A stretch of DNA of 63,512 nt, from contig NZ_JAGMUK010000009.1 of NCBI RefSeq assembly GCF_019049245.1, positions 1 to 63,512 of the forward strand. Reading direction: 5' to 3'. Both the position numbers and the translations under genes were made by a program. Positions 1 to 63,512 of this stretch are shown here, piece by piece. This stretch comes from Streptomyces sp. AC555_RSS877. Lineage in GTDB: Bacteria; Actinomycetota; Actinomycetes; Streptomycetales; Streptomycetaceae. The notes beneath the pieces were generated by a model. That model saw only the letters and a list, made by a program, of their open reading frames with translations, was not told the origin of the DNA and did not search any database. Within the stretch, counting starts at the first letter, position 1. Each line of letters starts with the position of its first letter.

Positions 1-44
1 CTCGACCCGGCCTTCGCCGAGAAGTTCCTGAACTTCATCATCGC
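1..44. repeat. 44-bp terminal direct repeat, left copy
   Basis: Bases 1-44 are identical to 63469-63512 at the other end of the window. An exact repeat of this size at the two contig ends is what a circular or circularly permuted molecule gives when it is opened at an arbitrary point. Reading across the join keeps an open frame (see the partial coding region at 1-114), which supports continuity. A real short terminal repeat of a linear virion genome is a less likely alternative. Confidence 0.9.
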
Positions 45-114
45 TGAGGTCATTCGACACCATGAACGGATCGCCGACCAGGCTGTGACCAGCAATGGAA
101 CCTCGGAGGCATGA
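1..114 (+). CDS. C-terminal part of a small ORF crossing the contig junction (unknown)
   Basis: Frame 1 is open from the first base to a TGA at 112-114 and codes for 37 residues beginning LDPAFAEKFLNF. The same frame is open at the right end from about 63355 to 63512, so on a circle it would be one short protein of roughly 75 codons, basic and helical in appearance. I saw no convincing start with a ribosome site. It lies between the two att-like repeats. Function is unknown; it may be a small phage gene or a fragment of a host gene. Confidence 0.35.
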   Translation, partial: LDPAFAEKFLNFIIAEVIRHHERIADQAVTSNGTSEA

Positions 115-119
115 TCCCC

Positions 120-140
120 AATGATCGTCAACTGATCATT
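120..140. repeat. 7-7-7 inverted repeat at the integrase 3' end (possible attP core or terminator)
   Basis: AATGATC (120-126), a 7-base spacer GTCAACT (127-133), then GATCATT (134-140). The arms are perfect inverted repeats and overlap the integrase stop codon (136-138). Seven-base overlaps flanked by inverted arms are typical of tyrosine-recombinase core sites, and attP commonly abuts int. A weak terminator of the integrase transcript is the alternative. Confidence 0.4.
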
Positions 141-164
141 TAGGGGATATTTGTGGGACGGCCT
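133..164. repeat. att-like imperfect direct repeat, left copy
   Basis: 32 bases matching 63316-63347 at 27 of 32 positions in the same orientation. The shared blocks are TGATC, TTAGG, GATATTT and GGGACGGCCT. The copy lies over the last codons of the integrase gene. Possible roles are an attachment-site remnant or integrase arm-type binding sites. Confidence 0.45.
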
Positions 165-1416
165 CCCAGAGGCTCTCCCATCCCAGGTTCCGCATCGCCC
201 GTTCGAACAACGCCTGCAACCCGTCCAGACGCTCAATGCGCATCGGCGGCGTCGGATGCCGGTACGTGCCCTTGATCCCAGGGTACTTGTGCCCCATCTG
301 CTCGTACCCCAACACCGGGCGCACGTCGATCTGCTCCTGCCACGAGTCATGCGTGTGCCGCAGATCCCGCATCGTCAGACCCGGCGCGACCGGCTCCCAC
401 TCCTCACTCACCGGCCGGCCGCGCCCCTTCTGACGCTCCTCGCGCCCATCGGCTGCGGGCCGCAGGACCGAAAACCAGTGACTGCGCCACCACAGCTTGC
501 CGGTCTTCGTGGTGAACACGAACTCGTGCGGCCAGTCCGCCAGATGCTTCTCCAGCAGCTGCGCCAGGAACGGCGGCAAATCCACATCCCGCGCTGACTT
601 CTGGTTCTTCGGCGGCTCCAGCCCGCGGTGACTGCGCCGCTTGCCCTCCTCATCCCGCACGTAGTACTCGGCGAGCGCGCCCTCCTCCTTGTCGACACGG
701 ATGATCGGGCAGGTGAACACCCCGCCGTCGTGTTTCTGCTTGCGCTCCAGCAGGGCGTTCCGGCGGTGCAGGCCGACGAGTTCTTCCCACCGCAGCCCCG
801 TCCAGGCCGCGGTGACGATGTGCAGCCCGTACACCGGACCGAGGCGGCGGGCCAGCTCGAGCACGACCTCAGGCTCCATGGCCTGGTCCTCGTCCGCCTT
901 CTGCTTGGCGGTGTCCGCGGGCAGGCCCGTGAGACGCCGCCCGGCTAGTGGGTTCACCGTCAGGTGTCGGGAGTCCACGGCCCCGTTGAGAATGCGGCTC
1001 ATCAACTGCACGCAGTCCGTCACGGTGCTGCGGGCGATACGGAGCGCCAGCTCCCGGGCCCAGGCCTCCACCTCGAACCAGTTGATGGCGATCATCGGGG
1101 TGTCCTTCCACTTGGGAAGGATGTGACCGTCGAGGCGCTCCCACCGGTTCATGGTGGTCCTCCCGCGCGGTCTTTGGGCGGCCATCCACTGCTTGACGAA
1201 GACACCGAACTTCTTGCGTGACAGTTCAGGGTCGACCCAGCGGCCTTCCCGGATCGCGGCTTCCTGTTGCTCGCCCCATTCTTCGGCGAGCTTGCGGGTG
1301 GGGAAGCCTGGCTCGCTTCCCCAGCTTCCGTCTGGCCGCTTGTACCGGGATCGCCACGTGTACTTGGTGGTCTTCTTCCCGTTGCGGACCTTGTAGACCT
1401 TCTCGGCGTGCGCCAC
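136..1416 (-). CDS. int: Tyrosine-type site-specific integrase
   Basis: A 426-residue phage-type tyrosine recombinase that would integrate and, with a directionality factor, excise the genome. There is an N-terminal SAM-like/arm-binding region, and the catalytic domain spans about residues 180-400. Visible catalytic residues are Arg209 (in TGLRWEEL), Arg353 (RDLRHTH), His376 (MGHK) and the Tyr385 nucleophile (GTYRH). The first position of the HxxR box is Arg350 instead of His. The start is GTG at 1416-1414, preceded by an AGGGGG ribosome site. It follows the unknown gene 1438-1845 by 21 bases, so the two are probably co-transcribed. Its 3' end overlaps att-like sequences. Confidence 0.95.
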   Translation of the reverse strand: MAHAEKVYKVRNGKKTTKYTWRSRYKRPDGSWGSEPGFPTRKLAEEWGEQQEAAIREGRWVDPELSRKKFGVFVKQWMAAQRPRGRTTMNRWERLDGHILPKWKDTPMIAINWFEVEAWARELALRIARSTVTDCVQLMSRILNGAVDSRHLTVNPLAGRRLTGLPADTAKQKADEDQAMEPEVVLELARRLGPVYGLHIVTAAWTGLRWEELVGLHRRNALLERKQKHDGGVFTCPIIRVDKEEGALAEYYVRDEEGKRRSHRGLEPPKNQKSARDVDLPPFLAQLLEKHLADWPHEFVFTTKTGKLWWRSHWFSVLRPAADGREERQKGRGRPVSEEWEPVAPGLTMRDLRHTHDSWQEQIDVRPVLGYEQMGHKYPGIKGTYRHPTPPMRIERLDGLQALFERAMRNLGWESLWEAVPQISPK

Positions 1417-1437
1417 AGCGCCCCCTCGCTTGCTCGG

Positions 1438-1845
1438 CTACTCGGCGTCTGTTCCGTCGTGGTAGCCCTTGGGTACACGCTGCCAGTAAGGAGATCGCTC
1501 CGTGTCGAGACGGCCGAGATAGTCCGCCGCGTGCTGACTGAGGATCGACGAATCGATGGTGTATGTGATCGCGTCGGGACCGTCCTCGACTCCTATGGCG
1601 AAAGGGTCTGGCAGGTCGGCAACGCACATCCACCGGACGGGGATCACGGGGCCGGGAGGTGACCCGGCCGGGCGGGGCGCCCAGCACTGGGCCTGTTCGG
1701 TGAGGAGGTCGGCAAGCATCTTCGTGCCGCGCTCGCTGATGTCTGACTCGTGCAGCCTGAACAGGCAGCCGTCTTCGAGATCAATGATCTCGGGCTCTCT
1801 ATAGTCACCCTGGACGCGCTCAACATGCATGACCCACATGGGCAT
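1438..1845 (-). CDS. Unknown protein upstream of integrase
   Basis: 135 residues starting ATG at 1845, with no recognised family. It is acidic, with a GLU/ASP-rich first half (EIIDLEDG) and a C-terminal region containing SSILSQHAADYLG. It precedes int by 21 bases on the same strand, so a role linked to integration control or simple co-expression is possible but not shown. In-frame ATG codons a few residues inside the chosen start are alternatives. Confidence 0.6.
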   Translation of the reverse strand: MPMWVMHVERVQGDYREPEIIDLEDGCLFRLHESDISERGTKMLADLLTEQAQCWAPRPAGSPPGPVIPVRWMCVADLPDPFAIGVEDGPDAITYTIDSSILSQHAADYLGRLDTERSPYWQRVPKGYHDGTDAE

Positions 1846-1885
1846 TTACCCCGATCCGAGCAGTGCCCCCCCTCGGTGACGGTCT

Positions 1886-1921
1886 GTCGATCGAAGCATA
1901 CTTTTGAGTCACAGTCGATCG
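1886..1921. promoter_or_regulatory. Paired GTCGATCG sites upstream of the int operon
   Basis: GTCGATCG occurs at 1886-1893 and 1914-1921, 28 bases apart, in the 94-base gap between the XRE gene and the int operon. Each copy contains the palindrome CGATCG. A minus-strand TATGCT hexamer lies between them. This fits operator sites over a promoter for 1438-1845 and int; no protein can be assigned. Confidence 0.35.
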
Positions 1922-1939
1922 TCTGGGGCCGGAAATACC

Positions 1940-2488
1940 CTACGATTCCTGTGGGTTGTCTGTTTCGCCGGGGATTGCCTGAAGTCGACGGCGCGTCTGA
2001 CGCCACTTCTGCCACGCCGCGTCGATCTCGTCCTCTGTCATGTTCTCCGCGCCCTGAAGGACGACGATGAGCCGGGTGTCGTCGTCTTCGTTGGTCCCGA
2101 GGTGAACGACGGCATGATCGAGGGTCTTGCCGGATCGGAGCTCGCGGTCCACGGCCGACGGCAGGTCGGACCTCGCATCGATCTCTGACGCGGAACCGGG
2201 TTGCGTGGCCGGTTTTGGTTCCTGCCCGTTCAGGATCAGCGTGGGCGAGTCGGCGGTCCAGCCGACCAACTGGGCATAGCCGCGCATTGTCTGCGTGACC
2301 TTGGAGAACGGTTGACCGTTCGACTGCCGGCCCCGTTCGATTGCCTGGATCGGGGTGCGGGTCACGCCGAGGGCCCGCGCTGCGCTGACCTGGGTCAGGC
2401 CCACGTCTTCGCGCCCCGCGGCGAACGCACGCCCGAGACGTTCCCAGTCTGAGAGTGTCCACTCTCCCTGTCGGTCCATGGACCCCAA
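1940..2488 (-). CDS. XRE-family regulator, candidate prophage repressor
   Basis: 182 residues. A helix-turn-helix occupies about residues 16-55 (…GLTQVSAARALGVTRTPIQ…), typical of Cro/CI-like XRE proteins. The C-terminal half is acidic and contains a DEIDAAWQKWR segment. Starts at 2488 and 2479 (MDRQGEW) are both possible. It is transcribed divergently from the small XRE gene at 2696, across a spacer with an inverted repeat and a direct-repeat cluster, which is the classic layout of a lysogeny switch. The repressor assignment rests on context. Confidence 0.75.
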   Translation of the reverse strand: MGSMDRQGEWTLSDWERLGRAFAAGREDVGLTQVSAARALGVTRTPIQAIERGRQSNGQPFSKVTQTMRGYAQLVGWTADSPTLILNGQEPKPATQPGSASEIDARSDLPSAVDRELRSGKTLDHAVVHLGTNEDDDTRLIVVLQGAENMTEDEIDAAWQKWRQTRRRLQAIPGETDNPQES

Positions 2489-2501
2489 TCATGCACTAGT
2501 T

Positions 2502-2577
2502 CCATGCAACCACCTAGCCAGGTTCTGGCCTTTTGACCTGCGCAGGGGCTCACAAACAGAGCGTTTGGGTTGCATGG
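2502..2577. promoter_or_regulatory. Inverted CCATGCAACC / GGTTGCATGG operator pair
   Basis: CCATGCAACC at 2502-2511 and its exact reverse complement GGTTGCATGG at 2568-2577 flank a putative -35 element (TTGACC, 2533-2538) in the spacer between two divergent XRE genes. This is a likely repressor operator. The core GGTTGCA also occurs in the three leader hairpins at 23175-23276. Confidence 0.5.
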
Positions 2578-2624
2578 GGCGCATTGGGCGCTCCAGTCGC
2601 CGTGTGCACTCCAGCGACAGCAAG

Positions 2625-2682
2625 GCTCTACTAAGTAGCCAATAAAGCTCTACTGAGGCTTGTGTGGAGCTCGCTCTACGGC
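2625..2682. repeat. Three direct GCTCTAC repeats before the Cro-like gene
   Basis: GCTCTACTAAG (2625-2635), GCTCTACTGAG (2647-2657) and GCTCTACGGC (2673-2682), spaced 22 and 26 bases, lie immediately upstream of the start at 2696. The spacing is near two helical turns, as expected for a multi-site operator. Confidence 0.5.
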
Positions 2683-2695
2683 TAGCTTTTGAGGC

Positions 2696-2902
2696 GTGAG
2701 ACCGCACTCCAGCGCAATCCGCTTCAGAAGGAGGGCTCTCAATATGAGCCTACGCACGCTCTCCGCCAAGACGGGCATAGATCGCGGTCATCTCTCCCGA
2801 GTGGAGCGAGGACTCGCCGGTCTGGGCGACGAGAACATCCGGAAGGTCGCGGCGGCGCTGGATGCCACCCCCGACGACATCACCCACCGGGAGAACCCGT
2901 GA
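2696..2902 (+). CDS. Small XRE-family HTH protein, Cro-like
   Basis: 68 residues, almost entirely one helix-turn-helix domain (SLRTLSAKTGIDRGHLSRVE at residues 18-37). GTG at 2696 is preferred because the first helix of the fold (IRFRRRALN) lies before the internal ATG at 2744. That ATG has the better ribosome site (GAAGGAGGG) and would give a 52-residue form. It diverges from the XRE gene at 1940-2488 and overlaps the next gene by 4 bases. It probably acts as the antagonist in the lysogeny switch or as the first early regulator. Confidence 0.7.
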   Translation: MRPHSSAIRFRRRALNMSLRTLSAKTGIDRGHLSRVERGLAGLGDENIRKVAAALDATPDDITHRENP

Positions 2903-3207
2903 CCGCCCCCCAGGCCACGCAGAAGATCACCGACAAGGACGCCCCCACGCGCCGCCGGCCACCCACCCGTTTCGAGATCCGCGAGGACGTCCCCGCGCCC
3001 GGAACGCCGGAAGGCGCTTACTTCCACTACACGCCTGCCGAGGCCGCCGAGTGGCTGCCCTTCCAGGTGCACAAGCTGCTCAAGCTGGCCAACGCCAAGG
3101 CCATTCCGCACGTCGACAACGGCAACCGCATCTGGTTCTCCGGCATGAACATCCGGGCGATCAGCGAGCAGTTCACGGTCCAGCCGTTCGCCAAGTCCGC
3201 CGCCTAG
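2899..3207 (+). CDS. Excisionase/MerR-like winged-HTH protein
   Basis: 102 residues with GTG at 2899 overlapping the previous stop. The segment from YTPAEAAEWL through IPHVDNGNRIWF resembles the HTH_17/excisionase fold (AAEWL turn, then 'IPH…G.RI.F' wing). The N-terminal 40 residues are charged and Pro-rich. Its place in the switch operon next to int makes it a candidate recombination directionality factor. A plain DNA-binding regulator is equally possible. Confidence 0.6.
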   Translation: MTAPQATQKITDKDAPTRRRPPTRFEIREDVPAPGTPEGAYFHYTPAEAAEWLPFQVHKLLKLANAKAIPHVDNGNRIWFSGMNIRAISEQFTVQPFAKSAA

Positions 3208-3311
3208 TGCGGCCAAGGCCCCAACCGCAGGTGGTCAGACCGGCAGCCGGGGCCCCGCGGCCAAAGCCGCGCGATTCACCCACAGATCCCTGAGAGAAAC
3301 AGGAGTGAACC

Positions 3312-3542
3312 GTGAGTTCATCATCCCAGATCCCCGTCGTCGTCACCTTCAGCGGCGTCGACCTTGCTCCCCTCACCACGCGGCCCGAGACGCTCGCCGA
3401 GGATGTTGAGCGCTACCTGCAGCGGGTCGCCCCTGGAGAGCTGCGGGCGAGCGTGAACCCGTCCCTCGGCATCGGATGCGTTCGGACCGACGACCGGACG
3501 GTGGCCAACTTTCGCGTGGCCATTCTCGGCGGTGCGGCATGA
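3312..3542 (+). CDS. Unknown small protein
   Basis: 76 residues from GTG 3312, with an AGGAGTG ribosome site just upstream. No recognised family. It is short, mostly beta-like, and ends overlapping the next ATG (3539). First gene of a long translationally coupled early operon that runs to about 7404. Confidence 0.6.
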   Translation: MSSSSQIPVVVTFSGVDLAPLTTRPETLAEDVERYLQRVAPGELRASVNPSLGIGCVRTDDRTVANFRVAILGGAA

Positions 3543-4156
3543 CCGACTACCCGGAGATCGCGGCCCGGTTCGCCCGGGACACGGCCGCCCCGCAAGACCC
3601 CGACACCGATCCGTTCTGGGTCGAAAACCGCGCCAAGTTCCTCGCCGAGAAGAGCACCAGCGCCGACCCGAACGCGTGCGGCACCTGCCGCAGCAACGCC
3701 GAGGCGGACAAGCCGGTGGTGCACGACGAGTGCCAGCAGCGCGCCACGCTCCTGCACGCCCCGGACCACCCGTACTACGAAATCCTCGCCGGTTTCTCCC
3801 TGGAGGAGAACGCCGCGCTTCCGGCCCGCTTCCACGTCCCCTTCTTCGACGACTGCGGCGTCCCCAACAGTTGGCTGTGCGCGGTCTGCCAGGACGAGGG
3901 CACCGTCACCGGCTGGCCGTGCGCCACCGCCACCAAGTACGGCACCCAGGTCTTCACGCCGCTCGACAAGGCGGAGACGGCGCAGGGGAAGCAGGCCGCC
4001 GACCTCGCCCACCTGCAGTGGGCCATCGGGAAGGCGGTCGCCGACCTGCGGGAGTTGCAGGCCGTCGAGCCGGATCACGTGAAGGCCGCCTCCCTGTACG
4101 AGATCGAGATGGGGCTGCGCATCGCGGCCGGAACCCAGGACGAGGTGACGGCATGA
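3539..4156 (+). CDS. Unknown Cys-containing early protein
   Basis: 205 residues starting at ATG 3539 (ATGA overlap). It contains CGTC, HDEC and a CAVCQDEG segment that could bind zinc, and a helical C-terminus. The N-terminus MTDYPEIAARFARD closely matches that of the next gene (MTEYAEIAAHVARD), so the first 14 residues look duplicated. Function unknown. Confidence 0.65.
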   Translation: MTDYPEIAARFARDTAAPQDPDTDPFWVENRAKFLAEKSTSADPNACGTCRSNAEADKPVVHDECQQRATLLHAPDHPYYEILAGFSLEENAALPARFHVPFFDDCGVPNSWLCAVCQDEGTVTGWPCATATKYGTQVFTPLDKAETAQGKQAADLAHLQWAIGKAVADLRELQAVEPDHVKAASLYEIEMGLRIAAGTQDEVTA

Positions 4157-4887
4157 CCGAGTACGCCGAGATCGCCGCTCACGTCGCCCGCGACGTGAAG
4201 GACGGGAAGCTGGTGGAGCTCCGAGAGGACGGCCTGTACCGGCACGTCGAGTTCAAGGCCCTCCAGGGCTGGTCCCGGATCATCCTGGTGACCTGGCCGT
4301 ACAACCTGCTGGTGGCCGGCTCGCACGGCTCGTTCCACTTCGAGCGCTTCGGCCCGGACACCGAGGACATGTTCAACTGGCTGCGCGGCATCCGTGTCGA
4401 GCCGGACCGGTGGGCTTCGAAGCTGGTCAACAGCGCCGACAGTGTCCGCGAGTACGACCGGAAGCGCCTGGTCGCCCAGGTCAAGGCCGAGGTCGCGGAG
4501 GCCGTCAAGGAGGGCGCCCCGCGCGGCCTGCGGGCAGCGGTCCGTGAACAAATCCTGGAGAGCGATCGACTGTGCTCGCGGGACTGGGCCATGCAGATGG
4601 TCTACGACTTCGAGCACGGCGTCACCTACCGCGCGGAGTGCACCTGCGGATCCACCAAGGATCACGACGATCAGGATGACGCCTACCGCTGGGAGTTCGG
4701 CGAGCACTGGCGCCAGAGGGTCGGCGACGACCACGAGGTCAAGGTCCGTGAGATCGGCGGCTTCGCCTTCTCCGACGTCGGCGACTGGAACCTCGACAAG
4801 CTGAACTACCACTTCGTCTACCAGTGCCACGCCGCCTCGTGGGCCATCGGCCAGTACGACGCCGCCCGGAAGCGGGTGGCGGCATGA
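4153..4887 (+). CDS. Unknown early protein
   Basis: 244 residues from ATG 4153 (ATGA overlap with 3539-4156). It contains a CTCG pair with following acidic residues and several Trp-rich stretches. The N-terminus is paralogous to the preceding gene. No family recognised. Confidence 0.65.
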   Translation: MTEYAEIAAHVARDVKDGKLVELREDGLYRHVEFKALQGWSRIILVTWPYNLLVAGSHGSFHFERFGPDTEDMFNWLRGIRVEPDRWASKLVNSADSVREYDRKRLVAQVKAEVAEAVKEGAPRGLRAAVREQILESDRLCSRDWAMQMVYDFEHGVTYRAECTCGSTKDHDDQDDAYRWEFGEHWRQRVGDDHEVKVREIGGFAFSDVGDWNLDKLNYHFVYQCHAASWAIGQYDAARKRVAA

Positions 4888-5516
4888 ACGCCGAGCAGTG
4901 GAACGCGCTGTACCCGGTCGGCACGCTCGTCTTCGCCTACCCGGGCTGCCGCCCCGAGCACTCCTCGGACGCCCGCCGCATCGTGACCCGCACCCGCACC
5001 GAGGCCAAGCCGGTCGGCCTGGACCGCGACGGCGTCGTCTGGGTCGAGGACCACGGCGCCTACATCTCCCTCACCCACGTCGACGTCGTGTCGGAGGACG
5101 AGTGGGAGGCGGCGAAGACGGCCGACGCTGTGGCCGCCCAGGGGGCCCTGCCGATGCCGGTCGGCGACCAGCCCCAGCCGCTCGACGACACCCAGCTCGC
5201 GGAGATTCGGGACCGGGCGGCCAAGCGGGCCGCGGCCCTCACCGCATGGCTCAACAAGTTCTCCCCGCTCGCCGAAGGGCAGCGCGAGGTGGAGAACGCA
5301 GAGACCGTGCTCGAAGAGGACGTGCCCGCCCTGCTGGCCGAGGTCGAACGCCTCAAGGCGGAACTGGCCGAGTCCCGCAAGGCGGCGCTGAACGAGGCTG
5401 CCAGCTGGTTCGACCAGCGCGCCGCCACCGAGATCGATCAGGGCTACCGCGCCCGCGTCATGCGCGGCGCCGCCAACGACATGCGGCGACTCGCCACCGA
5501 GGCGGCGGCGTCATGA
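4884..5516 (+). CDS. Unknown early protein with C-terminal coiled coil
   Basis: 210 residues from ATG 4884, overlapping the previous stop. The N-terminal 70 residues are SH3/KOW-like in pattern (LYPVGTLVFAYPGC…). The second half (LLAEVERLKAELAESRKAAL) is a predicted coiled coil. No function can be assigned. Confidence 0.65.
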   Translation: MNAEQWNALYPVGTLVFAYPGCRPEHSSDARRIVTRTRTEAKPVGLDRDGVVWVEDHGAYISLTHVDVVSEDEWEAAKTADAVAAQGALPMPVGDQPQPLDDTQLAEIRDRAAKRAAALTAWLNKFSPLAEGQREVENAETVLEEDVPALLAEVERLKAELAESRKAALNEAASWFDQRAATEIDQGYRARVMRGAANDMRRLATEAAAS

Positions 5517-5710
5517 CCCTCCCGATCGCCCACGTCGACGTCGCCTTGCCGGTGGTGACCGCCGACATCCGCCTCCAGTCCCTGCTGGCCGCTCCGCCTG
5601 CCGGCCACGGCACGAAGCCGCAGCCCGCCGACTGGTACGAGCAGATCTTCGACCTCCTCGCCTGCACCCACCCCGAAGCCTGTGACTGCCCGCCCAAGGA
5701 GACGCCGTGA
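5513..5710 (+). CDS. Unknown small early protein
   Basis: 65 residues from ATG 5513 (ATGA overlap). The C-terminus holds CTHPEACDCP, a compact Cys/His cluster that could bind a metal. No family recognised. Confidence 0.55.
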   Translation: MTLPIAHVDVALPVVTADIRLQSLLAAPPAGHGTKPQPADWYEQIFDLLACTHPEACDCPPKETP

Positions 5711-6051
5711 CGCTCGCCGAGATCTACCTGAAGGCCGCCGAGGTCATCCGCGCCAACGGCCACTACAAGGGCGCCTATTGGGGTCGCCCCGAGTCCGGAG
5801 TCGGTGTCGAGCTCGCCGCGGCCGAGTGCCCGGTGTGCACGGTGGGCGCCCTGTGCGTCGCGACCATCGGGGACCCGGTGCCGTCCAGCGACGAGGCCGA
5901 CCCGGTCATCGTGCACTTCGCCAGCCGCATGTTCGGGCCGACCAACGAGGCCGCAGCGGTCGTTTCCATCGCCCGCTGGAACGACGCCGACGACCGGACC
6001 CCCGCCGACGTGATCGCCGCCTTCGAGCAGGCCGCGCGGGAGGTGGCCTGA
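5707..6051 (+). CDS. DUF6197-like protein, copy 1
   Basis: 114 residues from GTG 5707 (GTGA overlap). It has the pattern of the DUF6197 family common in Streptomyces and its phages: an N-terminal helix (IYLKAAEVIRANG), a central Cys/Gly block (CPVCTVGALCVA), and a C-terminal 'WND..DRTP.DVI.A…A' signature. Molecular function is unknown for the family. Two related genes follow at 6223 and 6731. Confidence 0.7.
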   Translation: MTLAEIYLKAAEVIRANGHYKGAYWGRPESGVGVELAAAECPVCTVGALCVATIGDPVPSSDEADPVIVHFASRMFGPTNEAAAVVSIARWNDADDRTPADVIAAFEQAAREVA

Positions 6052-6052
6052 G

Positions 6053-6223
6053 ATGGCGTCCCCGATCCTTCTCGACGACGTGGTGGAGGAAGCCCTCGAC
6101 CGCGTGTGGAAGGAAGCCCACCGCGAGTTCGGCCCCGACGAGTCGAGGTGGCTGCCCGGCCAGGCCCGTGAGTACGAGCTCCGCCTGGACGCCGCCCGCT
6201 TCGACCCTGCGGTGGTGGCCTGA
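6053..6223 (+). CDS. Unknown 56-residue protein
   Basis: Starts ATG 6053, directly after the stop at 6051, and its TGA overlaps the next ATG (6223). Acidic and helical (LLDDVVEEALDRVWKEAHRE). No family. Supported by tight packing in the operon and matching codon usage. Confidence 0.55.
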   Translation: MASPILLDDVVEEALDRVWKEAHREFGPDESRWLPGQAREYELRLDAARFDPAVVA

Positions 6224-6528
6224 TGGTGACGCTGTCCGTGACCCGCTCCCGCATCGCAGGCGTCCTCCGCGGCGCTGAGCAGCTGCTCGCCGTCGAGGGC
6301 TGGGACCCGCTCACCAACCCGATCATGTCGGCGATCGACCGGGCCGCCGGCTACGTCCCCGGAAAGGGCGGAACCGACGCCGAGCGGACCACCCTCGACG
6401 CCTGGGAAACCCTCACCGAACACCTCGGCGTGGCCTCCGTCTCCCACTGGGAGCGGGAGCCCGACCGCAGCCCGCTTCAGGTGCTCGCCGCGCTCAACGG
6501 GGCCGCCAGCAAGACGGTGACCGGGTGA
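6223..6528 (+). CDS. DUF6197-like protein, copy 2
   Basis: 101 residues from ATG 6223. It shares with its neighbours the helical N-terminus (IAGVLRGAEQLLAVEGW) and the C-terminal 'W…PDRSP.QVLAAL..AA' signature, but lacks the Cys block of the other two copies. Function unknown. Confidence 0.6.
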   Translation: MVTLSVTRSRIAGVLRGAEQLLAVEGWDPLTNPIMSAIDRAAGYVPGKGGTDAERTTLDAWETLTEHLGVASVSHWEREPDRSPLQVLAALNGAASKTVTG

Positions 6529-6734
6529 TGGGCGGCCGTGAGCTGGAGTCGCGAATCCTCGCCGTCGGCCCCGTCGACAAGCAGGAACTCCGCAAGGCCG
6601 CCATCCACATCGCCGACCGAGTCGCGGGCCACTACCCGGAACTCACCGCCGGCGAGCTCGCCAAGGACCCCGGCATCACGGTCGGCCTCCTCGAACTCCT
6701 CGACGCCATCGGATACCGCAAGGAGCAGCCGTGA
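6525..6734 (+). CDS. Unknown small early protein
   Basis: 69 residues from GTG 6525, or ATG 6528, overlapping the previous gene. Fully helical in appearance; overlaps the next GTG (6731). No family recognised. Confidence 0.55.
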   Translation: MMGGRELESRILAVGPVDKQELRKAAIHIADRVAGHYPELTAGELAKDPGITVGLLELLDAIGYRKEQP

Positions 6735-7090
6735 GCACCGAAACCCAGAGCCCCACCCAGCAGGCCGCCGACGTCCTCGACAAGGCCGCCGACCACCTCG
6801 CAGCCGTCGGCCTCCACAAGGGCTACCTGTACGACGAGCGGCAGGCCAAGGGCAGCGCAATGAACCGGTGCCGTGTCTGCGCGGTGGGCGCCATCCTCAC
6901 CGCCGCCTACGGCACACCCCGCTACGCCGTGGACGACGCCGACATCAACGTCACCGACCGGGCGATCTTCATGCTCACCGAGAAGGTCGGCGAGCCGATC
7001 CCCTCCTGGAACGACCACCCCGACCGCACCCAGGACGAGGTCATCACCGCCTTGCGCGACACCGCGAACCAGATGCGGGAGGCGGCGTGA
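6731..7090 (+). CDS. DUF6197-like protein, copy 3
   Basis: 119 residues from GTG 6731. The best DUF6197 match of the three: an AADVLDKAADHL helix, the block CRVCAVGAILTAAYG, then PIPSWNDHPDRTQDEVITAL. With 5707-6051 and 6223-6528 it forms a locally duplicated family. Confidence 0.7.
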   Translation: MSTETQSPTQQAADVLDKAADHLAAVGLHKGYLYDERQAKGSAMNRCRVCAVGAILTAAYGTPRYAVDDADINVTDRAIFMLTEKVGEPIPSWNDHPDRTQDEVITALRDTANQMREAA

Positions 7091-7404
7091 TGCCCGGGCG
7101 GGGAAAGCGGCGGGCGGGCCCCGACAACAAGGTGCTGCGGGCCAAGTTGGCGAACCTGACCGACGACCTCGACTGGTACCGCGTCCGCCTTCGGGCCGTC
7201 ACCGCCCGCTGCCGGGCCCTGGCGGCTCAGGCGGAGATCGCCGACGGGCAGCGCGTCCTCGCCGAACAGCTCATCCAGCGGCAGGTCGGCCAACTGATGG
7301 AACGCGACTCCCGCATCGAGGAGTTGCAGCGCCTGGTCAAGGTCGCCACCGACGACACCGTCGAGACCCCCATCCCCACTGCGGCCCAACTCACTGCCGC
7401 CTGA
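7090..7404 (+). CDS. Unknown coiled-coil protein
   Basis: 104 residues from ATG 7090. A basic N-terminus (MPGRGKRRAG) is followed by one long heptad-patterned helix to about residue 90. It could be a scaffold or nucleic-acid-associated protein; no homologue recognised. Last gene before a strong hairpin. Confidence 0.55.
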   Translation: MPGRGKRRAGPDNKVLRAKLANLTDDLDWYRVRLRAVTARCRALAAQAEIADGQRVLAEQLIQRQVGQLMERDSRIEELQRLVKVATDDTVETPIPTAAQLTAA

Positions 7405-7460
7405 CCAACCCCATAGCCCGCCGCCTGGCGCCTTCCCCCAAGCGCGCCGCGGCTTCCGAA

Positions 7461-7504
7461 GGGTCCCGCTCCCCGACCCTCCCCCTCGTCGAGGAGCGGG
7501 ACCC
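7461..7504 (+). terminator. 12-bp stem hairpin after the first early operon
   Basis: GGGTCCCGCTCC (7461-7472) pairs perfectly with GGAGCGGGACCC (7493-7504) across a 20-base C-rich loop, in the 130-base gap between 7404 and 7535. No U-tract. Likely a transcription pause or terminator. Confidence 0.5.
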
Positions 7505-7534
7505 GCCACCCAGCACACCCAGAAACGAGACCTC

Positions 7535-7765
7535 ATGTACCTCACCCGCACCTTCGGCCGCTGGCAGGTGGAGCTGCACCAGCGGGCGATCCACCTAACC
7601 CGACAGCCCGACCCGAAGTGTCCGGAGTGCCACGGCGACCTGGGCGGATGGCCGCTCGGCAACCGAGACAACTGGTCGGACTGCGCCTGCATCGACCAGC
7701 TCCGCACCTGGCGCCTCCCGCTCTGGCCCCGCCGAGCCGACACCCGAGAGGACCTCCCGTTTTGA
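7535..7765 (+). CDS. Small zinc-ribbon-like protein
   Basis: 76 residues from ATG 7535. CPECHGDLGG and the later CACI form a likely zinc-binding pair. Trp-rich. Unknown function; couples to the next gene through a TTGA overlap. Confidence 0.55.
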   Translation: MYLTRTFGRWQVELHQRAIHLTRQPDPKCPECHGDLGGWPLGNRDNWSDCACIDQLRTWRLPLWPRRADTREDLPF

Positions 7766-7866
7766 GCCCCCTCGCCTGCCGTGACTGCGGCAACACCGAC
7801 GGGCCGTTCACCACCGACGGCCGCTGCGAAGACTGCGCCGACACCGACAACGGAGACACCGAATGA
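7762..7866 (+). CDS. 34-residue mini zinc ribbon
   Basis: TTG start at 7762 overlapping the previous stop. The product is little more than one CxxC…CxxC knuckle (CRDCGN … CEDCAD). It ends ATGA-overlapping the next gene. The short length makes it uncertain, but the overlaps on both sides support translation. Confidence 0.5.
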   Translation: MSPLACRDCGNTDGPFTTDGRCEDCADTDNGDTE

Positions 7867-8063
7867 CCACCGACCTGGAGAAGCGCATCGCCGACCTCGA
7901 AGTCGAGAAGGCAGCGCTCGAGGAGGAGTACGACGAACTGGAGAAGAAGCTCGCCGAAGTCACCGACGAGCGCGACAGCCTCCAGCGGGAGAACACCGAG
8001 CTCGCCGAGAAGGTCGACACCGCCAAAGACCAGACCGAAGAGCTGCTGCGGGGGCTGGCCTGA
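7863..8063 (+). CDS. Small coiled-coil protein
   Basis: 66 residues from ATG 7863, almost entirely acidic heptad repeats (LEKRIADLEVEKAALEEEYD). It immediately precedes the RecE-like nuclease with a TGATGA junction. It may be an accessory subunit, but only position supports that. Confidence 0.55.
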   Translation: MTTDLEKRIADLEVEKAALEEEYDELEKKLAEVTDERDSLQRENTELAEKVDTAKDQTEELLRGLA

Positions 8064-8902
8064 TGACCGCCACCGTCGAGGCGCCGGCCGAGGTCGAGCC
8101 GGGCGTGTACGACAACGTCGACGCCGAGATCTACCACGCCGACCCCGTACCCGGCGGCAGCCTCTCCTCGACCGGCGCCCGCAAGCTCGCCACGGAATGC
8201 CCCGCCGCCTTCAAGCACTGGCTCGACAACCCCGAGCCGAGCAAGAAGGAGTTCGACTTCGGCACCGCCGCCCACAAGGTCGTCCTCGGCGACGGCCCCG
8301 AACTCGTCCTCGTCGAGCGGGACATCTGGAACACCAACGAGGTCAAGGAGGAGATCAAGAAGATCCGCGCCGCCGGGAACATCCCGCTCAAGAAGCGTGA
8401 CCTCGACAAAGTCCACGCCATGGCCAAGGTGCTGCGCGAGCACCCGGAAGCCGCGCAGCTGCTGGAGCCCGGCAGCGGCGTCGCCGAGCGCACGATCATC
8501 TGGAACGACCGCGGAGTCTGGCGCCGCATCCGCATCGACTGGGCACGCCACGACGGAACCCTCGTCGACTACAAGTCCTGCCGCTCCGCCAACCCGTCGA
8601 AGCTGACCAACCACATCTTCGAGTACGGCTACCACCAGCAGCAGGAGTACTACCGCGACGGCGCCCTGGAGTTCGGGCTGACCGAGCTGGTCTGCCCGTT
8701 CAAGTTCATCTTCCAGGAGAAGGAACCGCCCTACCTGGTCTCGGTGATCGAACTCGACTCGAGCGCCTGCGCCATCGGCAAGCACCTCAACGAGGTCGCC
8801 CTCAACACCTACGCCCTCTGCCGCGAAGCCGGTGAGTGGCCCGGCTACCTCCAGACCCCGCTCATCTCGCCGCCCGCCTGGCTTGAGCGCCAGTACCGCT
8901 AG
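8063..8902 (+). CDS. RecE-like PD-(D/E)XK exonuclease
   Basis: 279 residues from ATG 8063. It matches the phage RecE/YqaJ-like nuclease group (DUF3799 type), expected to resect double-stranded DNA ends for phage recombination. Visible motifs are a GTAAHK helix motif (His71), Asp159 in RIRIDW, Asp169-Tyr-Lys171 in LVDYKS (the D-x-K of the core) and a downstream YHQQQEYYRD helix. The next gene encodes a Sak4-like ATPase, as in other nuclease/annealase pairs. Confidence 0.8.
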   Translation: MTATVEAPAEVEPGVYDNVDAEIYHADPVPGGSLSSTGARKLATECPAAFKHWLDNPEPSKKEFDFGTAAHKVVLGDGPELVLVERDIWNTNEVKEEIKKIRAAGNIPLKKRDLDKVHAMAKVLREHPEAAQLLEPGSGVAERTIIWNDRGVWRRIRIDWARHDGTLVDYKSCRSANPSKLTNHIFEYGYHQQQEYYRDGALEFGLTELVCPFKFIFQEKEPPYLVSVIELDSSACAIGKHLNEVALNTYALCREAGEWPGYLQTPLISPPAWLERQYR

Positions 8903-8912
8903 GAGAACCCGC

Positions 8913-9869
8913 ATGTCCCAGCTTCCGCCGCCTGTCCGCACCGCCCGCCAGGCCCCGCAGACCAACGAGTACGACGACGGTCCGTTCACCTTCCGGCCGG
9001 CCACCAAAGACGGCTTCAACGCCACCGTCGCCATCCAGGGCCCGTCCGGCTCAGGAAAGACGTGGACCGGCCTGTCCATCGCCAGCGGGCTCGCCGAGGG
9101 ACGGCGCTTCGCCGTCATCGACACGGAACGCGGTGCTGCCGCCCTCTACGTCAACGACCTCGACGTCACCTTCGACACCCTGCCGATGCACCGGTACGAC
9201 CCGCGCGACCTGCAGAAAGCCCTGGCCGCCGCAGCCCAGGCCAGCTACCCCGTCGTCATGGTCGACTCCCTCAGCCACTTCTGGAAGGGCACCGACGGCA
9301 CCCTCGACCAGGTCGAGAAGGCCAAGTCCAAGTACGGCGGCAACAAGTTCGCCGGCTGGAAGGACGGCACCCCGATCCAGAACGAGATGATCGAAGCGCT
9401 CATGGCCTACCCGGGGCACGTCGTCGTCACGATGCGGTCCTACGTGCACTGGGTCCTTGAGAACGGCGCCCCGGTCAACAAGGGGATGCGCGCCGAACAG
9501 CGCAAGGGCATCGAGTTCGAGTTCGGCGTGGCCGCCGAGATGGACGACGCGAACCGGCTCCGCTTTATCAAGTCCCGCTGCCCGTCCTTCCGCGGTCTCC
9601 TCCTCAATCAGCCGAACGGGGCGCGAGACATCGCCAAGCCCTACCTCGACTGGCTGCGCGACGGCGGCAAAGAGTTCGACGCCACCGTGTGGATCGAAGC
9701 CGCCAGCGCCCCCGAGGCGACCCCGGACAGCCTGCTCAATCTCTACCGCGAAGTCGAAGCAGCCAGCGCCCTCGCGACGCCGCTGATGCACCCGGAGACC
9801 GGCCAGCCGACCAGCCTCGGCGACTTCATCAAGGAACGCGGCACCGCGCTCAAGAACGCCCAGCAGTAG
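8913..9869 (+). CDS. AAA/RecA-like ATPase, Sak4-type recombinase candidate
   Basis: 318 residues from ATG 8913, with an AGGAGAAC ribosome site. Walker A GPSGSGKT (43-50), an acidic residue after strand 2 (VIDTERG), and Walker B VVMVD (114-118). Size and layout fit the phage AAA_24/Sak4 single-strand annealing ATPases. Paired with the nuclease at 8063-8902 it would form the phage homologous-recombination module. A DNA-repair ATPase of another type is possible. Confidence 0.75.
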   Translation: MSQLPPPVRTARQAPQTNEYDDGPFTFRPATKDGFNATVAIQGPSGSGKTWTGLSIASGLAEGRRFAVIDTERGAAALYVNDLDVTFDTLPMHRYDPRDLQKALAAAAQASYPVVMVDSLSHFWKGTDGTLDQVEKAKSKYGGNKFAGWKDGTPIQNEMIEALMAYPGHVVVTMRSYVHWVLENGAPVNKGMRAEQRKGIEFEFGVAAEMDDANRLRFIKSRCPSFRGLLLNQPNGARDIAKPYLDWLRDGGKEFDATVWIEAASAPEATPDSLLNLYREVEAASALATPLMHPETGQPTSLGDFIKERGTALKNAQQ

Positions 9870-9884
9870 CCCGCACACGCGAAC

Positions 9885-9913
9885 GGCCGGCCCGCGGGCA
9901 ATGCGGGCCGGCC
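9885..9913 (+). terminator. 11-bp GC hairpin after recombination genes
   Basis: GGCCGGCCCGC (9885-9895), 7-base loop, GCGGGCCGGCC (9903-9913), 15 bases after the ATPase stop. No U-tract, as is common for actinobacterial terminators. Confidence 0.6.
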
Positions 9914-9935
9914 CCTCACCCGACAAGGACACGCC

Positions 9936-10274
9936 ATGAAGGTATCCCTCTGCAAGCACGGCTTCCCCTGCCAGCCGCCACACGGCTCGATCTTCCGGCC
10001 CGGCGACTGCACCGGCTGCGGCATCACCTACGCGGCCCACGAGGCCGAACTCCTGCGCCAGGAAGAGGCGCTGATCGTCGGCACGTCCCACGACGGCCAG
10101 TGCCCCGACTGCGGCCACACCCACCGCCTGTTCCGCTTCCAGCCGCCCGCACAGCCCTGGCACGAGCCCGACGAGGAAATGCCCGTCACGTTCCTGTGCG
10201 GCGACTGCTTCAACACCGCCGTCGACGACCACAACGCCATGGTCAACGGCCTCTTCGAGGAGGCAGCCCGATGA
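9936..10274 (+). CDS. Cys-rich zinc-binding protein
   Basis: 112 residues from ATG 9936 with an upstream AAGGA site. Cys/His pairs run through the chain: CKHGFPC, CTGCG, CPDCGHTH and CGDC, enough for two zinc sites. Unknown function. Stop overlaps the next ATG. Confidence 0.6.
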   Translation: MKVSLCKHGFPCQPPHGSIFRPGDCTGCGITYAAHEAELLRQEEALIVGTSHDGQCPDCGHTHRLFRFQPPAQPWHEPDEEMPVTFLCGDCFNTAVDDHNAMVNGLFEEAAR

Positions 10275-10666
10275 GCCCCGCCCGCATTCAGCGCCGCCGC
10301 ACCGCCGGGTGGAGGCTCGCCGACGCCACTACCAACCCGAACGGCGCGATCATCGTCAGCCGCCCCTCCCGCTTCGGGAACCCGTTCACGATCAAGGACG
10401 CCATCGAGGCCGAGATGGGGGAACCCCGCAGCGCCTGCGCCGTCAACTACCGCGAATGGCTCCGCGTCGGCACCGCAGGCGGCTGGTACGAGGAGACCTA
10501 CCGCATCGGCAAGCAGGTCTTCGACCGCCGCCGCGTCCTCGCCGAACTCCACCTGCTGCGCGGCAAAGACCTCGCCTGCACCTGCCCGCTCCCCGCCGAG
10601 GGCCAGCCTGACCACTGCCACGCCGCCGTCCTGCTGAAGCTCGCGAACAAGGAGACGGCCTCATGA
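10271..10666 (+). CDS. DUF4326 family protein
   Basis: 131 residues from ATG 10271. It carries the family pattern: RRRTAGWRL, then IVSRPSRFGNPF, and near the C-terminus LRGKDLACTCPL followed by CHAAVLLKLAN. DUF4326 proteins are widespread in actinophages and bacteria, with conserved Cys/His residues but unproven function; a nucleotide or nucleic-acid role is conjecture. Confidence 0.8.
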   Translation: MSPARIQRRRTAGWRLADATTNPNGAIIVSRPSRFGNPFTIKDAIEAEMGEPRSACAVNYREWLRVGTAGGWYEETYRIGKQVFDRRRVLAELHLLRGKDLACTCPLPAEGQPDHCHAAVLLKLANKETAS

Positions 10667-11007
10667 CCGCGACCGTGCAGCCCGCCCTCGACGGCAGCGT
10701 CCCCGAGCAGCGGAAGATGCGCACCGTCCAGCGCGCCGAGGACTACGAAACGTGGCTGGCCATCGTCTGGCCGAAGTTCATAGCCGCCGCAGCGTCGGGC
10801 CGCACCTTCACCTGCTACGAGATCGCCGACACCCACCAGCTGCCGGATCCGCCCAGCCCGCAGGCGCACTGGGGCAGGTTGATGACGCTCCTGAAGGACG
10901 AGGGCTACGTGCGGACCGCGGGCTGGGCCTGCACCAGCCGGCCCACCGCCCACCACAGCGGAGTCCGCACCTGGAAAGGCACCGCCGCCGCCAGGAGGGC
11001 CGCCTGA
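10663..11007 (+). CDS. Unknown protein, possible winged helix
   Basis: 114 residues from ATG 10663 (ATGA overlap). The segment FTCYEIADTHQLPDPPSPQA to GRLMTLLKDEGYV resembles a small winged helix (helix, Pro-rich turn, helix). Phage proteins of this type are often annotated only as hypothetical. Confidence 0.55.
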   Translation: MTATVQPALDGSVPEQRKMRTVQRAEDYETWLAIVWPKFIAAAASGRTFTCYEIADTHQLPDPPSPQAHWGRLMTLLKDEGYVRTAGWACTSRPTAHHSGVRTWKGTAAARRAA

Positions 11008-11108
11008 TGTGCGACATCGCCTTCTACTGCGGGATCTTCGGCCTCCTCCTCGGCCTCGTCGCCGTGATCGCCTCCATCGCCGACCGGCGCCACAGGAGGC
11101 GGACGTGA
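11007..11108 (+). CDS. 33-residue single-pass membrane peptide
   Basis: ATG 11007 overlaps the previous stop. One hydrophobic helix (IAFYCGIFGLLLGLVAVIAS) is followed by a basic tail (DRRHRRRT). Orientation would be N-out/C-in by the positive-inside rule. Unknown role. Confidence 0.5.
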   Translation: MCDIAFYCGIFGLLLGLVAVIASIADRRHRRRT

Positions 11109-11359
11109 ACGCCCTCGACATCGCCATCGGCCTGATCGTCCTCGCCGCACTCGTCGGCGCCGGATGGACCGCCCGCGGCCTCTACCGCACGTTGCGCCAG
11201 CCCGACTACCGCACCCGCAACGACCAGGTAGCAGCACGGCGCATCACCCGCCTCGAGCCGCGGCCCGAACCCGCGGCGCCCGGCCAGGACCAGCAACTAC
11301 TCAACCGCTGCAACGCCATCCTCGCCGCCACCAACACCAGGAAGGAGAACCGGCCGTGA
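11105..11359 (+). CDS. Small membrane-anchored protein
   Basis: 84 residues from GTG 11105. One N-terminal membrane helix (LDIAIGLIVLAALVGAGW) and a basic soluble tail. Directly follows another small membrane peptide. Unknown function. Confidence 0.55.
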   Translation: MNALDIAIGLIVLAALVGAGWTARGLYRTLRQPDYRTRNDQVAARRITRLEPRPEPAAPGQDQQLLNRCNAILAATNTRKENRP

Positions 11360-12207
11360 CCACCGCAGACCACACGCCGAGCCGAGGCTGCTACCAGCGA
11401 GGCTGCCGAACCGAAGCCTGCTCCAACGAGAACTACCGGTACATGAGCCGCCTCCGCCTCGAACACCACCGCGGACAACGCCGCCGCACCGACGCCACCC
11501 AAACCCGCCACCACATCGAACGGCTCCTCGCCGCAGGCTGGACCCAAGCCCAGATCGCCCGCGCCGCCGGCCTCGCCCACCACCTCATCAGCGACGTCCG
11601 CCGCGGAAAACAGATCATCTCCAACAACACGGCCTACGCCGTCCTGTCTGTCCCGATCGGCACACCGCCCGCCGACACCCGCGACGTCAACGCCACCGGC
11701 ACCATGCGACGCCTCCGCGCACTCGTCGCCATCGGCTGGCCCATCGACCAACTCGCCCCCCAGCTCGGAATCTTCCCCACCGCCCTCGGCAACATCACCC
11801 GCGGGGAACTCGCCAACGTCCGCGCCACCACCGCCGACACCGTCGCCCTCCACTACCAACACCTCATCCGCCGACCCGGCCCCAGCAACAGGTCCCGCAT
11901 CCTCGCCCGCAAGAAGGGCTGGCACGGGCCGGCCGCGTGGGACGACAACATCGACGACCCGAACGCCCAGCCCGAAGAGTGCGCCCCGTTCGAAGCCGCA
12001 CCCAAATACGAGCGCGACCCGGACCGCAAGCGGGAGATCGAACACCTCTACCTGCTCGGCGAATCCCCGGAGCAGATCGCGAAACGGCTCGGCGGCAACG
12101 AGAAGTACATCGGCGACCAGCTCGGCGCCGTACTCCGCGAACGCGCCGCACGCGCCGAAGCCGCACGACAGGCAGCCAAACAGCGGCAGCTGGGGGTCGC
12201 CGCATGA
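11356..12207 (+). CDS. Protein with two HTH regions, DNA-binding
   Basis: 283 residues from GTG 11356. The N-terminus holds CYQRGCRTEAC. A first helix-turn-helix is at about residues 58-80 (WTQAQIARAAGLAHHLISDV) and a second HTH-like region lies at about 120-145 (WPIDQLAPQLGIFPTALGNI). A third helical repeat is near the C-terminus (LYLLGESPEQIAKRLGGNEK). Proteins of this type are common in actinophage early regions next to WhiB genes and are presumed regulators. Confidence 0.7.
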   Translation: MTTADHTPSRGCYQRGCRTEACSNENYRYMSRLRLEHHRGQRRRTDATQTRHHIERLLAAGWTQAQIARAAGLAHHLISDVRRGKQIISNNTAYAVLSVPIGTPPADTRDVNATGTMRRLRALVAIGWPIDQLAPQLGIFPTALGNITRGELANVRATTADTVALHYQHLIRRPGPSNRSRILARKKGWHGPAAWDDNIDDPNAQPEECAPFEAAPKYERDPDRKREIEHLYLLGESPEQIAKRLGGNEKYIGDQLGAVLRERAARAEAARQAAKQRQLGVAA

Positions 12208-12449
12208 GCCGCTTCGCATGGATGGACGACGCGCTCTGCGCCCAAGCCGACCCCGACGCCTGGCACCCCGACGGCAAAGGCGCCAAGTACGGCCAGGCCA
12301 AAACCGTCTGCGACCGCTGCCCCGTCCAGCCTCAATGCCGAATCCACGTCCAGCGCTTCGAAGGCGGACACGGCATCAACGAACGCCACGGCCTGTGGGC
12401 AGCCCAAGGCCCCACCACCCGACTCGCCGCCGAAAAAGAAGCCGCCTAG
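12204..12449 (+). CDS. WhiB-family iron-sulfur regulator
   Basis: 81 residues from ATG 12204. The four cluster ligands of the Wbl family are present: Cys12, Cys36, Cys39 and Cys45 (CDRCPVQPQC), plus the turn motif HGLWAA in place of the usual G[VI]WGG. Wbl proteins bind a [4Fe-4S] cluster and act with the principal sigma factor. Phage copies can reprogram host development or transcription (for example WhiBTM4 of mycobacteriophage TM4). Last gene before a strong terminator. Confidence 0.9.
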   Translation: MSRFAWMDDALCAQADPDAWHPDGKGAKYGQAKTVCDRCPVQPQCRIHVQRFEGGHGINERHGLWAAQGPTTRLAAEKEAA

Positions 12450-12464
12450 CCCGCACACGACAAA

Positions 12465-12486
12465 GGCCCCGCCGAAAGGCGGGGCC
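12465..12486. terminator. Perfect 9-bp stem with GAAA loop between convergent units
   Basis: GGCCCCGCC (12465-12473), tetraloop GAAA, GGCGGGGCC (12478-12486). It lies between whiB (+) and the converging GIY-YIG gene (-), so it can act in both directions. Confidence 0.8.
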
Positions 12487-12511
12487 CGGAGGAGAAGGAG
12501 GAGAGATGAGG

Positions 12512-13078
12512 TCAGGTCGAATCGAGAGCGCGGCGCTTGGCGATGTCGAGCGCCTCGCGGAGGACGCGGGCGGCGTCCGATTCTCCCTCTCCGCTCAGAA
12601 CCTGGGGCAGCCGGCGCAGCACGTCCGCGATGCGGATGTCTTCCTCCATGCGTCGGTACTCGTCAATCGAGACCAGGTATGCGTCGCGCCGTCCGTAGTT
12701 GAGAAAGGCGACAGCGGGGCCGCCGTTGGTGACCGACTCGACCAGCGAGGTCAGCTTTCCGCGGGCCAGCGACAGCGACACCTCATGCACGCCATCACCT
12801 GCTTCGCCGTCCCGGATGGTGCAGCGCTTGCGGCGCGGCGAGGAGGTGCCGTTGTACTCCGGGTCCTCGGTTCGGATGGCGAGAGTTTCAGCGATTGCGG
12901 CCGCAGGGCGATCGTCGAACCACTGGATGTCGCGGCGTGCCACCTCCGGCCACCAGCTCTTCTGCTCGCTGTGCTGCTCGAAGCGAACCTCGGGCTGGTA
13001 GCTGATGCCGATGTAGAGCAGCTGTCCACCCGCGTCGTACAGGCGGTACAGGGCGGTGCGCTTGTCATCGAGCCACAC
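12512..13078 (-). CDS. GIY-YIG nuclease domain fused to Phd/YefM-like antitoxin domain
   Basis: 188 residues from GTG 13078 with a GAGGAG ribosome site 7 bases upstream. Residues 8-80 form a GIY-YIG nuclease-like domain: ALY (9-11), YIG (22-24), Arg32, Glu64 and Asn76 at the expected positions. Residues 98-145 (HEVSLSLARGKLTSLVESVT, then YGRRDAYLVSIDEYRRME) resemble a Phd/YefM antitoxin DNA-binding fold. Second gene of a minus-strand pair inserted in a rightward operon. No separate toxin gene is visible. The role could be defence, superinfection exclusion or a self-regulated nuclease; this is inferred. Confidence 0.75.
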   Translation of the reverse strand: MWLDDKRTALYRLYDAGGQLLYIGISYQPEVRFEQHSEQKSWWPEVARRDIQWFDDRPAAAIAETLAIRTEDPEYNGTSSPRRKRCTIRDGEAGDGVHEVSLSLARGKLTSLVESVTNGGPAVAFLNYGRRDAYLVSIDEYRRMEEDIRIADVLRRLPQVLSGEGESDAARVLREALDIAKRRALDST

Positions 13079-13093
13079 GGGCGGTCTCCTCGG

Positions 13094-13414
13094 TCAGGCC
13101 GGGGAGTCGCCCCCGGAGTTGGCTTTCTTCCTGCTCGTGACGGTCGGCTCGCGCAGCGGAGCAAGGTCGTACTTGCGCGCAATACGACGGATCGTCTCGT
13201 AGCTGTACTCCGTCGCCTTCGCTACAGCGGCCGGCCTCATGCCGCCGCGCAAGGCGTCCACCACGGCGGCCTCGAAATCCTTCGTGGCGGCCTGCTCGGT
13301 CGTTCGCTTCGCTTCGGCTGCCTGCTTCAGGCGGGTCACGACTTCCTCCTCGGTCATGGCGGCATGGTCCCACAGGGGTGTGGCCACATCCAGTTGCACA
13401 ACGGTAGCCAACAT
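13094..13414 (-). CDS. HTH protein upstream of the GIY-YIG fusion
   Basis: 106 residues from ATG 13414, or 87 residues from ATG 13357 (MTEEEVVTRLKQ). The longer start overlaps the palindrome at 13406-13439. The C-terminal half has an HTH (MRPAAVAKATEYSYETIRRI) and a basic tail. Ends 15 bases before the nuclease-fusion gene, so the two form an operon. Likely its regulator or partner. Confidence 0.65.
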   Translation of the reverse strand: MLATVVQLDVATPLWDHAAMTEEEVVTRLKQAAEAKRTTEQAATKDFEAAVVDALRGGMRPAAVAKATEYSYETIRRIARKYDLAPLREPTVTSRKKANSGGDSPA

Positions 13415-13439
13415 TCATGTGGCCAAGTGTATGTTGGCT
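13406..13439. promoter_or_regulatory. AGCCAACAT-N16-ATGTTGGCT operator palindrome
   Basis: Perfect 9-base inverted arms at 13406-13414 and 13431-13439 lie at the 5' end of the minus-strand pair, in the divergent gap before the replication genes. A second palindrome, TGTGGCCACA, lies at 13379-13388. This is typical of an autoregulated small operon. Confidence 0.6.
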
Positions 13440-13533
13440 GTAGCGAGATGCGCCAGCCGTATCAATCACCTCCATGAGGGCTGTCCCAAACCAGTCATGA
13501 CCAGCACAGACACCCTCCCGAAGGAAGTTTTCC

Positions 13534-14472
13534 GTGAGCACTGAGGCCGTCACCTGGGCCATGGACAAGGCGCCCATGCCGCGTACCGAGAAGGGCAAGC
13601 CGGACACCACCGCCCGGCACGTCCTTCAGGCGCTCGCTGAGCACGCGAGTCCGACCGGCACTGACGCGCATCCCTCGGTGCTCCGCATCCAGTACCGCAC
13701 CGGCTACGACCGGGCCACCGTCCAGCGCGCCCTACGCCGGCTGGAGAAGGCTGGACTGATCGTCAAGGACGGCACCAAGGAAGGGCGCACCCGCTACAAG
13801 CTCGCGATGGAACTACGCCGCCCGGCCACGGATTGGAGCGACCTCGAGAGGGAGGAAGACGAGTTCCGAGCGGCGGCTGCCGCACGGAAGCGCCGGTCCC
13901 GATCCAAGGGTGTCACGCACGCAGAATCCGTGACCGTCACGGACGGAAAAGGCGTGACAGTCACGCACGCAGAGTCCGTGACCGACGAATGTCACGCACT
14001 TAAAGTCCGTTCGTCACGCACGGAACGCAGCCCTAACCACCAACAACCGTCAGACAAACAACTACTAGAAGACTCTCTCCCCGCTGCTGGCGCGAACGAG
14101 CCCGCCAAACCGGTCGCTTCGGTCCAGACCAAGAGCGGCGACGAGAAGACGGATCACCACCTCCGGGCATTCGGCGCGTTCATGTCGAACTACCCGAAGA
14201 AGCGCGACCGCGAAGAAGCCAAGAAGGCATGGATCGCCGCCATCGAACGCGGCGTAGAGCCCAAGCACATGGTCGACGCCGCCCAGGCCTACGCCCGCGA
14301 GCGCTTCGGCCAGGACCCCAAGTACACGAAACTCCCGGCCACCTGGCTCAACAAGGGCTGCTACGACGACGAGCCCGACCCGCAGCCCGGCCCCCAGCTG
14401 CGCGCCGTCTCCGGCGGCTACGAGCCGTACCGCGACCCCACCGACCAGTCCGTCTACGACAAGGAACTCTGA
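13534..14472 (+). CDS. Replication initiator / helix-turn-helix primosome protein
   Basis: 312 residues from GTG 13534 with a GAAGGAAG site. The N-terminal winged helix (residues 25-95, e.g. SVLRIQYRTGYDRATVQRAL) resembles phage replication initiators of the lambda O / DnaD-like type. The middle (about 125-200) is low-complexity and is coded by an iteron array. The C-terminal helical domain (residues 205-280) is followed by an acidic tail. It directly precedes a DnaC-like loader and a DnaB helicase, so initiation is its likely role. Confidence 0.75.
   Translation: MSTEAVTWAMDKAPMPRTEKGKPDTTARHVLQALAEHASPTGTDAHPSVLRIQYRTGYDRATVQRALRRLEKAGLIVKDGTKEGRTRYKLAMELRRPATDWSDLEREEDEFRAAAAARKRRSRSKGVTHAESVTVTDGKGVTVTHAESVTDECHALKVRSSRTERSPNHQQPSDKQLLEDSLPAAGANEPAKPVASVQTKSGDEKTDHHLRAFGAFMSNYPKKRDREEAKKAWIAAIERGVEPKHMVDAAQAYARERFGQDPKYTKLPATWLNKGCYDDEPDPQPGPQLRAVSGGYEPYRDPTDQSVYDKEL
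13912..14085. other. Candidate replication origin: GTCACGCAC iterons plus AT-richer tract inside the initiator gene
   Basis: GTCACGCAC occurs at 13912, 13960, 13991 and 14013. The first two sit in 25-base units (13912-13936 and 13960-13984) that differ at one base. A palindrome GCGTGAC-A-GTCACGC lies at 13952-13966. The array is followed by a relatively A/T-rich stretch at 14034-14085. The layout parallels lambda, where origin iterons lie within gene O. Confidence 0.6.
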
Positions 14473-15182
14473 TGCAGTACATCCCGCCCGCCAACCTGCG
14501 AGGCCACGACCTCGCCCCGCTGCTCGCCGCCCGCGGCCTGGACGCCGACTGGATCAACCTGCACGACTTCGACCCGCACAGCCCGCAGAACGTCGCCCGG
14601 CACACCTACGCCGAGACCGCCGCGCTGGTGCCGTTCCACTACCGGACCGCGACGCCTTCGCTGCCCCAGCTGCGGGCCTGGATCGACGGCCTTGTCGCCG
14701 CCGCGAAGGAGACGCAGGAGGAGCGGCACTCGCCGATCGCCTCCATCACGCACGGCCCGTCCCTGCTGCTGCTCGGCGTGTGCGGTGTCGGCAAGACCCA
14801 CGAGGCGTATGGGGCGATGCGGGAGCTGGCCGTGTCCGGCGTGTACGCGCAATGGCAGGTGACCACCGCAGCCGATCTGTACGCCGCCCTGAGGCCGCGG
14901 CACGGCGTCGACTCGGAGGCCGAGTTCCGGCGGTTCCGGGACGCCCGCATGCTCCTCGTCGACGACTTGGGGGCGGAGCGGAAACCGACCGAGTTTACGG
15001 AGGAGGTCAACTTCCGGCTGATCAACCACCGTTACGAGCGGCACCTGCCCACCCTGATCACCTCCAACGCCGACGCCGACCAGCTCCGTGCCCGCCTCGG
15101 CGACCGCGTCACCAGCCGCCTCCGCGAAATGTGCGAGCGCGTCGCGATCAAGGGCAGCGACCGCCGCCGGAGGGCCGCATGA
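14472..15182 (+). CDS. DnaC-like helicase loader ATPase
   Basis: 236 residues from ATG 14472, overlapping the initiator stop by one base. AAA+ motifs are visible: Walker A GVCGVGKT (102-109), Walker B LLVDD (161-165), sensor 1 TSN (197-199) and an arginine-rich C-terminus. It would deliver the DnaB-type helicase (15385-16767) to the origin. Confidence 0.85.
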   Translation: MQYIPPANLRGHDLAPLLAARGLDADWINLHDFDPHSPQNVARHTYAETAALVPFHYRTATPSLPQLRAWIDGLVAAAKETQEERHSPIASITHGPSLLLLGVCGVGKTHEAYGAMRELAVSGVYAQWQVTTAADLYAALRPRHGVDSEAEFRRFRDARMLLVDDLGAERKPTEFTEEVNFRLINHRYERHLPTLITSNADADQLRARLGDRVTSRLREMCERVAIKGSDRRRRAA

Positions 15183-15388
15183 GTGCCCTGGACTTCTGTC
15201 GGGTCTGCAACGGCCACGGCTCCACGTTCACGACCGTCACGACCGACGTCCCCGGACTCACGCCCGTCATGCGCAAGCGCATCACCCAGGGCCGCGAAGC
15301 CGTCCTCGCGGCGCCCTGCACCGCCTGCGACGGCGAAGACCGAGCCACCCCGCATCTGGAATCCATCGCCGAGGAGTACGACGCGTGA
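15179..15388 (+). CDS. Small two-knuckle zinc-finger protein
   Basis: 69 residues from ATG 15179. CRVCNGHG at the N-terminus and CTACDGE in the second half form a DnaJ-like zinc pair. Sits between loader and helicase genes with overlaps on both sides. A role in the replisome is guessed only from position. Confidence 0.6.
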   Translation: MSALDFCRVCNGHGSTFTTVTTDVPGLTPVMRKRITQGREAVLAAPCTACDGEDRATPHLESIAEEYDA

Positions 15389-16767
15389 CCACCGACACCG
15401 AGATGTGGGCGCCCGACGAGGCCACGGCGGAAGCTGGCCCGCGCCCGCCCGCGCGGCCCTGCGACCTCGAGGCCGAACGCATCCTCGTCGCCACCGCGAT
15501 CATGCAGCCCGCCGCGATCGACGAACTCGGCGCCGAAGGCTTCGACCCCGCCGACATCACCACCGACTGGCTCCGCTGGTCCTGGTGGGCGGTAGAAGAA
15601 CTCCGCACAGCCTTCAACGACGGCGAACTCAAATACCTCGCCGTCCACCGGCAGCTGGAGACGTGGCACGCCGAGGGCCGCATGCCAGTTCGCGTACCCG
15701 CCATCAGCGACCTCATGGAACTCAGCAACCACGCCCACTACGGTGCCGCCGCCTGGTACGCCACCCGCGTCACCAAAAAAGCCGTAGCCGCCCGCATCGT
15801 CGCCCTCGGCTACGACGCCATCCTCAAAGGAAGCAGCCCCGCCTTCGACGAAGACGCCGACGTCGCCGCCATCCAAGCCGACCTCGACGGCGCCGTCCGC
15901 CCCACCGACGAAGACCACCTCGCCGCCATCGGCGACCTCCTCCTCGACAGCATCGAACGCGCAACCACCCCGCCCTCCAACGAAGACCGCATCCCCACCG
16001 GGTTCATCGACCTCGACAGCCTGCTCTGCGGCGGCTGGGCCCCCGGCCAGCTCGTCGTCATCGGCGCCCGCCCCGCCATGGGCAAGTCGACGCTCGCCGC
16101 AGACTTCGCCCGCGGCGCCGCCATCCGCAACAAGATCCCCACCCTGTTCGAGTCGCTGGAAATGTCGCAGGCAGAACTCTCCGACCGCATCCTGTCCGCC
16201 GAAGCCCGCATCGCCCACCACCACCTCAAGCAGGGCATCGCCACCAACGACGACATGACGCGGGCCGCCCGCCGAGCCCCCGACATTGCCGCCGCCCCCC
16301 TGTGGATCAACGACGGCGCGCTGCTGTCCCTGCCCATCCTGCGCGGCCGAGTTCGCAACCTCGTCCGCACCAAAGGGCTGCGGCTCGTCATCGTCGACTA
16401 CCTGCAACTCATGCAAGCGCCGAAGGCCGAGAACCGGCAGCAGGCCGTCGCCGAGATCTCCCGCAACCTCAAGCTGATCGCCAAGGACTTCGGGATCACC
16501 GTCATCGTCCTGTGCCAGCTCAACCGCGGCCCCGAACAGCGCACCGAGAAGAAGCCGCTGGTGTCCGACCTGCGCGAGTCCGGGGCGATCGAGCAGGACG
16601 CCGACATCGTCATCCTGCTGCACCGCGAAGACGCCTACGAGAAGGAAACCCCCCGCGCCGGCGAAGCCGACCTGATCGTCGGCAAGCACCGCGGCGGGCC
16701 CACCGCCACGATCACCACCGCCTTCCAAGGCCACTACAGCCGCTTTGTCGACATGGGGCAGACATGA
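15385..16767 (+). CDS. DnaB-like replicative helicase
   Basis: 460 residues from GTG 15385. The N-terminal helical domain (about 25-170) is joined to a RecA-fold domain with Walker A GARPAMGKS (227-235), Walker B VIVDYLQL (335-342), the LCQLNR segment and the SGAIEQDAD motif of DnaB-family enzymes. It would unwind phage DNA as a hexamer after loading by the upstream DnaC-like protein. Confidence 0.9.
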   Translation: MTTDTEMWAPDEATAEAGPRPPARPCDLEAERILVATAIMQPAAIDELGAEGFDPADITTDWLRWSWWAVEELRTAFNDGELKYLAVHRQLETWHAEGRMPVRVPAISDLMELSNHAHYGAAAWYATRVTKKAVAARIVALGYDAILKGSSPAFDEDADVAAIQADLDGAVRPTDEDHLAAIGDLLLDSIERATTPPSNEDRIPTGFIDLDSLLCGGWAPGQLVVIGARPAMGKSTLAADFARGAAIRNKIPTLFESLEMSQAELSDRILSAEARIAHHHLKQGIATNDDMTRAARRAPDIAAAPLWINDGALLSLPILRGRVRNLVRTKGLRLVIVDYLQLMQAPKAENRQQAVAEISRNLKLIAKDFGITVIVLCQLNRGPEQRTEKKPLVSDLRESGAIEQDADIVILLHREDAYEKETPRAGEADLIVGKHRGGPTATITTAFQGHYSRFVDMGQT

Positions 16768-17054
16768 ACCAGCCCACGATCGAAGACATCGCCGCCATGC
16801 GCGAAGACGGCAGCCTCCGCGAGTACTTCCAGTACCTCACCGGCCGCCCCGCCCCCGCCAAGTCGAAGCCGGCCCCGCTCGCCGTAGCCCCCGACCCCGG
16901 CTACCAGGTCGCCCACACCGGCGGATGGCCGATCGGCTCCACCGCCACCGGACCCACCCCGACGCACGGCCGCTGCACCTGCCCGAAGTGCGAGCAGGCC
17001 GCCGTCGTCCAGATGCTCCGACCGCACCAGATGCCCGACGCGGGCGCCGCCTGA
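16764..17054 (+). CDS. Unknown small protein after helicase
   Basis: 96 residues from ATG 16764 (ATGA overlap). N-terminal helix (IEDIAAMREDGSLREYFQYL), Pro/Ala linker, C-terminal CTCPKCEQ metal-binding pattern. No family recognised. Confidence 0.55.
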   Translation: MNQPTIEDIAAMREDGSLREYFQYLTGRPAPAKSKPAPLAVAPDPGYQVAHTGGWPIGSTATGPTPTHGRCTCPKCEQAAVVQMLRPHQMPDAGAA

Positions 17055-17138
17055 TGGCCCGCTGGCAGCCCCCGCACCCCGCCGCACGTTGACCATCGAC
17101 CACCCACCCAACCTGACCCGCCAGTAAGGAACCCGACC

Positions 17139-17729
17139 ATGACCACCCGCCACTTCACCCCCGAGCAGCTCGAAGAGATCGGCGTCCCGTTCGAACTCGA
17201 CTGCGACGGCACCGCTGAAGAACTCGCCTGCGACACCGTCTCCACCAGCCGCTGGAACAAGACCGTCCGTCTCGTCTTCCGCGCCCCCGACGACGGCCTG
17301 ACCTATGCCGTCCGCTACCAGCGCGGCCTGACCGAGCAGCAGGAGTGCGACCTGTGGTTCGGCGACGACGAGATCAAGGCGGTCGAGGTCGAGCAGCGGC
17401 CCGTCGTCGTCCAGCAGTGGAAGCCCGTCACCGCCCCCGCCAGCCGCAGCCTCGACACGGTGCTGCCCGCCTGGGAGGCGATGTACGAGCCGGGCAACGT
17501 CTCCGACTACCTGATCGGCTACGCCAACTCCGAGGCCGCCGCGAAGGGTGCCGCGGAGGCGTGGCTGCGGTCGCAGAAGGACGAGGTCGGCCGCCTGGAG
17601 TGGCTGCCGCAGAACCCGTGGGACGGCTACGACACGGAGTTCGAGTTGATCGAGCGGCACGACGACGGCGTCGACACCGGGCCGGGGATCACCGTCCGCC
17701 GCCGCGCCGCTGCTGTCCCGTCTGCCTGA
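17139..17729 (+). CDS. Unknown protein
   Basis: 196 residues from ATG 17139 with an AAGGAA site. Mixed alpha/beta composition, with a Trp-rich centre (VVQQWKPVTAP) and RLEWLPQNPWDGYDTEF near the end. No family recognised. Confidence 0.65.
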   Translation: MTTRHFTPEQLEEIGVPFELDCDGTAEELACDTVSTSRWNKTVRLVFRAPDDGLTYAVRYQRGLTEQQECDLWFGDDEIKAVEVEQRPVVVQQWKPVTAPASRSLDTVLPAWEAMYEPGNVSDYLIGYANSEAAAKGAAEAWLRSQKDEVGRLEWLPQNPWDGYDTEFELIERHDDGVDTGPGITVRRRAAAVPSA

Positions 17730-17738
17730 GGAGCCGTC

Positions 17739-17978
17739 ATGCCCACACCCGCGTATCCGCCCGCCGACGACCGCCTCCGCCACCTGCTCGCCCAACGGAT
17801 CAACTGCCACGTCGACACCTGGAAACTCGCGTTCTTCATCGCCGGGGCTGTCGTCGACGACCCGGCCATCCGCGCCGAACTGAACCGCATCGCCGCCGCC
17901 CACACGGCGGGCCAGCCGTGCGGTGACCGGAACTGCCGCGCCTGCTTCGACGCCGCCACCGCCCGCACCGCGACCTGA
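17739..17978 (+). CDS. Unknown small protein
   Basis: 79 residues from ATG 17739 with GAGGAG upstream. C-terminal CGDRNCRAC could bind a metal. No family. Confidence 0.55.
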   Translation: MPTPAYPPADDRLRHLLAQRINCHVDTWKLAFFIAGAVVDDPAIRAELNRIAAAHTAGQPCGDRNCRACFDAATARTAT

Positions 17979-17986
17979 GGAGCCAC

Positions 17987-18298
17987 ATGACCACCGTCGA
18001 GTTCTTCATCCAATGCGAGCAGCCCGACGGCTCGTGGGAACAGGCCAGCAGCATAACCACCGACGTGGACTTCGCAGCCGAGCGGCTGATCCGACGACGC
18101 GAGATGCAGCCCGAGTTCACGTTCCGCCTGGCCGAGCGCACCACCACAGTCGTGGTGCGGCCGCTGCCCGACTGCCTCGACTGCCGTCATTGGAAGTGCG
18201 ACGGCAACGGGCCGTGCGGAGCTCTGCTCAGCGTCAGCGCTGTCAGCGAGCGTCGATGCACCTGCGCGGGTCCTGCCGCCGCCTCGTCCGCCCCGTGA
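17987..18298 (+). CDS. Unknown small Cys-containing protein
   Basis: 103 residues from ATG 17987 with GAGGAG upstream. CLDCRHWKCDGNGPC and CTCAG near the C-terminus suggest a zinc ribbon. Followed by a strong terminator. Confidence 0.55.
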   Translation: MTTVEFFIQCEQPDGSWEQASSITTDVDFAAERLIRRREMQPEFTFRLAERTTTVVVRPLPDCLDCRHWKCDGNGPCGALLSVSAVSERRCTCAGPAAASSAP

Positions 18299-18306
18299 CC
18301 GGAGAC

Positions 18307-18337
18307 GAGCCCCGGGCGCTGGAATCGCCCGGGGCTC
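18307..18337 (+). terminator. 12-bp GC stem terminator
   Basis: GAGCCCCGGGCG (18307-18318), 7-base loop, CGCCCGGGGCTC (18326-18337). Perfect pairing directly after the stop at 18298. Confidence 0.75.
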
Positions 18338-18387
18338 GCACCCCGACCTTTCCACACCCCGCCGGCCCCGACCGAAGGAACAACCCG

Positions 18388-19332
18388 ATGACCCAGCCCG
18401 AGCCCATCCGTAAGAGCCTCCTGCCGTGCACGCCGCCGCCTGAGTGGGAGTTCCACACCGTCCTCGGCGCCCGCTCGGACACCAGCGGCGTCGCCCTATT
18501 CCCCGGCGACACCGGCCCGGTCGTGATCCGCCGCCGCGTCTCCTACGGCGACTGGGAGCCTGTGCGTCCGGGCTGCTGGGCGGAGGAACCGCCGACCGAC
18601 GCTGCTGCCGTTCCTGCCGGGGTGGCGCCCGCCCCCGACCAGACCGCGCCTGAGCTGACCGCCGAGGAGGCCCGCGACCTCGTCGACGAACTCGGCCTCC
18701 AGCTGTACCGATCCGAGGACGCGTTGGCGTTCGTCGAAGAGTGCTGCGTGATCGCCGACCGGGAGCAGCGCCCCGTGACCACGGCCATGGTGCGGGAGTG
18801 GCTGAAGGGCGCACGCTGCGGACGCCAACTGCTCGCCGACGCTGAGGACCGGGCCGCCTTTGAGTCCGCCCTCGCCAGCCAGACCGGGCCCAAAGCCGAC
18901 TCAAAGCCCGCCACCGACCGGGCGGATGCCGCCGAGCGTCGCGAGCGGTACGCCACCCCACTGTTCGCGATCATGCGACAGAACGGCTGGGACGGCGAGC
19001 ACACCGAGCAGGTGGACCGCGAGATGGACCTCGTGCTTGACGCCGTGCTGGCCGTCGCGGACGCCGAGCAGGCCGAGCTGCGCCGTGAACGGGACCTCGC
19101 CATCGCCCACGACCGGCAGCCCTACCCGACAGCGTGGGCCTACGAGCAGGCATGCAAAGCGCTGCACCGGAAGGAAGCCGCGATCGAACGCGTGCTGGAG
19201 TTCGCGGCCAGCCTCGACGAGATCGGCCGCCGACTGGCCGGGCCGGACGCGGTACACCCGGTGGCCGCGCGCATCCGGCACCTGCTCGACACGCAGCCCG
19301 TTGGTGGGGCGCAGCAGCCGAAGGAGGCGTGA
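18388..19332 (+). CDS. Unknown early protein, helical C-terminus
   Basis: 314 residues from ATG 18388 with an AAGGAAC site. The N-terminal 70 residues look beta-rich and the remainder is strongly helical and charged (AEQAELRRERDLAIAHDRQP). Proteins of this architecture are common, but uncharacterised, in Streptomyces phages and plasmids. Confidence 0.65.
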   Translation: MTQPEPIRKSLLPCTPPPEWEFHTVLGARSDTSGVALFPGDTGPVVIRRRVSYGDWEPVRPGCWAEEPPTDAAAVPAGVAPAPDQTAPELTAEEARDLVDELGLQLYRSEDALAFVEECCVIADREQRPVTTAMVREWLKGARCGRQLLADAEDRAAFESALASQTGPKADSKPATDRADAAERRERYATPLFAIMRQNGWDGEHTEQVDREMDLVLDAVLAVADAEQAELRRERDLAIAHDRQPYPTAWAYEQACKALHRKEAAIERVLEFAASLDEIGRRLAGPDAVHPVAARIRHLLDTQPVGGAQQPKEA

Positions 19333-19523
19333 TGCAGCGCGAACTGAACGCGTGCGGCTTCTCCTCCGAGACGATCGCCGCCGAGTACGAGACCGACGCC
19401 GCCCTCGCCGAGGCCGGACAGGACATGGCCGACCCGTACTTCCTCGCCGCGTTCGCCGCCGAGGACGCACACCGGGCCCTCGACTGGGCCGCCGCGCAGC
19501 AGCCGAAGGAGGACCCGTCGTGA
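19332..19523 (+). CDS. Unknown small acidic protein
   Basis: 63 residues from ATG 19332 (TGATG junction). Helical and acidic; no motif. Overlaps the next GTG. Confidence 0.5.
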   Translation: MQRELNACGFSSETIAAEYETDAALAEAGQDMADPYFLAAFAAEDAHRALDWAAAQQPKEDPS

Positions 19524-19786
19524 TCGCCGAGGCCATCGACACCGTGGTCACGCTCGGCGTCGCGCTCCTCGCGTGGATCGTCCTCCTCGCCGCGGTGGCC
19601 ACGCTCGCCGGGTGGACCGTCGTCGTCACCGTCGCGTGCGCCTGCCGAGGCCTGTGGCGAGGCGTGGCGGGGGTTGTGGCGCTCGTGCGGCACTCCGAGG
19701 TTCCCGCCTCGCCTCCCGAGTCCCACAAGCCCGCAGACGCCCGCACGCGCCCCTCGTGGGCCCACATCGACAAGGAAGCCGCATGA
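19520..19786 (+). CDS. Small membrane protein
   Basis: 88 residues from GTG 19520. One long hydrophobic stretch (VTLGVALLAWIVLLAAVATL continuing to about residue 40) gives one or two membrane helices, followed by a soluble tail ending PSWAHIDKEAA. That ending recurs as PSWAHTEQDTA in the next gene. Confidence 0.55.
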   Translation: MIAEAIDTVVTLGVALLAWIVLLAAVATLAGWTVVVTVACACRGLWRGVAGVVALVRHSEVPASPPESHKPADARTRPSWAHIDKEAA

Positions 19787-20091
19787 ACTGCACCAGGCAC
19801 CACGCTCAAGGCACCGCAACCGAACCCGTCCACGAAGTCCGCCTCACCCCCGTCAAACGCGCCCCCACCACCTACACGCTGCACCGCCTACGCCGCTGGA
19901 GGTGGGACCTGAAGACCTACACCCCCAACCCGATCGACACCCGGCCGCTCATGGTGACCGGCGGCGGTCACGAACTGGGCTACACGTTCACCCGCTGGGG
20001 CGCCCTGCGGCACATCGCCCGCGCGATCAGCAAGACCCCGAGCCCCGGCATCGCGCCCTCGTGGGCCCACACCGAACAGGACACCGCATGA
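19783..20091 (+). CDS. Unknown basic protein
   Basis: 102 residues from ATG 19783 (ATGA overlap). Basic, with KRAPTTYTLHRLRRWRWDLK and a helix ending PSWAHTEQDTA, homologous at the DNA level to the 3' end of the previous gene. No family recognised. Confidence 0.55.
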   Translation: MNCTRHHAQGTATEPVHEVRLTPVKRAPTTYTLHRLRRWRWDLKTYTPNPIDTRPLMVTGGGHELGYTFTRWGALRHIARAISKTPSPGIAPSWAHTEQDTA

Positions 20092-20504
20092 CCGACCGCC
20101 ACACCGTCGACAGCATCACCAGTGACGCACTCGACGCCCTCTACGAATCCCTCGAAGCAGCCCAAGACACCGAGCTGTACCGCCAGCTGCGCGGCGCAGA
20201 CGCGGCGTTCGCATCGGCCAGCATCCGCGCCGCGCGCGCCGAGGCCGCCATCGCCCGCGTCCGCGCTCTCTGTTCGCCGGAGCAGAACACGGATGCACTG
20301 GGCTACCTCCGCCGATCGCAGGACGTCCTCGCCGCCCTCGACCAGCCCGCGCCCGGCCTGGCAGCTACCCAAGCGACCGACGGCCCGGCATGGATGCTCG
20401 CTGGCACCCGCGACCTGTCCATCCCCGCCCACGACGGCGGGCCGACCGTCCGCGAAGCCGCCGACGCGGACGCGCGCTGGCCGCTCGAAAAACACGGCGA
20501 GTGA
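20088..20504 (+). CDS. Unknown helical protein
   Basis: 138 residues from ATG 20088. Ala-rich helices (ASASIRAARAEAAIARVRAL). No family. Overlaps the next GTG. Confidence 0.55.
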   Translation: MTDRHTVDSITSDALDALYESLEAAQDTELYRQLRGADAAFASASIRAARAEAAIARVRALCSPEQNTDALGYLRRSQDVLAALDQPAPGLAATQATDGPAWMLAGTRDLSIPAHDGGPTVREAADADARWPLEKHGE

Positions 20505-20620
20505 CCACCTGGCCGTTCCTCGCCGCCGCCATCGGCGCCGGACTGGTTGCCAACGCCGGGTTCGCCGCGGCGCGGTGGCGGAAACGACGGCGGTGGAGAC
20601 GGGACCAGCGGCGGGAATGA
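20501..20620 (+). CDS. 39-residue membrane peptide
   Basis: GTG 20501 overlaps the previous stop. One hydrophobic helix (WPFLAAAIGAGLVANAGFAA) is followed by an extremely basic tail (RWRKRRRWRRDQRRE). A tail like this could bind nucleic acid or lipid head groups. Last gene before the convergent terminator. Confidence 0.45.
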   Translation: MTTWPFLAAAIGAGLVANAGFAAARWRKRRRWRRDQRRE

Positions 20621-20659
20621 CGAAGGGCCCTCTCCGATTGCGGCGGAGAGGGCCCTTCG
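20621..20659. terminator. 16-bp perfect-stem bidirectional terminator
   Basis: CGAAGGGCCCTCTCCG (20621-20636), loop ATTGCGG, CGGAGAGGGCCCTTCG (20644-20659), placed between the rightward early genes and the leftward gene ending at 20672. Confidence 0.85.
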
Positions 20660-20671
20660 CTGTGTGCGGGG

Positions 20672-20917
20672 TCAGGCCGCTTCCTCGATGGCTGCCTTCT
20701 TCGGATTCTTGATCACGTACCGCACCCACGACTGCGTCAACCCCAACCGCGACGCCAGCACTTCCACCGGGACGCCCCGCCGGTGTGCCGCCCGCAGCAC
20801 CTCGTTCCGGCGCAGCTTCCAGCCCTTCACTGCCTGCTTGCTCGCGATACCCCGATGCAGCACCCCCGCCACCGTGAGCAGCAACCGGCCCAATGTGTCG
20901 TCCAACTTGCGTCGCAC
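20672..20917 (-). CDS. Small HTH DNA-binding protein
   Basis: 81 residues from GTG 20917. The C-terminal half contains a helix-turn-helix (RRGVPVEVLASRLGLTQSWV) followed by VRYVIKNPKKAA. The N-terminus is basic and helical. Last gene of the leftward regulatory block. Confidence 0.6.
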   Translation of the reverse strand: MRRKLDDTLGRLLLTVAGVLHRGIASKQAVKGWKLRRNEVLRAAHRRGVPVEVLASRLGLTQSWVRYVIKNPKKAAIEEAA

Positions 20918-21057
20918 TCCAGCCCCCTGTCAGTGCACCGACAATCGACCTTCACAACGGTCGACGGCGCACCAAGGCGGCACAAGGGCGCAAACGCGGC
21001 GCACGCGAACGCCCTCGCATCCGATGGCCGGGATACGGGGGGCGCTTGGTGGCGTGG

Positions 21058-21372
21058 TCAGGCGGTCGGCGCCGGGACCTCGGTCAGCTGGTACGGCTCC
21101 GGCAGTTCCGGCATCGGCACCCTCAGCACCCGACCCAGCATCGCGCGCGCCATCATCTGCCACTCTGCGTCGGGCCGGCCTGCCGGGCGAACGAACAGCA
21201 AGGAGCCGTCCTTGCGCACGTAGGTGCCGCCGGTGAAACCCGGGCCGGTCTCCAGAGTCGACACGTCGACGCGGAACTCGGCGAGCAGGTCATCGAGCGC
21301 GGTATCCATCAGATGGTCAACCGTGGTGGATTTCACGGGCCGCTCTAACGCGGCATGGGTAAGCTGAGGCAC
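21058..21372 (-). CDS. Unknown protein of the regulatory block
   Basis: 104 residues from GTG 21372 with a GGAAGGAAGG ribosome site. Contains a probable strand pair TYVRKDGSLLFVRP and a helix AEWQMMARAMLGRVL. It lies 94 bases downstream of the XRE-TPR gene. Similar small genes accompany XRE regulators in Streptomyces, but I cannot assign a function. Confidence 0.6.
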   Translation of the reverse strand: MPQLTHAALERPVKSTTVDHLMDTALDDLLAEFRVDVSTLETGPGFTGGTYVRKDGSLLFVRPAGRPDAEWQMMARAMLGRVLRVPMPELPEPYQLTEVPAPTA

Positions 21373-21403
21373 GAGAACCTTCCTTCCAGGGTTGGGTTTC
21401 TTG

Positions 21404-21457
21404 ATCGGCGAGTTACAGCTCGCCGATAGAACGGGCCGGGTGTTGACGCACCCGGCC
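21404..21457 (-). terminator. Two tandem hairpins after the XRE-TPR gene
   Basis: GGCCGGGTG/CACCCGGCC (21434-21442 and 21449-21457) and ATCGGCGAG/CTCGCCGAT (21404-21412 and 21419-21427). They lie between the stop at 21467 and the next leftward gene, so one or both should end or attenuate the XRE transcript. Confidence 0.65.
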
Positions 21458-21466
21458 GTTCGCGTT

Positions 21467-22669
21467 TCAGGTGCCGAGTGCAGTAATCGCCTCCCTCAGG
21501 TCGGTTGCCGCGTGCGAGTGCTGGAATCGGGGCGCCGACAGCATCGAGCTCACGCGATGCGCGCGCTTGTTGATCCAGCTGATCTGGGCCTCGGCGGGGA
21601 GTGCCAGTACAGGGGCCATCGCCTCGGCTGCCGCTTCGACCTCGCCGAGTTGTACCTGGGCGGTCGCCAGGTAGATGTGGCACAGCCGCTCGTCGTCGAG
21701 GGACCGCTGCTCCGGCGCCATCTGCTTCCAAGAGGCGATCGCGGCCTCGGCTTCGGTTGCTGCGGTGCGCGCGTCGTCGCCGCCGTCCAGCCAGATCAAG
21801 GACGAGGCGGCGTAATACCGCTGCTTGGTCTCCGAGAATTCGAAGAGGCCGGCCAGGGAGTCGGGGCGGTGGATGCGCTCGCGTGCCTGCTCAGCGAGAT
21901 GCAGGGTGCGATTGGCGCCCCGGCTGTCGCCGAGGTTGGCGAGGCACTGGACCTCACCGCACACGAGCCGCGCCTCCCCGGAGCCTGGAACATCGCCGGC
22001 GTACTGGAGCCCGTCACGGACGTAATCCAGGGCGATGCCGTAGTCGCCGTTGAAGCGGGCGATCAGGGACTGCGTGCCACGCACCCACATCAGGAGTTCG
22101 GTGTCGCCCGCGTACTGGGCGCAGCGACCTGCGGCGCGCGCGTGCTCTAACGCGGCGTCGGCATCGCCGAGGTCGAGGGCGGCGTAGGCGAGGATTCCGG
22201 AGAGGCGCCCGGCGGCGACGTAGAGGTCGGCCCGCTCGTGGGGTCCGTGCCGGTAGTCCTGGAGGCGTTGGAGTGCGTCGCGGCGAAGCGTGTCGGCGCG
22301 GAGCAGCATCGGGCCGGGTGCCTGGGCGAGGTAGTCGACTGCCGTCTCTTCGACCCCGGCGTGGAGCTGGTCGATTTCCAGGTCGGCGAGCGCCATGAGG
22401 TCACGCGAGGTTGCGAGGGAGGCGGCCAGCGTCTTGCGGGTGGCTGCCTGTTCCTGCCGTTGTGAATGCTCGCGAAGGAACTCGGCGACGAGTGCCCCGT
22501 TTGCGTGCAGGGCGGTATCGGCTGCTTCCGCCAGCTCTGCCGTGGGGGCTCGCCGTCCTGTCTCCACATGGTGGATGTGGGTGCGGTGCATGAGGATTCG
22601 GCTGGACAGTTCAGCGAGGGTAAGGCCGGCGTCTTGCCGGTGTCGGCGGAGCTCCGTTCCGAAGGTCAT
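21467..22669 (-). CDS. XRE-family regulator with TPR-like C-terminal domain
   Basis: 400 residues from ATG 22669 (AGGATG just upstream). An upstream in-frame start at 22774 would add 35 non-conserved residues across the operator. HTH at residues 5-55 (TLAELSSRILMHRTHIHHVE), then about 330 residues of TPR-like helical repeats. This is the architecture of many Streptomyces XRE-TPR regulators, some of which respond to peptides or developmental signals. It may be a second immunity regulator or an acquired host-type gene. Confidence 0.75.
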   Translation of the reverse strand: MTFGTELRRHRQDAGLTLAELSSRILMHRTHIHHVETGRRAPTAELAEAADTALHANGALVAEFLREHSQRQEQAATRKTLAASLATSRDLMALADLEIDQLHAGVEETAVDYLAQAPGPMLLRADTLRRDALQRLQDYRHGPHERADLYVAAGRLSGILAYAALDLGDADAALEHARAAGRCAQYAGDTELLMWVRGTQSLIARFNGDYGIALDYVRDGLQYAGDVPGSGEARLVCGEVQCLANLGDSRGANRTLHLAEQARERIHRPDSLAGLFEFSETKQRYYAASSLIWLDGGDDARTAATEAEAAIASWKQMAPEQRSLDDERLCHIYLATAQVQLGEVEAAAEAMAPVLALPAEAQISWINKRAHRVSSMLSAPRFQHSHAATDLREAITALGT

Positions 22670-22712
22670 GCCGTCATCCTGTCGCCGCTTGCGGGTTGGG
22701 CGGAGGGGGTTG

Positions 22713-22757
22713 CTGTTGTCAGATTCGCCTGTTGCCGATTGACAACAGGCTGAATCT
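22713..22757. promoter_or_regulatory. Nested CTGTTG/CAACAG palindromes upstream of the XRE-TPR gene
   Basis: CTGTTGTC (22713-22720) mirrors GACAACAG (22741-22748). AGATTC-g-CCTGTTG (22721-22734) mirrors CAACAGG-ct-GAATCT (22743-22757). This is a compact operator, probably for autoregulation by the adjacent XRE protein. Confidence 0.5.
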
Positions 22758-22799
22758 GGAACGGCGCTCAGCATGGTGGTGCGCTGAGGTCATGAGGAA

Positions 22800-23102
22800 T
22801 TACTGCTCGGGCTTTTCGCTCTCGCCGCTTTCTGGTGCTGTCTTTTCGGCGGCGCCCCTTCCGCGCGGTTTTTCGCGATTTCGGAAGAATTCCTCCACGG
22901 GCCCCCACTCCATCATCCAGACCCGGCCGGCTCGGAGTCTCCGCTCGGGTGGGATGGGCCAGTCGGGGTCGGTGTCGGCGATGTGGCGGACGCCCTGCCG
23001 CGTGATCGGTCTGGAGACGAGGCCAAGCTTGTTCAGCCGCTCGGCGATCTCTGTGAAGGTGACCAGGTCGGGCATCCCTCCCTTCTCGTCATCGGCTGTC
23101 AT
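22800..23102 (-). CDS. MerR/excisionase-like DNA-binding protein
   Basis: 100 residues from ATG 23102 with GGAGAGGAAC upstream. FTEIAERLNKLGLVSRPITR, WPIPPERRLRAGRVW and EEFFRNR give the helix-turn-helix plus wing outline of MerR/excisionase-type proteins. Charged C-terminal tail. Its gene diverges from the transfer-like operon. Confidence 0.55.
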   Translation of the reverse strand: MTADDEKGGMPDLVTFTEIAERLNKLGLVSRPITRQGVRHIADTDPDWPIPPERRLRAGRVWMMEWGPVEEFFRNREKPRGRGAAEKTAPESGESEKPEQ

Positions 23103-23132
23103 GTCGCCATTGTTCCTCTCCGCCCGACGTAC

Positions 23133-23161
23133 TTGTCAACGGTTAAGTGTTCCTCTACTGT
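23133..23161 (+). promoter_or_regulatory. Sigma70-type promoter TTGTCA-N17-TACTGT
   Basis: -35 TTGTCA (23133-23138) and -10 TACTGT (23156-23161) with optimal 17-base spacing. Transcription would begin near 23168 and read through the three hairpins into the gene at 23320. The complementary strand reads TTGACA over the same bases, so a leftward promoter for 22800-23102 may overlap. Confidence 0.55.
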
Positions 23162-23174
23162 CGAAGACGAACGA

Positions 23175-23276
23175 AGCCCCGACCGGTGGTTGCACACCGA
23201 ATCGGGGCTGCTCAACAGCCCTCCCCAGTGGTTGCACACCGGGGAGGGCCTGCCTGATCGGGTGGTTGCACACCCG
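23175..23276 (+). repeat. Three consecutive hairpins each presenting GTGGTTGCACACC
   Basis: The element GTGGTTGCACACC occurs at 23186-23198, 23228-23240 and 23262-23274. Each copy sits in a stem-loop with a different stem: AGCCCCGA/TCGGGGCT (23175-23182 with 23202-23209), GCCCTCCCC/GGGGAGGGC (23218-23226 with 23241-23249), and CGGGTG/CACCCG (23259-23264 with 23271-23276). Different stems with a constant loop sequence suggest selection on RNA structure. The array lies in the predicted 5' leader of the transfer-like operon. Confidence 0.7.
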
Positions 23277-23319
23277 GCCAGAACATCCGGAACCACCTGC
23301 GCTATCAGGAGGACCAGAC

Positions 23320-23610
23320 ATGGCAGATCGTACTTGGCAGGGCGCTAGTACCGGAACCGGCCTGCTCGACACCCCTACTCTGTCGCCTGCCGACCGCCTC
23401 GCTCACGAGACCGCGTCGTACCGCCGCTCCACCCCGCCCGCCCCGAAGCCGGCCCGCCGGATCCTGGAGCGTTTCTCGGCTGGCGCCCCGCGTGGCCAGT
23501 GGCCGGCGGAGTCCTACGCCGCGGAGCAGCGGCGCAACGGTGTCCCGGCCCGGGTCGTGATGGACCTCGCCTCCGACAGCTTCCTCGTCATCGTCGAGGG
23601 CGCGTCGTGA
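23320..23610 (+). CDS. Unknown protein, first gene of the transfer-like operon
   Basis: 96 residues from ATG 23320 with a strong AGGAGG site 8 bases upstream. Basic, Pro-rich middle (YRRSTPPAPKPARR) and a short alpha/beta C-terminus. No family recognised. Preceded by the hairpin leader; stop overlaps the next GTG. Confidence 0.6.
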   Translation: MADRTWQGASTGTGLLDTPTLSPADRLAHETASYRRSTPPAPKPARRILERFSAGAPRGQWPAESYAAEQRRNGVPARVVMDLASDSFLVIVEGAS

Positions 23611-23735
23611 GCCCCGCCGAGCAGGGCATGCAGGCGAAGGCTCTCGCGGAGCAGGCCCGGCAGCACATGGAGGCCGCGAAGGCTGCGGCCGAGGCTGCCG
23701 AAGCCGCCCGGCGCGCCGCCGAACAGCAGCGCTAA
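23607..23735 (+). CDS. Small Ala-rich coiled-coil protein
   Basis: 42 residues from GTG 23607 (GTGA overlap). Nearly all Ala/Glu/Lys helix (EAAKAAAEAAEAARRAAEQQ). Unknown. Confidence 0.45.
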   Translation: MSPAEQGMQAKALAEQARQHMEAAKAAAEAAEAARRAAEQQR

Positions 23736-23844
23736 CCCCCAATCCCCGCGGGTGGCGGTGTCCACCCCCGTCCCGCCGCCCGCGGCTCGCAATCCCCGCA
23801 CCACTCCCACCGTTCCTATGACCTTGAAAGGGTCTGTGATCCCC

Positions 23845-24129
23845 ATGTCTCCGTTCGTCTTCTCCGCCGATGCCGCCTTCTTCTCCGCCGAGGTGCGTGA
23901 GATCCGCGCCGGCCTGTTCGTCGACCAGATCGACGCCTCCTGGGAGGAGGTCCGCGGCGACGAGTCTGCCGAGCTGACGCTGCGAGCCCTCGCCGCGGAC
24001 CGGTCCGGTGACTGGGCCGCGCTGGACGCGATCGTCGCCCGGGCCAGGGAGATCGACGCCGCGAACCCGTTCGGTGAGCGGCTCGTCGACCAGCTGACGG
24101 CGCTCATCGACTACCCGGCCGCCGCCTGA
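23845..24129 (+). CDS. Unknown helical protein
   Basis: 94 residues from ATG 23845; earlier in-frame starts at 23818 or GTG 23836 are possible. Short hydrophobic N-terminus (FVFSADAAFFSAEV), then charged helices. No family. Confidence 0.5.
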   Translation: MSPFVFSADAAFFSAEVREIRAGLFVDQIDASWEEVRGDESAELTLRALAADRSGDWAALDAIVARAREIDAANPFGERLVDQLTALIDYPAAA

Positions 24130-24248
24130 TGGCTGTCCGCGACGCGCCCGCGCCGCAGCAGCCCGCGCCCACCGCCTCGGATCCACAGGCCATGGAAGAC
24201 GAGCCAGCCCAAATCTGGGAGCCCGGCGACTGCGACGACCCGTCCTAG
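24129..24248 (+). CDS. 39-residue acidic peptide
   Basis: ATG 24129 overlaps the previous stop (TGATG). Pro-rich and acidic (EDEPAQIWEPGDCDD). Might only serve translation coupling. Low confidence. Confidence 0.35.
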   Translation: MAVRDAPAPQQPAPTASDPQAMEDEPAQIWEPGDCDDPS

Positions 24249-24275
24249 CCCGACCCGACCTGAGAGGACAACCCG

Positions 24276-24476
24276 ATGCCTTCCACCAAAGCCCAGGTGA
24301 TCGTCTGGGTGATCACTGTGCTGCTGGCCGGCCGACTGGTCTTCGTCGCCGTGCAGCACGACATGCCGATCCTCGACACGGCCGCTATCGCCCTGCTGGC
24401 CGCCTACGGACTCAAGGCCGCCATCGAGAATCTCACCACGTCCGTCGCCCGTGCCCGGAACGGAACCAAGCGATGA
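24276..24476 (+). CDS. Small two-pass membrane protein
   Basis: 66 residues from ATG 24276 with GAGAGGA upstream. Two membrane helices (VIVWVITVLLAGRLVFVAV and ILDTAAIALLAAYGLKAAI) and a basic tail. Immediately precedes and overlaps the larger membrane protein at 24473; the pair resembles small 'spread' proteins of Streptomyces plasmids. Confidence 0.6.
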   Translation: MPSTKAQVIVWVITVLLAGRLVFVAVQHDMPILDTAAIALLAAYGLKAAIENLTTSVARARNGTKR

Positions 24477-25567
24477 GCGGCAACCGGCTGACCCGCTGGG
24501 TTCGACGCCTGGACGTGTTCGCGGTGATCGAGAAGCTGCTCACCCTGGCCGCACTGGTCTTGGTCGCCGTCACCGTTGGCGGGCAGTTGGGCCAGATCCT
24601 TGGCTTGCACGGCACGGTCGGTCTGCTGGCCGGCTGGTCGATCGCCGTCGTGTACGACGCGCTGTGGATTGGTGCGTTGCGCATGTCGGAGGTGGCGATC
24701 CGGCAGCGGTCCACGGTCGGTATCGCCGTGATGCTCGGCCTGTCGGTCGTCGCGGTCGGCACGTCGACGGCGACCCTGCTGATCCTCGGTCACGCCCAGG
24801 TGTTCGCTTTCGTCCCGGTCGCCGCCGCTCTGTTCATGGGGCTGCGCCTGTTCGCTGGGAACGTCCTGGCCGACGCCGACACCGCGGCGGCCATCGCCGA
24901 GCAGTCCGCCGCCGACCGCAACGCCCGAGCCCTGGCCGCAGCCGACGCCCGGCATCTGCGTGCTGAGGCCACCACCGACGTCGTCACCGAGACCGCCGGG
25001 CATCTCGCCGAGGCGGAACGCCAGATGGCCCGAGCGGATGTCCTGACCCGAGCGCAAGCTCAGATCAACAAAGCGCGGGCCAAGGCCGAGGAGCGGCTGG
25101 CGAGCTCCGAGAAAGAGCACGGCACGGCGGCTCTCGCCTTCGCTGAAAGGGACCTCGTGCTGGCCGTGTCCCGCCCCGTGGTCACGGCTGGTGGACACGT
25201 CGCGGCTGAGCTGGATGGTCACACGGTGGTCACACAGGCCAAGCCGGAAATCGAGCCCGTGACCATCCCGCCCGTGACTGCGGACGAAACGGACACGGTC
25301 ACAGTTCCGGTACAGGCCCCAGTCGAGGACGGAATGACCCTTCAGGACCTCGCCGACATCAAGGGCATCGAGCTCCCAGAACCCGGCGCCACCCTGTCCG
25401 ACGATCAACTCGAAGTCGTCCTGCGCTGGCTGCGCTACGCCATGGAGCCGCCCCGCTCCTACCGGCAGGCGCAGGCCGAGTTTCGCGCCCACGGCTTCAG
25501 GGCCCGCGAGGAGCGCGTCCGCCGCATCTGGGGCGAGATCGAAACGAACGAAGCCAAGGTCCACTGA
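24473..25567 (+). CDS. Membrane protein with cytoplasmic coiled coil, spread (Spd)-like
   Basis: 364 residues from ATG 24473. Four hydrophobic segments lie in the first 130 residues (about 17-38, 47-67, 82-105 and 108-128). A long Ala/Glu/Arg helix covers about 135-225, then a Val/Thr/Pro-rich linker, and a C-terminal helical domain (DDQLEVVLRWLRYAM…REERVRRIWGEI) resembles an HTH. This architecture is seen in Streptomyces plasmid spread/DUF2637-type proteins that work with TraB. Assignment rests on architecture and on the translocase gene downstream. Confidence 0.55.
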   Translation: MSGNRLTRWVRRLDVFAVIEKLLTLAALVLVAVTVGGQLGQILGLHGTVGLLAGWSIAVVYDALWIGALRMSEVAIRQRSTVGIAVMLGLSVVAVGTSTATLLILGHAQVFAFVPVAAALFMGLRLFAGNVLADADTAAAIAEQSAADRNARALAAADARHLRAEATTDVVTETAGHLAEAERQMARADVLTRAQAQINKARAKAEERLASSEKEHGTAALAFAERDLVLAVSRPVVTAGGHVAAELDGHTVVTQAKPEIEPVTIPPVTADETDTVTVPVQAPVEDGMTLQDLADIKGIELPEPGATLSDDQLEVVLRWLRYAMEPPRSYRQAQAEFRAHGFRAREERVRRIWGEIETNEAKVH

Positions 25568-25758
25568 CCGCAGGCCGGCACAGCCAGTGAGGCCCAGCCC
25601 CCCACGGTCTGGTCCTCGCTGAGACTGCCGGAAGCAGTCGAAGCAGCAAAAACGCAGGTCAACCCGGTGAGTGAGCCGGTGAGCGGAACCCTCGCAGACC
25701 CGGCAAGCAGACCCGGACACCGACACCACACGAACCGACCGAGAGGAGGAGCAGGCAC

Positions 25759-25947
25759 GTGAGCGGATCCACGTACTGGGCCAAGGAGATCAAGCAGGCG
25801 GACCGGCGCTCCCCGAAGGAGGGCGCGACCCGCCGGCTGGATCGGCTGCGCAGCGAGCTGCGCGGCCTGGATCCGGTGGTGGCCAACCGCGCGTGGGGCG
25901 AGATCGGTGATGCCCTCCAGCGCATCACCGACCGCTACACGCAGTAA
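25759..25947 (+). CDS. Unknown small protein
   Basis: 62 residues from GTG 25759 with GAGGAGGAG upstream. Charged and helical (LDRLRSELRGLDPVVANRAW). The upstream 190 bases (25568-25758) hold no clear gene. Confidence 0.5.
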   Translation: MSGSTYWAKEIKQADRRSPKEGATRRLDRLRSELRGLDPVVANRAWGEIGDALQRITDRYTQ

Positions 25948-26035
25948 ACGTTCACCCGCTCATTCACCCACGGGACAGATGAACTCTGCCTGTGCTACGC
26001 GCGCACGTGCGCGCACCAGGTAAACGTTCACCCGC
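25944..26035. repeat. 16-bp direct repeats flanking a 16-bp palindrome (candidate clt/operator)
   Basis: GTAAACGTTCACCCGC at 25944-25959 and again, identical, at 26020-26035. Between them a third TTCACCC (25963-25969) and the perfect palindrome GCGCGCAC|GTGCGCGC (25999-26014). It lies in the short gap before the operon encoding the TraB-like protein. This organisation suits a regulator-binding site or the cis-acting transfer locus (clt) that Streptomyces TraB proteins recognise. Confidence 0.5.
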
Positions 26036-26063
26036 CCCAGTCACAGACCGTGAAAGGAAGACG

Positions 26064-27155
26064 ATGGAGATCCTGCTCATCGCGTGCATGCTCGCCTACG
26101 CGGCTGGCGCGCAGAGCGAGCAGTCGAAACTGGGGATGTCCCCGGCGCAGCGCGCCATCCTCAAAGAAGAGGCCCGGCACGAGAAGGCCGTCCGGAAGAT
26201 CGCCGACAAGTACGGGGACGCCCCGGTCAAGAGCGGCCCGGCAGCCACCTCGCCCTGGAAGAACGCTCCGGCAGCCAACGGGCAGCACGCCACCACCATT
26301 ACTGAAGCCTTCCGCTCCGCATACCGGGGCCACACCCCGGTCCAGCGGGTGGCAACACCAATGGGCAGGCGTGCCGGCGGCTGGGTGGCGCGGGGCGTGG
26401 CTTGGGGCGAGGACACCGGCCGCGGAGCTCTGCGGGAATTCCGTAAGCGCCGCCAAGCCGGGGGCGGCAACGATCCGGCCCCCGTGCTCGTGCCGGCGCC
26501 GCCCGCACACCCGCCGACCGTTCCCCCCATGCCCGCTCAGCCCCCGCAGCCGCCCGCAGCCGCCGTCGGCGGTGCAGGCCAAGGCGTCTCGCTGGCGAAG
26601 CCGGCCGCCGCACCCGGCGGCGGAGCGGCTACTGCTCCAGCCGGCGTCACGCCCCCACAGCAGACGCCGGTGCCCCCAACCGTCCCCACCCCGCAACCCG
26701 CCGCCAACCAAGGAGGAACAGGGCGTATGGCAGCAGAAGTGACCTACGAGTCCGTCATGGACGAGAGCGACGAACTGTCCCTCATGTGCGACGACGACGT
26801 CCGCGTCTACGACCGCATCCGCACGCGCTGCGAAAGGGAAGCCGGCCGCGCCGACGAACTGATCGCCGCCATGGATCTCATGGGATTCGGGCCGACCGTC
26901 ACCCGCTGGGTCGTCCGCGCCAAAGAGCAGTACCAGGTCATCCAAGGCCAGGTCGACGACCTGCAGACGAACACGATCGCCCAGGGCGAGCAGGTCGTGA
27001 AAGCCAAGACGCTCCTCGAAGCCGGGCAGGGCGTCTACGCCGGCATCGCCCAGGACATGGAAGACGTCGCCGACCGCGACGCCTACATCTCCGACGCCGT
27101 CGACGCCGAAGACACCACCGCCCACACCGAGATCTACGAGACGCAGGGAGCCTGA
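26064..27155 (+). CDS. Large Pro-rich protein with coiled coil, transfer-module associated
   Basis: 363 residues from ATG 26064 with GAAAGGAAG upstream. A short hydrophobic N-terminus (EILLIACMLAYAAG), a basic region, a Pro/Ala-rich linker (about 140-225), then an acidic helical domain (residues 230-355) with coiled-coil character. No enzyme motif. Its place between Spd-like and TraB-like genes suggests an accessory transfer function. Confidence 0.55.
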   Translation: MEILLIACMLAYAAGAQSEQSKLGMSPAQRAILKEEARHEKAVRKIADKYGDAPVKSGPAATSPWKNAPAANGQHATTITEAFRSAYRGHTPVQRVATPMGRRAGGWVARGVAWGEDTGRGALREFRKRRQAGGGNDPAPVLVPAPPAHPPTVPPMPAQPPQPPAAAVGGAGQGVSLAKPAAAPGGGAATAPAGVTPPQQTPVPPTVPTPQPAANQGGTGRMAAEVTYESVMDESDELSLMCDDDVRVYDRIRTRCEREAGRADELIAAMDLMGFGPTVTRWVVRAKEQYQVIQGQVDDLQTNTIAQGEQVVKAKTLLEAGQGVYAGIAQDMEDVADRDAYISDAVDAEDTTAHTEIYETQGA

Positions 27156-27157
27156 CC

Positions 27158-27550
27158 GTGAGCGCAACAAACAGCGTCGGAGCGATCGTCACCTACGCCA
27201 GCGTCCTGGCCAGGGGCGCCGCGTACAGCATCCGTGCCGCCAACACCCGCCGGGCAGTGGAACGGATGCAGTCCCGGTTCCAGGAGCGGGCCGACTCCGC
27301 CCGCTACCTCGCCGAAGCCATGACCGTCCTGCACGTCGACGAGCCGACCACCACCGCGTACATGGAGGTCGCGACCCTGTCGGACGCCATGGCCGCCAAC
27401 GTCGCCGGGATCGTCTCCGCCTCCGACTCGCTGTCCACCGTGGCGCAGGGCCTCGACAGCGAGACGAAAGCCCAGCACGGGCGCATGGCGGACGCCAACC
27501 GCACCCACAGCGTGCAGATGGCCGACCGCGAGTTCATCAAGCGCTCCTGA
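27158..27550 (+). CDS. Unknown helical protein of the transfer module
   Basis: 130 residues from GTG 27158, two bases after the previous stop. Amphipathic helices with a mildly hydrophobic N-terminus (GAIVTYASVLARGAAYSI). No family. Followed by a strong terminator. Confidence 0.55.
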   Translation: MSATNSVGAIVTYASVLARGAAYSIRAANTRRAVERMQSRFQERADSARYLAEAMTVLHVDEPTTTAYMEVATLSDAMAANVAGIVSASDSLSTVAQGLDSETKAQHGRMADANRTHSVQMADREFIKRS

Positions 27551-27566
27551 AGGGGGCGCACACCAG

Positions 27567-27600
27567 GAAGGGCGGGGTCGCACCCCTGACCCCGCCCTTC
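27567..27600 (+). terminator. 13-bp stem terminator before the TraB-like gene
   Basis: GAAGGGCGGGGTC (27567-27579), 8-base loop, GACCCCGCCCTTC (27588-27600). Perfect stem. The TraB-like gene starts 28 bases further, so it either needs read-through or has its own promoter. Confidence 0.75.
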
Positions 27601-27628
27601 ACCACCGCAGACCCGGAGACGAATCCCG

Positions 27629-30190
27629 ATGGCAACGTCGACCATAGCCACACCCCAGACCACGGAAGAAGCTTCCCAGCCCCAGCCGGGCGGGACGAAC
27701 TCCTGCATCCAGCAGCTGCACAATCCCGGCGTGTACGCGGGCGCCGGACTCGGTATCGCCTCCGCCTGTCTGTCTGGCGACCCGCTCCTGGTCACGACGA
27801 TCGGGGCCACGGGCATCGCCGCCGGCTGGACCGCCTTGGGGATGAATCCGGGCCCGTGGCGGTGGCTACCCGGGCACGGCGAGCCGTGGGAGTGGCTGTG
27901 CCGCCGCAGCAGCAGCGTCTACCGGCGCAAGGCGCGCCGTATGCGCCGCCGCCTCGGGCAGACCGCCGACACCCCGGCGGAGGGCCTGTTCGTCATCGGC
28001 GTGTGTGACGGCTGGCGCAACCGTGAAGACCGGCCCGCACTGGTCCGCGAGGCGACCGCCGAAGCCCACCGTCTGCGGTGCGCCTCCCTGCGCCATGCAT
28101 GGGCGAACGCCCTTCCCAACTGGGATCGCGGATGGTGGCGCCGCTACACGCCCGCCGAAATGGTCCTGCGCGCCGGCCCTGCTGTAGCGATCCCGGCCAG
28201 CGGCTTCGCCGACGTCCCCTGGTGGGCCCACCTCGCCGTCGTCTCCGTAGCTGCAGCCTGGGGTTCCTGGCTGTGGGACCGCCCCGAGCCGGGCGCCCCG
28301 GCCGTCGAGAGCGCGCAGGCAGCGGACTGGTATCTGGCCCGCTGGCAGGAGTGGATCGCCCACGAGCGGGGCCCGCTGCCCGCATCCAAGCTCACCAGCC
28401 TGCACGTGGACGACGACAAGCTCACCGCGATCATCGTGTCCACCACGACCCGGCCCGCCCTTGGTGTCGACCAGGACGCCGTGTCGATCGCATTCCGTGT
28501 ACCGCCGCGTGCCGTGAACATCTACCGGCCCGACGACATGCCCGCCGACCGGGCCAAGCTCACCGTCAAGCTGCGCGCCCTGACCAGCACCGAACTCGAC
28601 ATGGACGACCTGGCCGCGGTGTGGGACGAGTTCAATCCCTATCCGGGCAGCAAGCTGTACGACGCGCAGAAGACCGAGCACGGCCGCAGCTTCAAGCTGC
28701 TCATGCCGCGCAAGGGAGCCTCGGTCGCTGACGTGCAGCCCCGTGTCGTCGCCCAGGTCCTCGATCTGGACGGCGAAGAGGCCGTCGCCCGGCTGCACCT
28801 GCGGATGCTCGACGCCCGCCGCATCGAGGTCAGCGAAATGACCCAGAACCCGCTACAGGAAGGGGTGCCGCTCGACCTGGTCGCCCTCACCATGGACGAC
28901 GAGGGCTACATCATCGTCGGCAAAGACGTCCACGGCCGGCCCGCCAAGTGGCGGCTCCTCAAGTTCGACGCCAAGCGCCGCGGCTTGTCCGGGCAGTCGT
29001 CCGCGTCTGCGGTCCACGCGTTCGGCTCCGGCACCACCGGAGCAGGCAAGACGTCCCTGGAAGAAGACCTCCAAGTCGCGCAGCGGCTCAACGGGTTCAT
29101 CTCCTGGCTCGCCGACGGTAAGGGCGGAGCGGGCTACGCCCCGTGGATGCCGGAACTGGACTGGCTGCTCAAGTCCCCCTACGGGGCAATGCTCATGGGC
29201 CAGGCCGCCAACGCGGTCAGTGAGTACCGGTACGCCGAGCAGATGAAGATGCAGTGGCTCGACGAGGAGGGCTTCACCGAGCAGGGCCGCAGCTTCTTCG
29301 TGCCCGGTGAGCCGTTCGCGCCCATGGTCACGACGTGGGACGAGTTCAACGAGATGATCCTCAAGGACCCGCAGGCCGACCACGTGAAGCCGCTGCTGCG
29401 GTCCGTGTCCTCCGTGGGCCGTCTGTCCCGTGCCGCCGGTATCGCCGCCCGCATCTGGGTGCAGATCCCCAACCTGGACTCGATCGGCTCCGACGCCAGC
29501 GCCAACGCCATCCGCGACATGCTCCAGTCCGGGAATATCGCCCTCTTCCGCACCGCCCGCGCGGACGTCGACATCATGTCGCTCGGCTCCCGCACCCCGG
29601 AGATCAGGCTCGCCCCGCTCCCCGAACGCTTCCCGAACGGCTCCGAGACCGGCGGCCTCTGCTACATCGCCGACGGCAAAGCCCAGTACACGCAGTCGAG
29701 GGCCATGTTCCACAGCAACCCGGCCCGCGTCGCACGCCAGTTCCCCCTGGAGACCCTGACCTCGGCGGAAGCCGACGCGGCAGCCGCAGCCGGCCCCGCC
29801 GGTCTCGCCTACCTGCGCCGCGAGGAGTACCGGCACGCCGACGCCGGCGAGGAGGAGGAGTTCCTCCGCGAACTCGTGGCCAAGGAGCAGGAGAAGAACA
29901 AGAAGAACACCAAGGTCATTGCCACCCGGGCCGCACCCGCAGCGCCTGCCGCCGCGGACGTCGAAGACGACGACCTGGACGACCTCGTCCCCCCGACCCG
30001 CTCACAGCTGGTCTGGCAGGCCGTAGACAGCGGCGCCCGACGCAACAAGCAGATCTCCGAGGTCACCGACCTGAAGCCCACCAACGTCGCCAACGCGACA
30101 GCCCGCCTGGAACGCCTCGGAAAGCTCACCAAGAAGCAGCGCGACTGGCACACCGCCGAACCCCTCGACACCGAATCCATCAGCGCCTAA
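27629..30190 (+). CDS. FtsK/SpoIIIE-type DNA translocase, TraB-like
   Basis: 853 residues from ATG 27629. Hydrophobic segments near residues 34-72 and 197-215 suggest membrane anchoring. The motor domain has Walker A GTTGAGKT (468-475, Lys474) and Walker B VTTWDE (567-572). The C-terminus (about 790-845, RSQLVWQAVDSGARRNKQIS…NATARLERLGK) forms a winged helix, as in FtsK gamma and TraB DNA-recognition domains. TraB proteins of Streptomyces plasmids and ICEs move double-stranded DNA between hyphae. In a phage genome this is unusual; it could serve conjugative spread or partition of an episome. Confidence 0.8.
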   Translation: MATSTIATPQTTEEASQPQPGGTNSCIQQLHNPGVYAGAGLGIASACLSGDPLLVTTIGATGIAAGWTALGMNPGPWRWLPGHGEPWEWLCRRSSSVYRRKARRMRRRLGQTADTPAEGLFVIGVCDGWRNREDRPALVREATAEAHRLRCASLRHAWANALPNWDRGWWRRYTPAEMVLRAGPAVAIPASGFADVPWWAHLAVVSVAAAWGSWLWDRPEPGAPAVESAQAADWYLARWQEWIAHERGPLPASKLTSLHVDDDKLTAIIVSTTTRPALGVDQDAVSIAFRVPPRAVNIYRPDDMPADRAKLTVKLRALTSTELDMDDLAAVWDEFNPYPGSKLYDAQKTEHGRSFKLLMPRKGASVADVQPRVVAQVLDLDGEEAVARLHLRMLDARRIEVSEMTQNPLQEGVPLDLVALTMDDEGYIIVGKDVHGRPAKWRLLKFDAKRRGLSGQSSASAVHAFGSGTTGAGKTSLEEDLQVAQRLNGFISWLADGKGGAGYAPWMPELDWLLKSPYGAMLMGQAANAVSEYRYAEQMKMQWLDEEGFTEQGRSFFVPGEPFAPMVTTWDEFNEMILKDPQADHVKPLLRSVSSVGRLSRAAGIAARIWVQIPNLDSIGSDASANAIRDMLQSGNIALFRTARADVDIMSLGSRTPEIRLAPLPERFPNGSETGGLCYIADGKAQYTQSRAMFHSNPARVARQFPLETLTSAEADAAAAAGPAGLAYLRREEYRHADAGEEEEFLRELVAKEQEKNKKNTKVIATRAAPAAPAAADVEDDDLDDLVPPTRSQLVWQAVDSGARRNKQISEVTDLKPTNVANATARLERLGKLTKKQRDWHTAEPLDTESISA

Positions 30191-30217
30191 CCCACCTCGC
30201 AGAAACGGACTCATCTC

Positions 30218-30445
30218 ATGACCATCGCAATCAGCACTCTGTTCTTCATCGCCTGCATCGGTATGGCCTGGTGGTTCAAGAAGGACTCGTCCTTCCGACC
30301 GCGGGAGTTCATCGCCGTGTCCGTGTTCTGGATCCTCCTCGTCGCCACCCCGGTCGGCGCGGACGTCGTCAAGAAGATGCAGGACATGGTCGGCAACGGC
30401 GCCCGGACCAGCATCGACACCGTCGACTCCGTCTCGTCCAAGTAG
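30218..30445 (+). CDS. Small membrane protein after TraB-like gene
   Basis: 75 residues from ATG 30218. Two hydrophobic segments (IAISTLFFIACIGMAWW and FIAVSVFWILLVATPVGA) separated by a basic loop. Probable two-pass protein of the transfer module. Confidence 0.55.
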   Translation: MTIAISTLFFIACIGMAWWFKKDSSFRPREFIAVSVFWILLVATPVGADVVKKMQDMVGNGARTSIDTVDSVSSK

Positions 30446-30452
30446 CCCCGCC

Positions 30453-30479
30453 AGACGGCCCGCAGCTCGCGGGCCGTCT
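30453..30479 (+). terminator. 11-bp stem terminator
   Basis: AGACGGCCCGC (30453-30463), 5-base loop, GCGGGCCGTCT (30469-30479), directly after the stop at 30445. Confidence 0.7.
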
Positions 30480-30523
30480 CCGCCCCCGAACCGCGCCACC
30501 TGGCCCGGAAGGAGACCCAGCCC

Positions 30524-30997
30524 ATGCCTGCACAGCCTGAGCCCACCGACCGGGCCGAAGTCACCAAGCTCGCCAACGCCGTCGAGGAAGCCCTCCTGGA
30601 GGCCATACCGAAGAGCTTCCGCGACGACAGCCCCGTCCCGCTCATCGGTAGCGCCCCGCCGGTCGCCCAGCCTGGCGTGCCGCCCATGTCGCAGCGGGCC
30701 ACCGACATTGGCCGCCTCATCACGTACAGCTCCCTCGCCACCGTGCCGCCCGGCCTTATCGCGATCGGCCTCATGCTCGCCTCCGAGCATGCCAACCCGA
30801 CCGTCATCGGCATGATCTGCGCCGCACCCGCCGCGATCGCCGTACCGATCCTTGCGTTCGCACGGCTCCTCCGCGGCGCGAAGGACGTGCTGCCCAGCGA
30901 GATCCACCAGCACTACAACGGCACCGTCATCCAGCAGACCACCCACAGCGAGACCCGCGGTGTGTGGGCCCGCACCAACAACCAGCTGCCCAAGTGA
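30524..30997 (+). CDS. Two-pass membrane protein, transfer-module associated
   Basis: 157 residues from ATG 30524 with AAGGAGA upstream. Acidic N-terminus, two membrane helices (about 66-85 and 92-115), and a short C-terminal tail (SEIHQHYNGTVIQQTTHSET). Unknown function; similar small membrane proteins accompany Tra genes in Streptomyces plasmids. Confidence 0.55.
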   Translation: MPAQPEPTDRAEVTKLANAVEEALLEAIPKSFRDDSPVPLIGSAPPVAQPGVPPMSQRATDIGRLITYSSLATVPPGLIAIGLMLASEHANPTVIGMICAAPAAIAVPILAFARLLRGAKDVLPSEIHQHYNGTVIQQTTHSETRGVWARTNNQLPK

Positions 30998-31008
30998 AGG
31001 AGAAGCCC

Positions 31009-31380
31009 GTGCCCATCGCCACCGCCCTCTCGCTCGCCGAGGTTCTCGACGGCTGCCCGGAAGAGGAGTTCGTCGTCTGGCTTGACGAGTACAGCGCCTA
31101 CCTGTTCCTCGGCCACCTCGACGCCGACACCGCGCAGACCCGCATCCGGACCGGCTACACGATCGACCCCGAAACCCTCGAGCACCGGCACATCCGCTTC
31201 GACCGGCACGAGCACGACAGCTGCGGAGGCGACATCGACGACTGCGGACGCGACTGCCACGAGCAGCCCTGGTGGGTTCGCGAGGCGCCCGACGGCATTC
31301 CCGCGACCATGGTCATGGCCTGGTACAGCGCCGAGGAGAAGACCACCGCGGACGCGATCGCCGCACTCAAAGCAATGTGA
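31009..31380 (+). CDS. Unknown acidic protein
   Basis: 123 residues from GTG 31009 with AAGGAG 7 bases upstream. Contains a His/Cys cluster (HEHDSCGGDIDDCGRDCHE) that could bind metal. Last gene before a U-containing terminator. Confidence 0.6.
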   Translation: MPIATALSLAEVLDGCPEEEFVVWLDEYSAYLFLGHLDADTAQTRIRTGYTIDPETLEHRHIRFDRHEHDSCGGDIDDCGRDCHEQPWWVREAPDGIPATMVMAWYSAEEKTTADAIAALKAM

Positions 31381-31390
31381 TCAGCCAGCA

Positions 31391-31423
31391 GAAGGGCCCG
31401 GACCGTCATCGGTCCGGGCCTTC
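31391..31423 (+). terminator. Intrinsic terminator ending the transfer-like module
   Basis: A 14-bp stem with one bulged G: GAAGGGCCCGGACCG (31391-31405), loop TCAT, CGGTCCGGGCCTTC (31410-31423), followed by TTGTG. Clear boundary of the 23133-31380 block. Confidence 0.8.
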
Positions 31424-31443
31424 TTGTGCTCGGTGCCACTGTG

Positions 31444-31484
31444 CCATTGGCCGCTGTTGTCAACCCCATGCGGCACCATTGGCC
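31444..31484. promoter_or_regulatory. Two CCATTGGCC repeats around a TTGTCA hexamer
   Basis: CCATTGGCC at 31444-31452 and 31476-31484, 32 bases apart (three helical turns), bracketing TTGTCA (31457-31462). Likely operator and -35 of the gene at 31522; no clear -10. Confidence 0.4.
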
Positions 31485-31521
31485 TAACGCGCCCCCTGCT
31501 TCCCGCACCGAGGAGCCTGCC

Positions 31522-32169
31522 GTGCACGACACCGCCGAGTCTGCCTACGAATGGCCCGCCTGTAGCCCCTGCGGGCGTGCACTGCGGCACGACGAACTCG
31601 GGCGGACCGGCTGCCGGCTCTGCCAGAGCCGCACCGACGAATTGCTCCGCAAGCTCCCCGGCGGCGACGGGCTCTACGCCAGGCTCGCCACGCGTCTCGT
31701 GCCTGGCCGGGGTGGTGACGGCTCGGTTGTGTCCGTATCCCGCACGCCGCCTCTCCCGCTCCGGCTGGAGCCGCTCTCCCTAATGGCCCGTGGCGGTGTC
31801 GTTACCGTCCTTCAGACGTGGCAGGTCGACTGGCACGAACAGCTCGGCTGGCGTCACCCGCGCTGGAATGGCGGCCTGCAGCAGCAGTTGGACCAGGCCG
31901 TCCACGCGCTGCGCCTAAACCTCGAATGGGCCGCCGCCAGCCACCCCGCATTCGGCGAGTTCGCGCAGGAAGTCGGCAGCCTGGTCCGGCAATGCGAACG
32001 CCAGATCACCGGAGAGCGCGCCGAACGGCCCGTCGCCGTCACCTGCCCCTGCGGAACCGTCCTCCGGATAACCATCTCCACACCCGGGGCCCGATGCCAG
32101 GGATGCAGCCAGCAGTACGCGCGCAGCGAGGTACTCGACCTGCCACTCGCCCAACGCGCCGCGGCGTGA
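31522..32169 (+). CDS. Protein with two zinc ribbons, putative regulator
   Basis: 215 residues from GTG 31522 with GAGGAG upstream. N-terminal ribbon CSPCG…CRLC (residues 14-36), central helical domain, and C-terminal ribbon CPCG…CQGC (residues 176-198). The layout suggests nucleic-acid or RNA-polymerase binding. It has its own operator-like region and sits just before the late gene block, so a late-gene activator is one possibility. Confidence 0.55.
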   Translation: MHDTAESAYEWPACSPCGRALRHDELGRTGCRLCQSRTDELLRKLPGGDGLYARLATRLVPGRGGDGSVVSVSRTPPLPLRLEPLSLMARGGVVTVLQTWQVDWHEQLGWRHPRWNGGLQQQLDQAVHALRLNLEWAAASHPAFGEFAQEVGSLVRQCERQITGERAERPVAVTCPCGTVLRITISTPGARCQGCSQQYARSEVLDLPLAQRAAA

Positions 32170-32182
32170 AACGCAACGGTGG

Positions 32183-32212
32183 TTGACAACTGACCTGCAC
32201 CGAAGCGATCCT
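32183..32212 (+). promoter_or_regulatory. Candidate promoter TTGACA-N18-GATCCT before the structural genes
   Basis: TTGACA (32183-32188), 18 bases, then GATCCT (32207-32212). The -35 is perfect and the -10 is weak. Transcription would start about 32219 and meet the hairpin at 32239 within about 20 bases. Confidence 0.45.
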
Positions 32213-32238
32213 GTGCTCACATGGAACTTCTGTCGCAA

Positions 32239-32262
32239 GGGCCACCCTGAACCGGGTGGCCC
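32239..32262 (+). terminator. Leader hairpin/attenuator before the HTH gene
   Basis: GGGCCACCC (32239-32247), loop TGAACC, GGGTGGCCC (32254-32262), followed by TTCGTC. It lies just downstream of a promoter-like sequence and upstream of the gene at 32288, so it may terminate upstream transcription or attenuate the late operon. Confidence 0.6.
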
Positions 32263-32287
32263 TTCGTCATGCACCAGGAGGTGCTCA

Positions 32288-32512
32288 ATGCCTCCAAAAC
32301 TCATCACCGCAGCTGACGCCGCCTACTACACCGGCCGGCCCGTCGGAACGATCTGGCGATGGGCGTCCGAAGGCCGCATCCACCGGTACGGACACGGCAG
32401 AGGCGCCCGGTACGACCTGGATGAACTCCCGGCAAAGACCGTCGACGAGTTCGGCGAAGTCCAGCTCGGTGACCCGCCGCCGCTTCCCGATCGCGTCCAC
32501 CGCGCCGCATAG
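32288..32512 (+). CDS. MerR/excisionase-like HTH protein
   Basis: 74 residues from ATG 32288 with CAGGAGGTG upstream. ITAADAAYYTGRPVGTIWRW, then EGRIHRYGHGRGARYDLDEL, is a classic HTH_17/MerR-type DNA-binding fold. A candidate excisionase or late regulator; position beside the late operon favours the latter. Confidence 0.65.
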   Translation: MPPKLITAADAAYYTGRPVGTIWRWASEGRIHRYGHGRGARYDLDELPAKTVDEFGEVQLGDPPPLPDRVHRAA

Positions 32513-32623
32513 CTCGGGGTGCCGGTCCGCGCCCCGACGTTCCGCCGCCCGCAACGTCCCCCCGTCACGGGCGGCGGGACAGCCAACCTCGCGCCACGCG
32601 GCGCACAGCCGTAGGGAGGCCGC

Positions 32624-33010
32624 GTGCCAGACAATCTTTCGAACACGGGCGAGAACCTCACCCTGGACTGGATTCTCGGCGTCGGTACGCCGACCAGGCC
32701 CACCACGCCCCTCAAAGTCGCCCTGGTCACCGCGAACGGCGACGACACCACAGCAGGCACGGAGGTCACCGGCGGCTCCTACGCCCGCCAGAACCTCTCC
32801 GTCGCAGCGGCCGTCAGTGGCTCCACCTCCAACTCCGCAGACCTGGTCTGGACGGGCCTGCCCGCGGCCACCGTCGTCGGCGTCGAAGTCTGGGACTCCG
32901 CGGGCACTCCCGTCCGCCTCTGGTACGGGGCCCTCTCCGCGTCCCGCACGGTGGCGGCCGGGGACGAACTCCAGCTCACCGCAGGGTCTCTGACGCTGTC
33001 GCTCGCATAG
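32624..33010 (+). CDS. Phage tail-fibre family virion protein
   Basis: 128 residues from GTG 32624. Matches a family of small actinophage tail-fibre proteins: an N-terminal NTGENLTLDWILG helix, GTEVTGGSYARQ, then beta-rich repeats ending LWYGALSASRTVAAGDELQL. First gene of a receptor-binding/tail appendage cassette. Confidence 0.7.
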   Translation: MPDNLSNTGENLTLDWILGVGTPTRPTTPLKVALVTANGDDTTAGTEVTGGSYARQNLSVAAAVSGSTSNSADLVWTGLPAATVVGVEVWDSAGTPVRLWYGALSASRTVAAGDELQLTAGSLTLSLA

Positions 33011-33020
33011 GGAGGCCAGC

Positions 33021-34133
33021 GTGCCCAGCCTCTCGACCCTCGTCGACAACTTCAACGCAGGCACGCTCGGCCCCGAGTGGGGCAACTCCTACGGCGGCAC
33101 CGCAGTCGTCGGCGGCAGGGCCCGCGTCCCCTGCACCACCGGATACGCCGGCTGCCAAACCGGCTACGCCTGGACCCTCGCCGGCGCCAGCTTCTTCGTG
33201 CAGGTGTCGACCGTCCCGGCCGCATCGACCGCGACCGCTGAGGCGTACTGCGCCGTCATGGTCCAAGGAACCGTTGAGGGGACGCGAGTCGGGTTCAGCA
33301 TCAACGCCGTCAGCGGCATGATCCGGTTCGTATCCGAGGTCGGCTACTGGGACGACGACGCCGTCCAACTCACCTACGACCCCGTCGCCCACCTGTTCGT
33401 GAGGCTCGGCGAGGACGGCACCAACCTCCTGTGGGACACCAGTCCCGACGGGACCACGTGGACCAACCGCAGGACGCTCGCCACCCCCGCATGGATCGAC
33501 ACCGACATCGACGTATGCGCCCTCGACATGAGCGCCCACCGCGACGCCGGCACCGCCGACTATGCCGAATTCGACCTGTTCAACACCCTGTCCAACGGCG
33601 CCGTGTGGACCGCCTCGTCCGCCCTCTCCGCACAGACCGCGCTCGGCGCAACAGCGCTCGTCACTGTCGACGCAGCAGCAGACCTGACCGCCGACAGCAC
33701 CCTCGCAGCCATCCCGGTCCTGTCCGCGCACGCGGCAGCCGCACTCACCGCGGAAGCGACCCTCACCGCTGACGTGGCATCCAGCGAGATCCCGGAGGTG
33801 GCCGCATTGTCCGCCGGAGACTGGGACCTGTACATCGAGCAAGGCGCCACATTCGTCCAGACGTACACCGTCACGGACGACCCCGAATTCACGTGGTCCG
33901 GCTGGACGGCACGGTCACAGATCCGCAGTGAGGCATCGGAGAACGGGGAGCTCCTCCTCGACCTCACCAGCTACCTGACCATCACCGGAGGCGAGATCCA
34001 GCTCGCCATTCCCGCATCAGTGACGGCGACACTGACCCGCAACGGGCGCTGGGACCTGGAAGTCGTGCAAGGCGCCACCGTCGTGCGGCTCCTCAACGGG
34101 CGGGCGATCGTGTCCCCGGAGGTGACCCGGTGA
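33021..34133 (+). CDS. Tail appendage protein with lectin-like and BppU-like domains
   Basis: 370 residues from GTG 33021. Residues about 5-190 look like a concanavalin/lectin-type beta sandwich (FNAGTLGPEWGN…). An Ala-rich linker covers about 195-260. The C-terminal 105 residues (DWDLYIEQGATFVQTYTV…RNGRWDLEVV…GRAIVSPEVTR) match the BppU-N type baseplate domain common in phages. Likely binds host surface sugar. Confidence 0.65.
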   Translation: MPSLSTLVDNFNAGTLGPEWGNSYGGTAVVGGRARVPCTTGYAGCQTGYAWTLAGASFFVQVSTVPAASTATAEAYCAVMVQGTVEGTRVGFSINAVSGMIRFVSEVGYWDDDAVQLTYDPVAHLFVRLGEDGTNLLWDTSPDGTTWTNRRTLATPAWIDTDIDVCALDMSAHRDAGTADYAEFDLFNTLSNGAVWTASSALSAQTALGATALVTVDAAADLTADSTLAAIPVLSAHAAAALTAEATLTADVASSEIPEVAALSAGDWDLYIEQGATFVQTYTVTDDPEFTWSGWTARSQIRSEASENGELLLDLTSYLTITGGEIQLAIPASVTATLTRNGRWDLEVVQGATVVRLLNGRAIVSPEVTR

Positions 34134-35332
34134 AGATCCAGGTCGCTGGCGAACGCCCCACCGACGCGGTCACTGTCAACGGCGGCCAGCAGTCCCGCAT
34201 CGTCACCGTCAGCGCTGGCCTCGTGTTCTCCGTCATGGGGCAGACCGGGGCCGTCACCGGCCTCGCGCTCACCGCGGACGTCGTCGCAGCACAGGAAGCC
34301 GCCGAAACCGACGCCACCGCCAAGGTCGCTGCGCACACGATCGCCACCGACCCGCACGGCGACCGGGCTTGGGCGTCCGGCCAGTTCCTCCCTCTCGCCG
34401 GCGGCACACTTTCAGGCGCGGTCACCACGACCGGGGCCGTCACCGGGGCGAGCTTCAACACCGACGGCACCGTCCGCTCGGCGAACTTCCGCACCCAGTC
34501 CGATACCGAGCACGCCCTCACCGTCTATCAGCGGGCCACCGGCACCTCGCCCGGCAGCGTCGCCCTGAACGTCATCTCCGACAAGCCAGGCGACTCCGCG
34601 ATGTGGCTAAGCGGCAAGGAATCCGCCCGCGGCACCCTGAAGATCGCCCACCTCAACCCCGGTGCCGGCGCCACCGCAGACGCCTCCGCGGCGGCCATCT
34701 CCATCGACCTGCAGCGCAACGGGCAAGGCGGCACCGCCGCGCAGGGCATCTTCCTCACCTCGACCGAGGGCCCCACCACCGGCCGACTGCTGGTCCTGCG
34801 GAACTCGGACCCGGCCACCACGGACGACTTCGTCGTCAACTCCGCAGGCCTGACCGGCATCCGCATCCCCGTCGGTAACACCCCGGCCGCAGCGCTCGAA
34901 GTCCGGCAGCGGGACACGGCCACGGTCGGTCTCCTCGTGCAAGGCGCCGCCTCGACGGCGCAACCGTTGTTCCAGGTGAAGACGTCCGGTGGGACGGCGA
35001 CGCTGGAAGTCGGCACGTCCGGGGCAATCGTCACGAGGGCTGTTGCCTTCCTCACCGGTGCCCTCCAGCTGGGATCCACCAGCAGCGACTTCGGCGGATC
35101 CGGCGGCGTCGTCATCTCGATGAAGGACGCCACCACCGCGCCGACGACGAACCCGACCGGCGGCGTCATCGCCTACAGCCAGGGCGGGGTTTTCAAGGTC
35201 CGTAACGCGGCAGGCGTCGTCTTCGACACCACCCGGCGCACCGTAACCGGGGCGAAGGGCGGCAATGCAGCGCTCACCAGCCTCCTCACGCAGCTCGCCA
35301 CGATCGGGCTCATCACCGACAGCACCACCTAA
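34130..35332 (+). CDS. Tail fibre protein
   Basis: 400 residues from GTG 34130 (GTGA overlap). Repeating beta segments with phage-fibre features, such as FLPLAGGTLSGAVTTTGAVT at residues 86-105, and Ser/Thr/Gly-rich strands to the C-terminus, which ends in a short helix. Probably a trimeric fibre. Confidence 0.65.
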   Translation: MKIQVAGERPTDAVTVNGGQQSRIVTVSAGLVFSVMGQTGAVTGLALTADVVAAQEAAETDATAKVAAHTIATDPHGDRAWASGQFLPLAGGTLSGAVTTTGAVTGASFNTDGTVRSANFRTQSDTEHALTVYQRATGTSPGSVALNVISDKPGDSAMWLSGKESARGTLKIAHLNPGAGATADASAAAISIDLQRNGQGGTAAQGIFLTSTEGPTTGRLLVLRNSDPATTDDFVVNSAGLTGIRIPVGNTPAAALEVRQRDTATVGLLVQGAASTAQPLFQVKTSGGTATLEVGTSGAIVTRAVAFLTGALQLGSTSSDFGGSGGVVISMKDATTAPTTNPTGGVIAYSQGGVFKVRNAAGVVFDTTRRTVTGAKGGNAALTSLLTQLATIGLITDSTT

Positions 35333-35357
35333 CCCGCACCCCGAAAGGCCCGCGCCC

Positions 35358-35609
35358 ATGGCCGACGAACAGACAAAGGCCGCTTGGAACCCCGAGGATC
35401 ACGCGGGGCACGGCAGCCCGTGCGAGCGCAGTCCGGACGGATCCTGTGCCGAGCCGAAGCCTGAACCCATCGTCGAGGCGTATCGCACGATCGCCGAGCA
35501 CGAGCGGCAGCAGGACGAAGCGTGCCGCGCCGAGATCGAGCAGGTCCTCGCCAAGTACGGGCGCAAGCTCGTCGTCACCCAGCCGCAGATCACGATCGTC
35601 CCGACGTAG
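35358..35609 (+). CDS. Unknown small protein in the fibre cassette
   Basis: 83 residues from ATG 35358. Acidic N-terminus with CERSPDGSCAEP, then a helix (YRTIAEHERQQDEACRAEIE) and a strand. No family recognised. Confidence 0.5.
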   Translation: MADEQTKAAWNPEDHAGHGSPCERSPDGSCAEPKPEPIVEAYRTIAEHERQQDEACRAEIEQVLAKYGRKLVVTQPQITIVPT

Positions 35610-35618
35610 GAGACCGTC

Positions 35619-35945
35619 ATGCCCCGTACCGCCATCGCTGCCACGCAGGCATCCCGCGCCGGAACCGTCCTCCCCGCAGCGACCGCCGGAGACGTCACCA
35701 ACGGCAACAGCGTCACCAACGACGGCCGCGTCGTTCTTGTCGTCAAGAACACCGGGGCGAGCAGTCGCACCATCACCTTCCAGACCGCGCGCACCGTCGA
35801 CGGCCTCACCGCACCCGTCCGCTCCGAGTCCATCCCCGCGGGCGAGACGCAGATCTTCGGGCCCTTCTCGCCGAACGACTACGGCGACACCCTCGGCTTC
35901 AACGTCGACAACGCCGAACTGACGGTCAACGTCATCCGCGTCTGA
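35619..35945 (+). CDS. Beta-sandwich virion protein, decoration-like
   Basis: 108 residues from ATG 35619 with GGAG upstream. Fits small actinophage structural proteins with NDGRVVLVVKNTGASSRTI, then SIPAGETQIFGPFSPNDYG and an end strand. Similar proteins are annotated as minor capsid or decoration proteins; its position here is by the fibre genes. Confidence 0.6.
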   Translation: MPRTAIAATQASRAGTVLPAATAGDVTNGNSVTNDGRVVLVVKNTGASSRTITFQTARTVDGLTAPVRSESIPAGETQIFGPFSPNDYGDTLGFNVDNAELTVNVIRV

Positions 35946-35972
35946 CCAGCCTCAACCCGCAGAGGAACCCGC

Positions 35973-36320
35973 ATGGCCCGCATTCAGATCCTCGAACTGC
36001 CCACCGAGCACCGCGGCGACGACACGATCACCCCATTCGCCCTCGTCATCGACCGAGCCGAATCCTCACTGATGGACCCTGAGGGACCGACGCTGAAGGC
36101 CATGCAGTCGAACCTCGCCGAGCGACTCGGCGCCCGCGCCGTGCTCATCTTCGAGGAGACCATCGAGATCCCCGCCAACGAGGTGCCCGTCGATCCCGAC
36201 GGATACCCGCTGAAGATCCGCGTCGAAGGCGACTTCGAGACGTTCCACGAGCAGGTCCAGGACGAGATCCGCAAGGCGCAGGCCGAGATGGGTGGCGCGG
36301 GCCTGCGACGGTCCGTCTAG
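35973..36320 (+). CDS. Unknown protein of the structural region
   Basis: 115 residues from ATG 35973 with GAGGAA upstream. Beta-alpha composition, starting ARIQILELPTEHRGDD and ending in a helical segment (FHEQVQDEIRKAQAEMGG). Found in a virion-gene context; function unknown. Confidence 0.6.
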   Translation: MARIQILELPTEHRGDDTITPFALVIDRAESSLMDPEGPTLKAMQSNLAERLGARAVLIFEETIEIPANEVPVDPDGYPLKIRVEGDFETFHEQVQDEIRKAQAEMGGAGLRRSV

Positions 36321-36502
36321 TCCTGGAACGAGCCGTCCCTGCGGCGCTGATGGCGGCCCATCATGTGCTTGCACTGAGGGCAGCACTTCAAGAACACAGG
36401 CTTGATCAACCAGGCCAAGCAGACGAAGTACAGCGTGTGACGCCCCATCCGAGCGATCCACGACATCGTGCACGTCTGACAATCACGGCAACCACTGGCC
36501 AT
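36317..36502 (-). CDS. Small membrane/zinc protein on the opposite strand
   Basis: 61 residues from ATG 36502 with GAGGAG 5 bases upstream. N-terminal CRDCQTC, a hydrophobic segment (LYFVCLAWLIKPVFL), then CCPQCKHMMGRHQRRRDGSF. The CxxC…CPxC…H pattern around a hydrophobic stretch is typical of a small Streptomyces family whose function I do not know. It is the only leftward gene inside the structural half. Confidence 0.65.
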   Translation of the reverse strand: MASGCRDCQTCTMSWIARMGRHTLYFVCLAWLIKPVFLKCCPQCKHMMGRHQRRRDGSFQD

Positions 36503-36615
36503 GTCATTCTCCTCATCACGCACGCGCGCCCATACGCGCGAGGAACAGATGTGATCAGGTAATGGAGATCAACACGGGTTGAGTGACACACCTGTTACGC
36601 ACTGGGAGGAACGCT

Positions 36616-37005
36616 GTGCCAACAGCACCACCCACACGATGCTCACTCCCCGAATGCCATGACCTCGCAACCCAACGAGGCAGATGCGATGACCATCAGC
36701 CCCAAGCATGGCGAGGCAGACCATCACCCCAAGAGCGCTACGGCATGAGCAGCGGCACCATGCGCGCACTCAAAGCCAAGGTCACAGCACGCGACAACGG
36801 CTGCTGCTACGTCTGCGGAGGCGAAGACGCCGACGAACTGGAACACAAGATCCCAGTGAGCCAAGGCGGAGCAGCGCGCGACCTCAACAACCTCGGACTG
36901 ATCCACTCCGAGCCCTGCCATCGCGAGAAAACCGCACGCGAAGCAGCAGAAGGATCAAGGCGGGCGAGGGCCAAGAGGAACGAACGGCCTGCTCAGGGCG
37001 GGTAG
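36616..37005 (+). CDS. HNH endonuclease, packaging associated
   Basis: 129 residues from GTG 36616 with GGGAGGA 6 bases upstream. N-terminal zinc pair CSLPECHD…GRC. The HNH core has CYVCGG, LEHKIPVSQGG (His of the first motif), DLNNLGLIH and CHREKTAREA. HNH proteins encoded beside terminases assist genome cutting in many cos phages. Confidence 0.85.
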   Translation: MPTAPPTRCSLPECHDLATQRGRCDDHQPQAWRGRPSPQERYGMSSGTMRALKAKVTARDNGCCYVCGGEDADELEHKIPVSQGGAARDLNNLGLIHSEPCHREKTAREAAEGSRRARAKRNERPAQGG

Positions 37006-37010
37006 GGGAG

Positions 37011-37036
37011 TCAAAATCGCGGGTCAAGATCGCTGG
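37011..37036. repeat. Tandem 13-mers upstream of terminase (possible cos/pac element)
   Basis: TCAAAATCGCGGG (37011-37023) followed directly by TCAAGATCGCTGG (37024-37036), 11 of 13 identical, in the gap between HNH and small terminase genes. The location is where cos or pac recognition sites commonly lie; the role is inferred. Confidence 0.35.
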
Positions 37037-37091
37037 GGGACCGACGCGGCCAGTGAAAAAGACCTGGACTCAGAATCTGGGATAGGGGGTC

Positions 37092-37553
37092 GTGATCATG
37101 GCCCGTACTGCGCAGCCTGCGGCTCTCAAACTCCTGAAGGGTCAGGGCGCCGGCAAGGACTCTGGCGGGCGGCAGGTCAACGTAGGGCCAGCGTTCAAGC
37201 GGGTTCCGCCTCAGCCTCCGGAGTGGCTGTCCGAGGAGGCGGCTGCCGAGTGGGCGCGGGTGGTGCCGGGTCTTTCGCGGCTGGATCTGTTGAAGCCTGA
37301 GGATCGTGCCGGCTTGGCGGCGTACTGCGAGGCGTGGGCTGTGTTCCGTGAGGCGACGGAGACGGTGCAGCGTGAGGGGCTGACGATCGAGGCCCGGCAG
37401 GGAACGCTCGCCCATCCGGCGGTCGGGATCGCTCGGGCCGCGGGCCGTGAGATGCGGTCCTGGGCCGGGCATTTCGGGCTGACTCCGTCGACGGAGCAGG
37501 CCCTCGCGAGGGGGGCCGACGATGGCGGCGAGGACGACAACCCGTTCGCGTAA
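37092..37553 (+). CDS. terS: Terminase small subunit, P27 family
   Basis: 153 residues from GTG 37092 (ATG 37098 is an alternative). Matches the P27-type small terminase: ALKLLKGQGAGKD N-terminus, helix PEWLSEEAAAEWARVVPGLS, then LTIEARQGTLAHPAVGIARA, and an acidic tail ending DDNPFA. Recognises phage DNA for packaging with TerL, whose gene overlaps its last 32 bases. Confidence 0.85.
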   Translation: MIMARTAQPAALKLLKGQGAGKDSGGRQVNVGPAFKRVPPQPPEWLSEEAAAEWARVVPGLSRLDLLKPEDRAGLAAYCEAWAVFREATETVQREGLTIEARQGTLAHPAVGIARAAGREMRSWAGHFGLTPSTEQALARGADDGGEDDNPFA

Positions 37554-39273
37554 GAGGCCGACGGCTGGCGTGGATGCGGCGGAGTTGGAGCGGCTGAAGC
37601 TGGCTCCGGAGATCGCCTGGTATCTGAACGATCGCGGGATTCCGCTGCCGGACTGTCCGCCGCTGGTGCAGACGCCGTCTCCGGGTGAGGCGCCGGGGGC
37701 GGTGTTCGATGCGGAGCGCGTCGACAAGGTGCTGAACGCGTTTTCGAAGCTGCGGCACACGCAAGGTCAGTGGGCGGGGCAGCCGCTGAAGCCGGATCCG
37801 TGGCAGGTCGCCTATGTCCTGGCGCCGGTGTTCGGCTGGGTTCGCTGGGATGAGGACGCCGACTCCTACGTGCGGATCGTGCGCGAGCTGTATGTGGACG
37901 TGCCGCGCAAGAACGGCAAGTCGACGCTGGCCGGCGGGCTTGCGATCTACATGACGTGCGCGGATGGCGAGCAGGGCGCGCAGGTCATCACGGCGGCGAC
38001 GACGAAGGAGCAGGCCGGGTTCGTCTTCGAGCCGGTGAAGAAGCTCGCCGAGGCGGCGCCCGCGCTGAAGAAGCACGTCCTGCCGCTGAAGGACAAGATC
38101 CTGCACAAGCGGTCCGGCTCCTACTTCAAGCCGATCGCATCGGTGGCGGGCGCCCAGCACGGCGCGAACATTCACTGCGCGATCGTCGACGAGCTGCACG
38201 AGCACAAGACGCCCGAGCTGGTCGAGACGATCGAGACAGGTACCGGTTCGCGCCGACAGCCGCTCGTCGTGATCATCACGACGGCGGACTCCGGGAAGCG
38301 CGAGTCGGTGTATGACCGCAAGCGCAAGCGGGTCGAGCAGCTGTCGCGCAGGGTGTTCGCGGCCCCGTCGGTGTACGGGGTGGTGTGGGCGGCGGAGAAG
38401 GACGACGACCCGCACGTCGAGGCGACGTGGCGCAAGGCGAACCCGGGCTACGGGGTGTCGCCGACCCGGTCGTACCTGCAGGCCAAGTCGGATGAGGCCA
38501 AGCAGTCTCCGGCGGATCTGGCGAAGTTCCTGCGCCTGCACTTGGGGCGCCGGACGAAGCAGGAGACGAAGTATCTGACGCTGGAGTCGTGGAACCGTAA
38601 CGCTGGCATGGTCGATGAGGCGAAGTTGGCCGGCCGCGAGGCGTATGGCGGGCTCGATCTGGCCGCGACCAGCGACCTGTGCGCGCTGTGCTGGCTCTTT
38701 CCAGACGATGAGCGCGGCGGCTTCGATGCTCTGTGGCGGCTGTGGACGCCGGAGGACAACGTCGCGGCCCTGGACCAGCGGACGGCCGGTTCGGCGTCCG
38801 TGTGGGTGCGTGAGGGCCTGCTGGTGACCACGCCGGGCAACGTCGCGGACTACGACTACATCCAGTTGCAGATCGAGCGGGACATCGACACCTTCGATGT
38901 CCGCTCAGTGGGCTTCGACCCGTGGTCGGCGGTCCCGCTGACGAACGAGCTGGCCAAGTCCGAGGCGCCGATGGTGAAGGTTCGGCAGGGCTTCGTCACG
39001 ATGTCGCCGCCGTTGAAGGAGCTGCAGCGGCTGCTGCTGAAGGGCACGCCAGAGGCGCCGCAGCTGCGGCACGGCGGGAATCCGGCGGTGGCGTGGATGG
39101 TCGACAACCTCGCGGTGGCAATGGACCCGGCCGGGAACGTGAAGCCGGACAAGGCGCGCAGCGCGGAGAAGATTGACGCCGTGTCTGCGCTGGTGACGGC
39201 GCTGTCTGAGGCGATGGCCCGCGAGCCCGTACAGAAGAGCGCTTACGAGGACGGCGACCTCGAGGTCGTGTGA
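37522..39273 (+). CDS. terL: Terminase large subunit
   Basis: 583 residues from ATG 37522. N-terminal packaging ATPase with Walker A-like VPRKNGKST (127-135) and Walker B IVDE (221-224), and motif III near VIITTADSG. The C-terminal nuclease half begins about residue 370 with GGLDLAATSDL. Typical Terminase_1 of HK97-like phages. Cuts and pumps DNA into the prohead through the portal. Confidence 0.93.
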   Translation: MAARTTTRSRKRPTAGVDAAELERLKLAPEIAWYLNDRGIPLPDCPPLVQTPSPGEAPGAVFDAERVDKVLNAFSKLRHTQGQWAGQPLKPDPWQVAYVLAPVFGWVRWDEDADSYVRIVRELYVDVPRKNGKSTLAGGLAIYMTCADGEQGAQVITAATTKEQAGFVFEPVKKLAEAAPALKKHVLPLKDKILHKRSGSYFKPIASVAGAQHGANIHCAIVDELHEHKTPELVETIETGTGSRRQPLVVIITTADSGKRESVYDRKRKRVEQLSRRVFAAPSVYGVVWAAEKDDDPHVEATWRKANPGYGVSPTRSYLQAKSDEAKQSPADLAKFLRLHLGRRTKQETKYLTLESWNRNAGMVDEAKLAGREAYGGLDLAATSDLCALCWLFPDDERGGFDALWRLWTPEDNVAALDQRTAGSASVWVREGLLVTTPGNVADYDYIQLQIERDIDTFDVRSVGFDPWSAVPLTNELAKSEAPMVKVRQGFVTMSPPLKELQRLLLKGTPEAPQLRHGGNPAVAWMVDNLAVAMDPAGNVKPDKARSAEKIDAVSALVTALSEAMAREPVQKSAYEDGDLEVV

Positions 39274-39284
39274 GAGGGGTTGCC

Positions 39285-39506
39285 GTGTTCGGGTGGTTTC
39301 CGTGGCGCCGCACTGCGGTCCGCAAGCGTGTGATCGTCAACCTGGGCGACAAGGCGTTCGCGGGCATTTTGTGGGCGAAACGCGGTTCGCTGCTGGTGTT
39401 GAAGGACGCGGTGCTGATGCAGCACGGCGCTGCGGACACTCCGCTCGACGGCGAAGTCATCGTCGAACGGTCGAAGGTGGACTTTATTCAGGTGGCGGGG
39501 GGCTGA
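39285..39506 (+). CDS. Small protein between terminase and portal
   Basis: 73 residues from GTG 39285 (AGAGGGG upstream); GTG 39270 is an alternative. FGWFPWRR, then beta-rich VIVNLGDKAFAGILW…SLLVLKDAVL, resembling a small Sm-like barrel. A gene of this kind often lies between terL and portal in actinophages; function unknown. Confidence 0.6.
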   Translation: MFGWFPWRRTAVRKRVIVNLGDKAFAGILWAKRGSLLVLKDAVLMQHGAADTPLDGEVIVERSKVDFIQVAGG

Positions 39507-39507
39507 C

Positions 39508-41460
39508 GTGGCGTTCGTCGTCTCCCAGGGGCAGCTTTCGGCGGTGTCGATCGCCCCGCTGGCCGCTCCGGCGGCCTATGTGCAGCTTGCGGACGGGGTC
39601 TACCGGGAGTACGCGCACCTGTACAGGGTTCAGCCGCAGATCCGCACTGTTGTCAGCTTCCTGGCCCGGAACATCGCACAGTTGGGGCTCCACGCATTCC
39701 GCCGGCTGTCGGACACGGACCGGGAGCGGCTGGTCGACCACCCGCTGCCGCAGATCCTGGCCGCTCCTGGGGCGAAGCTGACGAAGTACCGGCTGATCGA
39801 GCGCCTCGTCAGCGATATCGCCATCTATGACACGGCGTACTGGGTGAAGGTCAAGGTGCAGGGCGGCGGTGTCATCGGGGTGATCCCGATTCCCCCGTCG
39901 CGGATGACGATCGAGGGCGACAACTGGCTCCAGCCGGAGAAGTTCACCGTCCACGGCTCCAAGGGCGATCTGGAGCTGCGCCCGGACCAGGTTGTGCACT
40001 TTCACGGCTATGACCCGGTGGATCTGCGGTATGGATCTTCCCCGATCGATGCGCTGCGGTCGCTGTTGGCGGAGGAGTTCGAGGCGAACCGGGCGCGTGA
40101 GCAGATGTGGCGCAACGGTGGCCGACTGTCCGGCGTCCTGAAGCGGCCGGCGGATGCGCCGAAGTGGGATCCGACGGCGCGCAGCCGCTTCAAGGAGGGG
40201 TGGCGGTCGTACACCTCGGGCGGGGGCACGCCGATCCTCGAGGACGGCATGGAGTACGAGCAGCTCGCCATCGATCCGGCGAAGGCCCAGTACATCGAGG
40301 CCCGCAAGCTCACGAGGGAAGAGGTTGCGGCGGCGTACCACATTCCGCTGCCGATGGTCGGAATCCTCGACCACGCGACATTCTCCAACATCAAGGAGCA
40401 GCACCAGCATCTCTACCAGGACACGCTCGGACCCTGGCTGACGATGATCCAGGAGGAGGTCGGACTTCAGCTCATCCCGGATCTGCCCGACAGCGAGAAC
40501 GTGTACGTCGAGTTCAACCTGCAGGAGAAGCTGCGAGGCAGCTTTGAGGAGCAGGCGGCGCAACTGCAGACTGCGGTCGGTGCGCCGTGGCTGCTGCGCA
40601 ACGAAGCTCGCGCCCGGATGAACCTTCCGTCGATCGACGGCGGCGACGACCTGATCACCCCGCTGAACGTACTGGTCGGGGAGATGGCCTCACCGACGGA
40701 CACTGCCCCGGATCCTGCGGAGGCGCAGGCGCTCCCAAAAGCGGGAGGCCGCCTGGTCCTGGTGAAGGCAGGGCGGCCCGAAGGACTGGATGACGCGGAC
40801 GCCGAACGCGATCGGTTCGTCACCGAGCTGGAAGCGTTGACGCGGCGGCACGCTGACGTGCTCCTGGAAGAGCCCCCAGCGGATGCGGACGGCGTTCCGG
40901 GCTGGTGGGCGCGCGAGCGGGACGTGCGCGTGGCGCAACTGCAGGCGCTGATCGGGCGGCACATGGTGCGGATGGCGCAGCTCGGAGCCTGGGATGTGCT
41001 GGAGGAGTTCAATCCGCGCGCTCAGGGCTGGTCCGCCGAGGTGATGGATGCCTGGTTGTCCGCCGCGGCCCTGCATCATGCCGAACTCCACGACGGGGCT
41101 GGCGAGACGGCCGCGATGGAAGCGGCCGCCGCGCCCCCGCCGGAAGAGGGCGGACTGGGTGCGGCTCTGGCTCTGGCCGGCGCTGTATGGGTTGGCGCTG
41201 CGCTGACGCGGAGCGAGACCGCGGCGACGGAAGCCCACAGTTTCGGCGGCCACGATGCTGCGGGCGCCTCAGGGATGGGCTTCAAGCAGTGGGTGACGAC
41301 GAGCGCGCACCCGCGCTCGCAGCACGCCGCGATGAACGGCGAGAAAGTCCCACTGGACGGGGTCTTCTCGAACGGTTTGCGCTGGCCAGGTGACGGAATG
41401 GGCGACGCGGCCGAGACGGCGAACTGCCGGTGTCTGTTGACGTATTCGAATTCGGAGTGA
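39508..41460 (+). CDS. Portal protein fused to MuF-like head morphogenesis domain
   Basis: 650 residues from GTG 39508. Residues about 20-400 are an HK97-type portal (VQPQIRTVVSFLARNIAQLG near the start, YHIPLPMVGI and TLGPWLTMIQEEV in the middle). After a linker, residues about 430-650 carry a helical segment and a C-terminal HPRSQHAAMNGEKVPLDGVF…TANCRCLLTY, the signature of Mu gpF-like minor head proteins. Portal and MuF are normally separate adjacent genes. There is no stop between them here, giving a fused 12-mer component. Confidence 0.85.
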   Translation: MAFVVSQGQLSAVSIAPLAAPAAYVQLADGVYREYAHLYRVQPQIRTVVSFLARNIAQLGLHAFRRLSDTDRERLVDHPLPQILAAPGAKLTKYRLIERLVSDIAIYDTAYWVKVKVQGGGVIGVIPIPPSRMTIEGDNWLQPEKFTVHGSKGDLELRPDQVVHFHGYDPVDLRYGSSPIDALRSLLAEEFEANRAREQMWRNGGRLSGVLKRPADAPKWDPTARSRFKEGWRSYTSGGGTPILEDGMEYEQLAIDPAKAQYIEARKLTREEVAAAYHIPLPMVGILDHATFSNIKEQHQHLYQDTLGPWLTMIQEEVGLQLIPDLPDSENVYVEFNLQEKLRGSFEEQAAQLQTAVGAPWLLRNEARARMNLPSIDGGDDLITPLNVLVGEMASPTDTAPDPAEAQALPKAGGRLVLVKAGRPEGLDDADAERDRFVTELEALTRRHADVLLEEPPADADGVPGWWARERDVRVAQLQALIGRHMVRMAQLGAWDVLEEFNPRAQGWSAEVMDAWLSAAALHHAELHDGAGETAAMEAAAAPPPEEGGLGAALALAGAVWVGAALTRSETAATEAHSFGGHDAAGASGMGFKQWVTTSAHPRSQHAAMNGEKVPLDGVFSNGLRWPGDGMGDAAETANCRCLLTYSNSE

Positions 41461-41462
41461 CC

Positions 41463-42284
41463 ATGCGGATCAAATCCTGCCCGGTGCGGATCAAGGCCGC
41501 GGGCACCCACGAAGGCACCGACGAGGGCGTGTTCGAAGCCATCGTCGCCGCCTACAACCTGGACAGCGTCGGCGACAAGATCACCCCAGGGGCCTTCGCG
41601 GAGACCCTCGCGGAGTGGAAGGGGCGCGGGGATCCGATCCCGGTGCTGTGGTCGCACATGTCCCACGACCCCGAGTACCACATCGGCGAGGTTCTGGAGG
41701 CCGAGGAGCGTCCGGAGGGACTGTGGGTCAAGGCCCGCCTGGACACCGAACCCGGCACGAAGGCCGCGCAGGTGTACAAGCTGCTGAAGGGCCGGCGCGT
41801 CACCCAGTTTTCCTTCGCCTACGACATCGAAGAGGGCTCGTGGGTCGACGAGAAGGACAGCGACGGCTTCTACGAGCTGCGCAAGCTGAAGCTGTACGAG
41901 GTCGGTCCGACACTGATCGGCGCCAACCAGGCCACCGAGCTCATCGACGTGAAGAGCAGGCAGGCCGCTGAGACGTTCCCGGACCTGGCCAAGGTTCAGG
42001 AGGCCCTGGAGGGCCTGAAGTCCGGCAGGACCCTGTCGGCGAAGAACGAGGGGCGGGTGCGTGACATCGCGCGCCTTGCAACCGAGCTGCTGGACTCGCT
42101 TCCTTCCAGCGCTGATGAATCGCAGGACGCCGAGAAGGCCACGCCTGTCCCGCCCGCTGACGCCTCGCCTCAGGACGCGCCTGAGACCAAGGCCGAGCAG
42201 CCCGCCGGGCCGAGCCCCGCCTCGCTCCGTCTGCACACCGATCTCGAAGCCCTTGCGTTCGAGGTCTACACGCTTACGGACTGA
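41463..42284 (+). CDS. HK97-family prohead protease
   Basis: 273 residues from ATG 41463. Protease core in residues 1-170 with catalytic-type His65 (VLWSHM) and Ser117 (TQFSFAYDI). The acidic Pro/Ala-rich C-terminal 90 residues may act as an attached scaffold. Cleaves capsid precursor during head maturation; capsid gene follows directly. Confidence 0.9.
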   Translation: MRIKSCPVRIKAAGTHEGTDEGVFEAIVAAYNLDSVGDKITPGAFAETLAEWKGRGDPIPVLWSHMSHDPEYHIGEVLEAEERPEGLWVKARLDTEPGTKAAQVYKLLKGRRVTQFSFAYDIEEGSWVDEKDSDGFYELRKLKLYEVGPTLIGANQATELIDVKSRQAAETFPDLAKVQEALEGLKSGRTLSAKNEGRVRDIARLATELLDSLPSSADESQDAEKATPVPPADASPQDAPETKAEQPAGPSPASLRLHTDLEALAFEVYTLTD

Positions 42285-42292
42285 GGAGAACC

Positions 42293-43582
42293 GTGAATAA
42301 GACTGAAGAGCTGAAGGAACAGCTCAAGCACCACCTGCAGGCCGCCCAGGCGATCGCTTCGAAAGCGGACGACGAGGGCCGCGACTTCTCCGACGACGAG
42401 CGCGGTCAGGTCACCGAGCACATGGCCAAGGCGCGCGAAGCCAAGGAGGGTCTGGAGAAGGCGAAGGCGACCGCGATTATGCGGCAGGCCCTCACCGACC
42501 TGGGCGACGGCGTCGAGCTGGTCGAGAAGTCCGGCGAGAAGCGCACTCCGTCCGGCCTCGTCGTCCCCGACGCCAAGGCCAGCCTGGGCGAGACGTTCGT
42601 GAAGAGTGGCGAGTTCCAGGCCCTGATCCAGTCCGCCCCGAACGGCGTGTTCGGCAAGGACCACCGGGTGCAGTCCCGGCCGGTCGGCTACAAGGCGCTC
42701 GTCACGGGCGGATCCGACACCTCGGGCGGCGCGTTCGTCAACAACCAGCTGATGGGCCTGCAGGTCGGTCAGATGGTGTTCCAGCGCCCGCTTCGCCTGC
42801 GGGACGTGGTCACGAACCTGACGACCACCTCGGACACGATCGAGTACGTGCGGCAGACGTCGCAGACCAACAACGCCGCCCCGGTCCCGGAGTCGACGAC
42901 CACGGCCGATCCGGGCGCGATGACCACCGCCAACGGTGTGAAGCCCGAGTCGGCGCTGGCGTGGGCGAAGGTCACCACTCCGGTGCGGACGATCGCGCAC
43001 TGGATCCCGCTGACCAAGCGGGCCCTGTCGGACGCCTCACAGGTCCGATCCATCATCGACGCGTTCCTCCGCTACGGCCTGGAGGAAGAGCTCGAAGACC
43101 AGATGGTGGCCGGTGACGGCACCGGCGAGAACCTGGAAGGTCTGGGCAACGTCTCGGGCGTGCAGGCGCAGGCCTACGACTCGGACCTGCTGACCACGAC
43201 CCGCAAGGCCCGCACCAAGGTGCGCCTCGTGGGCAGGTCCACGCCGAACGCGTACCTGTTCAATCCGGCGGACCTGGAGGCCATCGACCTCCTGCAGGAC
43301 AACGAGGCCCGCTACTACTTCGGCGGCCCGTCCGGGCTGGGCACGGCGGGCACCCTGTGGGGCCTGCCGGTCATCGAGACCGAGGCTGTCCCGGCGGGCA
43401 CCGGCTACGTCGGCGACTTCCGCAAGGCCGTGCTGTGGGACCGCGAGCAGGCGTCCATCACCATCAGCGACTCGCACGCGAACTTCTTCATCCGCAACAT
43501 GGTCGCGATCCTCGCCGAGATGCGCGCCGCGTTCGGCGTGATCCAGCCCAACGCGTTCGTCGAGATCGACCTGACCGCCTGA
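42293..43582 (+). CDS. Major capsid protein, HK97 fold
   Basis: 429 residues from GTG 42293 with GAGGAG upstream. A coiled-coil delta domain (residues 1-110) would be removed by the protease. The shell domain follows with typical HK97-like segments (TIEYVRQTS, RTIAHWIPLTKRALSDA, VIETEAVPAGTGYVGDF, and a C-terminal strand AFVEIDLTA). Confidence 0.93.
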   Translation: MNKTEELKEQLKHHLQAAQAIASKADDEGRDFSDDERGQVTEHMAKAREAKEGLEKAKATAIMRQALTDLGDGVELVEKSGEKRTPSGLVVPDAKASLGETFVKSGEFQALIQSAPNGVFGKDHRVQSRPVGYKALVTGGSDTSGGAFVNNQLMGLQVGQMVFQRPLRLRDVVTNLTTTSDTIEYVRQTSQTNNAAPVPESTTTADPGAMTTANGVKPESALAWAKVTTPVRTIAHWIPLTKRALSDASQVRSIIDAFLRYGLEEELEDQMVAGDGTGENLEGLGNVSGVQAQAYDSDLLTTTRKARTKVRLVGRSTPNAYLFNPADLEAIDLLQDNEARYYFGGPSGLGTAGTLWGLPVIETEAVPAGTGYVGDFRKAVLWDREQASITISDSHANFFIRNMVAILAEMRAAFGVIQPNAFVEIDLTA

Positions 43583-43596
43583 TCGGAGGGCATGCC

Positions 43597-43809
43597 ATGG
43601 CCTACCTGAACGCAGGCGCCGGAGCGGCCCGCGAGGGCAAGCAGACGGCCGCCGTCACGAACGCCGCCGCGGCCACCGCCTCGGCGGCAGCCGGCGCGAC
43701 ACCGACCAAGGCCGAGTTCGACGCCCTGCTCGCTGACACCAACGCGCTGCGCACCAAGCTGAACGCGCTGCTTGCGGCGATGCGCACGTCCGGCCAGCTC
43801 GCGCCCTGA
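43597..43809 (+). CDS. Head fibre protein-like
   Basis: 70 residues from ATG 43597 with a GGAGGG site. Ala-rich, ending TKAEFDALLADTNALRTKLN then LLAAMRTSGQLAP, the short helix pattern of the phage head-fibre (Phage_fiber_2-like) family in actinophages. Confidence 0.65.
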   Translation: MAYLNAGAGAAREGKQTAAVTNAAAATASAAAGATPTKAEFDALLADTNALRTKLNALLAAMRTSGQLAP

Positions 43810-44156
43810 TGCTGGTCACCTCACGGACCGTCCGAGGCCGCTGCCCCATGTGCGGCGCCGCTCACGCCGCCTGCGGCACGGCCTCGGACTCCATCCCCGT
43901 CGACGAACGAATGGAGGTGGCCGCCGTGGGCGGACCGCTGAAGAAGTACGAGGTCACCACGCCGTCCGGCGTGAAGACCACGATGAAGCTCAACGACGAC
44001 GACGCCCGCCGCCTGGGCGTCCTCGACGCCCCGGAGCAGGACAGCACCGAGGAGCCGACGGAGCCGGAACAGGCGCCCGCCAAGAAGAGGGCCGTCAGCA
44101 ACAAGGCCCGGACCGCCGCGGCAGACAAGGGCGGTGCGGGCGGTGGCGACGACTGA
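43809..44156 (+). CDS. Unknown head-region protein with zinc knuckle
   Basis: 115 residues from ATG 43809. RCPMCGAAHAACG at the N-terminus could bind zinc. Middle beta segment (YEVTTPSGVKTTMKLND) and a Lys/Ala/Glu-rich low-complexity tail. Overlaps the connector gene by 23 bases. Confidence 0.6.
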   Translation: MLVTSRTVRGRCPMCGAAHAACGTASDSIPVDERMEVAAVGGPLKKYEVTTPSGVKTTMKLNDDDARRLGVLDAPEQDSTEEPTEPEQAPAKKRAVSNKARTAAADKGGAGGGDD

Positions 44157-44694
44157 CTACCTCGCCGACCCTGAGGATCTCGCGATCTGGCTGGGCGTAC
44201 CGGCCAGTGATCTCAAGCTCCTTCAGGCCCTGGCGGCGGCATCCAGCCGCTTCCGCGGGGCAGTCCGGCACTACGTCTCGTTCGTGGCAGACGACACGCT
44301 CGTGCTGGACGGCAACGGCAAGGAGTCGCTGCTGCTGCCGGCGGCGCCGGTCACGGCGGTCGCCTCGCTGACGCTGGACGGGACGGCCCTGGCCTACCGC
44401 ACCGACTACGACTGGTCGGCGGACGGCTTCCTGCGGCGGGTGGGCGGCTGCTGGCCGGACCGGCTGCGCTGCATCGAGGTCGTCTTCAGCCACGGCTACG
44501 AGCCGATCCCCGACGACGTCTCCGAGGTCGTCCTGGACCAGGCGCGTGCCCAGTACGCGGTGCGGCCTGGGCTGACCTCGATGACCGTGGGCGGCCAGTC
44601 CGTCGCCTTCGGCGCGCAGGCATCGATCGGGGTCACCTCGCAGTGGACGACCGCGGTGGAGAAGTACCAGCTGAACCGGGGCGACGCCCCATGA
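44134..44694 (+). CDS. Head-tail connector, gp6-like
   Basis: 186 residues from GTG 44134. Helical N-terminus (YLADPEDLAIWLGVPASDLK), beta section (TLDGTALAYRTDYDW, SHGYEPIPDDV), then VLDQARAQYAV and a C-terminal VTSQWTTAVEKYQL. Matches small HK97 gp6-type adaptor proteins that bind under the portal. Confidence 0.75.
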   Translation: MRAVATTDYLADPEDLAIWLGVPASDLKLLQALAAASSRFRGAVRHYVSFVADDTLVLDGNGKESLLLPAAPVTAVASLTLDGTALAYRTDYDWSADGFLRRVGGCWPDRLRCIEVVFSHGYEPIPDDVSEVVLDQARAQYAVRPGLTSMTVGGQSVAFGAQASIGVTSQWTTAVEKYQLNRGDAP

Positions 44695-45044
44695 GCCTGA
44701 TGTTCTATCAGTCGTTCGTGCGGATACGTGCCCCTCTGGTCGAGGACCGCTATCACAACAAGAAGCGCGACTGGGACAACGCTGAACACACGCCGGTGAC
44801 CGGCGTGAACATTCAGCCCGCCGGCGTTCCGGTGCGGTCCGAGGAGGACACGGACGACCGGCAGACCACCGTCACCGGGTGGAACCTCCAGACGTCTGAG
44901 GGCGTGGACCTGGACCTGCTGGAGACGGACCGGATCGAGTTCGACGGAATGACGCTGGAGGTCGACGGCAAGGTCGGCCGCTGGCCGGACCCGTTCGGGC
45001 CCGGCGTGCACCACATCGAAGCCCGGCTGAAGGAGGTCGACTGA
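44691..45044 (+). CDS. Head closure (stopper) protein
   Basis: 117 residues from ATG 44691 (ATGA overlap). Beta-rich SPP1 gp16-like pattern, with RDWDNAEHTPVTGVNIQPAG, DRIEFDGMTLEVDGKVGRW and VHHIEARLKEV. Follows the adaptor as in HK97-like gene order. Confidence 0.7.
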   Translation: MSLMFYQSFVRIRAPLVEDRYHNKKRDWDNAEHTPVTGVNIQPAGVPVRSEEDTDDRQTTVTGWNLQTSEGVDLDLLETDRIEFDGMTLEVDGKVGRWPDPFGPGVHHIEARLKEVD

Positions 45045-45409
45045 TGGCCCGTACCCGTGTCGTCTTCGACCGGCGCATCTACCGGCAGATCGCCTCCAGT
45101 CCGGAACTGGCGGGCTATCTGCTGTCGATTGCCAACCGGGGCAAGTCGATCGCCGAAGCCCTGGCTCCGACCTACAGCGGCCCGACTTGGGGGGATGAGA
45201 CCCGCTCTCAGGACTACAAGCGGTCCCTGGAGGCGAAGCTCGTCCGCAGCAACTTCGGCTGGCGCAGCGAGATCGCGGCGAACGTTGCCTACGCCGTGCA
45301 GGTCGAGTTCGGTACCGGCCGGCCCTACACGTCGCAGGAGCGCCCCCAGGAGGGCCATTCACCGAAGTGGCGGGTCCTGGGCCGCACACTGGACGCGATG
45401 AGGAGCTGA
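45044..45409 (+). CDS. HK97 gp10-like tail component
   Basis: 121 residues from ATG 45044. N-terminal helix IYRQIASSPELAGYLLSIAN, then AEALAPTYSG, and the strand AAAVNVAYAVQVEFGTGRPY-like block seen near the C-terminus of gp10-family neck proteins. Position between closure and tail terminator fits. Confidence 0.7.
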   Translation: MARTRVVFDRRIYRQIASSPELAGYLLSIANRGKSIAEALAPTYSGPTWGDETRSQDYKRSLEAKLVRSNFGWRSEIAANVAYAVQVEFGTGRPYTSQERPQEGHSPKWRVLGRTLDAMRS

Positions 45410-45411
45410 CG

Positions 45412-45675
45412 ATGCCCCGGATCAAGCTGGCCAACTGGTACGGCGACCACAAGCCGGGCGATGAGATCGACGTCGACGAGGTGACGCTGAAGGCGCTGCA
45501 CCGTGACGGGATCGTCGCCGAGGTGGTCGGCTATGACAACGGCGGCGTGCTCGAGCCCGGATCGACCGAGGCGGTCAACGCCAGCGGCGAGACGGAAGCC
45601 GTCGAGGCTGCGCCGCAGCAGGAGCAGCCGGCACAGCCCGAACCGGCCGTCGAGACGGGCCGTAAGCGGCGATGA
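45412..45675 (+). CDS. Unknown small structural-region protein
   Basis: 87 residues from ATG 45412. N-terminal KOW/SH3-like segment (LANWYGDHKPGDEIDVDEVT) and an acidic Glu/Pro/Gln-rich tail ending GRKRR. Unknown role. Confidence 0.55.
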   Translation: MPRIKLANWYGDHKPGDEIDVDEVTLKALHRDGIVAEVVGYDNGGVLEPGSTEAVNASGETEAVEAAPQQEQPAQPEPAVETGRKRR

Positions 45676-46073
45676 TGCTGCCTGTCGCCCCGATGCCGGA
45701 CGTCGAGCAGGTCGCCATCGGGCTCCTGGCCGAGGTGCTCGACGATGCGGTCACGGTCGGCAGCGAGTGGCCGGAGGATCTGGCGGAACATCTGCCCGTC
45801 GTGGCCGTCAGTCTCGGCCCTGGCGGCGGTTCCGCCATTAAGGCCGTGACGGCGAACCGGGGACTCGACATCGACATCCTGGCGCCCACGAAGGGCCAGG
45901 CGTTCGACCTGGCGTCACTCGTGTCCGCGCACCTGCTGGCCGCCCAGGGCACGACCAGGCCCGGAGCCCGCATCTACGGCGTCGAGGAGACCAGCCTCGT
46001 CTGGCTCCCGGACCAGGTCACGGGCATTCCCCGCTATGTGCTCGTGATGAGCATGGTGGTCCGCCCCGCGTAG
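45672..46073 (+). CDS. Tail terminator protein
   Basis: 133 residues from ATG 45672. Alpha/beta: VEQVAIGLLAEVLDDAVTVG, HLPVVAVSLGP, LDIDILAPTKGQAFDLASLV, and end strand YVLVMSMVVRP. This is the lambda gpU/HK97 gp11-like pattern, and the gene directly precedes the tail tube gene. Confidence 0.7.
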   Translation: MMLPVAPMPDVEQVAIGLLAEVLDDAVTVGSEWPEDLAEHLPVVAVSLGPGGGSAIKAVTANRGLDIDILAPTKGQAFDLASLVSAHLLAAQGTTRPGARIYGVEETSLVWLPDQVTGIPRYVLVMSMVVRPA

Positions 46074-46155
46074 CAGTACCCAACCCGCACCCCCTTTTTC
46101 CCATTCACCCGTCGGCGCTGGCCGTGCGGGTCCTCGCTATGCCTGGAGGCATCCC

Positions 46156-46716
46156 GTGGCGAACGACGCCGACAACGTAAGGGTCGGACTGAACGGTTCG
46201 ATCTACATCGCCCCGAAGGGCACGACCGCACCGTCCGATCTGGACACCGCCTGGGCGGCGGGCTGGGTGGACCTCGGCTACCTGTCCGACGACGGCGTGG
46301 AAATGTCGTACTCGACGGAGACCGAGGACATCAACGCCTGGCAGTCCCTCAGCCCGGTGCGGAAGGTCCTGACCGGTGTCGACATGACGCTCGGGTTCAC
46401 CGCGATCGAGCTGAAGACCAGCACGATCACCCTGTACTTCCCGTCGTCGACGATGACTGAGGTCACGGCCGGTGTGAACAAGCTCAGCATCCCGGCGGCG
46501 CCGACGCCTGACGAGCGTGCCATCGGCCTGGAGTGGATGGACGGCGACATCAAGAACCGGCTCGTCATCGCCCGCGGCGAGGTCACCAACCGCGACAGCA
46601 TCACGCTGGCCCGCTCGGGCGCCGTGTCCCTGCCGATGACGGTCTCCGCCTACGCGGACAGCGCCCCCGAGATCGCGGTGTGGCTGTCCAACGACCCGGC
46701 CTGGGCCGCGGCGTAA
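46156..46716 (+). CDS. Major tail (tube) protein
   Basis: 186 residues from GTG 46156 with TGGAGG upstream. VRVGLNGSIYIAPKGTTAP, then WVDLGYLSDDGVEMSYSTET and WQSLSPVRKVLTGVDMTLGF, are typical of siphophage tail tube proteins. Polymerises around the tape measure. Confidence 0.88.
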   Translation: MANDADNVRVGLNGSIYIAPKGTTAPSDLDTAWAAGWVDLGYLSDDGVEMSYSTETEDINAWQSLSPVRKVLTGVDMTLGFTAIELKTSTITLYFPSSTMTEVTAGVNKLSIPAAPTPDERAIGLEWMDGDIKNRLVIARGEVTNRDSITLARSGAVSLPMTVSAYADSAPEIAVWLSNDPAWAAA

Positions 46717-46791
46717 CCCCTGCTCCCGGCAGGCGTGCCATGCGGGTCGCGCCTGCCGGGCCCCAACCCGCTACACCCGCAAGGAGAAAGC

Positions 46792-47121
46792 ATGACCGCC
46801 AAGACCACGGGCACCGAGATCGTCGACCTCAACTCGCTTGCGCAGCAGCGCCGTGACGCCCTGCCGCAGCCGACCACCTACAACCTGTTCGACGTCGAGT
46901 TCACGCTGCCCCCGATCAAGTCCCTGCCGTTCGAGCTGCAGGAACGCGTCGGCGACCTCGACAACACCGTCGAGGTACTCAAGGACCTCCTCGGCCGGGA
47001 CAAGGTCAAGGAGATGTACGCGGCCGGGTTCACCTTCGGTGACCTGGAGCTCATCGCGCAGGAGTGGCAGAAGCGCTCCGGTGTCGAAGCGGGGGAATCG
47101 CAGGCCTCCGCCGCTTCCTAG
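46792..47121 (+). CDS. Tail assembly chaperone, short (gpG-like) product
   Basis: 109 residues from ATG 46792 with AAGGAGAAAG upstream. YNLFDVEFTLPPIKSLPFEL, then a helical body ending QEWQKRSGVEAGESQASAAS. The stop at 47119-47121 lies shortly after a slippery heptamer, and a -1 frame continues downstream, as in lambda G/GT. Confidence 0.85.
   Translation: MTAKTTGTEIVDLNSLAQQRRDALPQPTTYNLFDVEFTLPPIKSLPFELQERVGDLDNTVEVLKDLLGRDKVKEMYAAGFTFGDLELIAQEWQKRSGVEAGESQASAAS
47091..47097 (+). promoter_or_regulatory. Programmed -1 frameshift site GGGGGAA
   Basis: The heptamer G-GGG-GAA at 47091-47097, read in the frame of 46792, is followed by an open -1 frame to 47537. Slipping yields …VEAG then GIAGLRRFLEEYGEA. 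G-rich heptamers of this kind are used for tail chaperone frameshifting in actinophages. Exact slip position is inferred. Confidence 0.75.
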
Positions 47122-47537
47122 AGGAGTACGGGGAGGCCGTCGAGTGGGACATCCCGCACTACTGGCCGGGCCGTTCCCTGCTGGAGCTGTACCGCGGCGA
47201 GATGTCGTGGCGTGAGCTGCGCGTCTTCCTGAAGTTCCTGCCGACGGACTCGGTCACGGCCAGGGCGGTGCGCGGGTCGTCGGCGGAGGAGGACGCCTGG
47301 ACGCTGGACCGGCAGCTGCTGGCCAGCGCGGTGGACGCGATCCGTGAGAACACGTTCGCCACGGTCAAGCTCGGCGGGGACCCGAAGAAGACCGGTCGGC
47401 TGAAGCCGCCGGACCCGATTCCGCGCCCGGGTGTCGAGAGCGCAAAGAAGTCCAACGTCATCCGCTTCGGTGGCCGTCACGGCTCCGGAGCGAAGCAGTT
47501 GGCGGCCGTGTTCGGACGGCCTGCCGCGAACCAGTAA
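47091..47537 (+). CDS. Tail assembly chaperone, frameshift extension (gpT-like)
   Basis: Extension made by -1 frameshift from 46792-47121; about 148 extra residues. LRRFLEEYGEAVEWDIPHYW, SLLELYRGEMSWRELRVFLK and a basic Pro-rich end. No ribosome site supports independent initiation. The fused protein would bind both the tape measure and tail tube subunits during assembly. Confidence 0.85.
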   Translation, partial: GGIAGLRRFLEEYGEAVEWDIPHYWPGRSLLELYRGEMSWRELRVFLKFLPTDSVTARAVRGSSAEEDAWTLDRQLLASAVDAIRENTFATVKLGGDPKKTGRLKPPDPIPRPGVESAKKSNVIRFGGRHGSGAKQLAAVFGRPAANQ

Positions 47538-47549
47538 CGGGGGTGCGCG

Positions 47550-50500
47550 GTGGCTGCTGGTGGTGTCCTCGTCGGACGCGGATACGTCTCGATCCGGCCG
47601 GAGTTCGAAGGGGACTGGTCCCGCTCCGTCACCTCGCGCGCATCGTCTGCGGGCAAGTCCGGGGCGAGCGCCTTCTCGAAGGCGTTCGGCGCCGGCCTGA
47701 AGGGTGTTGGCGCTCTGGCTGGCGTCGCCATCGGCGCGAACCTGGCCTCGGCTGCGGCCGGTGCTGCCGTTCTCGCGCCCGCTCTGGCCACGGCTGGCGC
47801 TGCCGCCGGCGCGCTGAAGATCGGTCTGTCGGGTGTGGGGGAGGCGTTCAAGGCTGCCTTCGCCGGTTCGTCAGCCGACGCGGGCGCGGCTGCCTCGGCG
47901 ACGAAGGCGGTCGAGAGCGCGCAGCGGGGGCTGGCAAACGCGCAGCGTTCCCTCGCAGACGCGCGCGTGGACGCGGCCAAGCGGGTCGCGGACGCGCAGC
48001 GGCAGGTCCAGGACGCCGAACGCGACCTGGCCGACGCGCAGCGCGACGCCCGCCAGGTACAGGGCGAGCTCAACGATGCCCGCCGCGAGGCGGCGCGCGC
48101 CCTGCAGGACATGAACCAGCAGCTCGCCGAATCGCATCTCGACGAGCGTGAAGCCGTCCTGCGCCTGAAGGAGGCGCAGGAAGAGCTCACAGCTGCCCAG
48201 CGCAAGCCGGGCGTCACCCCCGACGAGCTGGAGCGGCTCCGCATCAGCTACGAGCGGGCCAAGCTCAACCTGACCGAACAGCGCACCGAGACCAAGCGGC
48301 TCGCCGACGACACGAAGAAGGCCAACAAGGCCGGTGTCGAGGGCTCCGAGCAGGTGCTGTCGGTCAAGGAGCGCATCTCCGAGGCGAACCAGAACGTCGC
48401 CGACAAGGAGCGTGCTCTCGCCGACGCGCAGCGCGGCGTGGACGAGGCGCGCGCGGACGGCGCCCGGCAGGTCGCCGACGCGCAGCGGGCCGTCGCAGAC
48501 GCTGCCGCCGCCGTGGCGGACGCACAGGCCGCAGCCGCCGCGCAGACGTCGAAGTTCGACGAGGCCATGTCCAAGCTCGCACCCAACGCGCAGAGCTTCG
48601 TGCGGGCCGTCCAGGGCCTCGCCCCCGCGTGGGATGCCATGCGCCTGTCGGTACAGAACGAACTGTTCAAGGGCCTGGACTCCACCGTCACCACGCTGGG
48701 CCGCACCACCATTCCGATCCTGCAGCGCCAGCTGACCGCCACGGCGGGCGTGTGGAACGCCATGGCAAAGAACGCCGCCGGCGCCATCACCGAGATGGCG
48801 AAGACGGGTCTGCTCGACAAGATCCTCGCCGGGGCGACGGAAAACCTGCGGGTTTTCGAGAAGGCCCCGGGTCAGCTGCTCACCGCCTGGGGTCAGCTGG
48901 CGGTCGCCGCGCAGCCCGCGTTCAACGCACTGCTCACCCAGTTCGCCGGCGCCATCACCTCGTTCACCGACGGGATAGCCGCGAGCTTCGAGTCGGGCGG
49001 CCTGCAGCAGGCCATCGACACCGCATTCGGGATCCTCTCCCAGTTCGGGACGCTGCTCGGCAACGTCTTCGGCACCGTTCAGGAGATTTTCCGGGCCGCC
49101 TCCGATGCGGGCGCGCAGATCGTCGGTGCGCTCGGCGCCGTGTTCGGAGAGCTCGAACGCATCCTTGCGGCGCCTGAGATGCAGGCGCAGATGCGGTCGC
49201 TGTTCGCGTCGGTGGCGCAGATCGTCGGCGCGATCGTCCCCGTCATCGGGGCCGTGGTGCAGGCGGTCGTGCCGCTGATGGCGGCGATCGCCCAGCCGAT
49301 CGCCGTACTGGCTACGGCTCTGGGGCCGGTGCTGCAGCAGCTTGCGACGACGCTCGGCGCGGTACTGCTGCCGATCGTGGACGCGCTAGCCCCGGCGCTC
49401 GTGATGGTGGGGACGACGATCCTGCAGATCGTCCAGTCGGTGATGCCGCTCCTGCAGCCCATCGCCGCCTTGATCAGTGCGGTCATCACCGCTCTCGCGC
49501 CCGCACTCGCGCCCGTGCTCGCGATCACCACTCAGCTGATCAACCTGCTGGTCGGTCCGCTGACGCAGGTGATCCAGGCGCTGACTCCGACCCTCGTCGC
49601 AGTCGCCGACATCATCGCGCAGGTCTTCCGCGCCCTGGAGCCGATGCTCGCCCCTCTCGTCGGCCTGCTGACGACGGTGGCACAGCTCGTCGCCGACGTG
49701 TTCGCCGCCGCGCTGACAAATCTCATGGCCGTACTGCAGCCGCTCGTCGCGGTCGGCATGGAGCTGATCGAGGTCGTGTTCGCCGCTCTGGAACCGCTGC
49801 TGCCAGTGATCTCGGAGGCGTTCCAGGCGATCGGTGACGCCCTCCTCACGATGCTGCCGTCCCTCGCGGGCTTCGCCGGTGTGGCAGCTGCCCTGGTGGA
49901 GGGGCTGGCGCCGCTCATCCCGATCGGCGTGCAGCTCGTTACCACCGTCCTCGGCGCACTGATGCCGGTGCTGCCCGCTGTCGCCGACGCATTCGTGGGG
50001 ATTGCGACCGCGCTGCTGGCGATCGCGACGCCGCTGGCCGGGGTTGTCGCCTCCCTGGCGCAGCAGCTCGCCCCGGTCCTCGCTGACATCGCCCCCATCC
50101 TGGGGGAGTTCGTCGGCCTGCTCGCAAGCACGCTGGCTCAGGTGCTGCCGCCGCTCACCGAGGCGCTCCTCATCCTGGTGGACGCCTTCTCCCCGCTGTT
50201 CCCGGTTCTCGGGGAGCTGCTCGGGATGGTCCTGGATATGGCGGCGGGCGTGCTGATGCAGCTGCTGCCGACGCTCCTGGAGCTGGTGCAGGCCGTCGTG
50301 CAACTCGCGGTGGCGCTGCTGCCGATCCTGCCGCCGCTGGCCCAGATCGTCGGCCTGGTCCTGGAGTTGGCTGTCAGCGTGCTCTCGTGGCTGCTGCCCC
50401 CGCTGCTGGACCTGGTCGGATTCCTGGTCGGTGTCTTCGTATCCGCGCTGTCCACCGTCATCGGATGGGTGTCCGGGCTGGTCGGCGCCATCGCCAGCCT

Positions 50501-52142
50501 TGTGACGTGGGTGACCACGCACTTGGGTCCGGCTTTCCGGTGGCTCAACGAGAAGGTTGTGCAGCACTGGAAGGCGATCCGTGAGGGAATCCTGTGGGCG
50601 TGGGAGCGGGTCATCCGCCCGACGTTCCAGTTCCTGAGCGGCGGCATCCGCAACCTGGGCGGCGTCTTCCGCTGGCTGCGCGACAACGCCGTCAAGCCAG
50701 TCTGGGATGGCATCAGGGCCACCATCTCCGGCGTGTGGAAGTACGGCATCAAGCCGGTGTTCGACACCCTCAGGGCCGCGGTCAGCACGGTGGCAGCCTC
50801 GTTCGACACGGCCCGCAAGGCGATCAAGATTGCCTGGGACAGGCTGAAGGCGATCACTCGGGCGCCCGTGCAGTTCATCGTCGACGTGGTCTACAACCAG
50901 GGCATCCGAGGCGTCTGGAACCAGATTGCCGGCGCGTTCGGCGCGAAGAAGCTCGACAAGTTCGCGTTCGCCCGCGGCGGTATCCTGCCCGGCTACACGC
51001 CGGGCAGGGACCCGCACAAGTTCTACAGCCCCTCAGGTATGGCGCTGGAAATGTCCGGCGGCGAAGCGATCATGAGGCCCGAGTTCACGCGCGGCGCCGG
51101 ATCCCAGTTCGTGAACTACTTCAACCACCTGGCGAAGTCGTCTGGCGCAGACGGCGTCCGCAAGGCCCTGGCGCCCGTACTGGGCGGCAACCCCGACACG
51201 CCTATCGACCGCTCGCTGCGCTATGCGAACGGCGGCGTGCACCAGGCGTTCGCGGACGGCGGCATCTTCGGATGGATCAAATCTGCTGCGTCAGCGACGG
51301 TCGGTGCTGGTTCAGCCGTGTGGAACACGGTGAAGAAGGGCGCGTCGTGGCTGACGGACACGCTCGAAGCCTCCGCGCGGGCGGGTATGCGGCACGCCGT
51401 CGACCCGCTACTGAAGCAGTTCCCCGGCATGGACACCCAACTGGGGCAGATGCTGCGGCGGATGCCGGACAAGATCCTCGACGCCCTGTTCGGCTACAGC
51501 AAGGAAGCCGACAAGCGGGGCGGCGGAGGCATCGGCGGCCCCCGCATCCAGGCGGCCCTGAAGTGGGCCAAAACCCAGAACGGCAAGCCCTATCAATGGG
51601 CAGGCAACGGAAACCCGTCCTGGGACTGCTCCGGCTTCATGTCCGCGATCGAGTCCGTCATCCGAGGCCAGAAGCCGCACCGGCGTTGGTCGACGCACGC
51701 CTTCCACGGCAAGACCGCCCCACCCGGCTGGGTCCTGAACGGCAACAGTCCGTTCCGGGTCGGGATCACCGCGGACGGCGTCGGCCACACCGCGGGCACC
51801 CTCGGCAAAACCAGAGTCGAGTCGCGTGGCGGGGACGGCGTCATCGTCGGCCCCCGGGCGCGCGGATACAACAGCCCGCTGTTCAACAGCTGGTACGGCT
51901 GCCAGCCCGGCAAGTACGACGCCGGCGGATTCCTCCAGCCCGGTTTCAACCTTGCCTACAACGGGACCGGGAAGCCCGAACCGGTTCTGACCGGGGCCCA
52001 GTTCAACGCCCTGACAGCCCGCGGCACGGACGACCCGATCACGGTGGAAATCCACGCCAGGGACGAGGCGCTCGCCGACTTCATCGACGTGCGCGTCCAC
52101 CGCAACAACCAGGAACTCATCTCCGTCATCAACTCGGGCTAA
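47550..52142 (+). CDS. Tape measure protein with C-terminal NlpC/P60-type peptidase
   Basis: 1530 residues from GTG 47550, the longest gene, as expected for the protein that sets tail length. Gly/Ala N-terminus, coiled-coil region (about 110-340, rich in ADAQR repeats), and a very long hydrophobic, Val/Ala/Leu/Pro-rich repeat region (about 500-980). Near the C-terminus, WAKTQNGKPYQWAGNGNPSW then DCSGF (Cys1360) and His1413 match an NlpC/P60-like domain, suggesting a role in opening the cell wall at infection. Confidence 0.9.
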   Translation: MAAGGVLVGRGYVSIRPEFEGDWSRSVTSRASSAGKSGASAFSKAFGAGLKGVGALAGVAIGANLASAAAGAAVLAPALATAGAAAGALKIGLSGVGEAFKAAFAGSSADAGAAASATKAVESAQRGLANAQRSLADARVDAAKRVADAQRQVQDAERDLADAQRDARQVQGELNDARREAARALQDMNQQLAESHLDEREAVLRLKEAQEELTAAQRKPGVTPDELERLRISYERAKLNLTEQRTETKRLADDTKKANKAGVEGSEQVLSVKERISEANQNVADKERALADAQRGVDEARADGARQVADAQRAVADAAAAVADAQAAAAAQTSKFDEAMSKLAPNAQSFVRAVQGLAPAWDAMRLSVQNELFKGLDSTVTTLGRTTIPILQRQLTATAGVWNAMAKNAAGAITEMAKTGLLDKILAGATENLRVFEKAPGQLLTAWGQLAVAAQPAFNALLTQFAGAITSFTDGIAASFESGGLQQAIDTAFGILSQFGTLLGNVFGTVQEIFRAASDAGAQIVGALGAVFGELERILAAPEMQAQMRSLFASVAQIVGAIVPVIGAVVQAVVPLMAAIAQPIAVLATALGPVLQQLATTLGAVLLPIVDALAPALVMVGTTILQIVQSVMPLLQPIAALISAVITALAPALAPVLAITTQLINLLVGPLTQVIQALTPTLVAVADIIAQVFRALEPMLAPLVGLLTTVAQLVADVFAAALTNLMAVLQPLVAVGMELIEVVFAALEPLLPVISEAFQAIGDALLTMLPSLAGFAGVAAALVEGLAPLIPIGVQLVTTVLGALMPVLPAVADAFVGIATALLAIATPLAGVVASLAQQLAPVLADIAPILGEFVGLLASTLAQVLPPLTEALLILVDAFSPLFPVLGELLGMVLDMAAGVLMQLLPTLLELVQAVVQLAVALLPILPPLAQIVGLVLELAVSVLSWLLPPLLDLVGFLVGVFVSALSTVIGWVSGLVGAIASLVTWVTTHLGPAFRWLNEKVVQHWKAIREGILWAWERVIRPTFQFLSGGIRNLGGVFRWLRDNAVKPVWDGIRATISGVWKYGIKPVFDTLRAAVSTVAASFDTARKAIKIAWDRLKAITRAPVQFIVDVVYNQGIRGVWNQIAGAFGAKKLDKFAFARGGILPGYTPGRDPHKFYSPSGMALEMSGGEAIMRPEFTRGAGSQFVNYFNHLAKSSGADGVRKALAPVLGGNPDTPIDRSLRYANGGVHQAFADGGIFGWIKSAASATVGAGSAVWNTVKKGASWLTDTLEASARAGMRHAVDPLLKQFPGMDTQLGQMLRRMPDKILDALFGYSKEADKRGGGGIGGPRIQAALKWAKTQNGKPYQWAGNGNPSWDCSGFMSAIESVIRGQKPHRRWSTHAFHGKTAPPGWVLNGNSPFRVGITADGVGHTAGTLGKTRVESRGGDGVIVGPRARGYNSPLFNSWYGCQPGKYDAGGFLQPGFNLAYNGTGKPEPVLTGAQFNALTARGTDDPITVEIHARDEALADFIDVRVHRNNQELISVINSG

Positions 52143-52152
52143 GGAGGTTCCC

Positions 52153-54387
52153 TTGGCAATTCCCGGAAACCTCCTCAGCCAGACCACGGAGTCCATCGAC
52201 CCGAACACGAGTGGATGGACCCCGAAGCTCAACTGCGTGATCATCAAAGGCACCGGGGGGAGGAACGGGGACGGCTGCCTCGCCGTCCGGTCCGTGGCCG
52301 CGGGGGAGATGCAGGCACGCACCGTCTCCTCCTACCCCGTCGTGGCGGGAACCGTCTACGAGACGTTCGCCGACACGGCCGGGGTGGTGGGGGAGCGGAT
52401 CGGGATCCGCTGGCTCGCCCACGGCGGCCTCGAAGTCGGCATCACCTGGTCGACAACGACGACGGGATCCTCCTCGTCGTGGCACCGGGTGAGCGTGGCC
52501 GGGGTCGCCCCGCCGATCGCCATCCAGGCGCAAGTCCTGCTGTCGTCGACCGAGGTCGGCGTGAACGTCGCCCACTACTGGGAGAACGTCTACCTCGGAC
52601 TGCCGATCACCACCCAGGGCAACCTGCTGCCCTTCAACACGGAGTCCACCGAGGTCGACGCGTCCGGGTGGGCGCCCGTCGTCAACGCGAGCATCTCCCG
52701 CCAGGTGCCGGTCATGTCCTGGGCCGTCGACAACTACCTCGCTGGCGGACACACGCTGGCGATGACGGCGGTCGCCGCAGGCAACGCGTCGATTCTGGCC
52801 GTCGACCGGCCCACCGTGACGCCGGGCGAGGAGTACCTCGCCTACGCCTACCTCCAGCCGCCAACGATCGCGTCGACAGCGTGGATCGAACTCCGCTTCT
52901 ACGACACCAACGACAACCAGGTCGGCGCCCAGAGGTCGACGCTGGCGCCGCCCACGCCGGCGACGGGCATGTACCGGCAACGGGCATCAATGGTGGCGCC
53001 GGCGAACGCCGCGACCTGCTCGGTGGCGGCTGGCCTGGATTCGGCGTCGGCCGGGCAGGTTCTGCGCCTGGAGACCTCGGTCGTCATCGTGGCGCCGAAA
53101 CTGCAGGCCGGGTCACTTCTGTCGTATGCGGACTCCAGCTTCGAACAGGGTGTCGGCGGCTGGACGGCAACCTCGGGCGTGGCCACGCTGGCCCGCACCA
53201 CACCGTGGGGCGCCTCGTTCTTTTCGGGCTCGTATGCGCTCGCGGTCACCTCGTCGACCGCCACCGCCTCGACAATCCGCTCCAGCATGGTCGGCGGGAT
53301 CGTCGAAGGTGAAAACTTCCGGGCCCAGCCCATCGTCCATGCGGCAGCCGGCGCCTGGTCCACAGTGGGCGTCCGAATGCGCTGGTACGACGCGGTCGGA
53401 GCGGATCTCGGCACATCCACGGCAACCAACTACGGGATCCCCGGCTCATCCTGGTACGCGCTGGCCTCCGATGCGGTCGCACCGGCAGGCGCCACCCAGG
53501 CCGCAGTCGAACTCGTCGCCACCGCATCCGCGACGTCCAGCGTCCTGCACGTGAACCAGGTCGTCTTGTGGCAGGTGCTGCCGCAGACCGCGGTCACAGC
53601 CGACAGCGACGCCGGGTACGTCACGCTGACGCTGCGAGAGCTGCCGCTCGACTACCAGGTCAGCGTGCACCGGGTCGCGGAAGACGGATCCCGCACCCTG
53701 GTACGCGGCCCGGACGGGCTGATCGACCAGCAGCTCATCGCATCCGACCTCATGGTGATCGAAGACCACGAGGCCCCGATGGGCGTGCAGGTCTACTACA
53801 CGATCACCATCTACGATCCGGCCGGCGTACTCGCTTCCACACGGTCATCATCGGCGATCACGCTCACCCTCGCCGACAGCGACGAATGCTGGCTGAAGGA
53901 CCCCGGCAACCCGCAGCGCAACCTCCGGGTGATGATGCAGCGGGCCCCTGACTGGCAGCGGCCCATCGAGCAGGCCACGTTCGTCGTGCGGGGCCGAAGA
54001 AACAAAGTCGTCCTGTCCGGGCGGCGGCAGGGGCTGGAGGGCGACCTCGCCATCTGGACACGCTCCGACGAGGAACGCGACGGCCTGCACCTGCTGCTCG
54101 ACTCAGGGAACACGCTGCTGTGGCAGACGATGCCGGGCATGGGCGTCGACGACCTGTACGTCAACGTCGCGCAAGCCACCGAATCCCGTATCGGTCCGCT
54201 GGCCCAGGAGAAGTGGCGGGCGTGGACGCTGCCCATGGTCGAGACGGACATGCCCGTCACCACCGGCGTCAACGGCTCCGGCGGCCGGACCTGGCAGGAC
54301 ATCCTGACCGAGTTCACCACCTGGCAGGACATCCTCGACACGTTCGCCACCTGGGAGGACGTACTCCTGAACCGCCGGAAGGGGTAA
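52153..54387 (+). CDS. Minor tail protein with repeated carbohydrate-binding-like domains
   Basis: 744 residues from TTG 52153 with AAGGAGG upstream. Three jelly-roll/CBM-like repeats occupy roughly residues 1-150, 155-315 and 320-475, each starting with a 'N/S-F-E…GW' type motif. A region resembling a distal tail protein follows. The C-terminus holds three TW[QE]D[IV]L repeats (TWQDILTEF, TWQDILDTF, TWEDVLLNR). Probably at the tail tip and sugar binding. Confidence 0.75.
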   Translation: MAIPGNLLSQTTESIDPNTSGWTPKLNCVIIKGTGGRNGDGCLAVRSVAAGEMQARTVSSYPVVAGTVYETFADTAGVVGERIGIRWLAHGGLEVGITWSTTTTGSSSSWHRVSVAGVAPPIAIQAQVLLSSTEVGVNVAHYWENVYLGLPITTQGNLLPFNTESTEVDASGWAPVVNASISRQVPVMSWAVDNYLAGGHTLAMTAVAAGNASILAVDRPTVTPGEEYLAYAYLQPPTIASTAWIELRFYDTNDNQVGAQRSTLAPPTPATGMYRQRASMVAPANAATCSVAAGLDSASAGQVLRLETSVVIVAPKLQAGSLLSYADSSFEQGVGGWTATSGVATLARTTPWGASFFSGSYALAVTSSTATASTIRSSMVGGIVEGENFRAQPIVHAAAGAWSTVGVRMRWYDAVGADLGTSTATNYGIPGSSWYALASDAVAPAGATQAAVELVATASATSSVLHVNQVVLWQVLPQTAVTADSDAGYVTLTLRELPLDYQVSVHRVAEDGSRTLVRGPDGLIDQQLIASDLMVIEDHEAPMGVQVYYTITIYDPAGVLASTRSSSAITLTLADSDECWLKDPGNPQRNLRVMMQRAPDWQRPIEQATFVVRGRRNKVVLSGRRQGLEGDLAIWTRSDEERDGLHLLLDSGNTLLWQTMPGMGVDDLYVNVAQATESRIGPLAQEKWRAWTLPMVETDMPVTTGVNGSGGRTWQDILTEFTTWQDILDTFATWEDVLLNRRKG

Positions 54388-54389
54388 GC

Positions 54390-55481
54390 GTGTACCCCGT
54401 CTCTGACCGGTTCCCGAAACGGCTCACCGAGGACCACACTCCCGTCACGCAGGTGAGTCTGTTCCTGACCACGGGCCAAGTCATCGACCTGCCGCACACA
54501 GGCGGGTCAGTGACCGTCGACGGGGCGCAAGCGATCCGCCGTACCTGCACCGTCACCTGCCCGGACCCGACGCTCATTCCCCGCACCCCCGCCGACGAAC
54601 TGGCCACCTACGGGGCAAGGATGCGGATCGCCCGAGGAGTCGACTACGGTGACGGCACCCAAGAACTGATACCGCTCGGCGTGTTCCGCCTGGACGACGT
54701 CGACGGCGACGTCTCCGAAGGCTCGGTCACGCTGACCGGCAGCGACCTCGCGATCATCGTGCAGGACGACAAATTCACTGCGCCCTACCGGGTGACCGGC
54801 ACCGTGGTCAGCGCCATCACCGAGATCATTCAACGCAGCATCCCCGGCGCGGACATCATCAGCCAGATCACCAACACGGTCATCGGCAGCCGCGTCTTCG
54901 CCGTCGAAGCGGACCCGTGGGCGGGTGTACAGGAGATTGCCGCAGCCGCCGGCGCGGAGTGCTACGCCAGCCCCGACGGCGAGTTCATCATCGCCACCCT
55001 CCCGGACCTGGCGACGACGGAGCCCGTGTGGGCGATCGAAGCGGTCGAGGGCGGCGCCTACATCTCCGGCCAGCGCGCCATGAGCAGCAAGGCCGTCCAC
55101 AACGGGGTACTCGCCCGCGGGGAGAACACGTCGGACAACGCCCCGCCCGTCTCCTACCTGGCCACCGACAACGACCCCAACTCGCCGACGTACTGGGGCG
55201 GCCCGTTCGGCAGACGCCCCACGTTCCACAACTCGTCCACGCTCATCACCACCGGCGCATGCCAAGCCGCCGCAACCGTCATCCTCGCCAAGGCGAAAGC
55301 ACCCAACGCGTCCGGCGACATCTCCAGCCTGCCCAACCCGGCGCTCGAACCAGGCGACGTACTGCGAGTGCAGCACGAGGACGGCAGCCGCGAACTCCAC
55401 CAAGTCGCCGCATTCACCGTGCCGCTCGACCTCGGCGGGGACTTCCCGATCAGCACCATCTCGGCGAAGGAGGACGCGTGA
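54390..55481 (+). CDS. Minor tail protein, DUF5047-like
   Basis: 363 residues from GTG 54390. Conserved tail-tip features: VSDRFPKRLTEDHTPVTQVS at the start, VDGAQAIRRTCTVTCPD, and a C-terminal ALEPGDVLRVQHEDGSRELH. Proteins with this pattern occupy the tail-hub position after the distal tail protein in actinophages. Confidence 0.75.
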   Translation: MYPVSDRFPKRLTEDHTPVTQVSLFLTTGQVIDLPHTGGSVTVDGAQAIRRTCTVTCPDPTLIPRTPADELATYGARMRIARGVDYGDGTQELIPLGVFRLDDVDGDVSEGSVTLTGSDLAIIVQDDKFTAPYRVTGTVVSAITEIIQRSIPGADIISQITNTVIGSRVFAVEADPWAGVQEIAAAAGAECYASPDGEFIIATLPDLATTEPVWAIEAVEGGAYISGQRAMSSKAVHNGVLARGENTSDNAPPVSYLATDNDPNSPTYWGGPFGRRPTFHNSSTLITTGACQAAATVILAKAKAPNASGDISSLPNPALEPGDVLRVQHEDGSRELHQVAAFTVPLDLGGDFPISTISAKEDA

Positions 55482-56077
55482 AACCGGCACCCTCCATCAA
55501 CCGGGACCTGGCCGCGGCGATCGCACGCAGGGCGCAGCGGGTGGGGGAGGAGTCGCCGTCGGTGCGCGGCTCCGACTGGCGAACCGCCACGGTCACAGCG
55601 GACAACGGGGACGGCACCGTGGACGCCGACGGCATCGAAAGCATCCGCTGCATGGAGTCCTATGTGCTGCCCGCAGCCGGCGACGTCATCCGCATCGACC
55701 AGTCCAGCAACGGCAACTGGGTGGCCGTGGGAAGACTCGCCACAAGCAGCGGCTGGACGAGCCTCACCCTAGCCGCCGGCTTTCAGAACCCGGGCCACGG
55801 CTACACCGCCTCCTACCTGCGGGAGGGCCGCCGCATCTGGCTGCGAGGCCGTGTCGGGCCGACGGCGGGCACGATCGCCGACGGCGCCACCCTGCTCACT
55901 CTGCCTGCGGCGATCCGACCCAGCGAGACGGCGGCGTGGGCCGTCACCCGCGACGCCTCCGTCTTCCCGGCCGTGGTCCGCCTGGAAATCGTCCCCACCA
56001 CCGGGGTTCTGCGCACCTACCAGTCCTCGAACCTCCCGCTCTGGGTGGGGCTCGACGGCATCTCGTACACGATCTAG
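55478..56077 (+). CDS. Minor tail protein
   Basis: 199 residues from GTG 55478 (GTGA overlap). N-terminal helix, OB-like segment (TVTADNGDGTVDADGIESIR…VAVGRLATSSGW), then a C-terminal beta domain typical of tail appendages (LREGRRIWLRGRVGPTAGTI). Confidence 0.65.
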   Translation: MKPAPSINRDLAAAIARRAQRVGEESPSVRGSDWRTATVTADNGDGTVDADGIESIRCMESYVLPAAGDVIRIDQSSNGNWVAVGRLATSSGWTSLTLAAGFQNPGHGYTASYLREGRRIWLRGRVGPTAGTIADGATLLTLPAAIRPSETAAWAVTRDASVFPAVVRLEIVPTTGVLRTYQSSNLPLWVGLDGISYTI

Positions 56078-56086
56078 GGAGGCCGC

Positions 56087-56677
56087 GTGCCCACCACCGA
56101 CGACTACGGGCAGGGCGTCAACATCGCGTCCCTCACCGACGCCCCCGACGCCAGCAAGCTCGCCAAGGACATCGCCAACGCGATCGCCCAACGCTCCATC
56201 ATGCGGTTCGCGTCCGCCTCCGAGCGTGGCGCCACCCTCGACGATCCCGAAGAGGGCATGCCGACGTGGCTGAACGACGTCAACCGGCTGGAGATCTACA
56301 ACGGCAGCGGGTGGATCACGCCGGAGCCCACTCTCGTCAGCGGCACCACCGGCCTGTCCGCATCCTCCGGCTTCAGCGTGAACGACTTCACCGGCTACCG
56401 GCAGGGCCGCACGACGGTCCTCGACATCTACCTGAACCGCACCGGCTCCACCATCCAGTCCACCAACGGGAACATCGCCGACACGGTGTGCTGCGTCGTC
56501 CCCACCAGCTGGCGCCCCACTCACGACATGGTCGCCGGCTGCTACGACACCGGCGTCGTCCACGGGGGTTTCGTCCTCGGCGTCGACGGCATCGTCACCC
56601 TCCGCACCGCCTCCAACGACCTCGCCAACAACACGAACCTGCGGCTGCACGTCTCGTTCCTGCGCACCACCTTCTAA
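56087..56677 (+). CDS. Tail fibre / minor tail protein
   Basis: 196 residues from GTG 56087. TTDDYGQGVNIASLTDAPDA and MPTWLNDVNRLEIYNGSGWI are common in actinophage tail fibres; the C-terminal domain is beta-rich. Last virion gene before lysis. Confidence 0.7.
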   Translation: MPTTDDYGQGVNIASLTDAPDASKLAKDIANAIAQRSIMRFASASERGATLDDPEEGMPTWLNDVNRLEIYNGSGWITPEPTLVSGTTGLSASSGFSVNDFTGYRQGRTTVLDIYLNRTGSTIQSTNGNIADTVCCVVPTSWRPTHDMVAGCYDTGVVHGGFVLGVDGIVTLRTASNDLANNTNLRLHVSFLRTTF

Positions 56678-56740
56678 CCCGCAACAACCCGCTCGCGCCC
56701 CGAGTTGGGCGCCCTTTACATGCTCAGAGAGGGGGCCGCC

Positions 56741-57505
56741 TTGAAGCTGGTCACTCGATCCCAGTGGGGTGCCCGCGCCTACCGCACTCCCAACGGGGCC
56801 ACCCCGTACAGCCGGCCGCGGCGCGGCGTGAAACTCCACTACCTCGGCACCGCCTACAGCGACCGCGCGCACGACAAGTGTGACGACTACGTGCGGCAGA
56901 TCCAGGCCCAGCACATGGACGGGAACGGCTGGTCCGACATCGGCTACAGCTTCGTCGTCTGCACCCACGGCTACGTGTACGAAGGCCGCGGCCTCAAGCG
57001 CCGCAACAGCGCAAACGGCTCCACGACCCTCAACGACCAGGACTACGCGGTACTGCTGATGGTCGGCTCGTCCGGCCTGACCAAGCCCACCACCGCGCAG
57101 TTGGACGGCGCACGCGACGCCATCGACTACTGCCGTGCGGAAGGTCCGGCCGGCGCCTGGATCGGCGGACACCGAGACGGCTACCCCACCGCCTGCCCCG
57201 GAGACGTCGTCTACGCGTGGGTCAAAGCGGGGGCACCCCGACCGGCGGCCACACCGCCGAAGACCGCCACGCCTCAGGAGACCGCCGTGACCGAAGCAGA
57301 AATGGACCGGATCGCCGACAAGGTCGTCGACCGACTCCTGGCCGCCGACAAATTCAACGCTCCGACGGACGCCGCGGACTACAGCGACGACCCGAAAAAC
57401 CCCGGCCACTACTGGTCCGGGCGCACCGTGTTCCGCGACCTCGTCACCCGCGTCCGCCGCATCGACAAGGCGGTCGCCGAGCTCGCCGCAAAGAAGGAGT
57501 CCTGA
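56741..57505 (+). CDS. Endolysin, N-acetylmuramoyl-L-alanine amidase
   Basis: 254 residues from TTG 56741 with AGAGGGGG 6 bases upstream; ATG 56720 in the same frame is an alternative. Amidase_2/PGRP fold with zinc ligands His33 (KLHYLG), His144 (GGHRDG) and Cys152 (TACPG), as in T7 lysozyme. The C-terminal 90 residues, after a Pro/Thr linker, form a helical region that may bind wall or mediate oligomerisation. Cleaves peptidoglycan at lysis. Confidence 0.9.
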   Translation: MKLVTRSQWGARAYRTPNGATPYSRPRRGVKLHYLGTAYSDRAHDKCDDYVRQIQAQHMDGNGWSDIGYSFVVCTHGYVYEGRGLKRRNSANGSTTLNDQDYAVLLMVGSSGLTKPTTAQLDGARDAIDYCRAEGPAGAWIGGHRDGYPTACPGDVVYAWVKAGAPRPAATPPKTATPQETAVTEAEMDRIADKVVDRLLAADKFNAPTDAADYSDDPKNPGHYWSGRTVFRDLVTRVRRIDKAVAELAAKKES

Positions 57506-57508
57506 TCC

Positions 57509-57868
57509 ATGAAGATCTTCGGCAGAGAGCCCGCTCTCATCATCGCCACCGTATCCGCGGCCCTGTCCCTGCTGGTCACCTTCCAGTTCGGGCTGTCCGC
57601 CGAGCAGGCCGGTGCGGTCGTCGCCGTCATCTCCGCGGTGTTCGCCGTGGCGACCGCCGCCGTCACCCGCCCCATCGCTCCCAGCGCGTTCACCGGCCTC
57701 GTCGCCGCGGTCGCCGCCCTGCTCGCCGCCTACGGTCTGGAACTGTCCGCCGAGAAGGTCGGCGCACTGAACGCGGTCGTTCTCGCAGGGCTCGCCCTGA
57801 TGACTCGCGGCCAGGTCTCCCCGGCCTCCCCGACGGCGCCCGCGAGCACGCCGCCCCGGAGCGTCTGA
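57509..57868 (+). CDS. Holin candidate
   Basis: 119 residues from ATG 57509, three bases after the endolysin. Three hydrophobic segments (about 10-28, 33-53, 60-78) and a Pro/Ser tail; the motif 'QFGLSAEQAGAVVAVISAVF' is typical of actinophage holins. Would permeabilise the membrane for lysis. Confidence 0.75.
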   Translation: MKIFGREPALIIATVSAALSLLVTFQFGLSAEQAGAVVAVISAVFAVATAAVTRPIAPSAFTGLVAAVAALLAAYGLELSAEKVGALNAVVLAGLALMTRGQVSPASPTAPASTPPRSV

Positions 57869-58312
57869 GTGCCGCGCCGGGTGGTCCGGCGGCTGCGTAA
57901 ACAGCTGGGCCGCCGCGGCGTCTTCCTGCTGATCCTCGGCGTCGGGAAAACCTGCTGGGGTGTGTCATTTCTCGTCGATCCGCCCAACACCCAAGGCCTC
58001 GAACTCCTGACGAACCTCTGCGACATACGCCACTGGGCGTGGCTGTGGATCACCGCCGGGATCGTGACAGGCTGCTCCGCGTTCCTGCGGGTCGGCCGTG
58101 ACTGGGGCGGCTTCGTGGCCGCGCTCGTTCCCCCCACCGTGTGGGCCATCGCCTACATGGCCGCTGTGGTCAGCGGCGAATTCTCCCGCGGCGCCTACGT
58201 CGCAATCTGGTACCTCACCTCGCACGTCGGGGTCATCATGTGGGCGGCAACGGTTCCCGAGTACTCGGTTCCCCCAGTGCCGCGGCCTGCCCGGAGAGGC
58301 AAGGGCCCGTGA
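57869..58312 (+). CDS. Four-pass membrane protein, second holin/lysis candidate
   Basis: 147 residues from GTG 57869, abutting the holin stop. Basic N-terminus (PRRVVRRLRKQLGRRG) and four hydrophobic segments to residue about 130. Lysis cassettes of actinophages often hold two membrane proteins; a role in holin timing is inferred. Confidence 0.6.
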   Translation: MPRRVVRRLRKQLGRRGVFLLILGVGKTCWGVSFLVDPPNTQGLELLTNLCDIRHWAWLWITAGIVTGCSAFLRVGRDWGGFVAALVPPTVWAIAYMAAVVSGEFSRGAYVAIWYLTSHVGVIMWAATVPEYSVPPVPRPARRGKGP

Positions 58313-58668
58313 CAGTGTGGGCGGGGATCGTGGCGGCGTTCGGCACGGTCGGCATGGTGGTGGCCGGCCTGTTTGCCGCGCGGGCGACCACGCGGGCAGC
58401 GGCGGCAACGGCACAGGCCACACGGGCGGCAGCACACGCAGCGGCGGAACCGAACCAGCGGGCTGAAGACCGAGCCGCCTTCGACGCGATCAAGAATGAG
58501 CTGCGGCAGGAGCTGACGACAACCCGGGAAGAGGTGCGGTCGCTCCGCTCCCTGGTGCGGGCGTTCGCCTGGTACGTGGGTGAGCTGACATCCCAGATGC
58601 GGGATCACCGCATCGAACCCCCAGCGCCGCCACCCCGGGTCGACGAATACAACCGAACTGGAGTGTGA
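58309..58668 (+). CDS. Membrane-anchored coiled-coil protein
   Basis: 119 residues from GTG 58309 (GTGA overlap). One N-terminal membrane helix (WAGIVAAFGTVGMVVAGLFA), then an Ala-rich helix and a coiled coil (ELRQELTTTREEVRSLRSLV), with a Pro-rich end. Might be a late lysis accessory; unknown. Confidence 0.55.
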   Translation: MTVWAGIVAAFGTVGMVVAGLFAARATTRAAAATAQATRAAAHAAAEPNQRAEDRAAFDAIKNELRQELTTTREEVRSLRSLVRAFAWYVGELTSQMRDHRIEPPAPPPRVDEYNRTGV

Positions 58669-58672
58669 GCCG

Positions 58673-58975
58673 ATGCCCGAGCCGCTCGTTGCCCTCAGCC
58701 CACGCATCGACGACACCGCCGCCGACGCCCGGTCACTGGAACGGATGGGCCGCATCGAACCTCAGCCGATCCCGGCACCTCCCGAGCTGCCGACGCCGGT
58801 TCCCGCCGACGATCAGGAAGCGGTGGAACTCGCCGCGGCCCTCGCCGACGCCGGCATCGACGCCACCGCCAGCGACAAGACCGCCGTTCGCGCGCTCGCC
58901 TCGCTCGACGCGGCCACCGTGGAGACCGTGAAGAAGTGGCTCAAGACGAAGAAGAAGGACCCCCCAAGCAAGTAG
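58673..58975 (+). CDS. Unknown late-region protein
   Basis: 100 residues from ATG 58673. Pro-rich middle (EPQPIPAPPELPTPVPADDQ) and a C-terminal helical domain (AVRALASLDAATVETVKKWL, KTKKKD). No family. Confidence 0.55.
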   Translation: MPEPLVALSPRIDDTAADARSLERMGRIEPQPIPAPPELPTPVPADDQEAVELAAALADAGIDATASDKTAVRALASLDAATVETVKKWLKTKKKDPPSK

Positions 58976-58983
58976 GAGGCCAT

Positions 58984-59079
58984 ATGGCCGACGACTCCGG
59001 CAGCCCGCCGTTCTGGCTGTCACCCCGCCCGTTCCTCGAACCGCCCCCCATGCCGCCGCCCGACGACGACGCCGAATGA
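58984..59079 (+). CDS. 31-residue Pro/Asp-rich peptide
   Basis: ATG 58984 with a strong TAGGAGG site 5 bases upstream. Contains PPFWLSPRPFLEPPPMPPPD and an acidic end. The strong ribosome site and a terminator directly after argue that it is translated. Function unknown. Confidence 0.5.
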   Translation: MADDSGSPPFWLSPRPFLEPPPMPPPDDDAE

Positions 59080-59093
59080 CAACGCCGAATGAC

Positions 59094-59121
59094 AACGCCC
59101 CCTCCTTCGGGAGGGGGCGTT
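59094..59121 (+). terminator. Strong late-operon terminator (12-bp stem, TTCG loop)
   Basis: AACGCCCCCTCC (59094-59105), tetraloop TTCG, GGAGGGGGCGTT (59110-59121), followed by CTGCC. The UUCG loop is exceptionally stable. Ends the structural/lysis transcript. Confidence 0.9.
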
Positions 59122-59148
59122 CTGCCGTGTCCGGGGGCCGGAAGGGTT

Positions 59149-59280
59149 GTTCATCAATCGGTCGAGACGTGAACCTGAACCGTGATCTTGCTCAACTCGT
59201 CGTTCAGCAAGTCGAGTTGTTCAGAAACTCGTTCATCAACCTGATAGTGTTCAGAATGGCGACCGATACGTTTGATGAAC
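59149..59280. promoter_or_regulatory. Repeat-rich, lower-GC region before the serine recombinase (res-like)
   Basis: GTTCATCAA at 59149-59157 and 59231-59239, and its complement TTGATGAAC at 59272-59280. GTTCAG at 59202, 59219 and 59249. A dyad CAACTCG (59193-59199)/CGAGTTG (59213-59219). The roughly 130 bases are clearly less GC-rich than the genome. Multiple spaced dyads in front of a resolvase gene are the hallmark of res sites, which also act as operators. Confidence 0.55.
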
Positions 59281-59294
59281 GAAAGGGGATCTGA

Positions 59295-59903
59295 ATGGCC
59301 CTAGTTGGCCTCGTCCGCGTCAGCACCGACAAGCAGAACGTCCAACGGCAGCACGACGCCCTCGACCCGATCTGCCTCAAGGTCTTCGAAGAGAAGATCA
59401 GCGGAAAACTCACCGCCGAAGAACGCCCCGCCCTCACCGCCGCCATCGAGTACCTCCGCGAAGGCGACATGCTCTGCGTCCAGGAAGTCGACCGCCTCGG
59501 CCGTAACCTCCTCGAAGGCCTGATCGTCCTCAACGACCTGTTCGAGCGCGGCATCTCCGTCAAGGTGCTCGAAGGCATCGCAGCCGGCGAACACAAGGAA
59601 CGCTCCCTGATCCTCGACCTCGCACTCGCCCTCGCTGAAGACCGACGCCGCGACATCGTCAAGAAGACGAAGGACGGACTCGAAGCCGCACGCAAGCGAG
59701 GTCGCGTCGGCGGACGCAAGCCGGTCATGACCGAGGCGCTGACCATCCAGGCAGCCGCGCTGCGAGATCGTGGCTTCACCATCCGGCAGATCCAGCCGCA
59801 CCTCCGCATCGCCGAAGGCGCAAACAAGGGGAAGCATCCGAGCGTCGGCGCCATCTCGCAGGCGCTTAGGGCGCACGAGGCACAGACGGAAGGGGCTCCG
59901 TGA
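59295..59903 (+). CDS. Serine recombinase, resolvase/invertase family
   Basis: 202 residues from ATG 59295 with AAAGGGG upstream. N-terminal catalytic domain with Arg8 and Ser10 (GLVRVSTDKQ), the EVDRLGRN segment and a long E helix. C-terminal HTH (residues 145-195: MTEALTIQAAALRDRGFTIR…SVGAISQALRAH). The size fits small resolvases/invertases and is too short for a large serine integrase. With a tyrosine integrase already present, it may resolve multimers of an episomal form or invert a DNA segment. Confidence 0.88.
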   Translation: MALVGLVRVSTDKQNVQRQHDALDPICLKVFEEKISGKLTAEERPALTAAIEYLREGDMLCVQEVDRLGRNLLEGLIVLNDLFERGISVKVLEGIAAGEHKERSLILDLALALAEDRRRDIVKKTKDGLEAARKRGRVGGRKPVMTEALTIQAAALRDRGFTIRQIQPHLRIAEGANKGKHPSVGAISQALRAHEAQTEGAP

Positions 59904-60094
59904 CCGACGACCGCTTCCACGTCACCCTCACCTCCGTCGGCCGCCCGACGATGCACGGCTGGTGGTCGGCGGAGTCGACGGCCCGCGGCAAGGTCACCGA
60001 GTGGATCGGCCTCAGCAAGGGGCCCGGCGCGCGCGTCACCCTCGTCGACGAGGACACCGGCACCGTGTTGACGAGCTGGCCGGACGAGGCGTGA
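59900..60094 (+). CDS. Unknown small protein
   Basis: 64 residues from GTG 59900 (GTGA overlap with the recombinase). Beta-rich, HGWWSAESTARGKVTEWIGL. No family. Confidence 0.55.
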   Translation: MTDDRFHVTLTSVGRPTMHGWWSAESTARGKVTEWIGLSKGPGARVTLVDEDTGTVLTSWPDEA

Positions 60095-60130
60095 GGTCTG
60101 GGATGCTGGCGGGGACGCGAGGAGGCGCCC

Positions 60131-60475
60131 ATGTCGTACCGCCCGTACCCCGACCGTGAACGCGCGCTGAAGCAGCTCGACCGGCACTACCCGCCCGCGC
60201 CCGTGGCTGCGCTGTCGCCCGCCCTGCAGTCGGTCGGGGAGGGTTTCCAGCAGATCCGAGCAGGCCTGCGGCAGGCCGCCGAGCAGGGCTTCGGGACGGG
60301 CGCCTACGTCCTGTCGACGCGGCGGGACGCCGGGCATTTGCAGATCACTGGTGATGCGTCTTCTGCGGTCACCATCGACAGCAGCGCCATCCGTCCGTGG
60401 ACGCCAGCGGAGCGTGAGGGCTGGTATCGCGGGGAAGGCTCGCCGCGCCCCGGCGTTGTCAGTGGCGGCCAGTAG
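60131..60475 (+). CDS. Unknown small protein
   Basis: 114 residues from ATG 60131 with GAGGAGG upstream. Basic N-terminus (SYRPYPDRERALKQLDRHYP), a helix, then an acidic end. Followed by a terminator. Confidence 0.55.
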   Translation: MSYRPYPDRERALKQLDRHYPPAPVAALSPALQSVGEGFQQIRAGLRQAAEQGFGTGAYVLSTRRDAGHLQITGDASSAVTIDSSAIRPWTPAEREGWYRGEGSPRPGVVSGGQ

Positions 60476-60514
60476 GCTGATCGCAACACCCGACACAACC
60501 AAGTCGGGTTTGCT

Positions 60515-60550
60515 GCACCCCGCCCGAGCGTAGAACCCCGGGCGGGGTGC
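60515..60550. terminator. 12-bp stem convergent terminator
   Basis: GCACCCCGCCCG (60515-60526) pairs with CGGGCGGGGTGC (60539-60550). It lies between the rightward gene ending 60475 and the leftward gene ending 60558. Confidence 0.75.
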
Positions 60551-60557
60551 GCTGCTG

Positions 60558-60782
60558 TCAGGCCCCGGTGTGCCGGACGGCCTTCTTCGCGGCCATCTCC
60601 ACCTCGACGCGCGGCTTGCCCTCGTCCTTCGCGTGCCCGGTGACCGCAGTCTGGAAGTCGGCTGCTGCCTTCCGCCACGCCTGCCATTGCGCGTCGTGGT
60701 CGACGTCCGGGCTGTCGAGGAGCGCGCGAGCCGCTTCCGCCGCCTGCTCCAGCTTCACAAGATCTTCGAAGGTGTGTGCCAC
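60558..60782 (-). CDS. Unknown helical protein
   Basis: 74 residues from GTG 60782. Helical (FEDLVKLEQAAEAARALLDS) with a basic C-terminus. Last gene of a leftward group 61958-60558. No family. Confidence 0.5.
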   Translation of the reverse strand: MAHTFEDLVKLEQAAEAARALLDSPDVDHDAQWQAWRKAAADFQTAVTGHAKDEGKPRVEVEMAAKKAVRHTGA

Positions 60783-60791
60783 CGCAGGATC

Positions 60792-60983
60792 TTAAGCCGC
60801 TGTGGTGACGTCCCCGCGTTCGACTTCCCGCAGAGCCGCGAGGAGCCGCCCGTACTCTTCCCGCTGCTCGTCTGTCAGCCGCAGTGTGGGGTGCCCGCCC
60901 GGGCCCATCCACAGGGCGCGGATCGCCGCGTTCAGCTCCGCAGCAGACCGCGCGGGACCCGGATCGGGCGGAGTGGAGGGCAT
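60792..60983 (-). CDS. Unknown small protein
   Basis: 63 residues from ATG 60983. Pro-rich start, then TLRLTDEQREEYGRLLAALR, helical. Nine bases upstream of the next leftward gene. No family. Confidence 0.5.
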   Translation of the reverse strand: MPSTPPDPGPARSAAELNAAIRALWMGPGGHPTLRLTDEQREEYGRLLAALREVERGDVTTAA

Positions 60984-61016
60984 GCGTCCGATCTTACGGC
61001 GCGGGTCGGACAGTGG

Positions 61017-61613
61017 TCAGCCCTCCGGCTGCGGCAGCTCGGTGACGAACGTCCCGATGCCCACCTGCATCTCCGCCAGCCCCGCCTTCCGCAGCTCCGT
61101 CAACACGCGCTTCGCAGTCACCGGCGAAATCCCAAACTCGTCGCAAATCGCCAGCCCGGACGGAAGCCGCTGACCAGGCGGATAGGTGCCGTCGGCGATC
61201 CGCTCCCTGAGGGCGTCGTAGGTCTGCCGCCACCGCATCGCGTTGGGGATGTCGTGCGCCGACGTACTGCACTGAGCGGGCACATACGGCAACGTCTTCG
61301 CATGCCTGACCACGTCGCTGAACCCAAGACCGACGAAGTACTCGCGCGCGTTGACCTGCTCCGCATTGGCGCAACAGAACTTGATCAGCTGCGTCTCGTT
61401 CCTCTCCGCATGCTCGTGAGGCTCTGAGATCCACAGATCAGTCACGGGAATCCCGAGTCCGGTCGAATAGCCGTAGTGAGCGCGCACGCGCCCAGCCGGG
61501 GAGACGCTCATCCCCACTTTGATCACGTCGATGCTGAAGCGGATCACGTACAGATACCCGCCGAGCGGAGACTTCCGCGGTATCCCGCGAAGGGTAGGCT
61601 GGCGTACAGCCAT
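61017..61613 (-). CDS. GIY-YIG/T5orf172-like domain fused to GntR winged helix
   Basis: 198 residues from ATG 61613 (AGAGGAG 11 bases upstream). Residues 18-105 look like a GIY-YIG/T5orf172 nuclease-type domain: GYLYVI (19-24), IKVGMS (31-36), Arg42, His46, Glu73 and EYF (91-93). Residues 128-190 form a GntR winged helix (LPSGLAICDEFGISPVTAKR, then GTFVTELP). The second half is paralogous to 61698-61958. A nuclease-like domain on a GntR regulator is unusual; whether catalysis is retained is unknown. Confidence 0.7.
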   Translation of the reverse strand: MAVRQPTLRGIPRKSPLGGYLYVIRFSIDVIKVGMSVSPAGRVRAHYGYSTGLGIPVTDLWISEPHEHAERNETQLIKFCCANAEQVNAREYFVGLGFSDVVRHAKTLPYVPAQCSTSAHDIPNAMRWRQTYDALRERIADGTYPPGQRLPSGLAICDEFGISPVTAKRVLTELRKAGLAEMQVGIGTFVTELPQPEG

Positions 61614-61697
61614 GAGGACCACATCTCCTCTGGTCAGGCCCTCGTTCGGTGTTGGTAGCACCTACGGGGGCCGCTCTGTTTCGCCAGATTCTACCGT

Positions 61698-61958
61698 TCA
61701 GCCCTCAACGGGCGGCTCGACGATGAACGTCCCCTTGCTGGCCACAGTCATTGCGAGCCCGCGATCCCGCAGCTCCTGAATCACCCGCCGAGCGGTCCCG
61801 TAGGCGATCCGATACTGGTCGGCCAGCTCCCGCTCCCCAGGCAGGCGCGCCCCCGGCCGCAACTGCCCGGCTTTGATGCGGGCCTGGATGTCGTCGGCGA
61901 CCTGCACATACACGTACACGGGCGAGTCCGGATCCACCACCGACGCTTGATCATCCAT
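61698..61958 (-). CDS. Small GntR-family regulator
   Basis: 86 residues from ATG 61958; an upstream extension has non-coding character. It is one GntR winged helix: VADDIQARIKAGQLRPGARL, PGERELADQYRIAYGTARRV, GTFIVEPP. GntR regulators (KorSA, TraR) control transfer and copy number in Streptomyces plasmids and ICEs. Lies upstream of the nuclease-GntR fusion on the same strand. Confidence 0.8.
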   Translation of the reverse strand: MDDQASVVDPDSPVYVYVQVADDIQARIKAGQLRPGARLPGERELADQYRIAYGTARRVIQELRDRGLAMTVASKGTFIVEPPVEG

Positions 61959-61970
61959 GCCGTCAACGTA

Positions 61971-62045
61971 GAGCCGCCCATGCCTCCATGCGTCGGCAAG
62001 GAGCCGCACGATGCTCCATGTAGCGGCATAGAGCGGGCTATAGCG
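61971..62045. promoter_or_regulatory. Repeat cluster upstream of the GntR gene
   Basis: An imperfect 20-base repeat begins GAGCCGC and ends TCCATG at 61971-61990 and 62001-62020. It is followed by CATAG/CTATAG dyad elements and the palindrome GCTATAGC (62037-62044). A likely operator for the GntR protein between divergent genes. Confidence 0.45.
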
Positions 62046-62120
62046 ATACCGTGCAATTGCAGGACCCCCGCGACCGCTGCACCGCGGCCCGGGGGCATGG
62101 CCGACGAAGGAGCCGTCGAC

Positions 62121-62303
62121 GTGGACGAGCCTACGGACCCAGGCGCCCAGCGCCAGACCACACCACCCGAACCGTGCCCCTGCGGCAGCGAAGACCACCC
62201 CGGCACCCGCATCGGGGAACGCCTGTCACCCAGCGGCGTCGGCATAGGTGCCGTCTACGTGTGCCCCGCCGAATCGCCCGCCGGACTCCGAGGCGCCCTG
62301 TGA
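62121..62303 (+). CDS. Unknown small protein with CPCG knuckle
   Basis: 60 residues from GTG 62121 with GAAGGAG 8 bases upstream; ATG 62097 would add 8 residues. EPCPCGSEDHPG and VYVCPAE suggest a metal site. Diverges from the GntR gene. Unknown. Confidence 0.5.
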   Translation: MDEPTDPGAQRQTTPPEPCPCGSEDHPGTRIGERLSPSGVGIGAVYVCPAESPAGLRGAL

Positions 62304-62479
62304 AGCCGCGACCAGACAACCCGCGCGACGGCGACATCGACAGCCACTGCCGGCTCGGCGAGTGCGGGTTCTGCTCCGGCAACCTCGACCTCCAGCCTGC
62401 CCGGGGCCGGCCGGTTCCCCTCGCCCGCTGCGCACACCACTGCCATGGCAGGCGGGTCCGCCTCGTCACGCTTGCGTGA
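62300..62479 (+). CDS. Unknown Cys/His-rich small protein
   Basis: 59 residues from GTG 62300 (GTGA overlap). CRLGECGFCSG and CAHHCHGRR give a dense Cys/His set, probably zinc binding. Unknown. Confidence 0.5.
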   Translation: MKPRPDNPRDGDIDSHCRLGECGFCSGNLDLQPARGRPVPLARCAHHCHGRRVRLVTLA

Positions 62480-62730
62480 AACCGGGGCGCCGTGCCAGTC
62501 CGGGCGTTACCCGCAGAAACGTTTGGCCAGCGCCTGACCTGGGGCTACGGAAACGCTCATCAGGCTGCCCTAAGCCCAGGCCAACGCATGGTCTGGCGGT
62601 TACAACTTCACATCGGCCCCACAGGCTCCACGCAGATATATGCAGATGGACCCTTCCTGTGCGGGCACCAGCACTGTTGACTCAGATTCCGGTGCCGCAC
62701 ACACCCAGCCCCCCACTGCGGTATCGACCC

Positions 62731-62988
62731 CTAGCTGCCGAGGAGGTCGGTGACGTGCACCCGCAACGCGTGGGCGATGAGAAGAAGATCCGAATACCGC
62801 GGATCCCGCTTGGCGTTTTCGTAGCGCTGGATGCTGCGGCGTTCCAGGCCGGCGAGATGGGCGAGTTCTTCCTGTGACAGTTCAGCCTGCCGTCTCAGGT
62901 CGGCGATGCGGTGGCCGAGGGTTACGCATCGGTCGGTGACCCAGTCGGGTCTGGGATTGCGGCGGGCTGGCACCCCCCACACGCTCAA
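62731..62988 (-). CDS. XRE-family HTH regulator
   Basis: 85 residues from TTG 62988; later in-frame GTG codons are possible starts. A clear HTH: LRRQAELSQEELAHLAGLER, then RSIQRYENAKRDPRYSDLLL. Third XRE protein of the genome, and nearest to the right att-like site. The gap 62480-62730 upstream of its stop holds no convincing gene. Confidence 0.75.
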   Translation of the reverse strand: MSVWGVPARRNPRPDWVTDRCVTLGHRIADLRRQAELSQEELAHLAGLERRSIQRYENAKRDPRYSDLLLIAHALRVHVTDLLGS

Positions 62989-63046
62989 GCTTTAGTGATC
63001 TTGTGTCAGTACCCAAACGGTCGCCAACGGATCAAGATTGGCGGCA

Positions 63047-63082
63047 CACCTCTGCGGGGCTATGGCATATGCCGCAGAGGTG
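63047..63082. repeat. 11-bp perfect inverted repeat
   Basis: CACCTCTGCGG (63047-63057), 14-base spacer, CCGCAGAGGTG (63072-63082), upstream of the leftward XRE gene. Operator for that gene, integrase/excision arm site, or hairpin. Confidence 0.5.
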
Positions 63083-63315
63083 CGTGTAGTGTCCAAGATT
63101 CGAACACCCGTTCGCTCAATCGAGTGAATCAAGGCATCGACCTGCGGCATCAGGAAAGGCGCAAGGTCGAAGCACCCAGAACGTGCCGGCCCCGTCGTCA
63201 AAAGGATGCCCCCCCTCGATGACGGGGGGCTGGCACTAGGGCGGCCTCCCATCTCCGCTGAGCGGGGTGGGGGGCCGTCCGCTCCTTCTACTGACGCTGA
63301 CCTGCGGTGATTGCA

Positions 63316-63347
63316 TGATCGATTAGGAGATATTTAGGGGACGGCCT
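63316..63347. repeat. att-like imperfect direct repeat, right copy
   Basis: 32 bases matching 133-164 at 27 positions, same orientation. On the circle the two copies lie about 250 bases apart and flank the junction-crossing small ORF. Confidence 0.45.
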
Positions 63348-63354
63348 GTAGGGT

Positions 63355-63512
63355 TGCCAAGATTCCACGGAGGTTCCGCCAAGGTGCTCTCAAGTCGCGG
63401 CAGACAGATTGGCGAAGCTACTGAACCATCCTCACCTGCGCGAACGCGGCTTACGTACAGGCGGGAGCCTCGACCCGGCCTTCGCCGAGAAGTTCCTGAA
63501 CTTCATCATCGC
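63355..63512 (+). CDS. N-terminal side of the junction-crossing small ORF (unknown)
   Basis: Open frame following an in-frame TAG just after the att-like repeat. It encodes residues including LAKLLNHPHLRERGL before running off the contig into the frame that continues at base 1. The start codon is unclear, and whether it is expressed cannot be judged from sequence. Confidence 0.3.
63469..63512. repeat. 44-bp terminal direct repeat, right copy
   Basis: Exact second copy of bases 1-44. Joining the ends at this repeat gives a circle of about 63468 bp. Confidence 0.9.

Follow-up and report, generated by a model that had tools for sequence, protein, structure and literature searches.

Gene transfer by phages is commonly regarded as distinct from gene transfer by conjugative elements. 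The described systems closest to the locus reported here are the TraB/clt systems of Streptomyces plasmids (pSVH1, pIJ101 and related plasmids). Both have an FtsK-type motor with a C-terminal winged helix, a multi-pass membrane protein encoded nearby and a repeat array with GACCCGGA, and no PF03432 relaxase was found in either. In contrast to TraB, the motor of the present module matches no TraB or FtsK family model. A clt site carries a repeated 8-bp recognition motif; the enriched GACCCGG array found here tracks the membrane protein and not the motor. The module is, moreover, borne by an integrated phage. The best solved relative of the motor domain, by both profile and fold, is TcpA, the coupling protein of pCW3 (PDB 6o1w-6o1z), yet identity is only 14-16% and the C-terminal winged helix lies outside the aligned part. 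No further type IV secretion genes were recognised among the proteins scanned.

Two kinds of mobile element also invite comparison. Actinomycete integrative and conjugative elements (AICEs) integrate, excise and transfer double-stranded DNA by means of an FtsK-type protein; they are not known to carry head, tail or lysis genes, all of which are present here. Streptomyces plasmid-phages are a known class, as the preliminary description of this DNA stated, and we accept pZL12 (phage ZL12, NC_013420) as a precedent, although it is a 90-kb phage-plasmid and the present element is integrated. The pZL12 record has no PF01580 match, and the collection containing ZL12 has no match to our motor (P0001), our membrane protein (P0002), the motor of locus L117 or that of pSAM1. 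The latter, a circular Streptomyces plasmid of 90 kb that has a terminase gene, encodes a distant motor homolog (25% over 495 aa) one gene from the annotated terminase, with a GntR regulator upstream, but the other module genes have no detectable relation to it. The best reading of the block at 23133-31423 is a TraB/TcpA-like double-stranded DNA transfer module that appears to have been adapted to temperate phages.

The module lies in an integrated phage

The window, by which we mean the whole stretch of 63,512 nucleotides analysed (Streptomyces sp. AC555_RSS877, NZ_JAGMUK010000009.1), is the integrated prophage of a temperate tailed phage (Table 1). Integrase, att sites and terminase, portal, capsid, tail and lysis genes were all found, as in a temperate siphovirus-like phage, confirming that an integrase and a head, tail and lysis set share one molecule with the module. 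A Phage_int_M match of the integrase fell below the cut-off of that model. The 44-bp att core is also present on chromosomal contigs C162 and C63, at ends facing each other. Because contigs stop exactly around this core, an attP junction is suggested to exist in the source reads, but tandem prophages would produce the same fork. The prophage itself sits in the chromosome, and only the contig ends point to a circular or tandem form. We detected no partition gene in the subset of window proteins scanned, no tRNA gene or Rfam match anywhere in the window, and no tandem array that could be tied to the module. Across the whole genome there were zero matches to the relaxase family PF03432, as expected for double-stranded DNA transfer.

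Table 1. Features of the window (positions and strand) with the supporting evidence or proposed role.
Position	Strand	Feature	Evidence or role
1..44	.	att core, left copy	3' end of chorismate mutase gene (CM_2 E 4e-22)
136..1416	-	Integrase, probably tyrosine type	phrog_1 E 2.1e-31
13534..16767	+	Phage replication genes: initiator-like protein, DnaC/IstB-like ATPase, DnaB helicase	PF03796 1.2e-85, PF01695 1.3e-9, phrog_270, phrog_19
21467..22669	-	HTH regulator, pointing away from module	HTH_31 7e-14
23133..23319	+	Promoter-like TTGTCA-N17-TACTGT and leader of three hairpins	
24276..24476	+	66-aa two-pass membrane protein	Hydropathy
24473..25567	+	P0002: four-TM half, long coiled coil, C-terminal helical domain (about 285-364)	
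25568..25758	+	Spacer A: RNA hairpin, then GACCCGG repeats (25697, 25710)	Candidate cis transfer site
25759..25947	+	62-aa conserved module protein	61-87% identity, 17 other loci of same motor type
25948..26063	+	Spacer B: TTCAC repeats and palindrome GCGCGCACGTGCGCGC (25999)	Candidate operator/cis site of motor cassette
26064..27155	+	363-aa Pro/Ala-rich accessory protein	C-terminal half conserved
27158..27550	+	130-aa accessory protein	
27551..27628	+	Spacer C: hairpin GAAGGGCGGGGTC/GACCCCGCCCTTC, GACCCGGA at 27610	
27629..30190	+	P0001, TraB/TcpA/FtsK-like DNA translocase, 853 aa	
30218..30445	+	75-aa two-pass membrane protein	Hydropathy
30524..30997	+	157-aa protein, one TM segment	phrog_19266, 1.6e-46
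31391..31423	+	Terminator-like hairpin at block end	Strong hairpin
37570..43582	+	Large terminase, portal, head protease, major capsid protein	phrog_9, 2662, 3244, 10
46156..57505	+	Major tail protein, tape measure, tail proteins, endolysin	Profile matches
61017..61919	-	Two small GntR-type HTH proteins	PF00392 1e-14, 9e-16
63469..63512	.	att core, right copy	44 bp, exact repeat of 1..44

The motor and its membrane partner

P0001 has the motifs first read from its open reading frame: Walker A (GTTGAGKT, residues 468-475), the invariant D571 and E572, which agree with a Walker B placed at 567-572, and a C-terminal winged helix at about 787-848 in a predicted model of modest confidence (pLDDT 69). 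TcpA ranked first and FtsK second in profile and fold comparisons, with the hallmarks of an FtsK/SpoIIIE-type motor domain. Because the curated models Pfam FtsK (PF01580) and NCBIfam plasmid_TraB (NF041214) gave no match, we describe P0001 as TraB/TcpA-like without filing it as a TraB family member. Two weak N-terminal hydrophobic segments (37-55 and 192-210), candidates for a membrane anchor like that of TraB motors, are visible only at a lowered threshold, and the predicted model has helices in this region. The dN/dS ratio of about 0.18-0.34 (four pairs) indicates purifying selection.

P0002 was initially described as a "spread"-like four-pass protein. The four hydrophobic segments are present, but neither a Spd nor a DUF2637 model matches; the precomputed domain retrieved in protein search is PF27079, and BLASTP against the DUF2637 protein of pSTRVI01 gave only E 0.038. 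P0002 is Spd-like by anatomy and position only, and we regard it as a candidate DNA docking protein. Its predicted model has a confidence of 65, below that of the motor. The several small membrane proteins of the block were recovered by hydropathy, two of them with two segments and one with a single segment (Table 1).

A core shared with plasmids and a membrane half found only in the phage loci

The genes of the core (62 aa, 363 aa, 130 aa, motor, 75 aa) stand in this order in six more phages (G393, G394, G396, G074, G167 and G402) and on three large plasmids of Streptomyces (NZ_CP013744, NC_015951 and NZ_CP109239). The plasmids were read at about ±16 kb around the module, and only the window terminase was searched against their full length. 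The 75-aa protein adjoins the motor in 17 of 18 loci, the exception being L049. Plasmids that share this arrangement of core neighbours are thus among the best motor matches, which are not confined to chromosomal FtsK or phage-specific proteins, and the closest fold is that of a conjugation coupling protein. The hybrid described as striking is indeed a phage with a plasmid-shared core, but it is not a one-off, as the seven phages, window included, carry four different head/packaging sets. In INPHARED, neither the motor nor the membrane partner was found.

A single clade of phage motors was rejected (AU test, p-AU 1.4e-52) and supported branches of the motor tree force at least two changes between phage and non-phage labels; the motor cassette, as read from these sequences, is therefore exchanged with plasmids. 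The tree left out fragments L012 and L054 and included L045 unlabelled, and duplicates were counted once (G401 = G167; G055 = pSTRVI01). Loci labelled "other" (G397, G398, G399, G400, G403, G405 and G350) were checked with hallmark proteins of three phage types. G402 escaped this test and was later recognised as a phage by PHROGs, so some of these labels may be wrong; one large ORF of G399 has no PHROGs match, and two of G403 match ParB-like and endolysin families.

The four-TM half of P0002 occurs in 10 of 10 phage loci and in none of the 10 others compared. Since the compared plasmids do not have it, the module of the phages did not simply duplicate the plasmid one. The composition of a Streptomyces transfer region, as originally proposed, is partly supported: core synteny and fold favour it, the standard models and this four-pass half do not.

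Such a phage-owned membrane half would also suit maintenance within one mycelium, in which motor and partner would push prophage circles through septa into compartments or spores without transfer to other strains. The motor is kin to FtsK, and spread and stability are hard to tell apart in mycelial hosts (PMC4170104). We nevertheless find this explanation unlikely: an integrated prophage does not need partition, the cassette is exchanged with plasmids, and the closest solved structure is that of a conjugation coupling protein.

Two non-coding sites, each associated with a different part of the module

Spacer A travels with the C-terminal domain of P0002 and spacer B with the motor cassette. 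The RNA hairpin of spacer A shows compensatory changes, and its GACCCGG array lies on one strand: over 18 loci, that strand has 28 copies and the opposite one 0, whereas 2000 randomly drawn windows had 1.35 on average and never more than 7. When the spacer was delimited differently, in an initial count, there were 33 copies on the plus strand and 4 on the minus strand, these 4 coming from loci that lack spacer A. Co-occurrence with the P0002 C-terminal domain held in G321 and G081, two loci not used earlier.

The sequence GACCCGGA is given as the TraB recognition consensus of pSVH1 in PMC5133688, which made spacer A a candidate binding site of the motor. This candidate is weakened by spacer A lying beside a different motor in L117, L164 and G321 and missing from five loci of this motor type. 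Because it does not track the motor, P0001 is probably not its reader. Spacer B was found in 18 of 18 loci of this motor type and in 0 of 21 others.

The module could in principle be passive cargo, a mosaic piece acquired from a plasmid and useless to the phage, given the mosaic nature of phage genomes and the exchange of the module. We hold this to be extremely improbable in view of the purifying selection on the motor, the retention of the module with four head/packaging sets, and the occurrence in phages only, among the loci compared, of both the P0002 half and one form of the spacer B palindrome.

Position, borders and regulators of the block

In 13 of the 35 relatives examined by terminase, this slot is occupied by a divergent motor of the FtsK-like kind, and the association of such phages with a transfer-type module recurs, with other motors, across the terminase clade. 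The phrog_19266 protein likewise lies 5' of the terminase in relatives with other motors. Divergent motors in one slot would be expected of genes under rivalry, so that the motor might block, for example, incoming TraB plasmids or related phages instead of carrying its own genome. Such a role is very improbable for a protein whose ATPase motifs and winged helix are intact, which evolves under purifying selection and which has a conserved candidate cis site alongside.

The same position suggests another use, namely spreading phage DNA through the infected mycelium before lysis, so that one infection reaches many compartments and virion-free transfer between strains is a side effect. In the window, G074, G167, G394, G396 and G402, the block does precede the genes for terminase and virion proteins and shares their strand (the G393 contig is split, so the order is not visible there), and other motor types are likewise placed in seven related contigs. 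However, a leader and a closing hairpin set the block apart, its regulators are of the GntR kind, as on plasmids, and plasmids keep the core cassette, all of which makes this lytic role improbable.

The borders proposed at the outset are partly supported. A promoter-like pair (23133-23161), spotted by eye, and a strong closing hairpin are present, but a sigma-70 consensus scan returned no promoter for the block and the hairpin at 31391-31423 was absent from the terminator scan list. The pair is kept in four of the five contigs with the same leader, with TAGTGT in one of these four. The leader folds strongly (z -5.05) and is present in relatives; its three hairpins have the loop GTGGTTGCACACC in common and differ in their stems. 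The divergently oriented HTH regulator is kept at 85-93% in three of the five leader-sharing contigs (L079, L082 and L083), L080 and L081 being short. On the compared plasmids, the module is preceded, at a distance of some kilobases, by a GntR regulator.

Proposed function and implications

Returning to the transfer reading, the features of the block suggest that, after excision, it probably carries the double-stranded genome of the phage through hyphal cross-walls and on into adjacent cells, with no virions involved. Integrase-driven excision would be followed by release of the operon by the GntR and HTH regulators. P0002 would then serve as the membrane dock for phage DNA and would recognise, through its C-terminal domain, the GACCCGG array in spacer A beside its own gene, while the motor, presumably hexameric, would assemble with the 62-, 363-, 130- and 75-aa partners and spacer B. 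The hexamer would pump the circle through, as TraB does with Streptomyces plasmids, and the transferred genome would integrate at the chorismate mutase gene of the recipient.

More tentatively, temperate Streptomyces phages may represent a large unrecognised class with two exits, virions and the relaxase-free pumping of whole double-stranded DNA genomes from cell to cell. The slot 5' of the terminase could then be a standard transfer locus for divergent TraB/TcpA/FtsK-type motors, with a phage-specific membrane protein, and not the motor, picking the DNA through a repeat array beside its own gene.

In this virus and its surrounding clade, a plasmid-type cassette is kept under selection, with a core exchanged with plasmids and a membrane part of its own. 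Whether a membrane docking protein, instead of the motor, can read a Streptomyces clt-type site thereby becomes a testable question. Should transfer be borne out, whole prophage genomes could travel within a mycelium and from one mycelium to another with no lysis, and the spread of temperate phages in hosts that grow as connected hyphae would be easier to understand.

The prophage and its integration site

The window corresponds to the entire contig C8 (63,512 bp) of a source genome of 10.36 Mb in 243 contigs; an identical 44-bp sequence stands at its two ends. This core occurs twice more in the genome: close to the end of contig C162, where 54 bp of the window left end come after it, and close to the start of C63, where 54 bp of the window right end come before it (overlaps of 98 bp each); these copies and their flanks place the element between C162 and C63. 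Read in frame, the core closes a chorismate mutase gene at its 3' end, and the prophage provides a replacement for that end. Both contig ends fall at the core, as would happen if a right end-core-left end junction among the reads broke the assembly graph, from which we infer a circular (or tandem) form of the phage. With its replication genes and its head, tail and lysis genes, the window represents a complete-looking tailed phage. Besides the integrase, it encodes a Resolvase domain (PF00239, the serine-recombinase N-terminal domain). A further gene encodes a small protein, with relatives in loci L014 and L052, that begins with a weak GIY-YIG match and contains a Phd/YefM antitoxin domain.

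Positions of the window features discussed in the text
Feature	Position	Strand	Match
Integrase	136-1416		phrog_1, 2e-31
Small GIY-YIG/Phd-YefM protein	12512-13078	-	
Replication genes	13534-16767		
Three-hairpin leader	23175-23283		
P0002 gene	24473-25567	+	
Spacer A	25568-25758		
Spacer B	25948-26063		
P0001 (motor) gene	27629-30190	+	
Terminase, portal, protease, capsid, tail, tape measure and endolysin genes	37570-57505		
Resolvase	59295-59903		PF00239

The core cassette on plasmids and in other phages

Searched by tblastn, the motor P0001 (853 aa, a predicted TraB/TcpA/FtsK-like DNA translocase) matched 115 plasmid records, eight of which align with 80% or more of the protein at a single place. 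The core gene order of the window recurs on three of these eight: circular CdTB01 (288,836 bp), circular pSTRVI01 of Streptomyces violaceusniger (290,055 bp) and a linear S. albidoflavus plasmid (170,064 bp). The common order is a 62-aa gene, a 363-aa-type gene, a 130-aa gene, the motor and a 75-aa membrane gene, and on the plasmids a GntR regulator lies some kilobases 5' of the cassette. The preliminary description had likened the whole block to Streptomyces plasmid transfer regions; the core order does recur on plasmids, but the likeness does not extend to the four-TM half of P0002, the protein encoded just before spacer A, which was not found on any of these three plasmids. The C-terminal domain of P0002 is present on two of them and not on pSTRVI01.

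The same core order with an entire P0002 was found in six more phages (G393, G074, G167, G396, G394, G402), with terminase, portal and capsid on the contig of the module in all except G167, for which terminase and portal alone were seen. By these three proteins the seven phages form four sets: the window and G393; G074, G167 and G396; G394; and G402. Part of the 887-aa terminase of G394 (L069 6325-8988) is additionally matched by DNA primase and DnaC-like families. The terminases of the window and G393 are 91% identical, and despite this their motors fall in different supported clades. In a tree built from 18 motors, the phage label has to change three times, and well-supported branches force two of these changes. 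The best tree uniting the seven phages and an S. candidus fragment as one clade against the ten other rows is rejected (p-AU 1.4e-52), seven of these ten non-phage labels being provisional. Motor dN is low relative to dS, both between G074 and G167 (0.052 and 0.295) and between the window and G394 (0.165 and 0.558). Together, the label changes, the rejected single clade and these ratios indicate that the cassette has been exchanged and is maintained by selection.

Spacer A and the C-terminal domain of P0002

Spacers A and B are candidate cis sites, each with a partner of its own. Spacer A consists of a hairpin, six pairs of which are altered on both sides in some sequence, followed by GACCCGG repeats. 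In 260-bp windows from 18 loci, which are related and do not represent 18 independent trials, GACCCGG occurs 28 times on the gene strand and never on the other (none in three loci), against a mean of 1.35 and a maximum of 7 copies in 2,000 random-window sets. When the spacers had been delimited differently, an earlier count found 33 copies on the gene strand and 4 on the other, these 4 being in pSTRVI01-kind loci without spacer A. The recognition consensus of the pSVH1 TraB, 5'-GACCCGGA-3' according to a review (PMC5133688), is found in the window six times: at 25710, at 27610 directly 5' of the motor gene, and at four further sites.

We scored spacer A over 37 positions against its own consensus, built from the 15 loci with the P0002 C-terminal domain; 14 of these same consensus-building loci score 28-37 (L049, 24), while all 22 loci without the domain score 21-25 and a shuffled window 23. 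Two loci new to the comparison fit this pattern: G321, whose motor is of another type, has the domain and scores 36, and G081 scores 22, its P0002 relative keeping the N-terminal part (85/140 identical) and lacking the C-terminal domain (19/84 in a forced alignment). In the latter locus (L187), this relative, with its different C-terminal part, lies upstream of an ORF that ends at the locus cut and whose last part carries a motor-like GSAGAGKT motif. The motor, considered as the partner of spacer A, is probably not it: the spacer occurs with another motor in L117, L164 and G321, and it is missing from five loci that do have this motor. Adjacency alone would tie the P0002 gene to the spacer, but four loci (L047, L048, L008, L010) retain the C-terminal domain and spacer A with an N-terminal membrane half other than that of the phages. 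This swap inside the gene identifies the C-terminal domain plus spacer A as the kept unit, and P0002 is probably the reader of spacer A.

All ten phage loci that have this motor or spacer A (one being the S. candidus fragment) contain the N-terminal half of P0002, and none of ten others does; P0002 was absent from the 17 other terminase-clade loci scored.

Spacer B and the leader

Spacer B, between the 62-aa and 363-aa genes, accompanies this motor type in 18/18 loci and is found in none of 21 others. It measures 115-117 bp in 17 of the 18, with a mean column identity of 75%, and contains TTCAC repeats and a central palindrome. The palindrome is GCGCGCACGTGCGC-like in all eight phage loci and ACGCGTACGTACGCG-like in all ten others, the changes being symmetric in both arms.

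The 5' leader of the module comprises three tandem hairpins with an identical loop, GTGGTTGCACACC, and differing stems (RNA fold z of -5.05). It is also found, whole or in part, in five IMG/VR viral contigs, with two exact copies in L081. In L079 it stands before a module with a different motor type, so that leader and regulators are retained there while the module changes. Such a leader could serve as an RNA- or operator-based switch for the putative transfer operon.

A variable slot upstream of the terminase

Among 55 IMG/VR loci with a similar terminase, 51 were processed, and 22 of them extend 4 kb or more upstream of it. In seven of the 22 this stretch encodes an FtsK-like motor (673-723 aa): the L159 and L165 motors exceed the Pfam FtsK cut-off, as does that of L134 in a six-frame search only; those of L117 and L164 were detected with the P0001 profile, and those of L146 and L160 were assigned through similarity to other slot motors. 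A search of 392 Streptomyces genomes gave 13 such terminases in 12 other genomes, six of these loci (L170-L173, L178, L181) having a motor-like ORF of 580-717 aa, supported in L170 and L178 by a weak motor-domain match (23-24%) and by a partner membrane gene of a type found next to other such motors. No motor was found in the remaining 15 and 7 loci, some of which are short stretches; many have a block of multi-pass membrane genes instead. In L138, L131, L139, L145, L153, L157, L174-L176 and L179, where no large motor was found, the slot holds a 287-541-aa membrane protein and then a 140-200-aa multi-pass protein, possibly a motor-less spread locus. A tblastn search of INPHARED (50,697 records) returned nothing for P0001, P0002 or the motors of L117 and pSAM1; the L165 motor had two weak matches, in Cylindrospermopsis phages.

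Likeness to known systems and predicted function

Two papers portray TraB of Streptomyces as an FtsK-like motor for double-stranded DNA that works with no further known type IV subunit, accompanied by Spd membrane proteins for cross-septal spread and by clt repeats of 8 bp (PMC12857230, PMC5133688). In anatomy the phage module resembles this scheme: it has a motor with a predicted winged helix, a multi-pass candidate partner and a repeat array, and the whole genome has no match to the PF03432 relaxase. The 90-kb circular plasmid pSAM1 has a distant motor one gene from an annotated terminase; the record of ZL12 (plasmid-phage pZL12) has a 'putative Tra3-like' gene, and no FtsK-family match was found in it. 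Searches of an open-access library turned up no description of a module of this type in integrated Streptomyces phages. Because its anatomy fits the TraB scheme, the module probably serves to transfer the excised phage genome between cells or to spread it through the mycelium; the motor would move the DNA, and P0002 would probably read spacer A.
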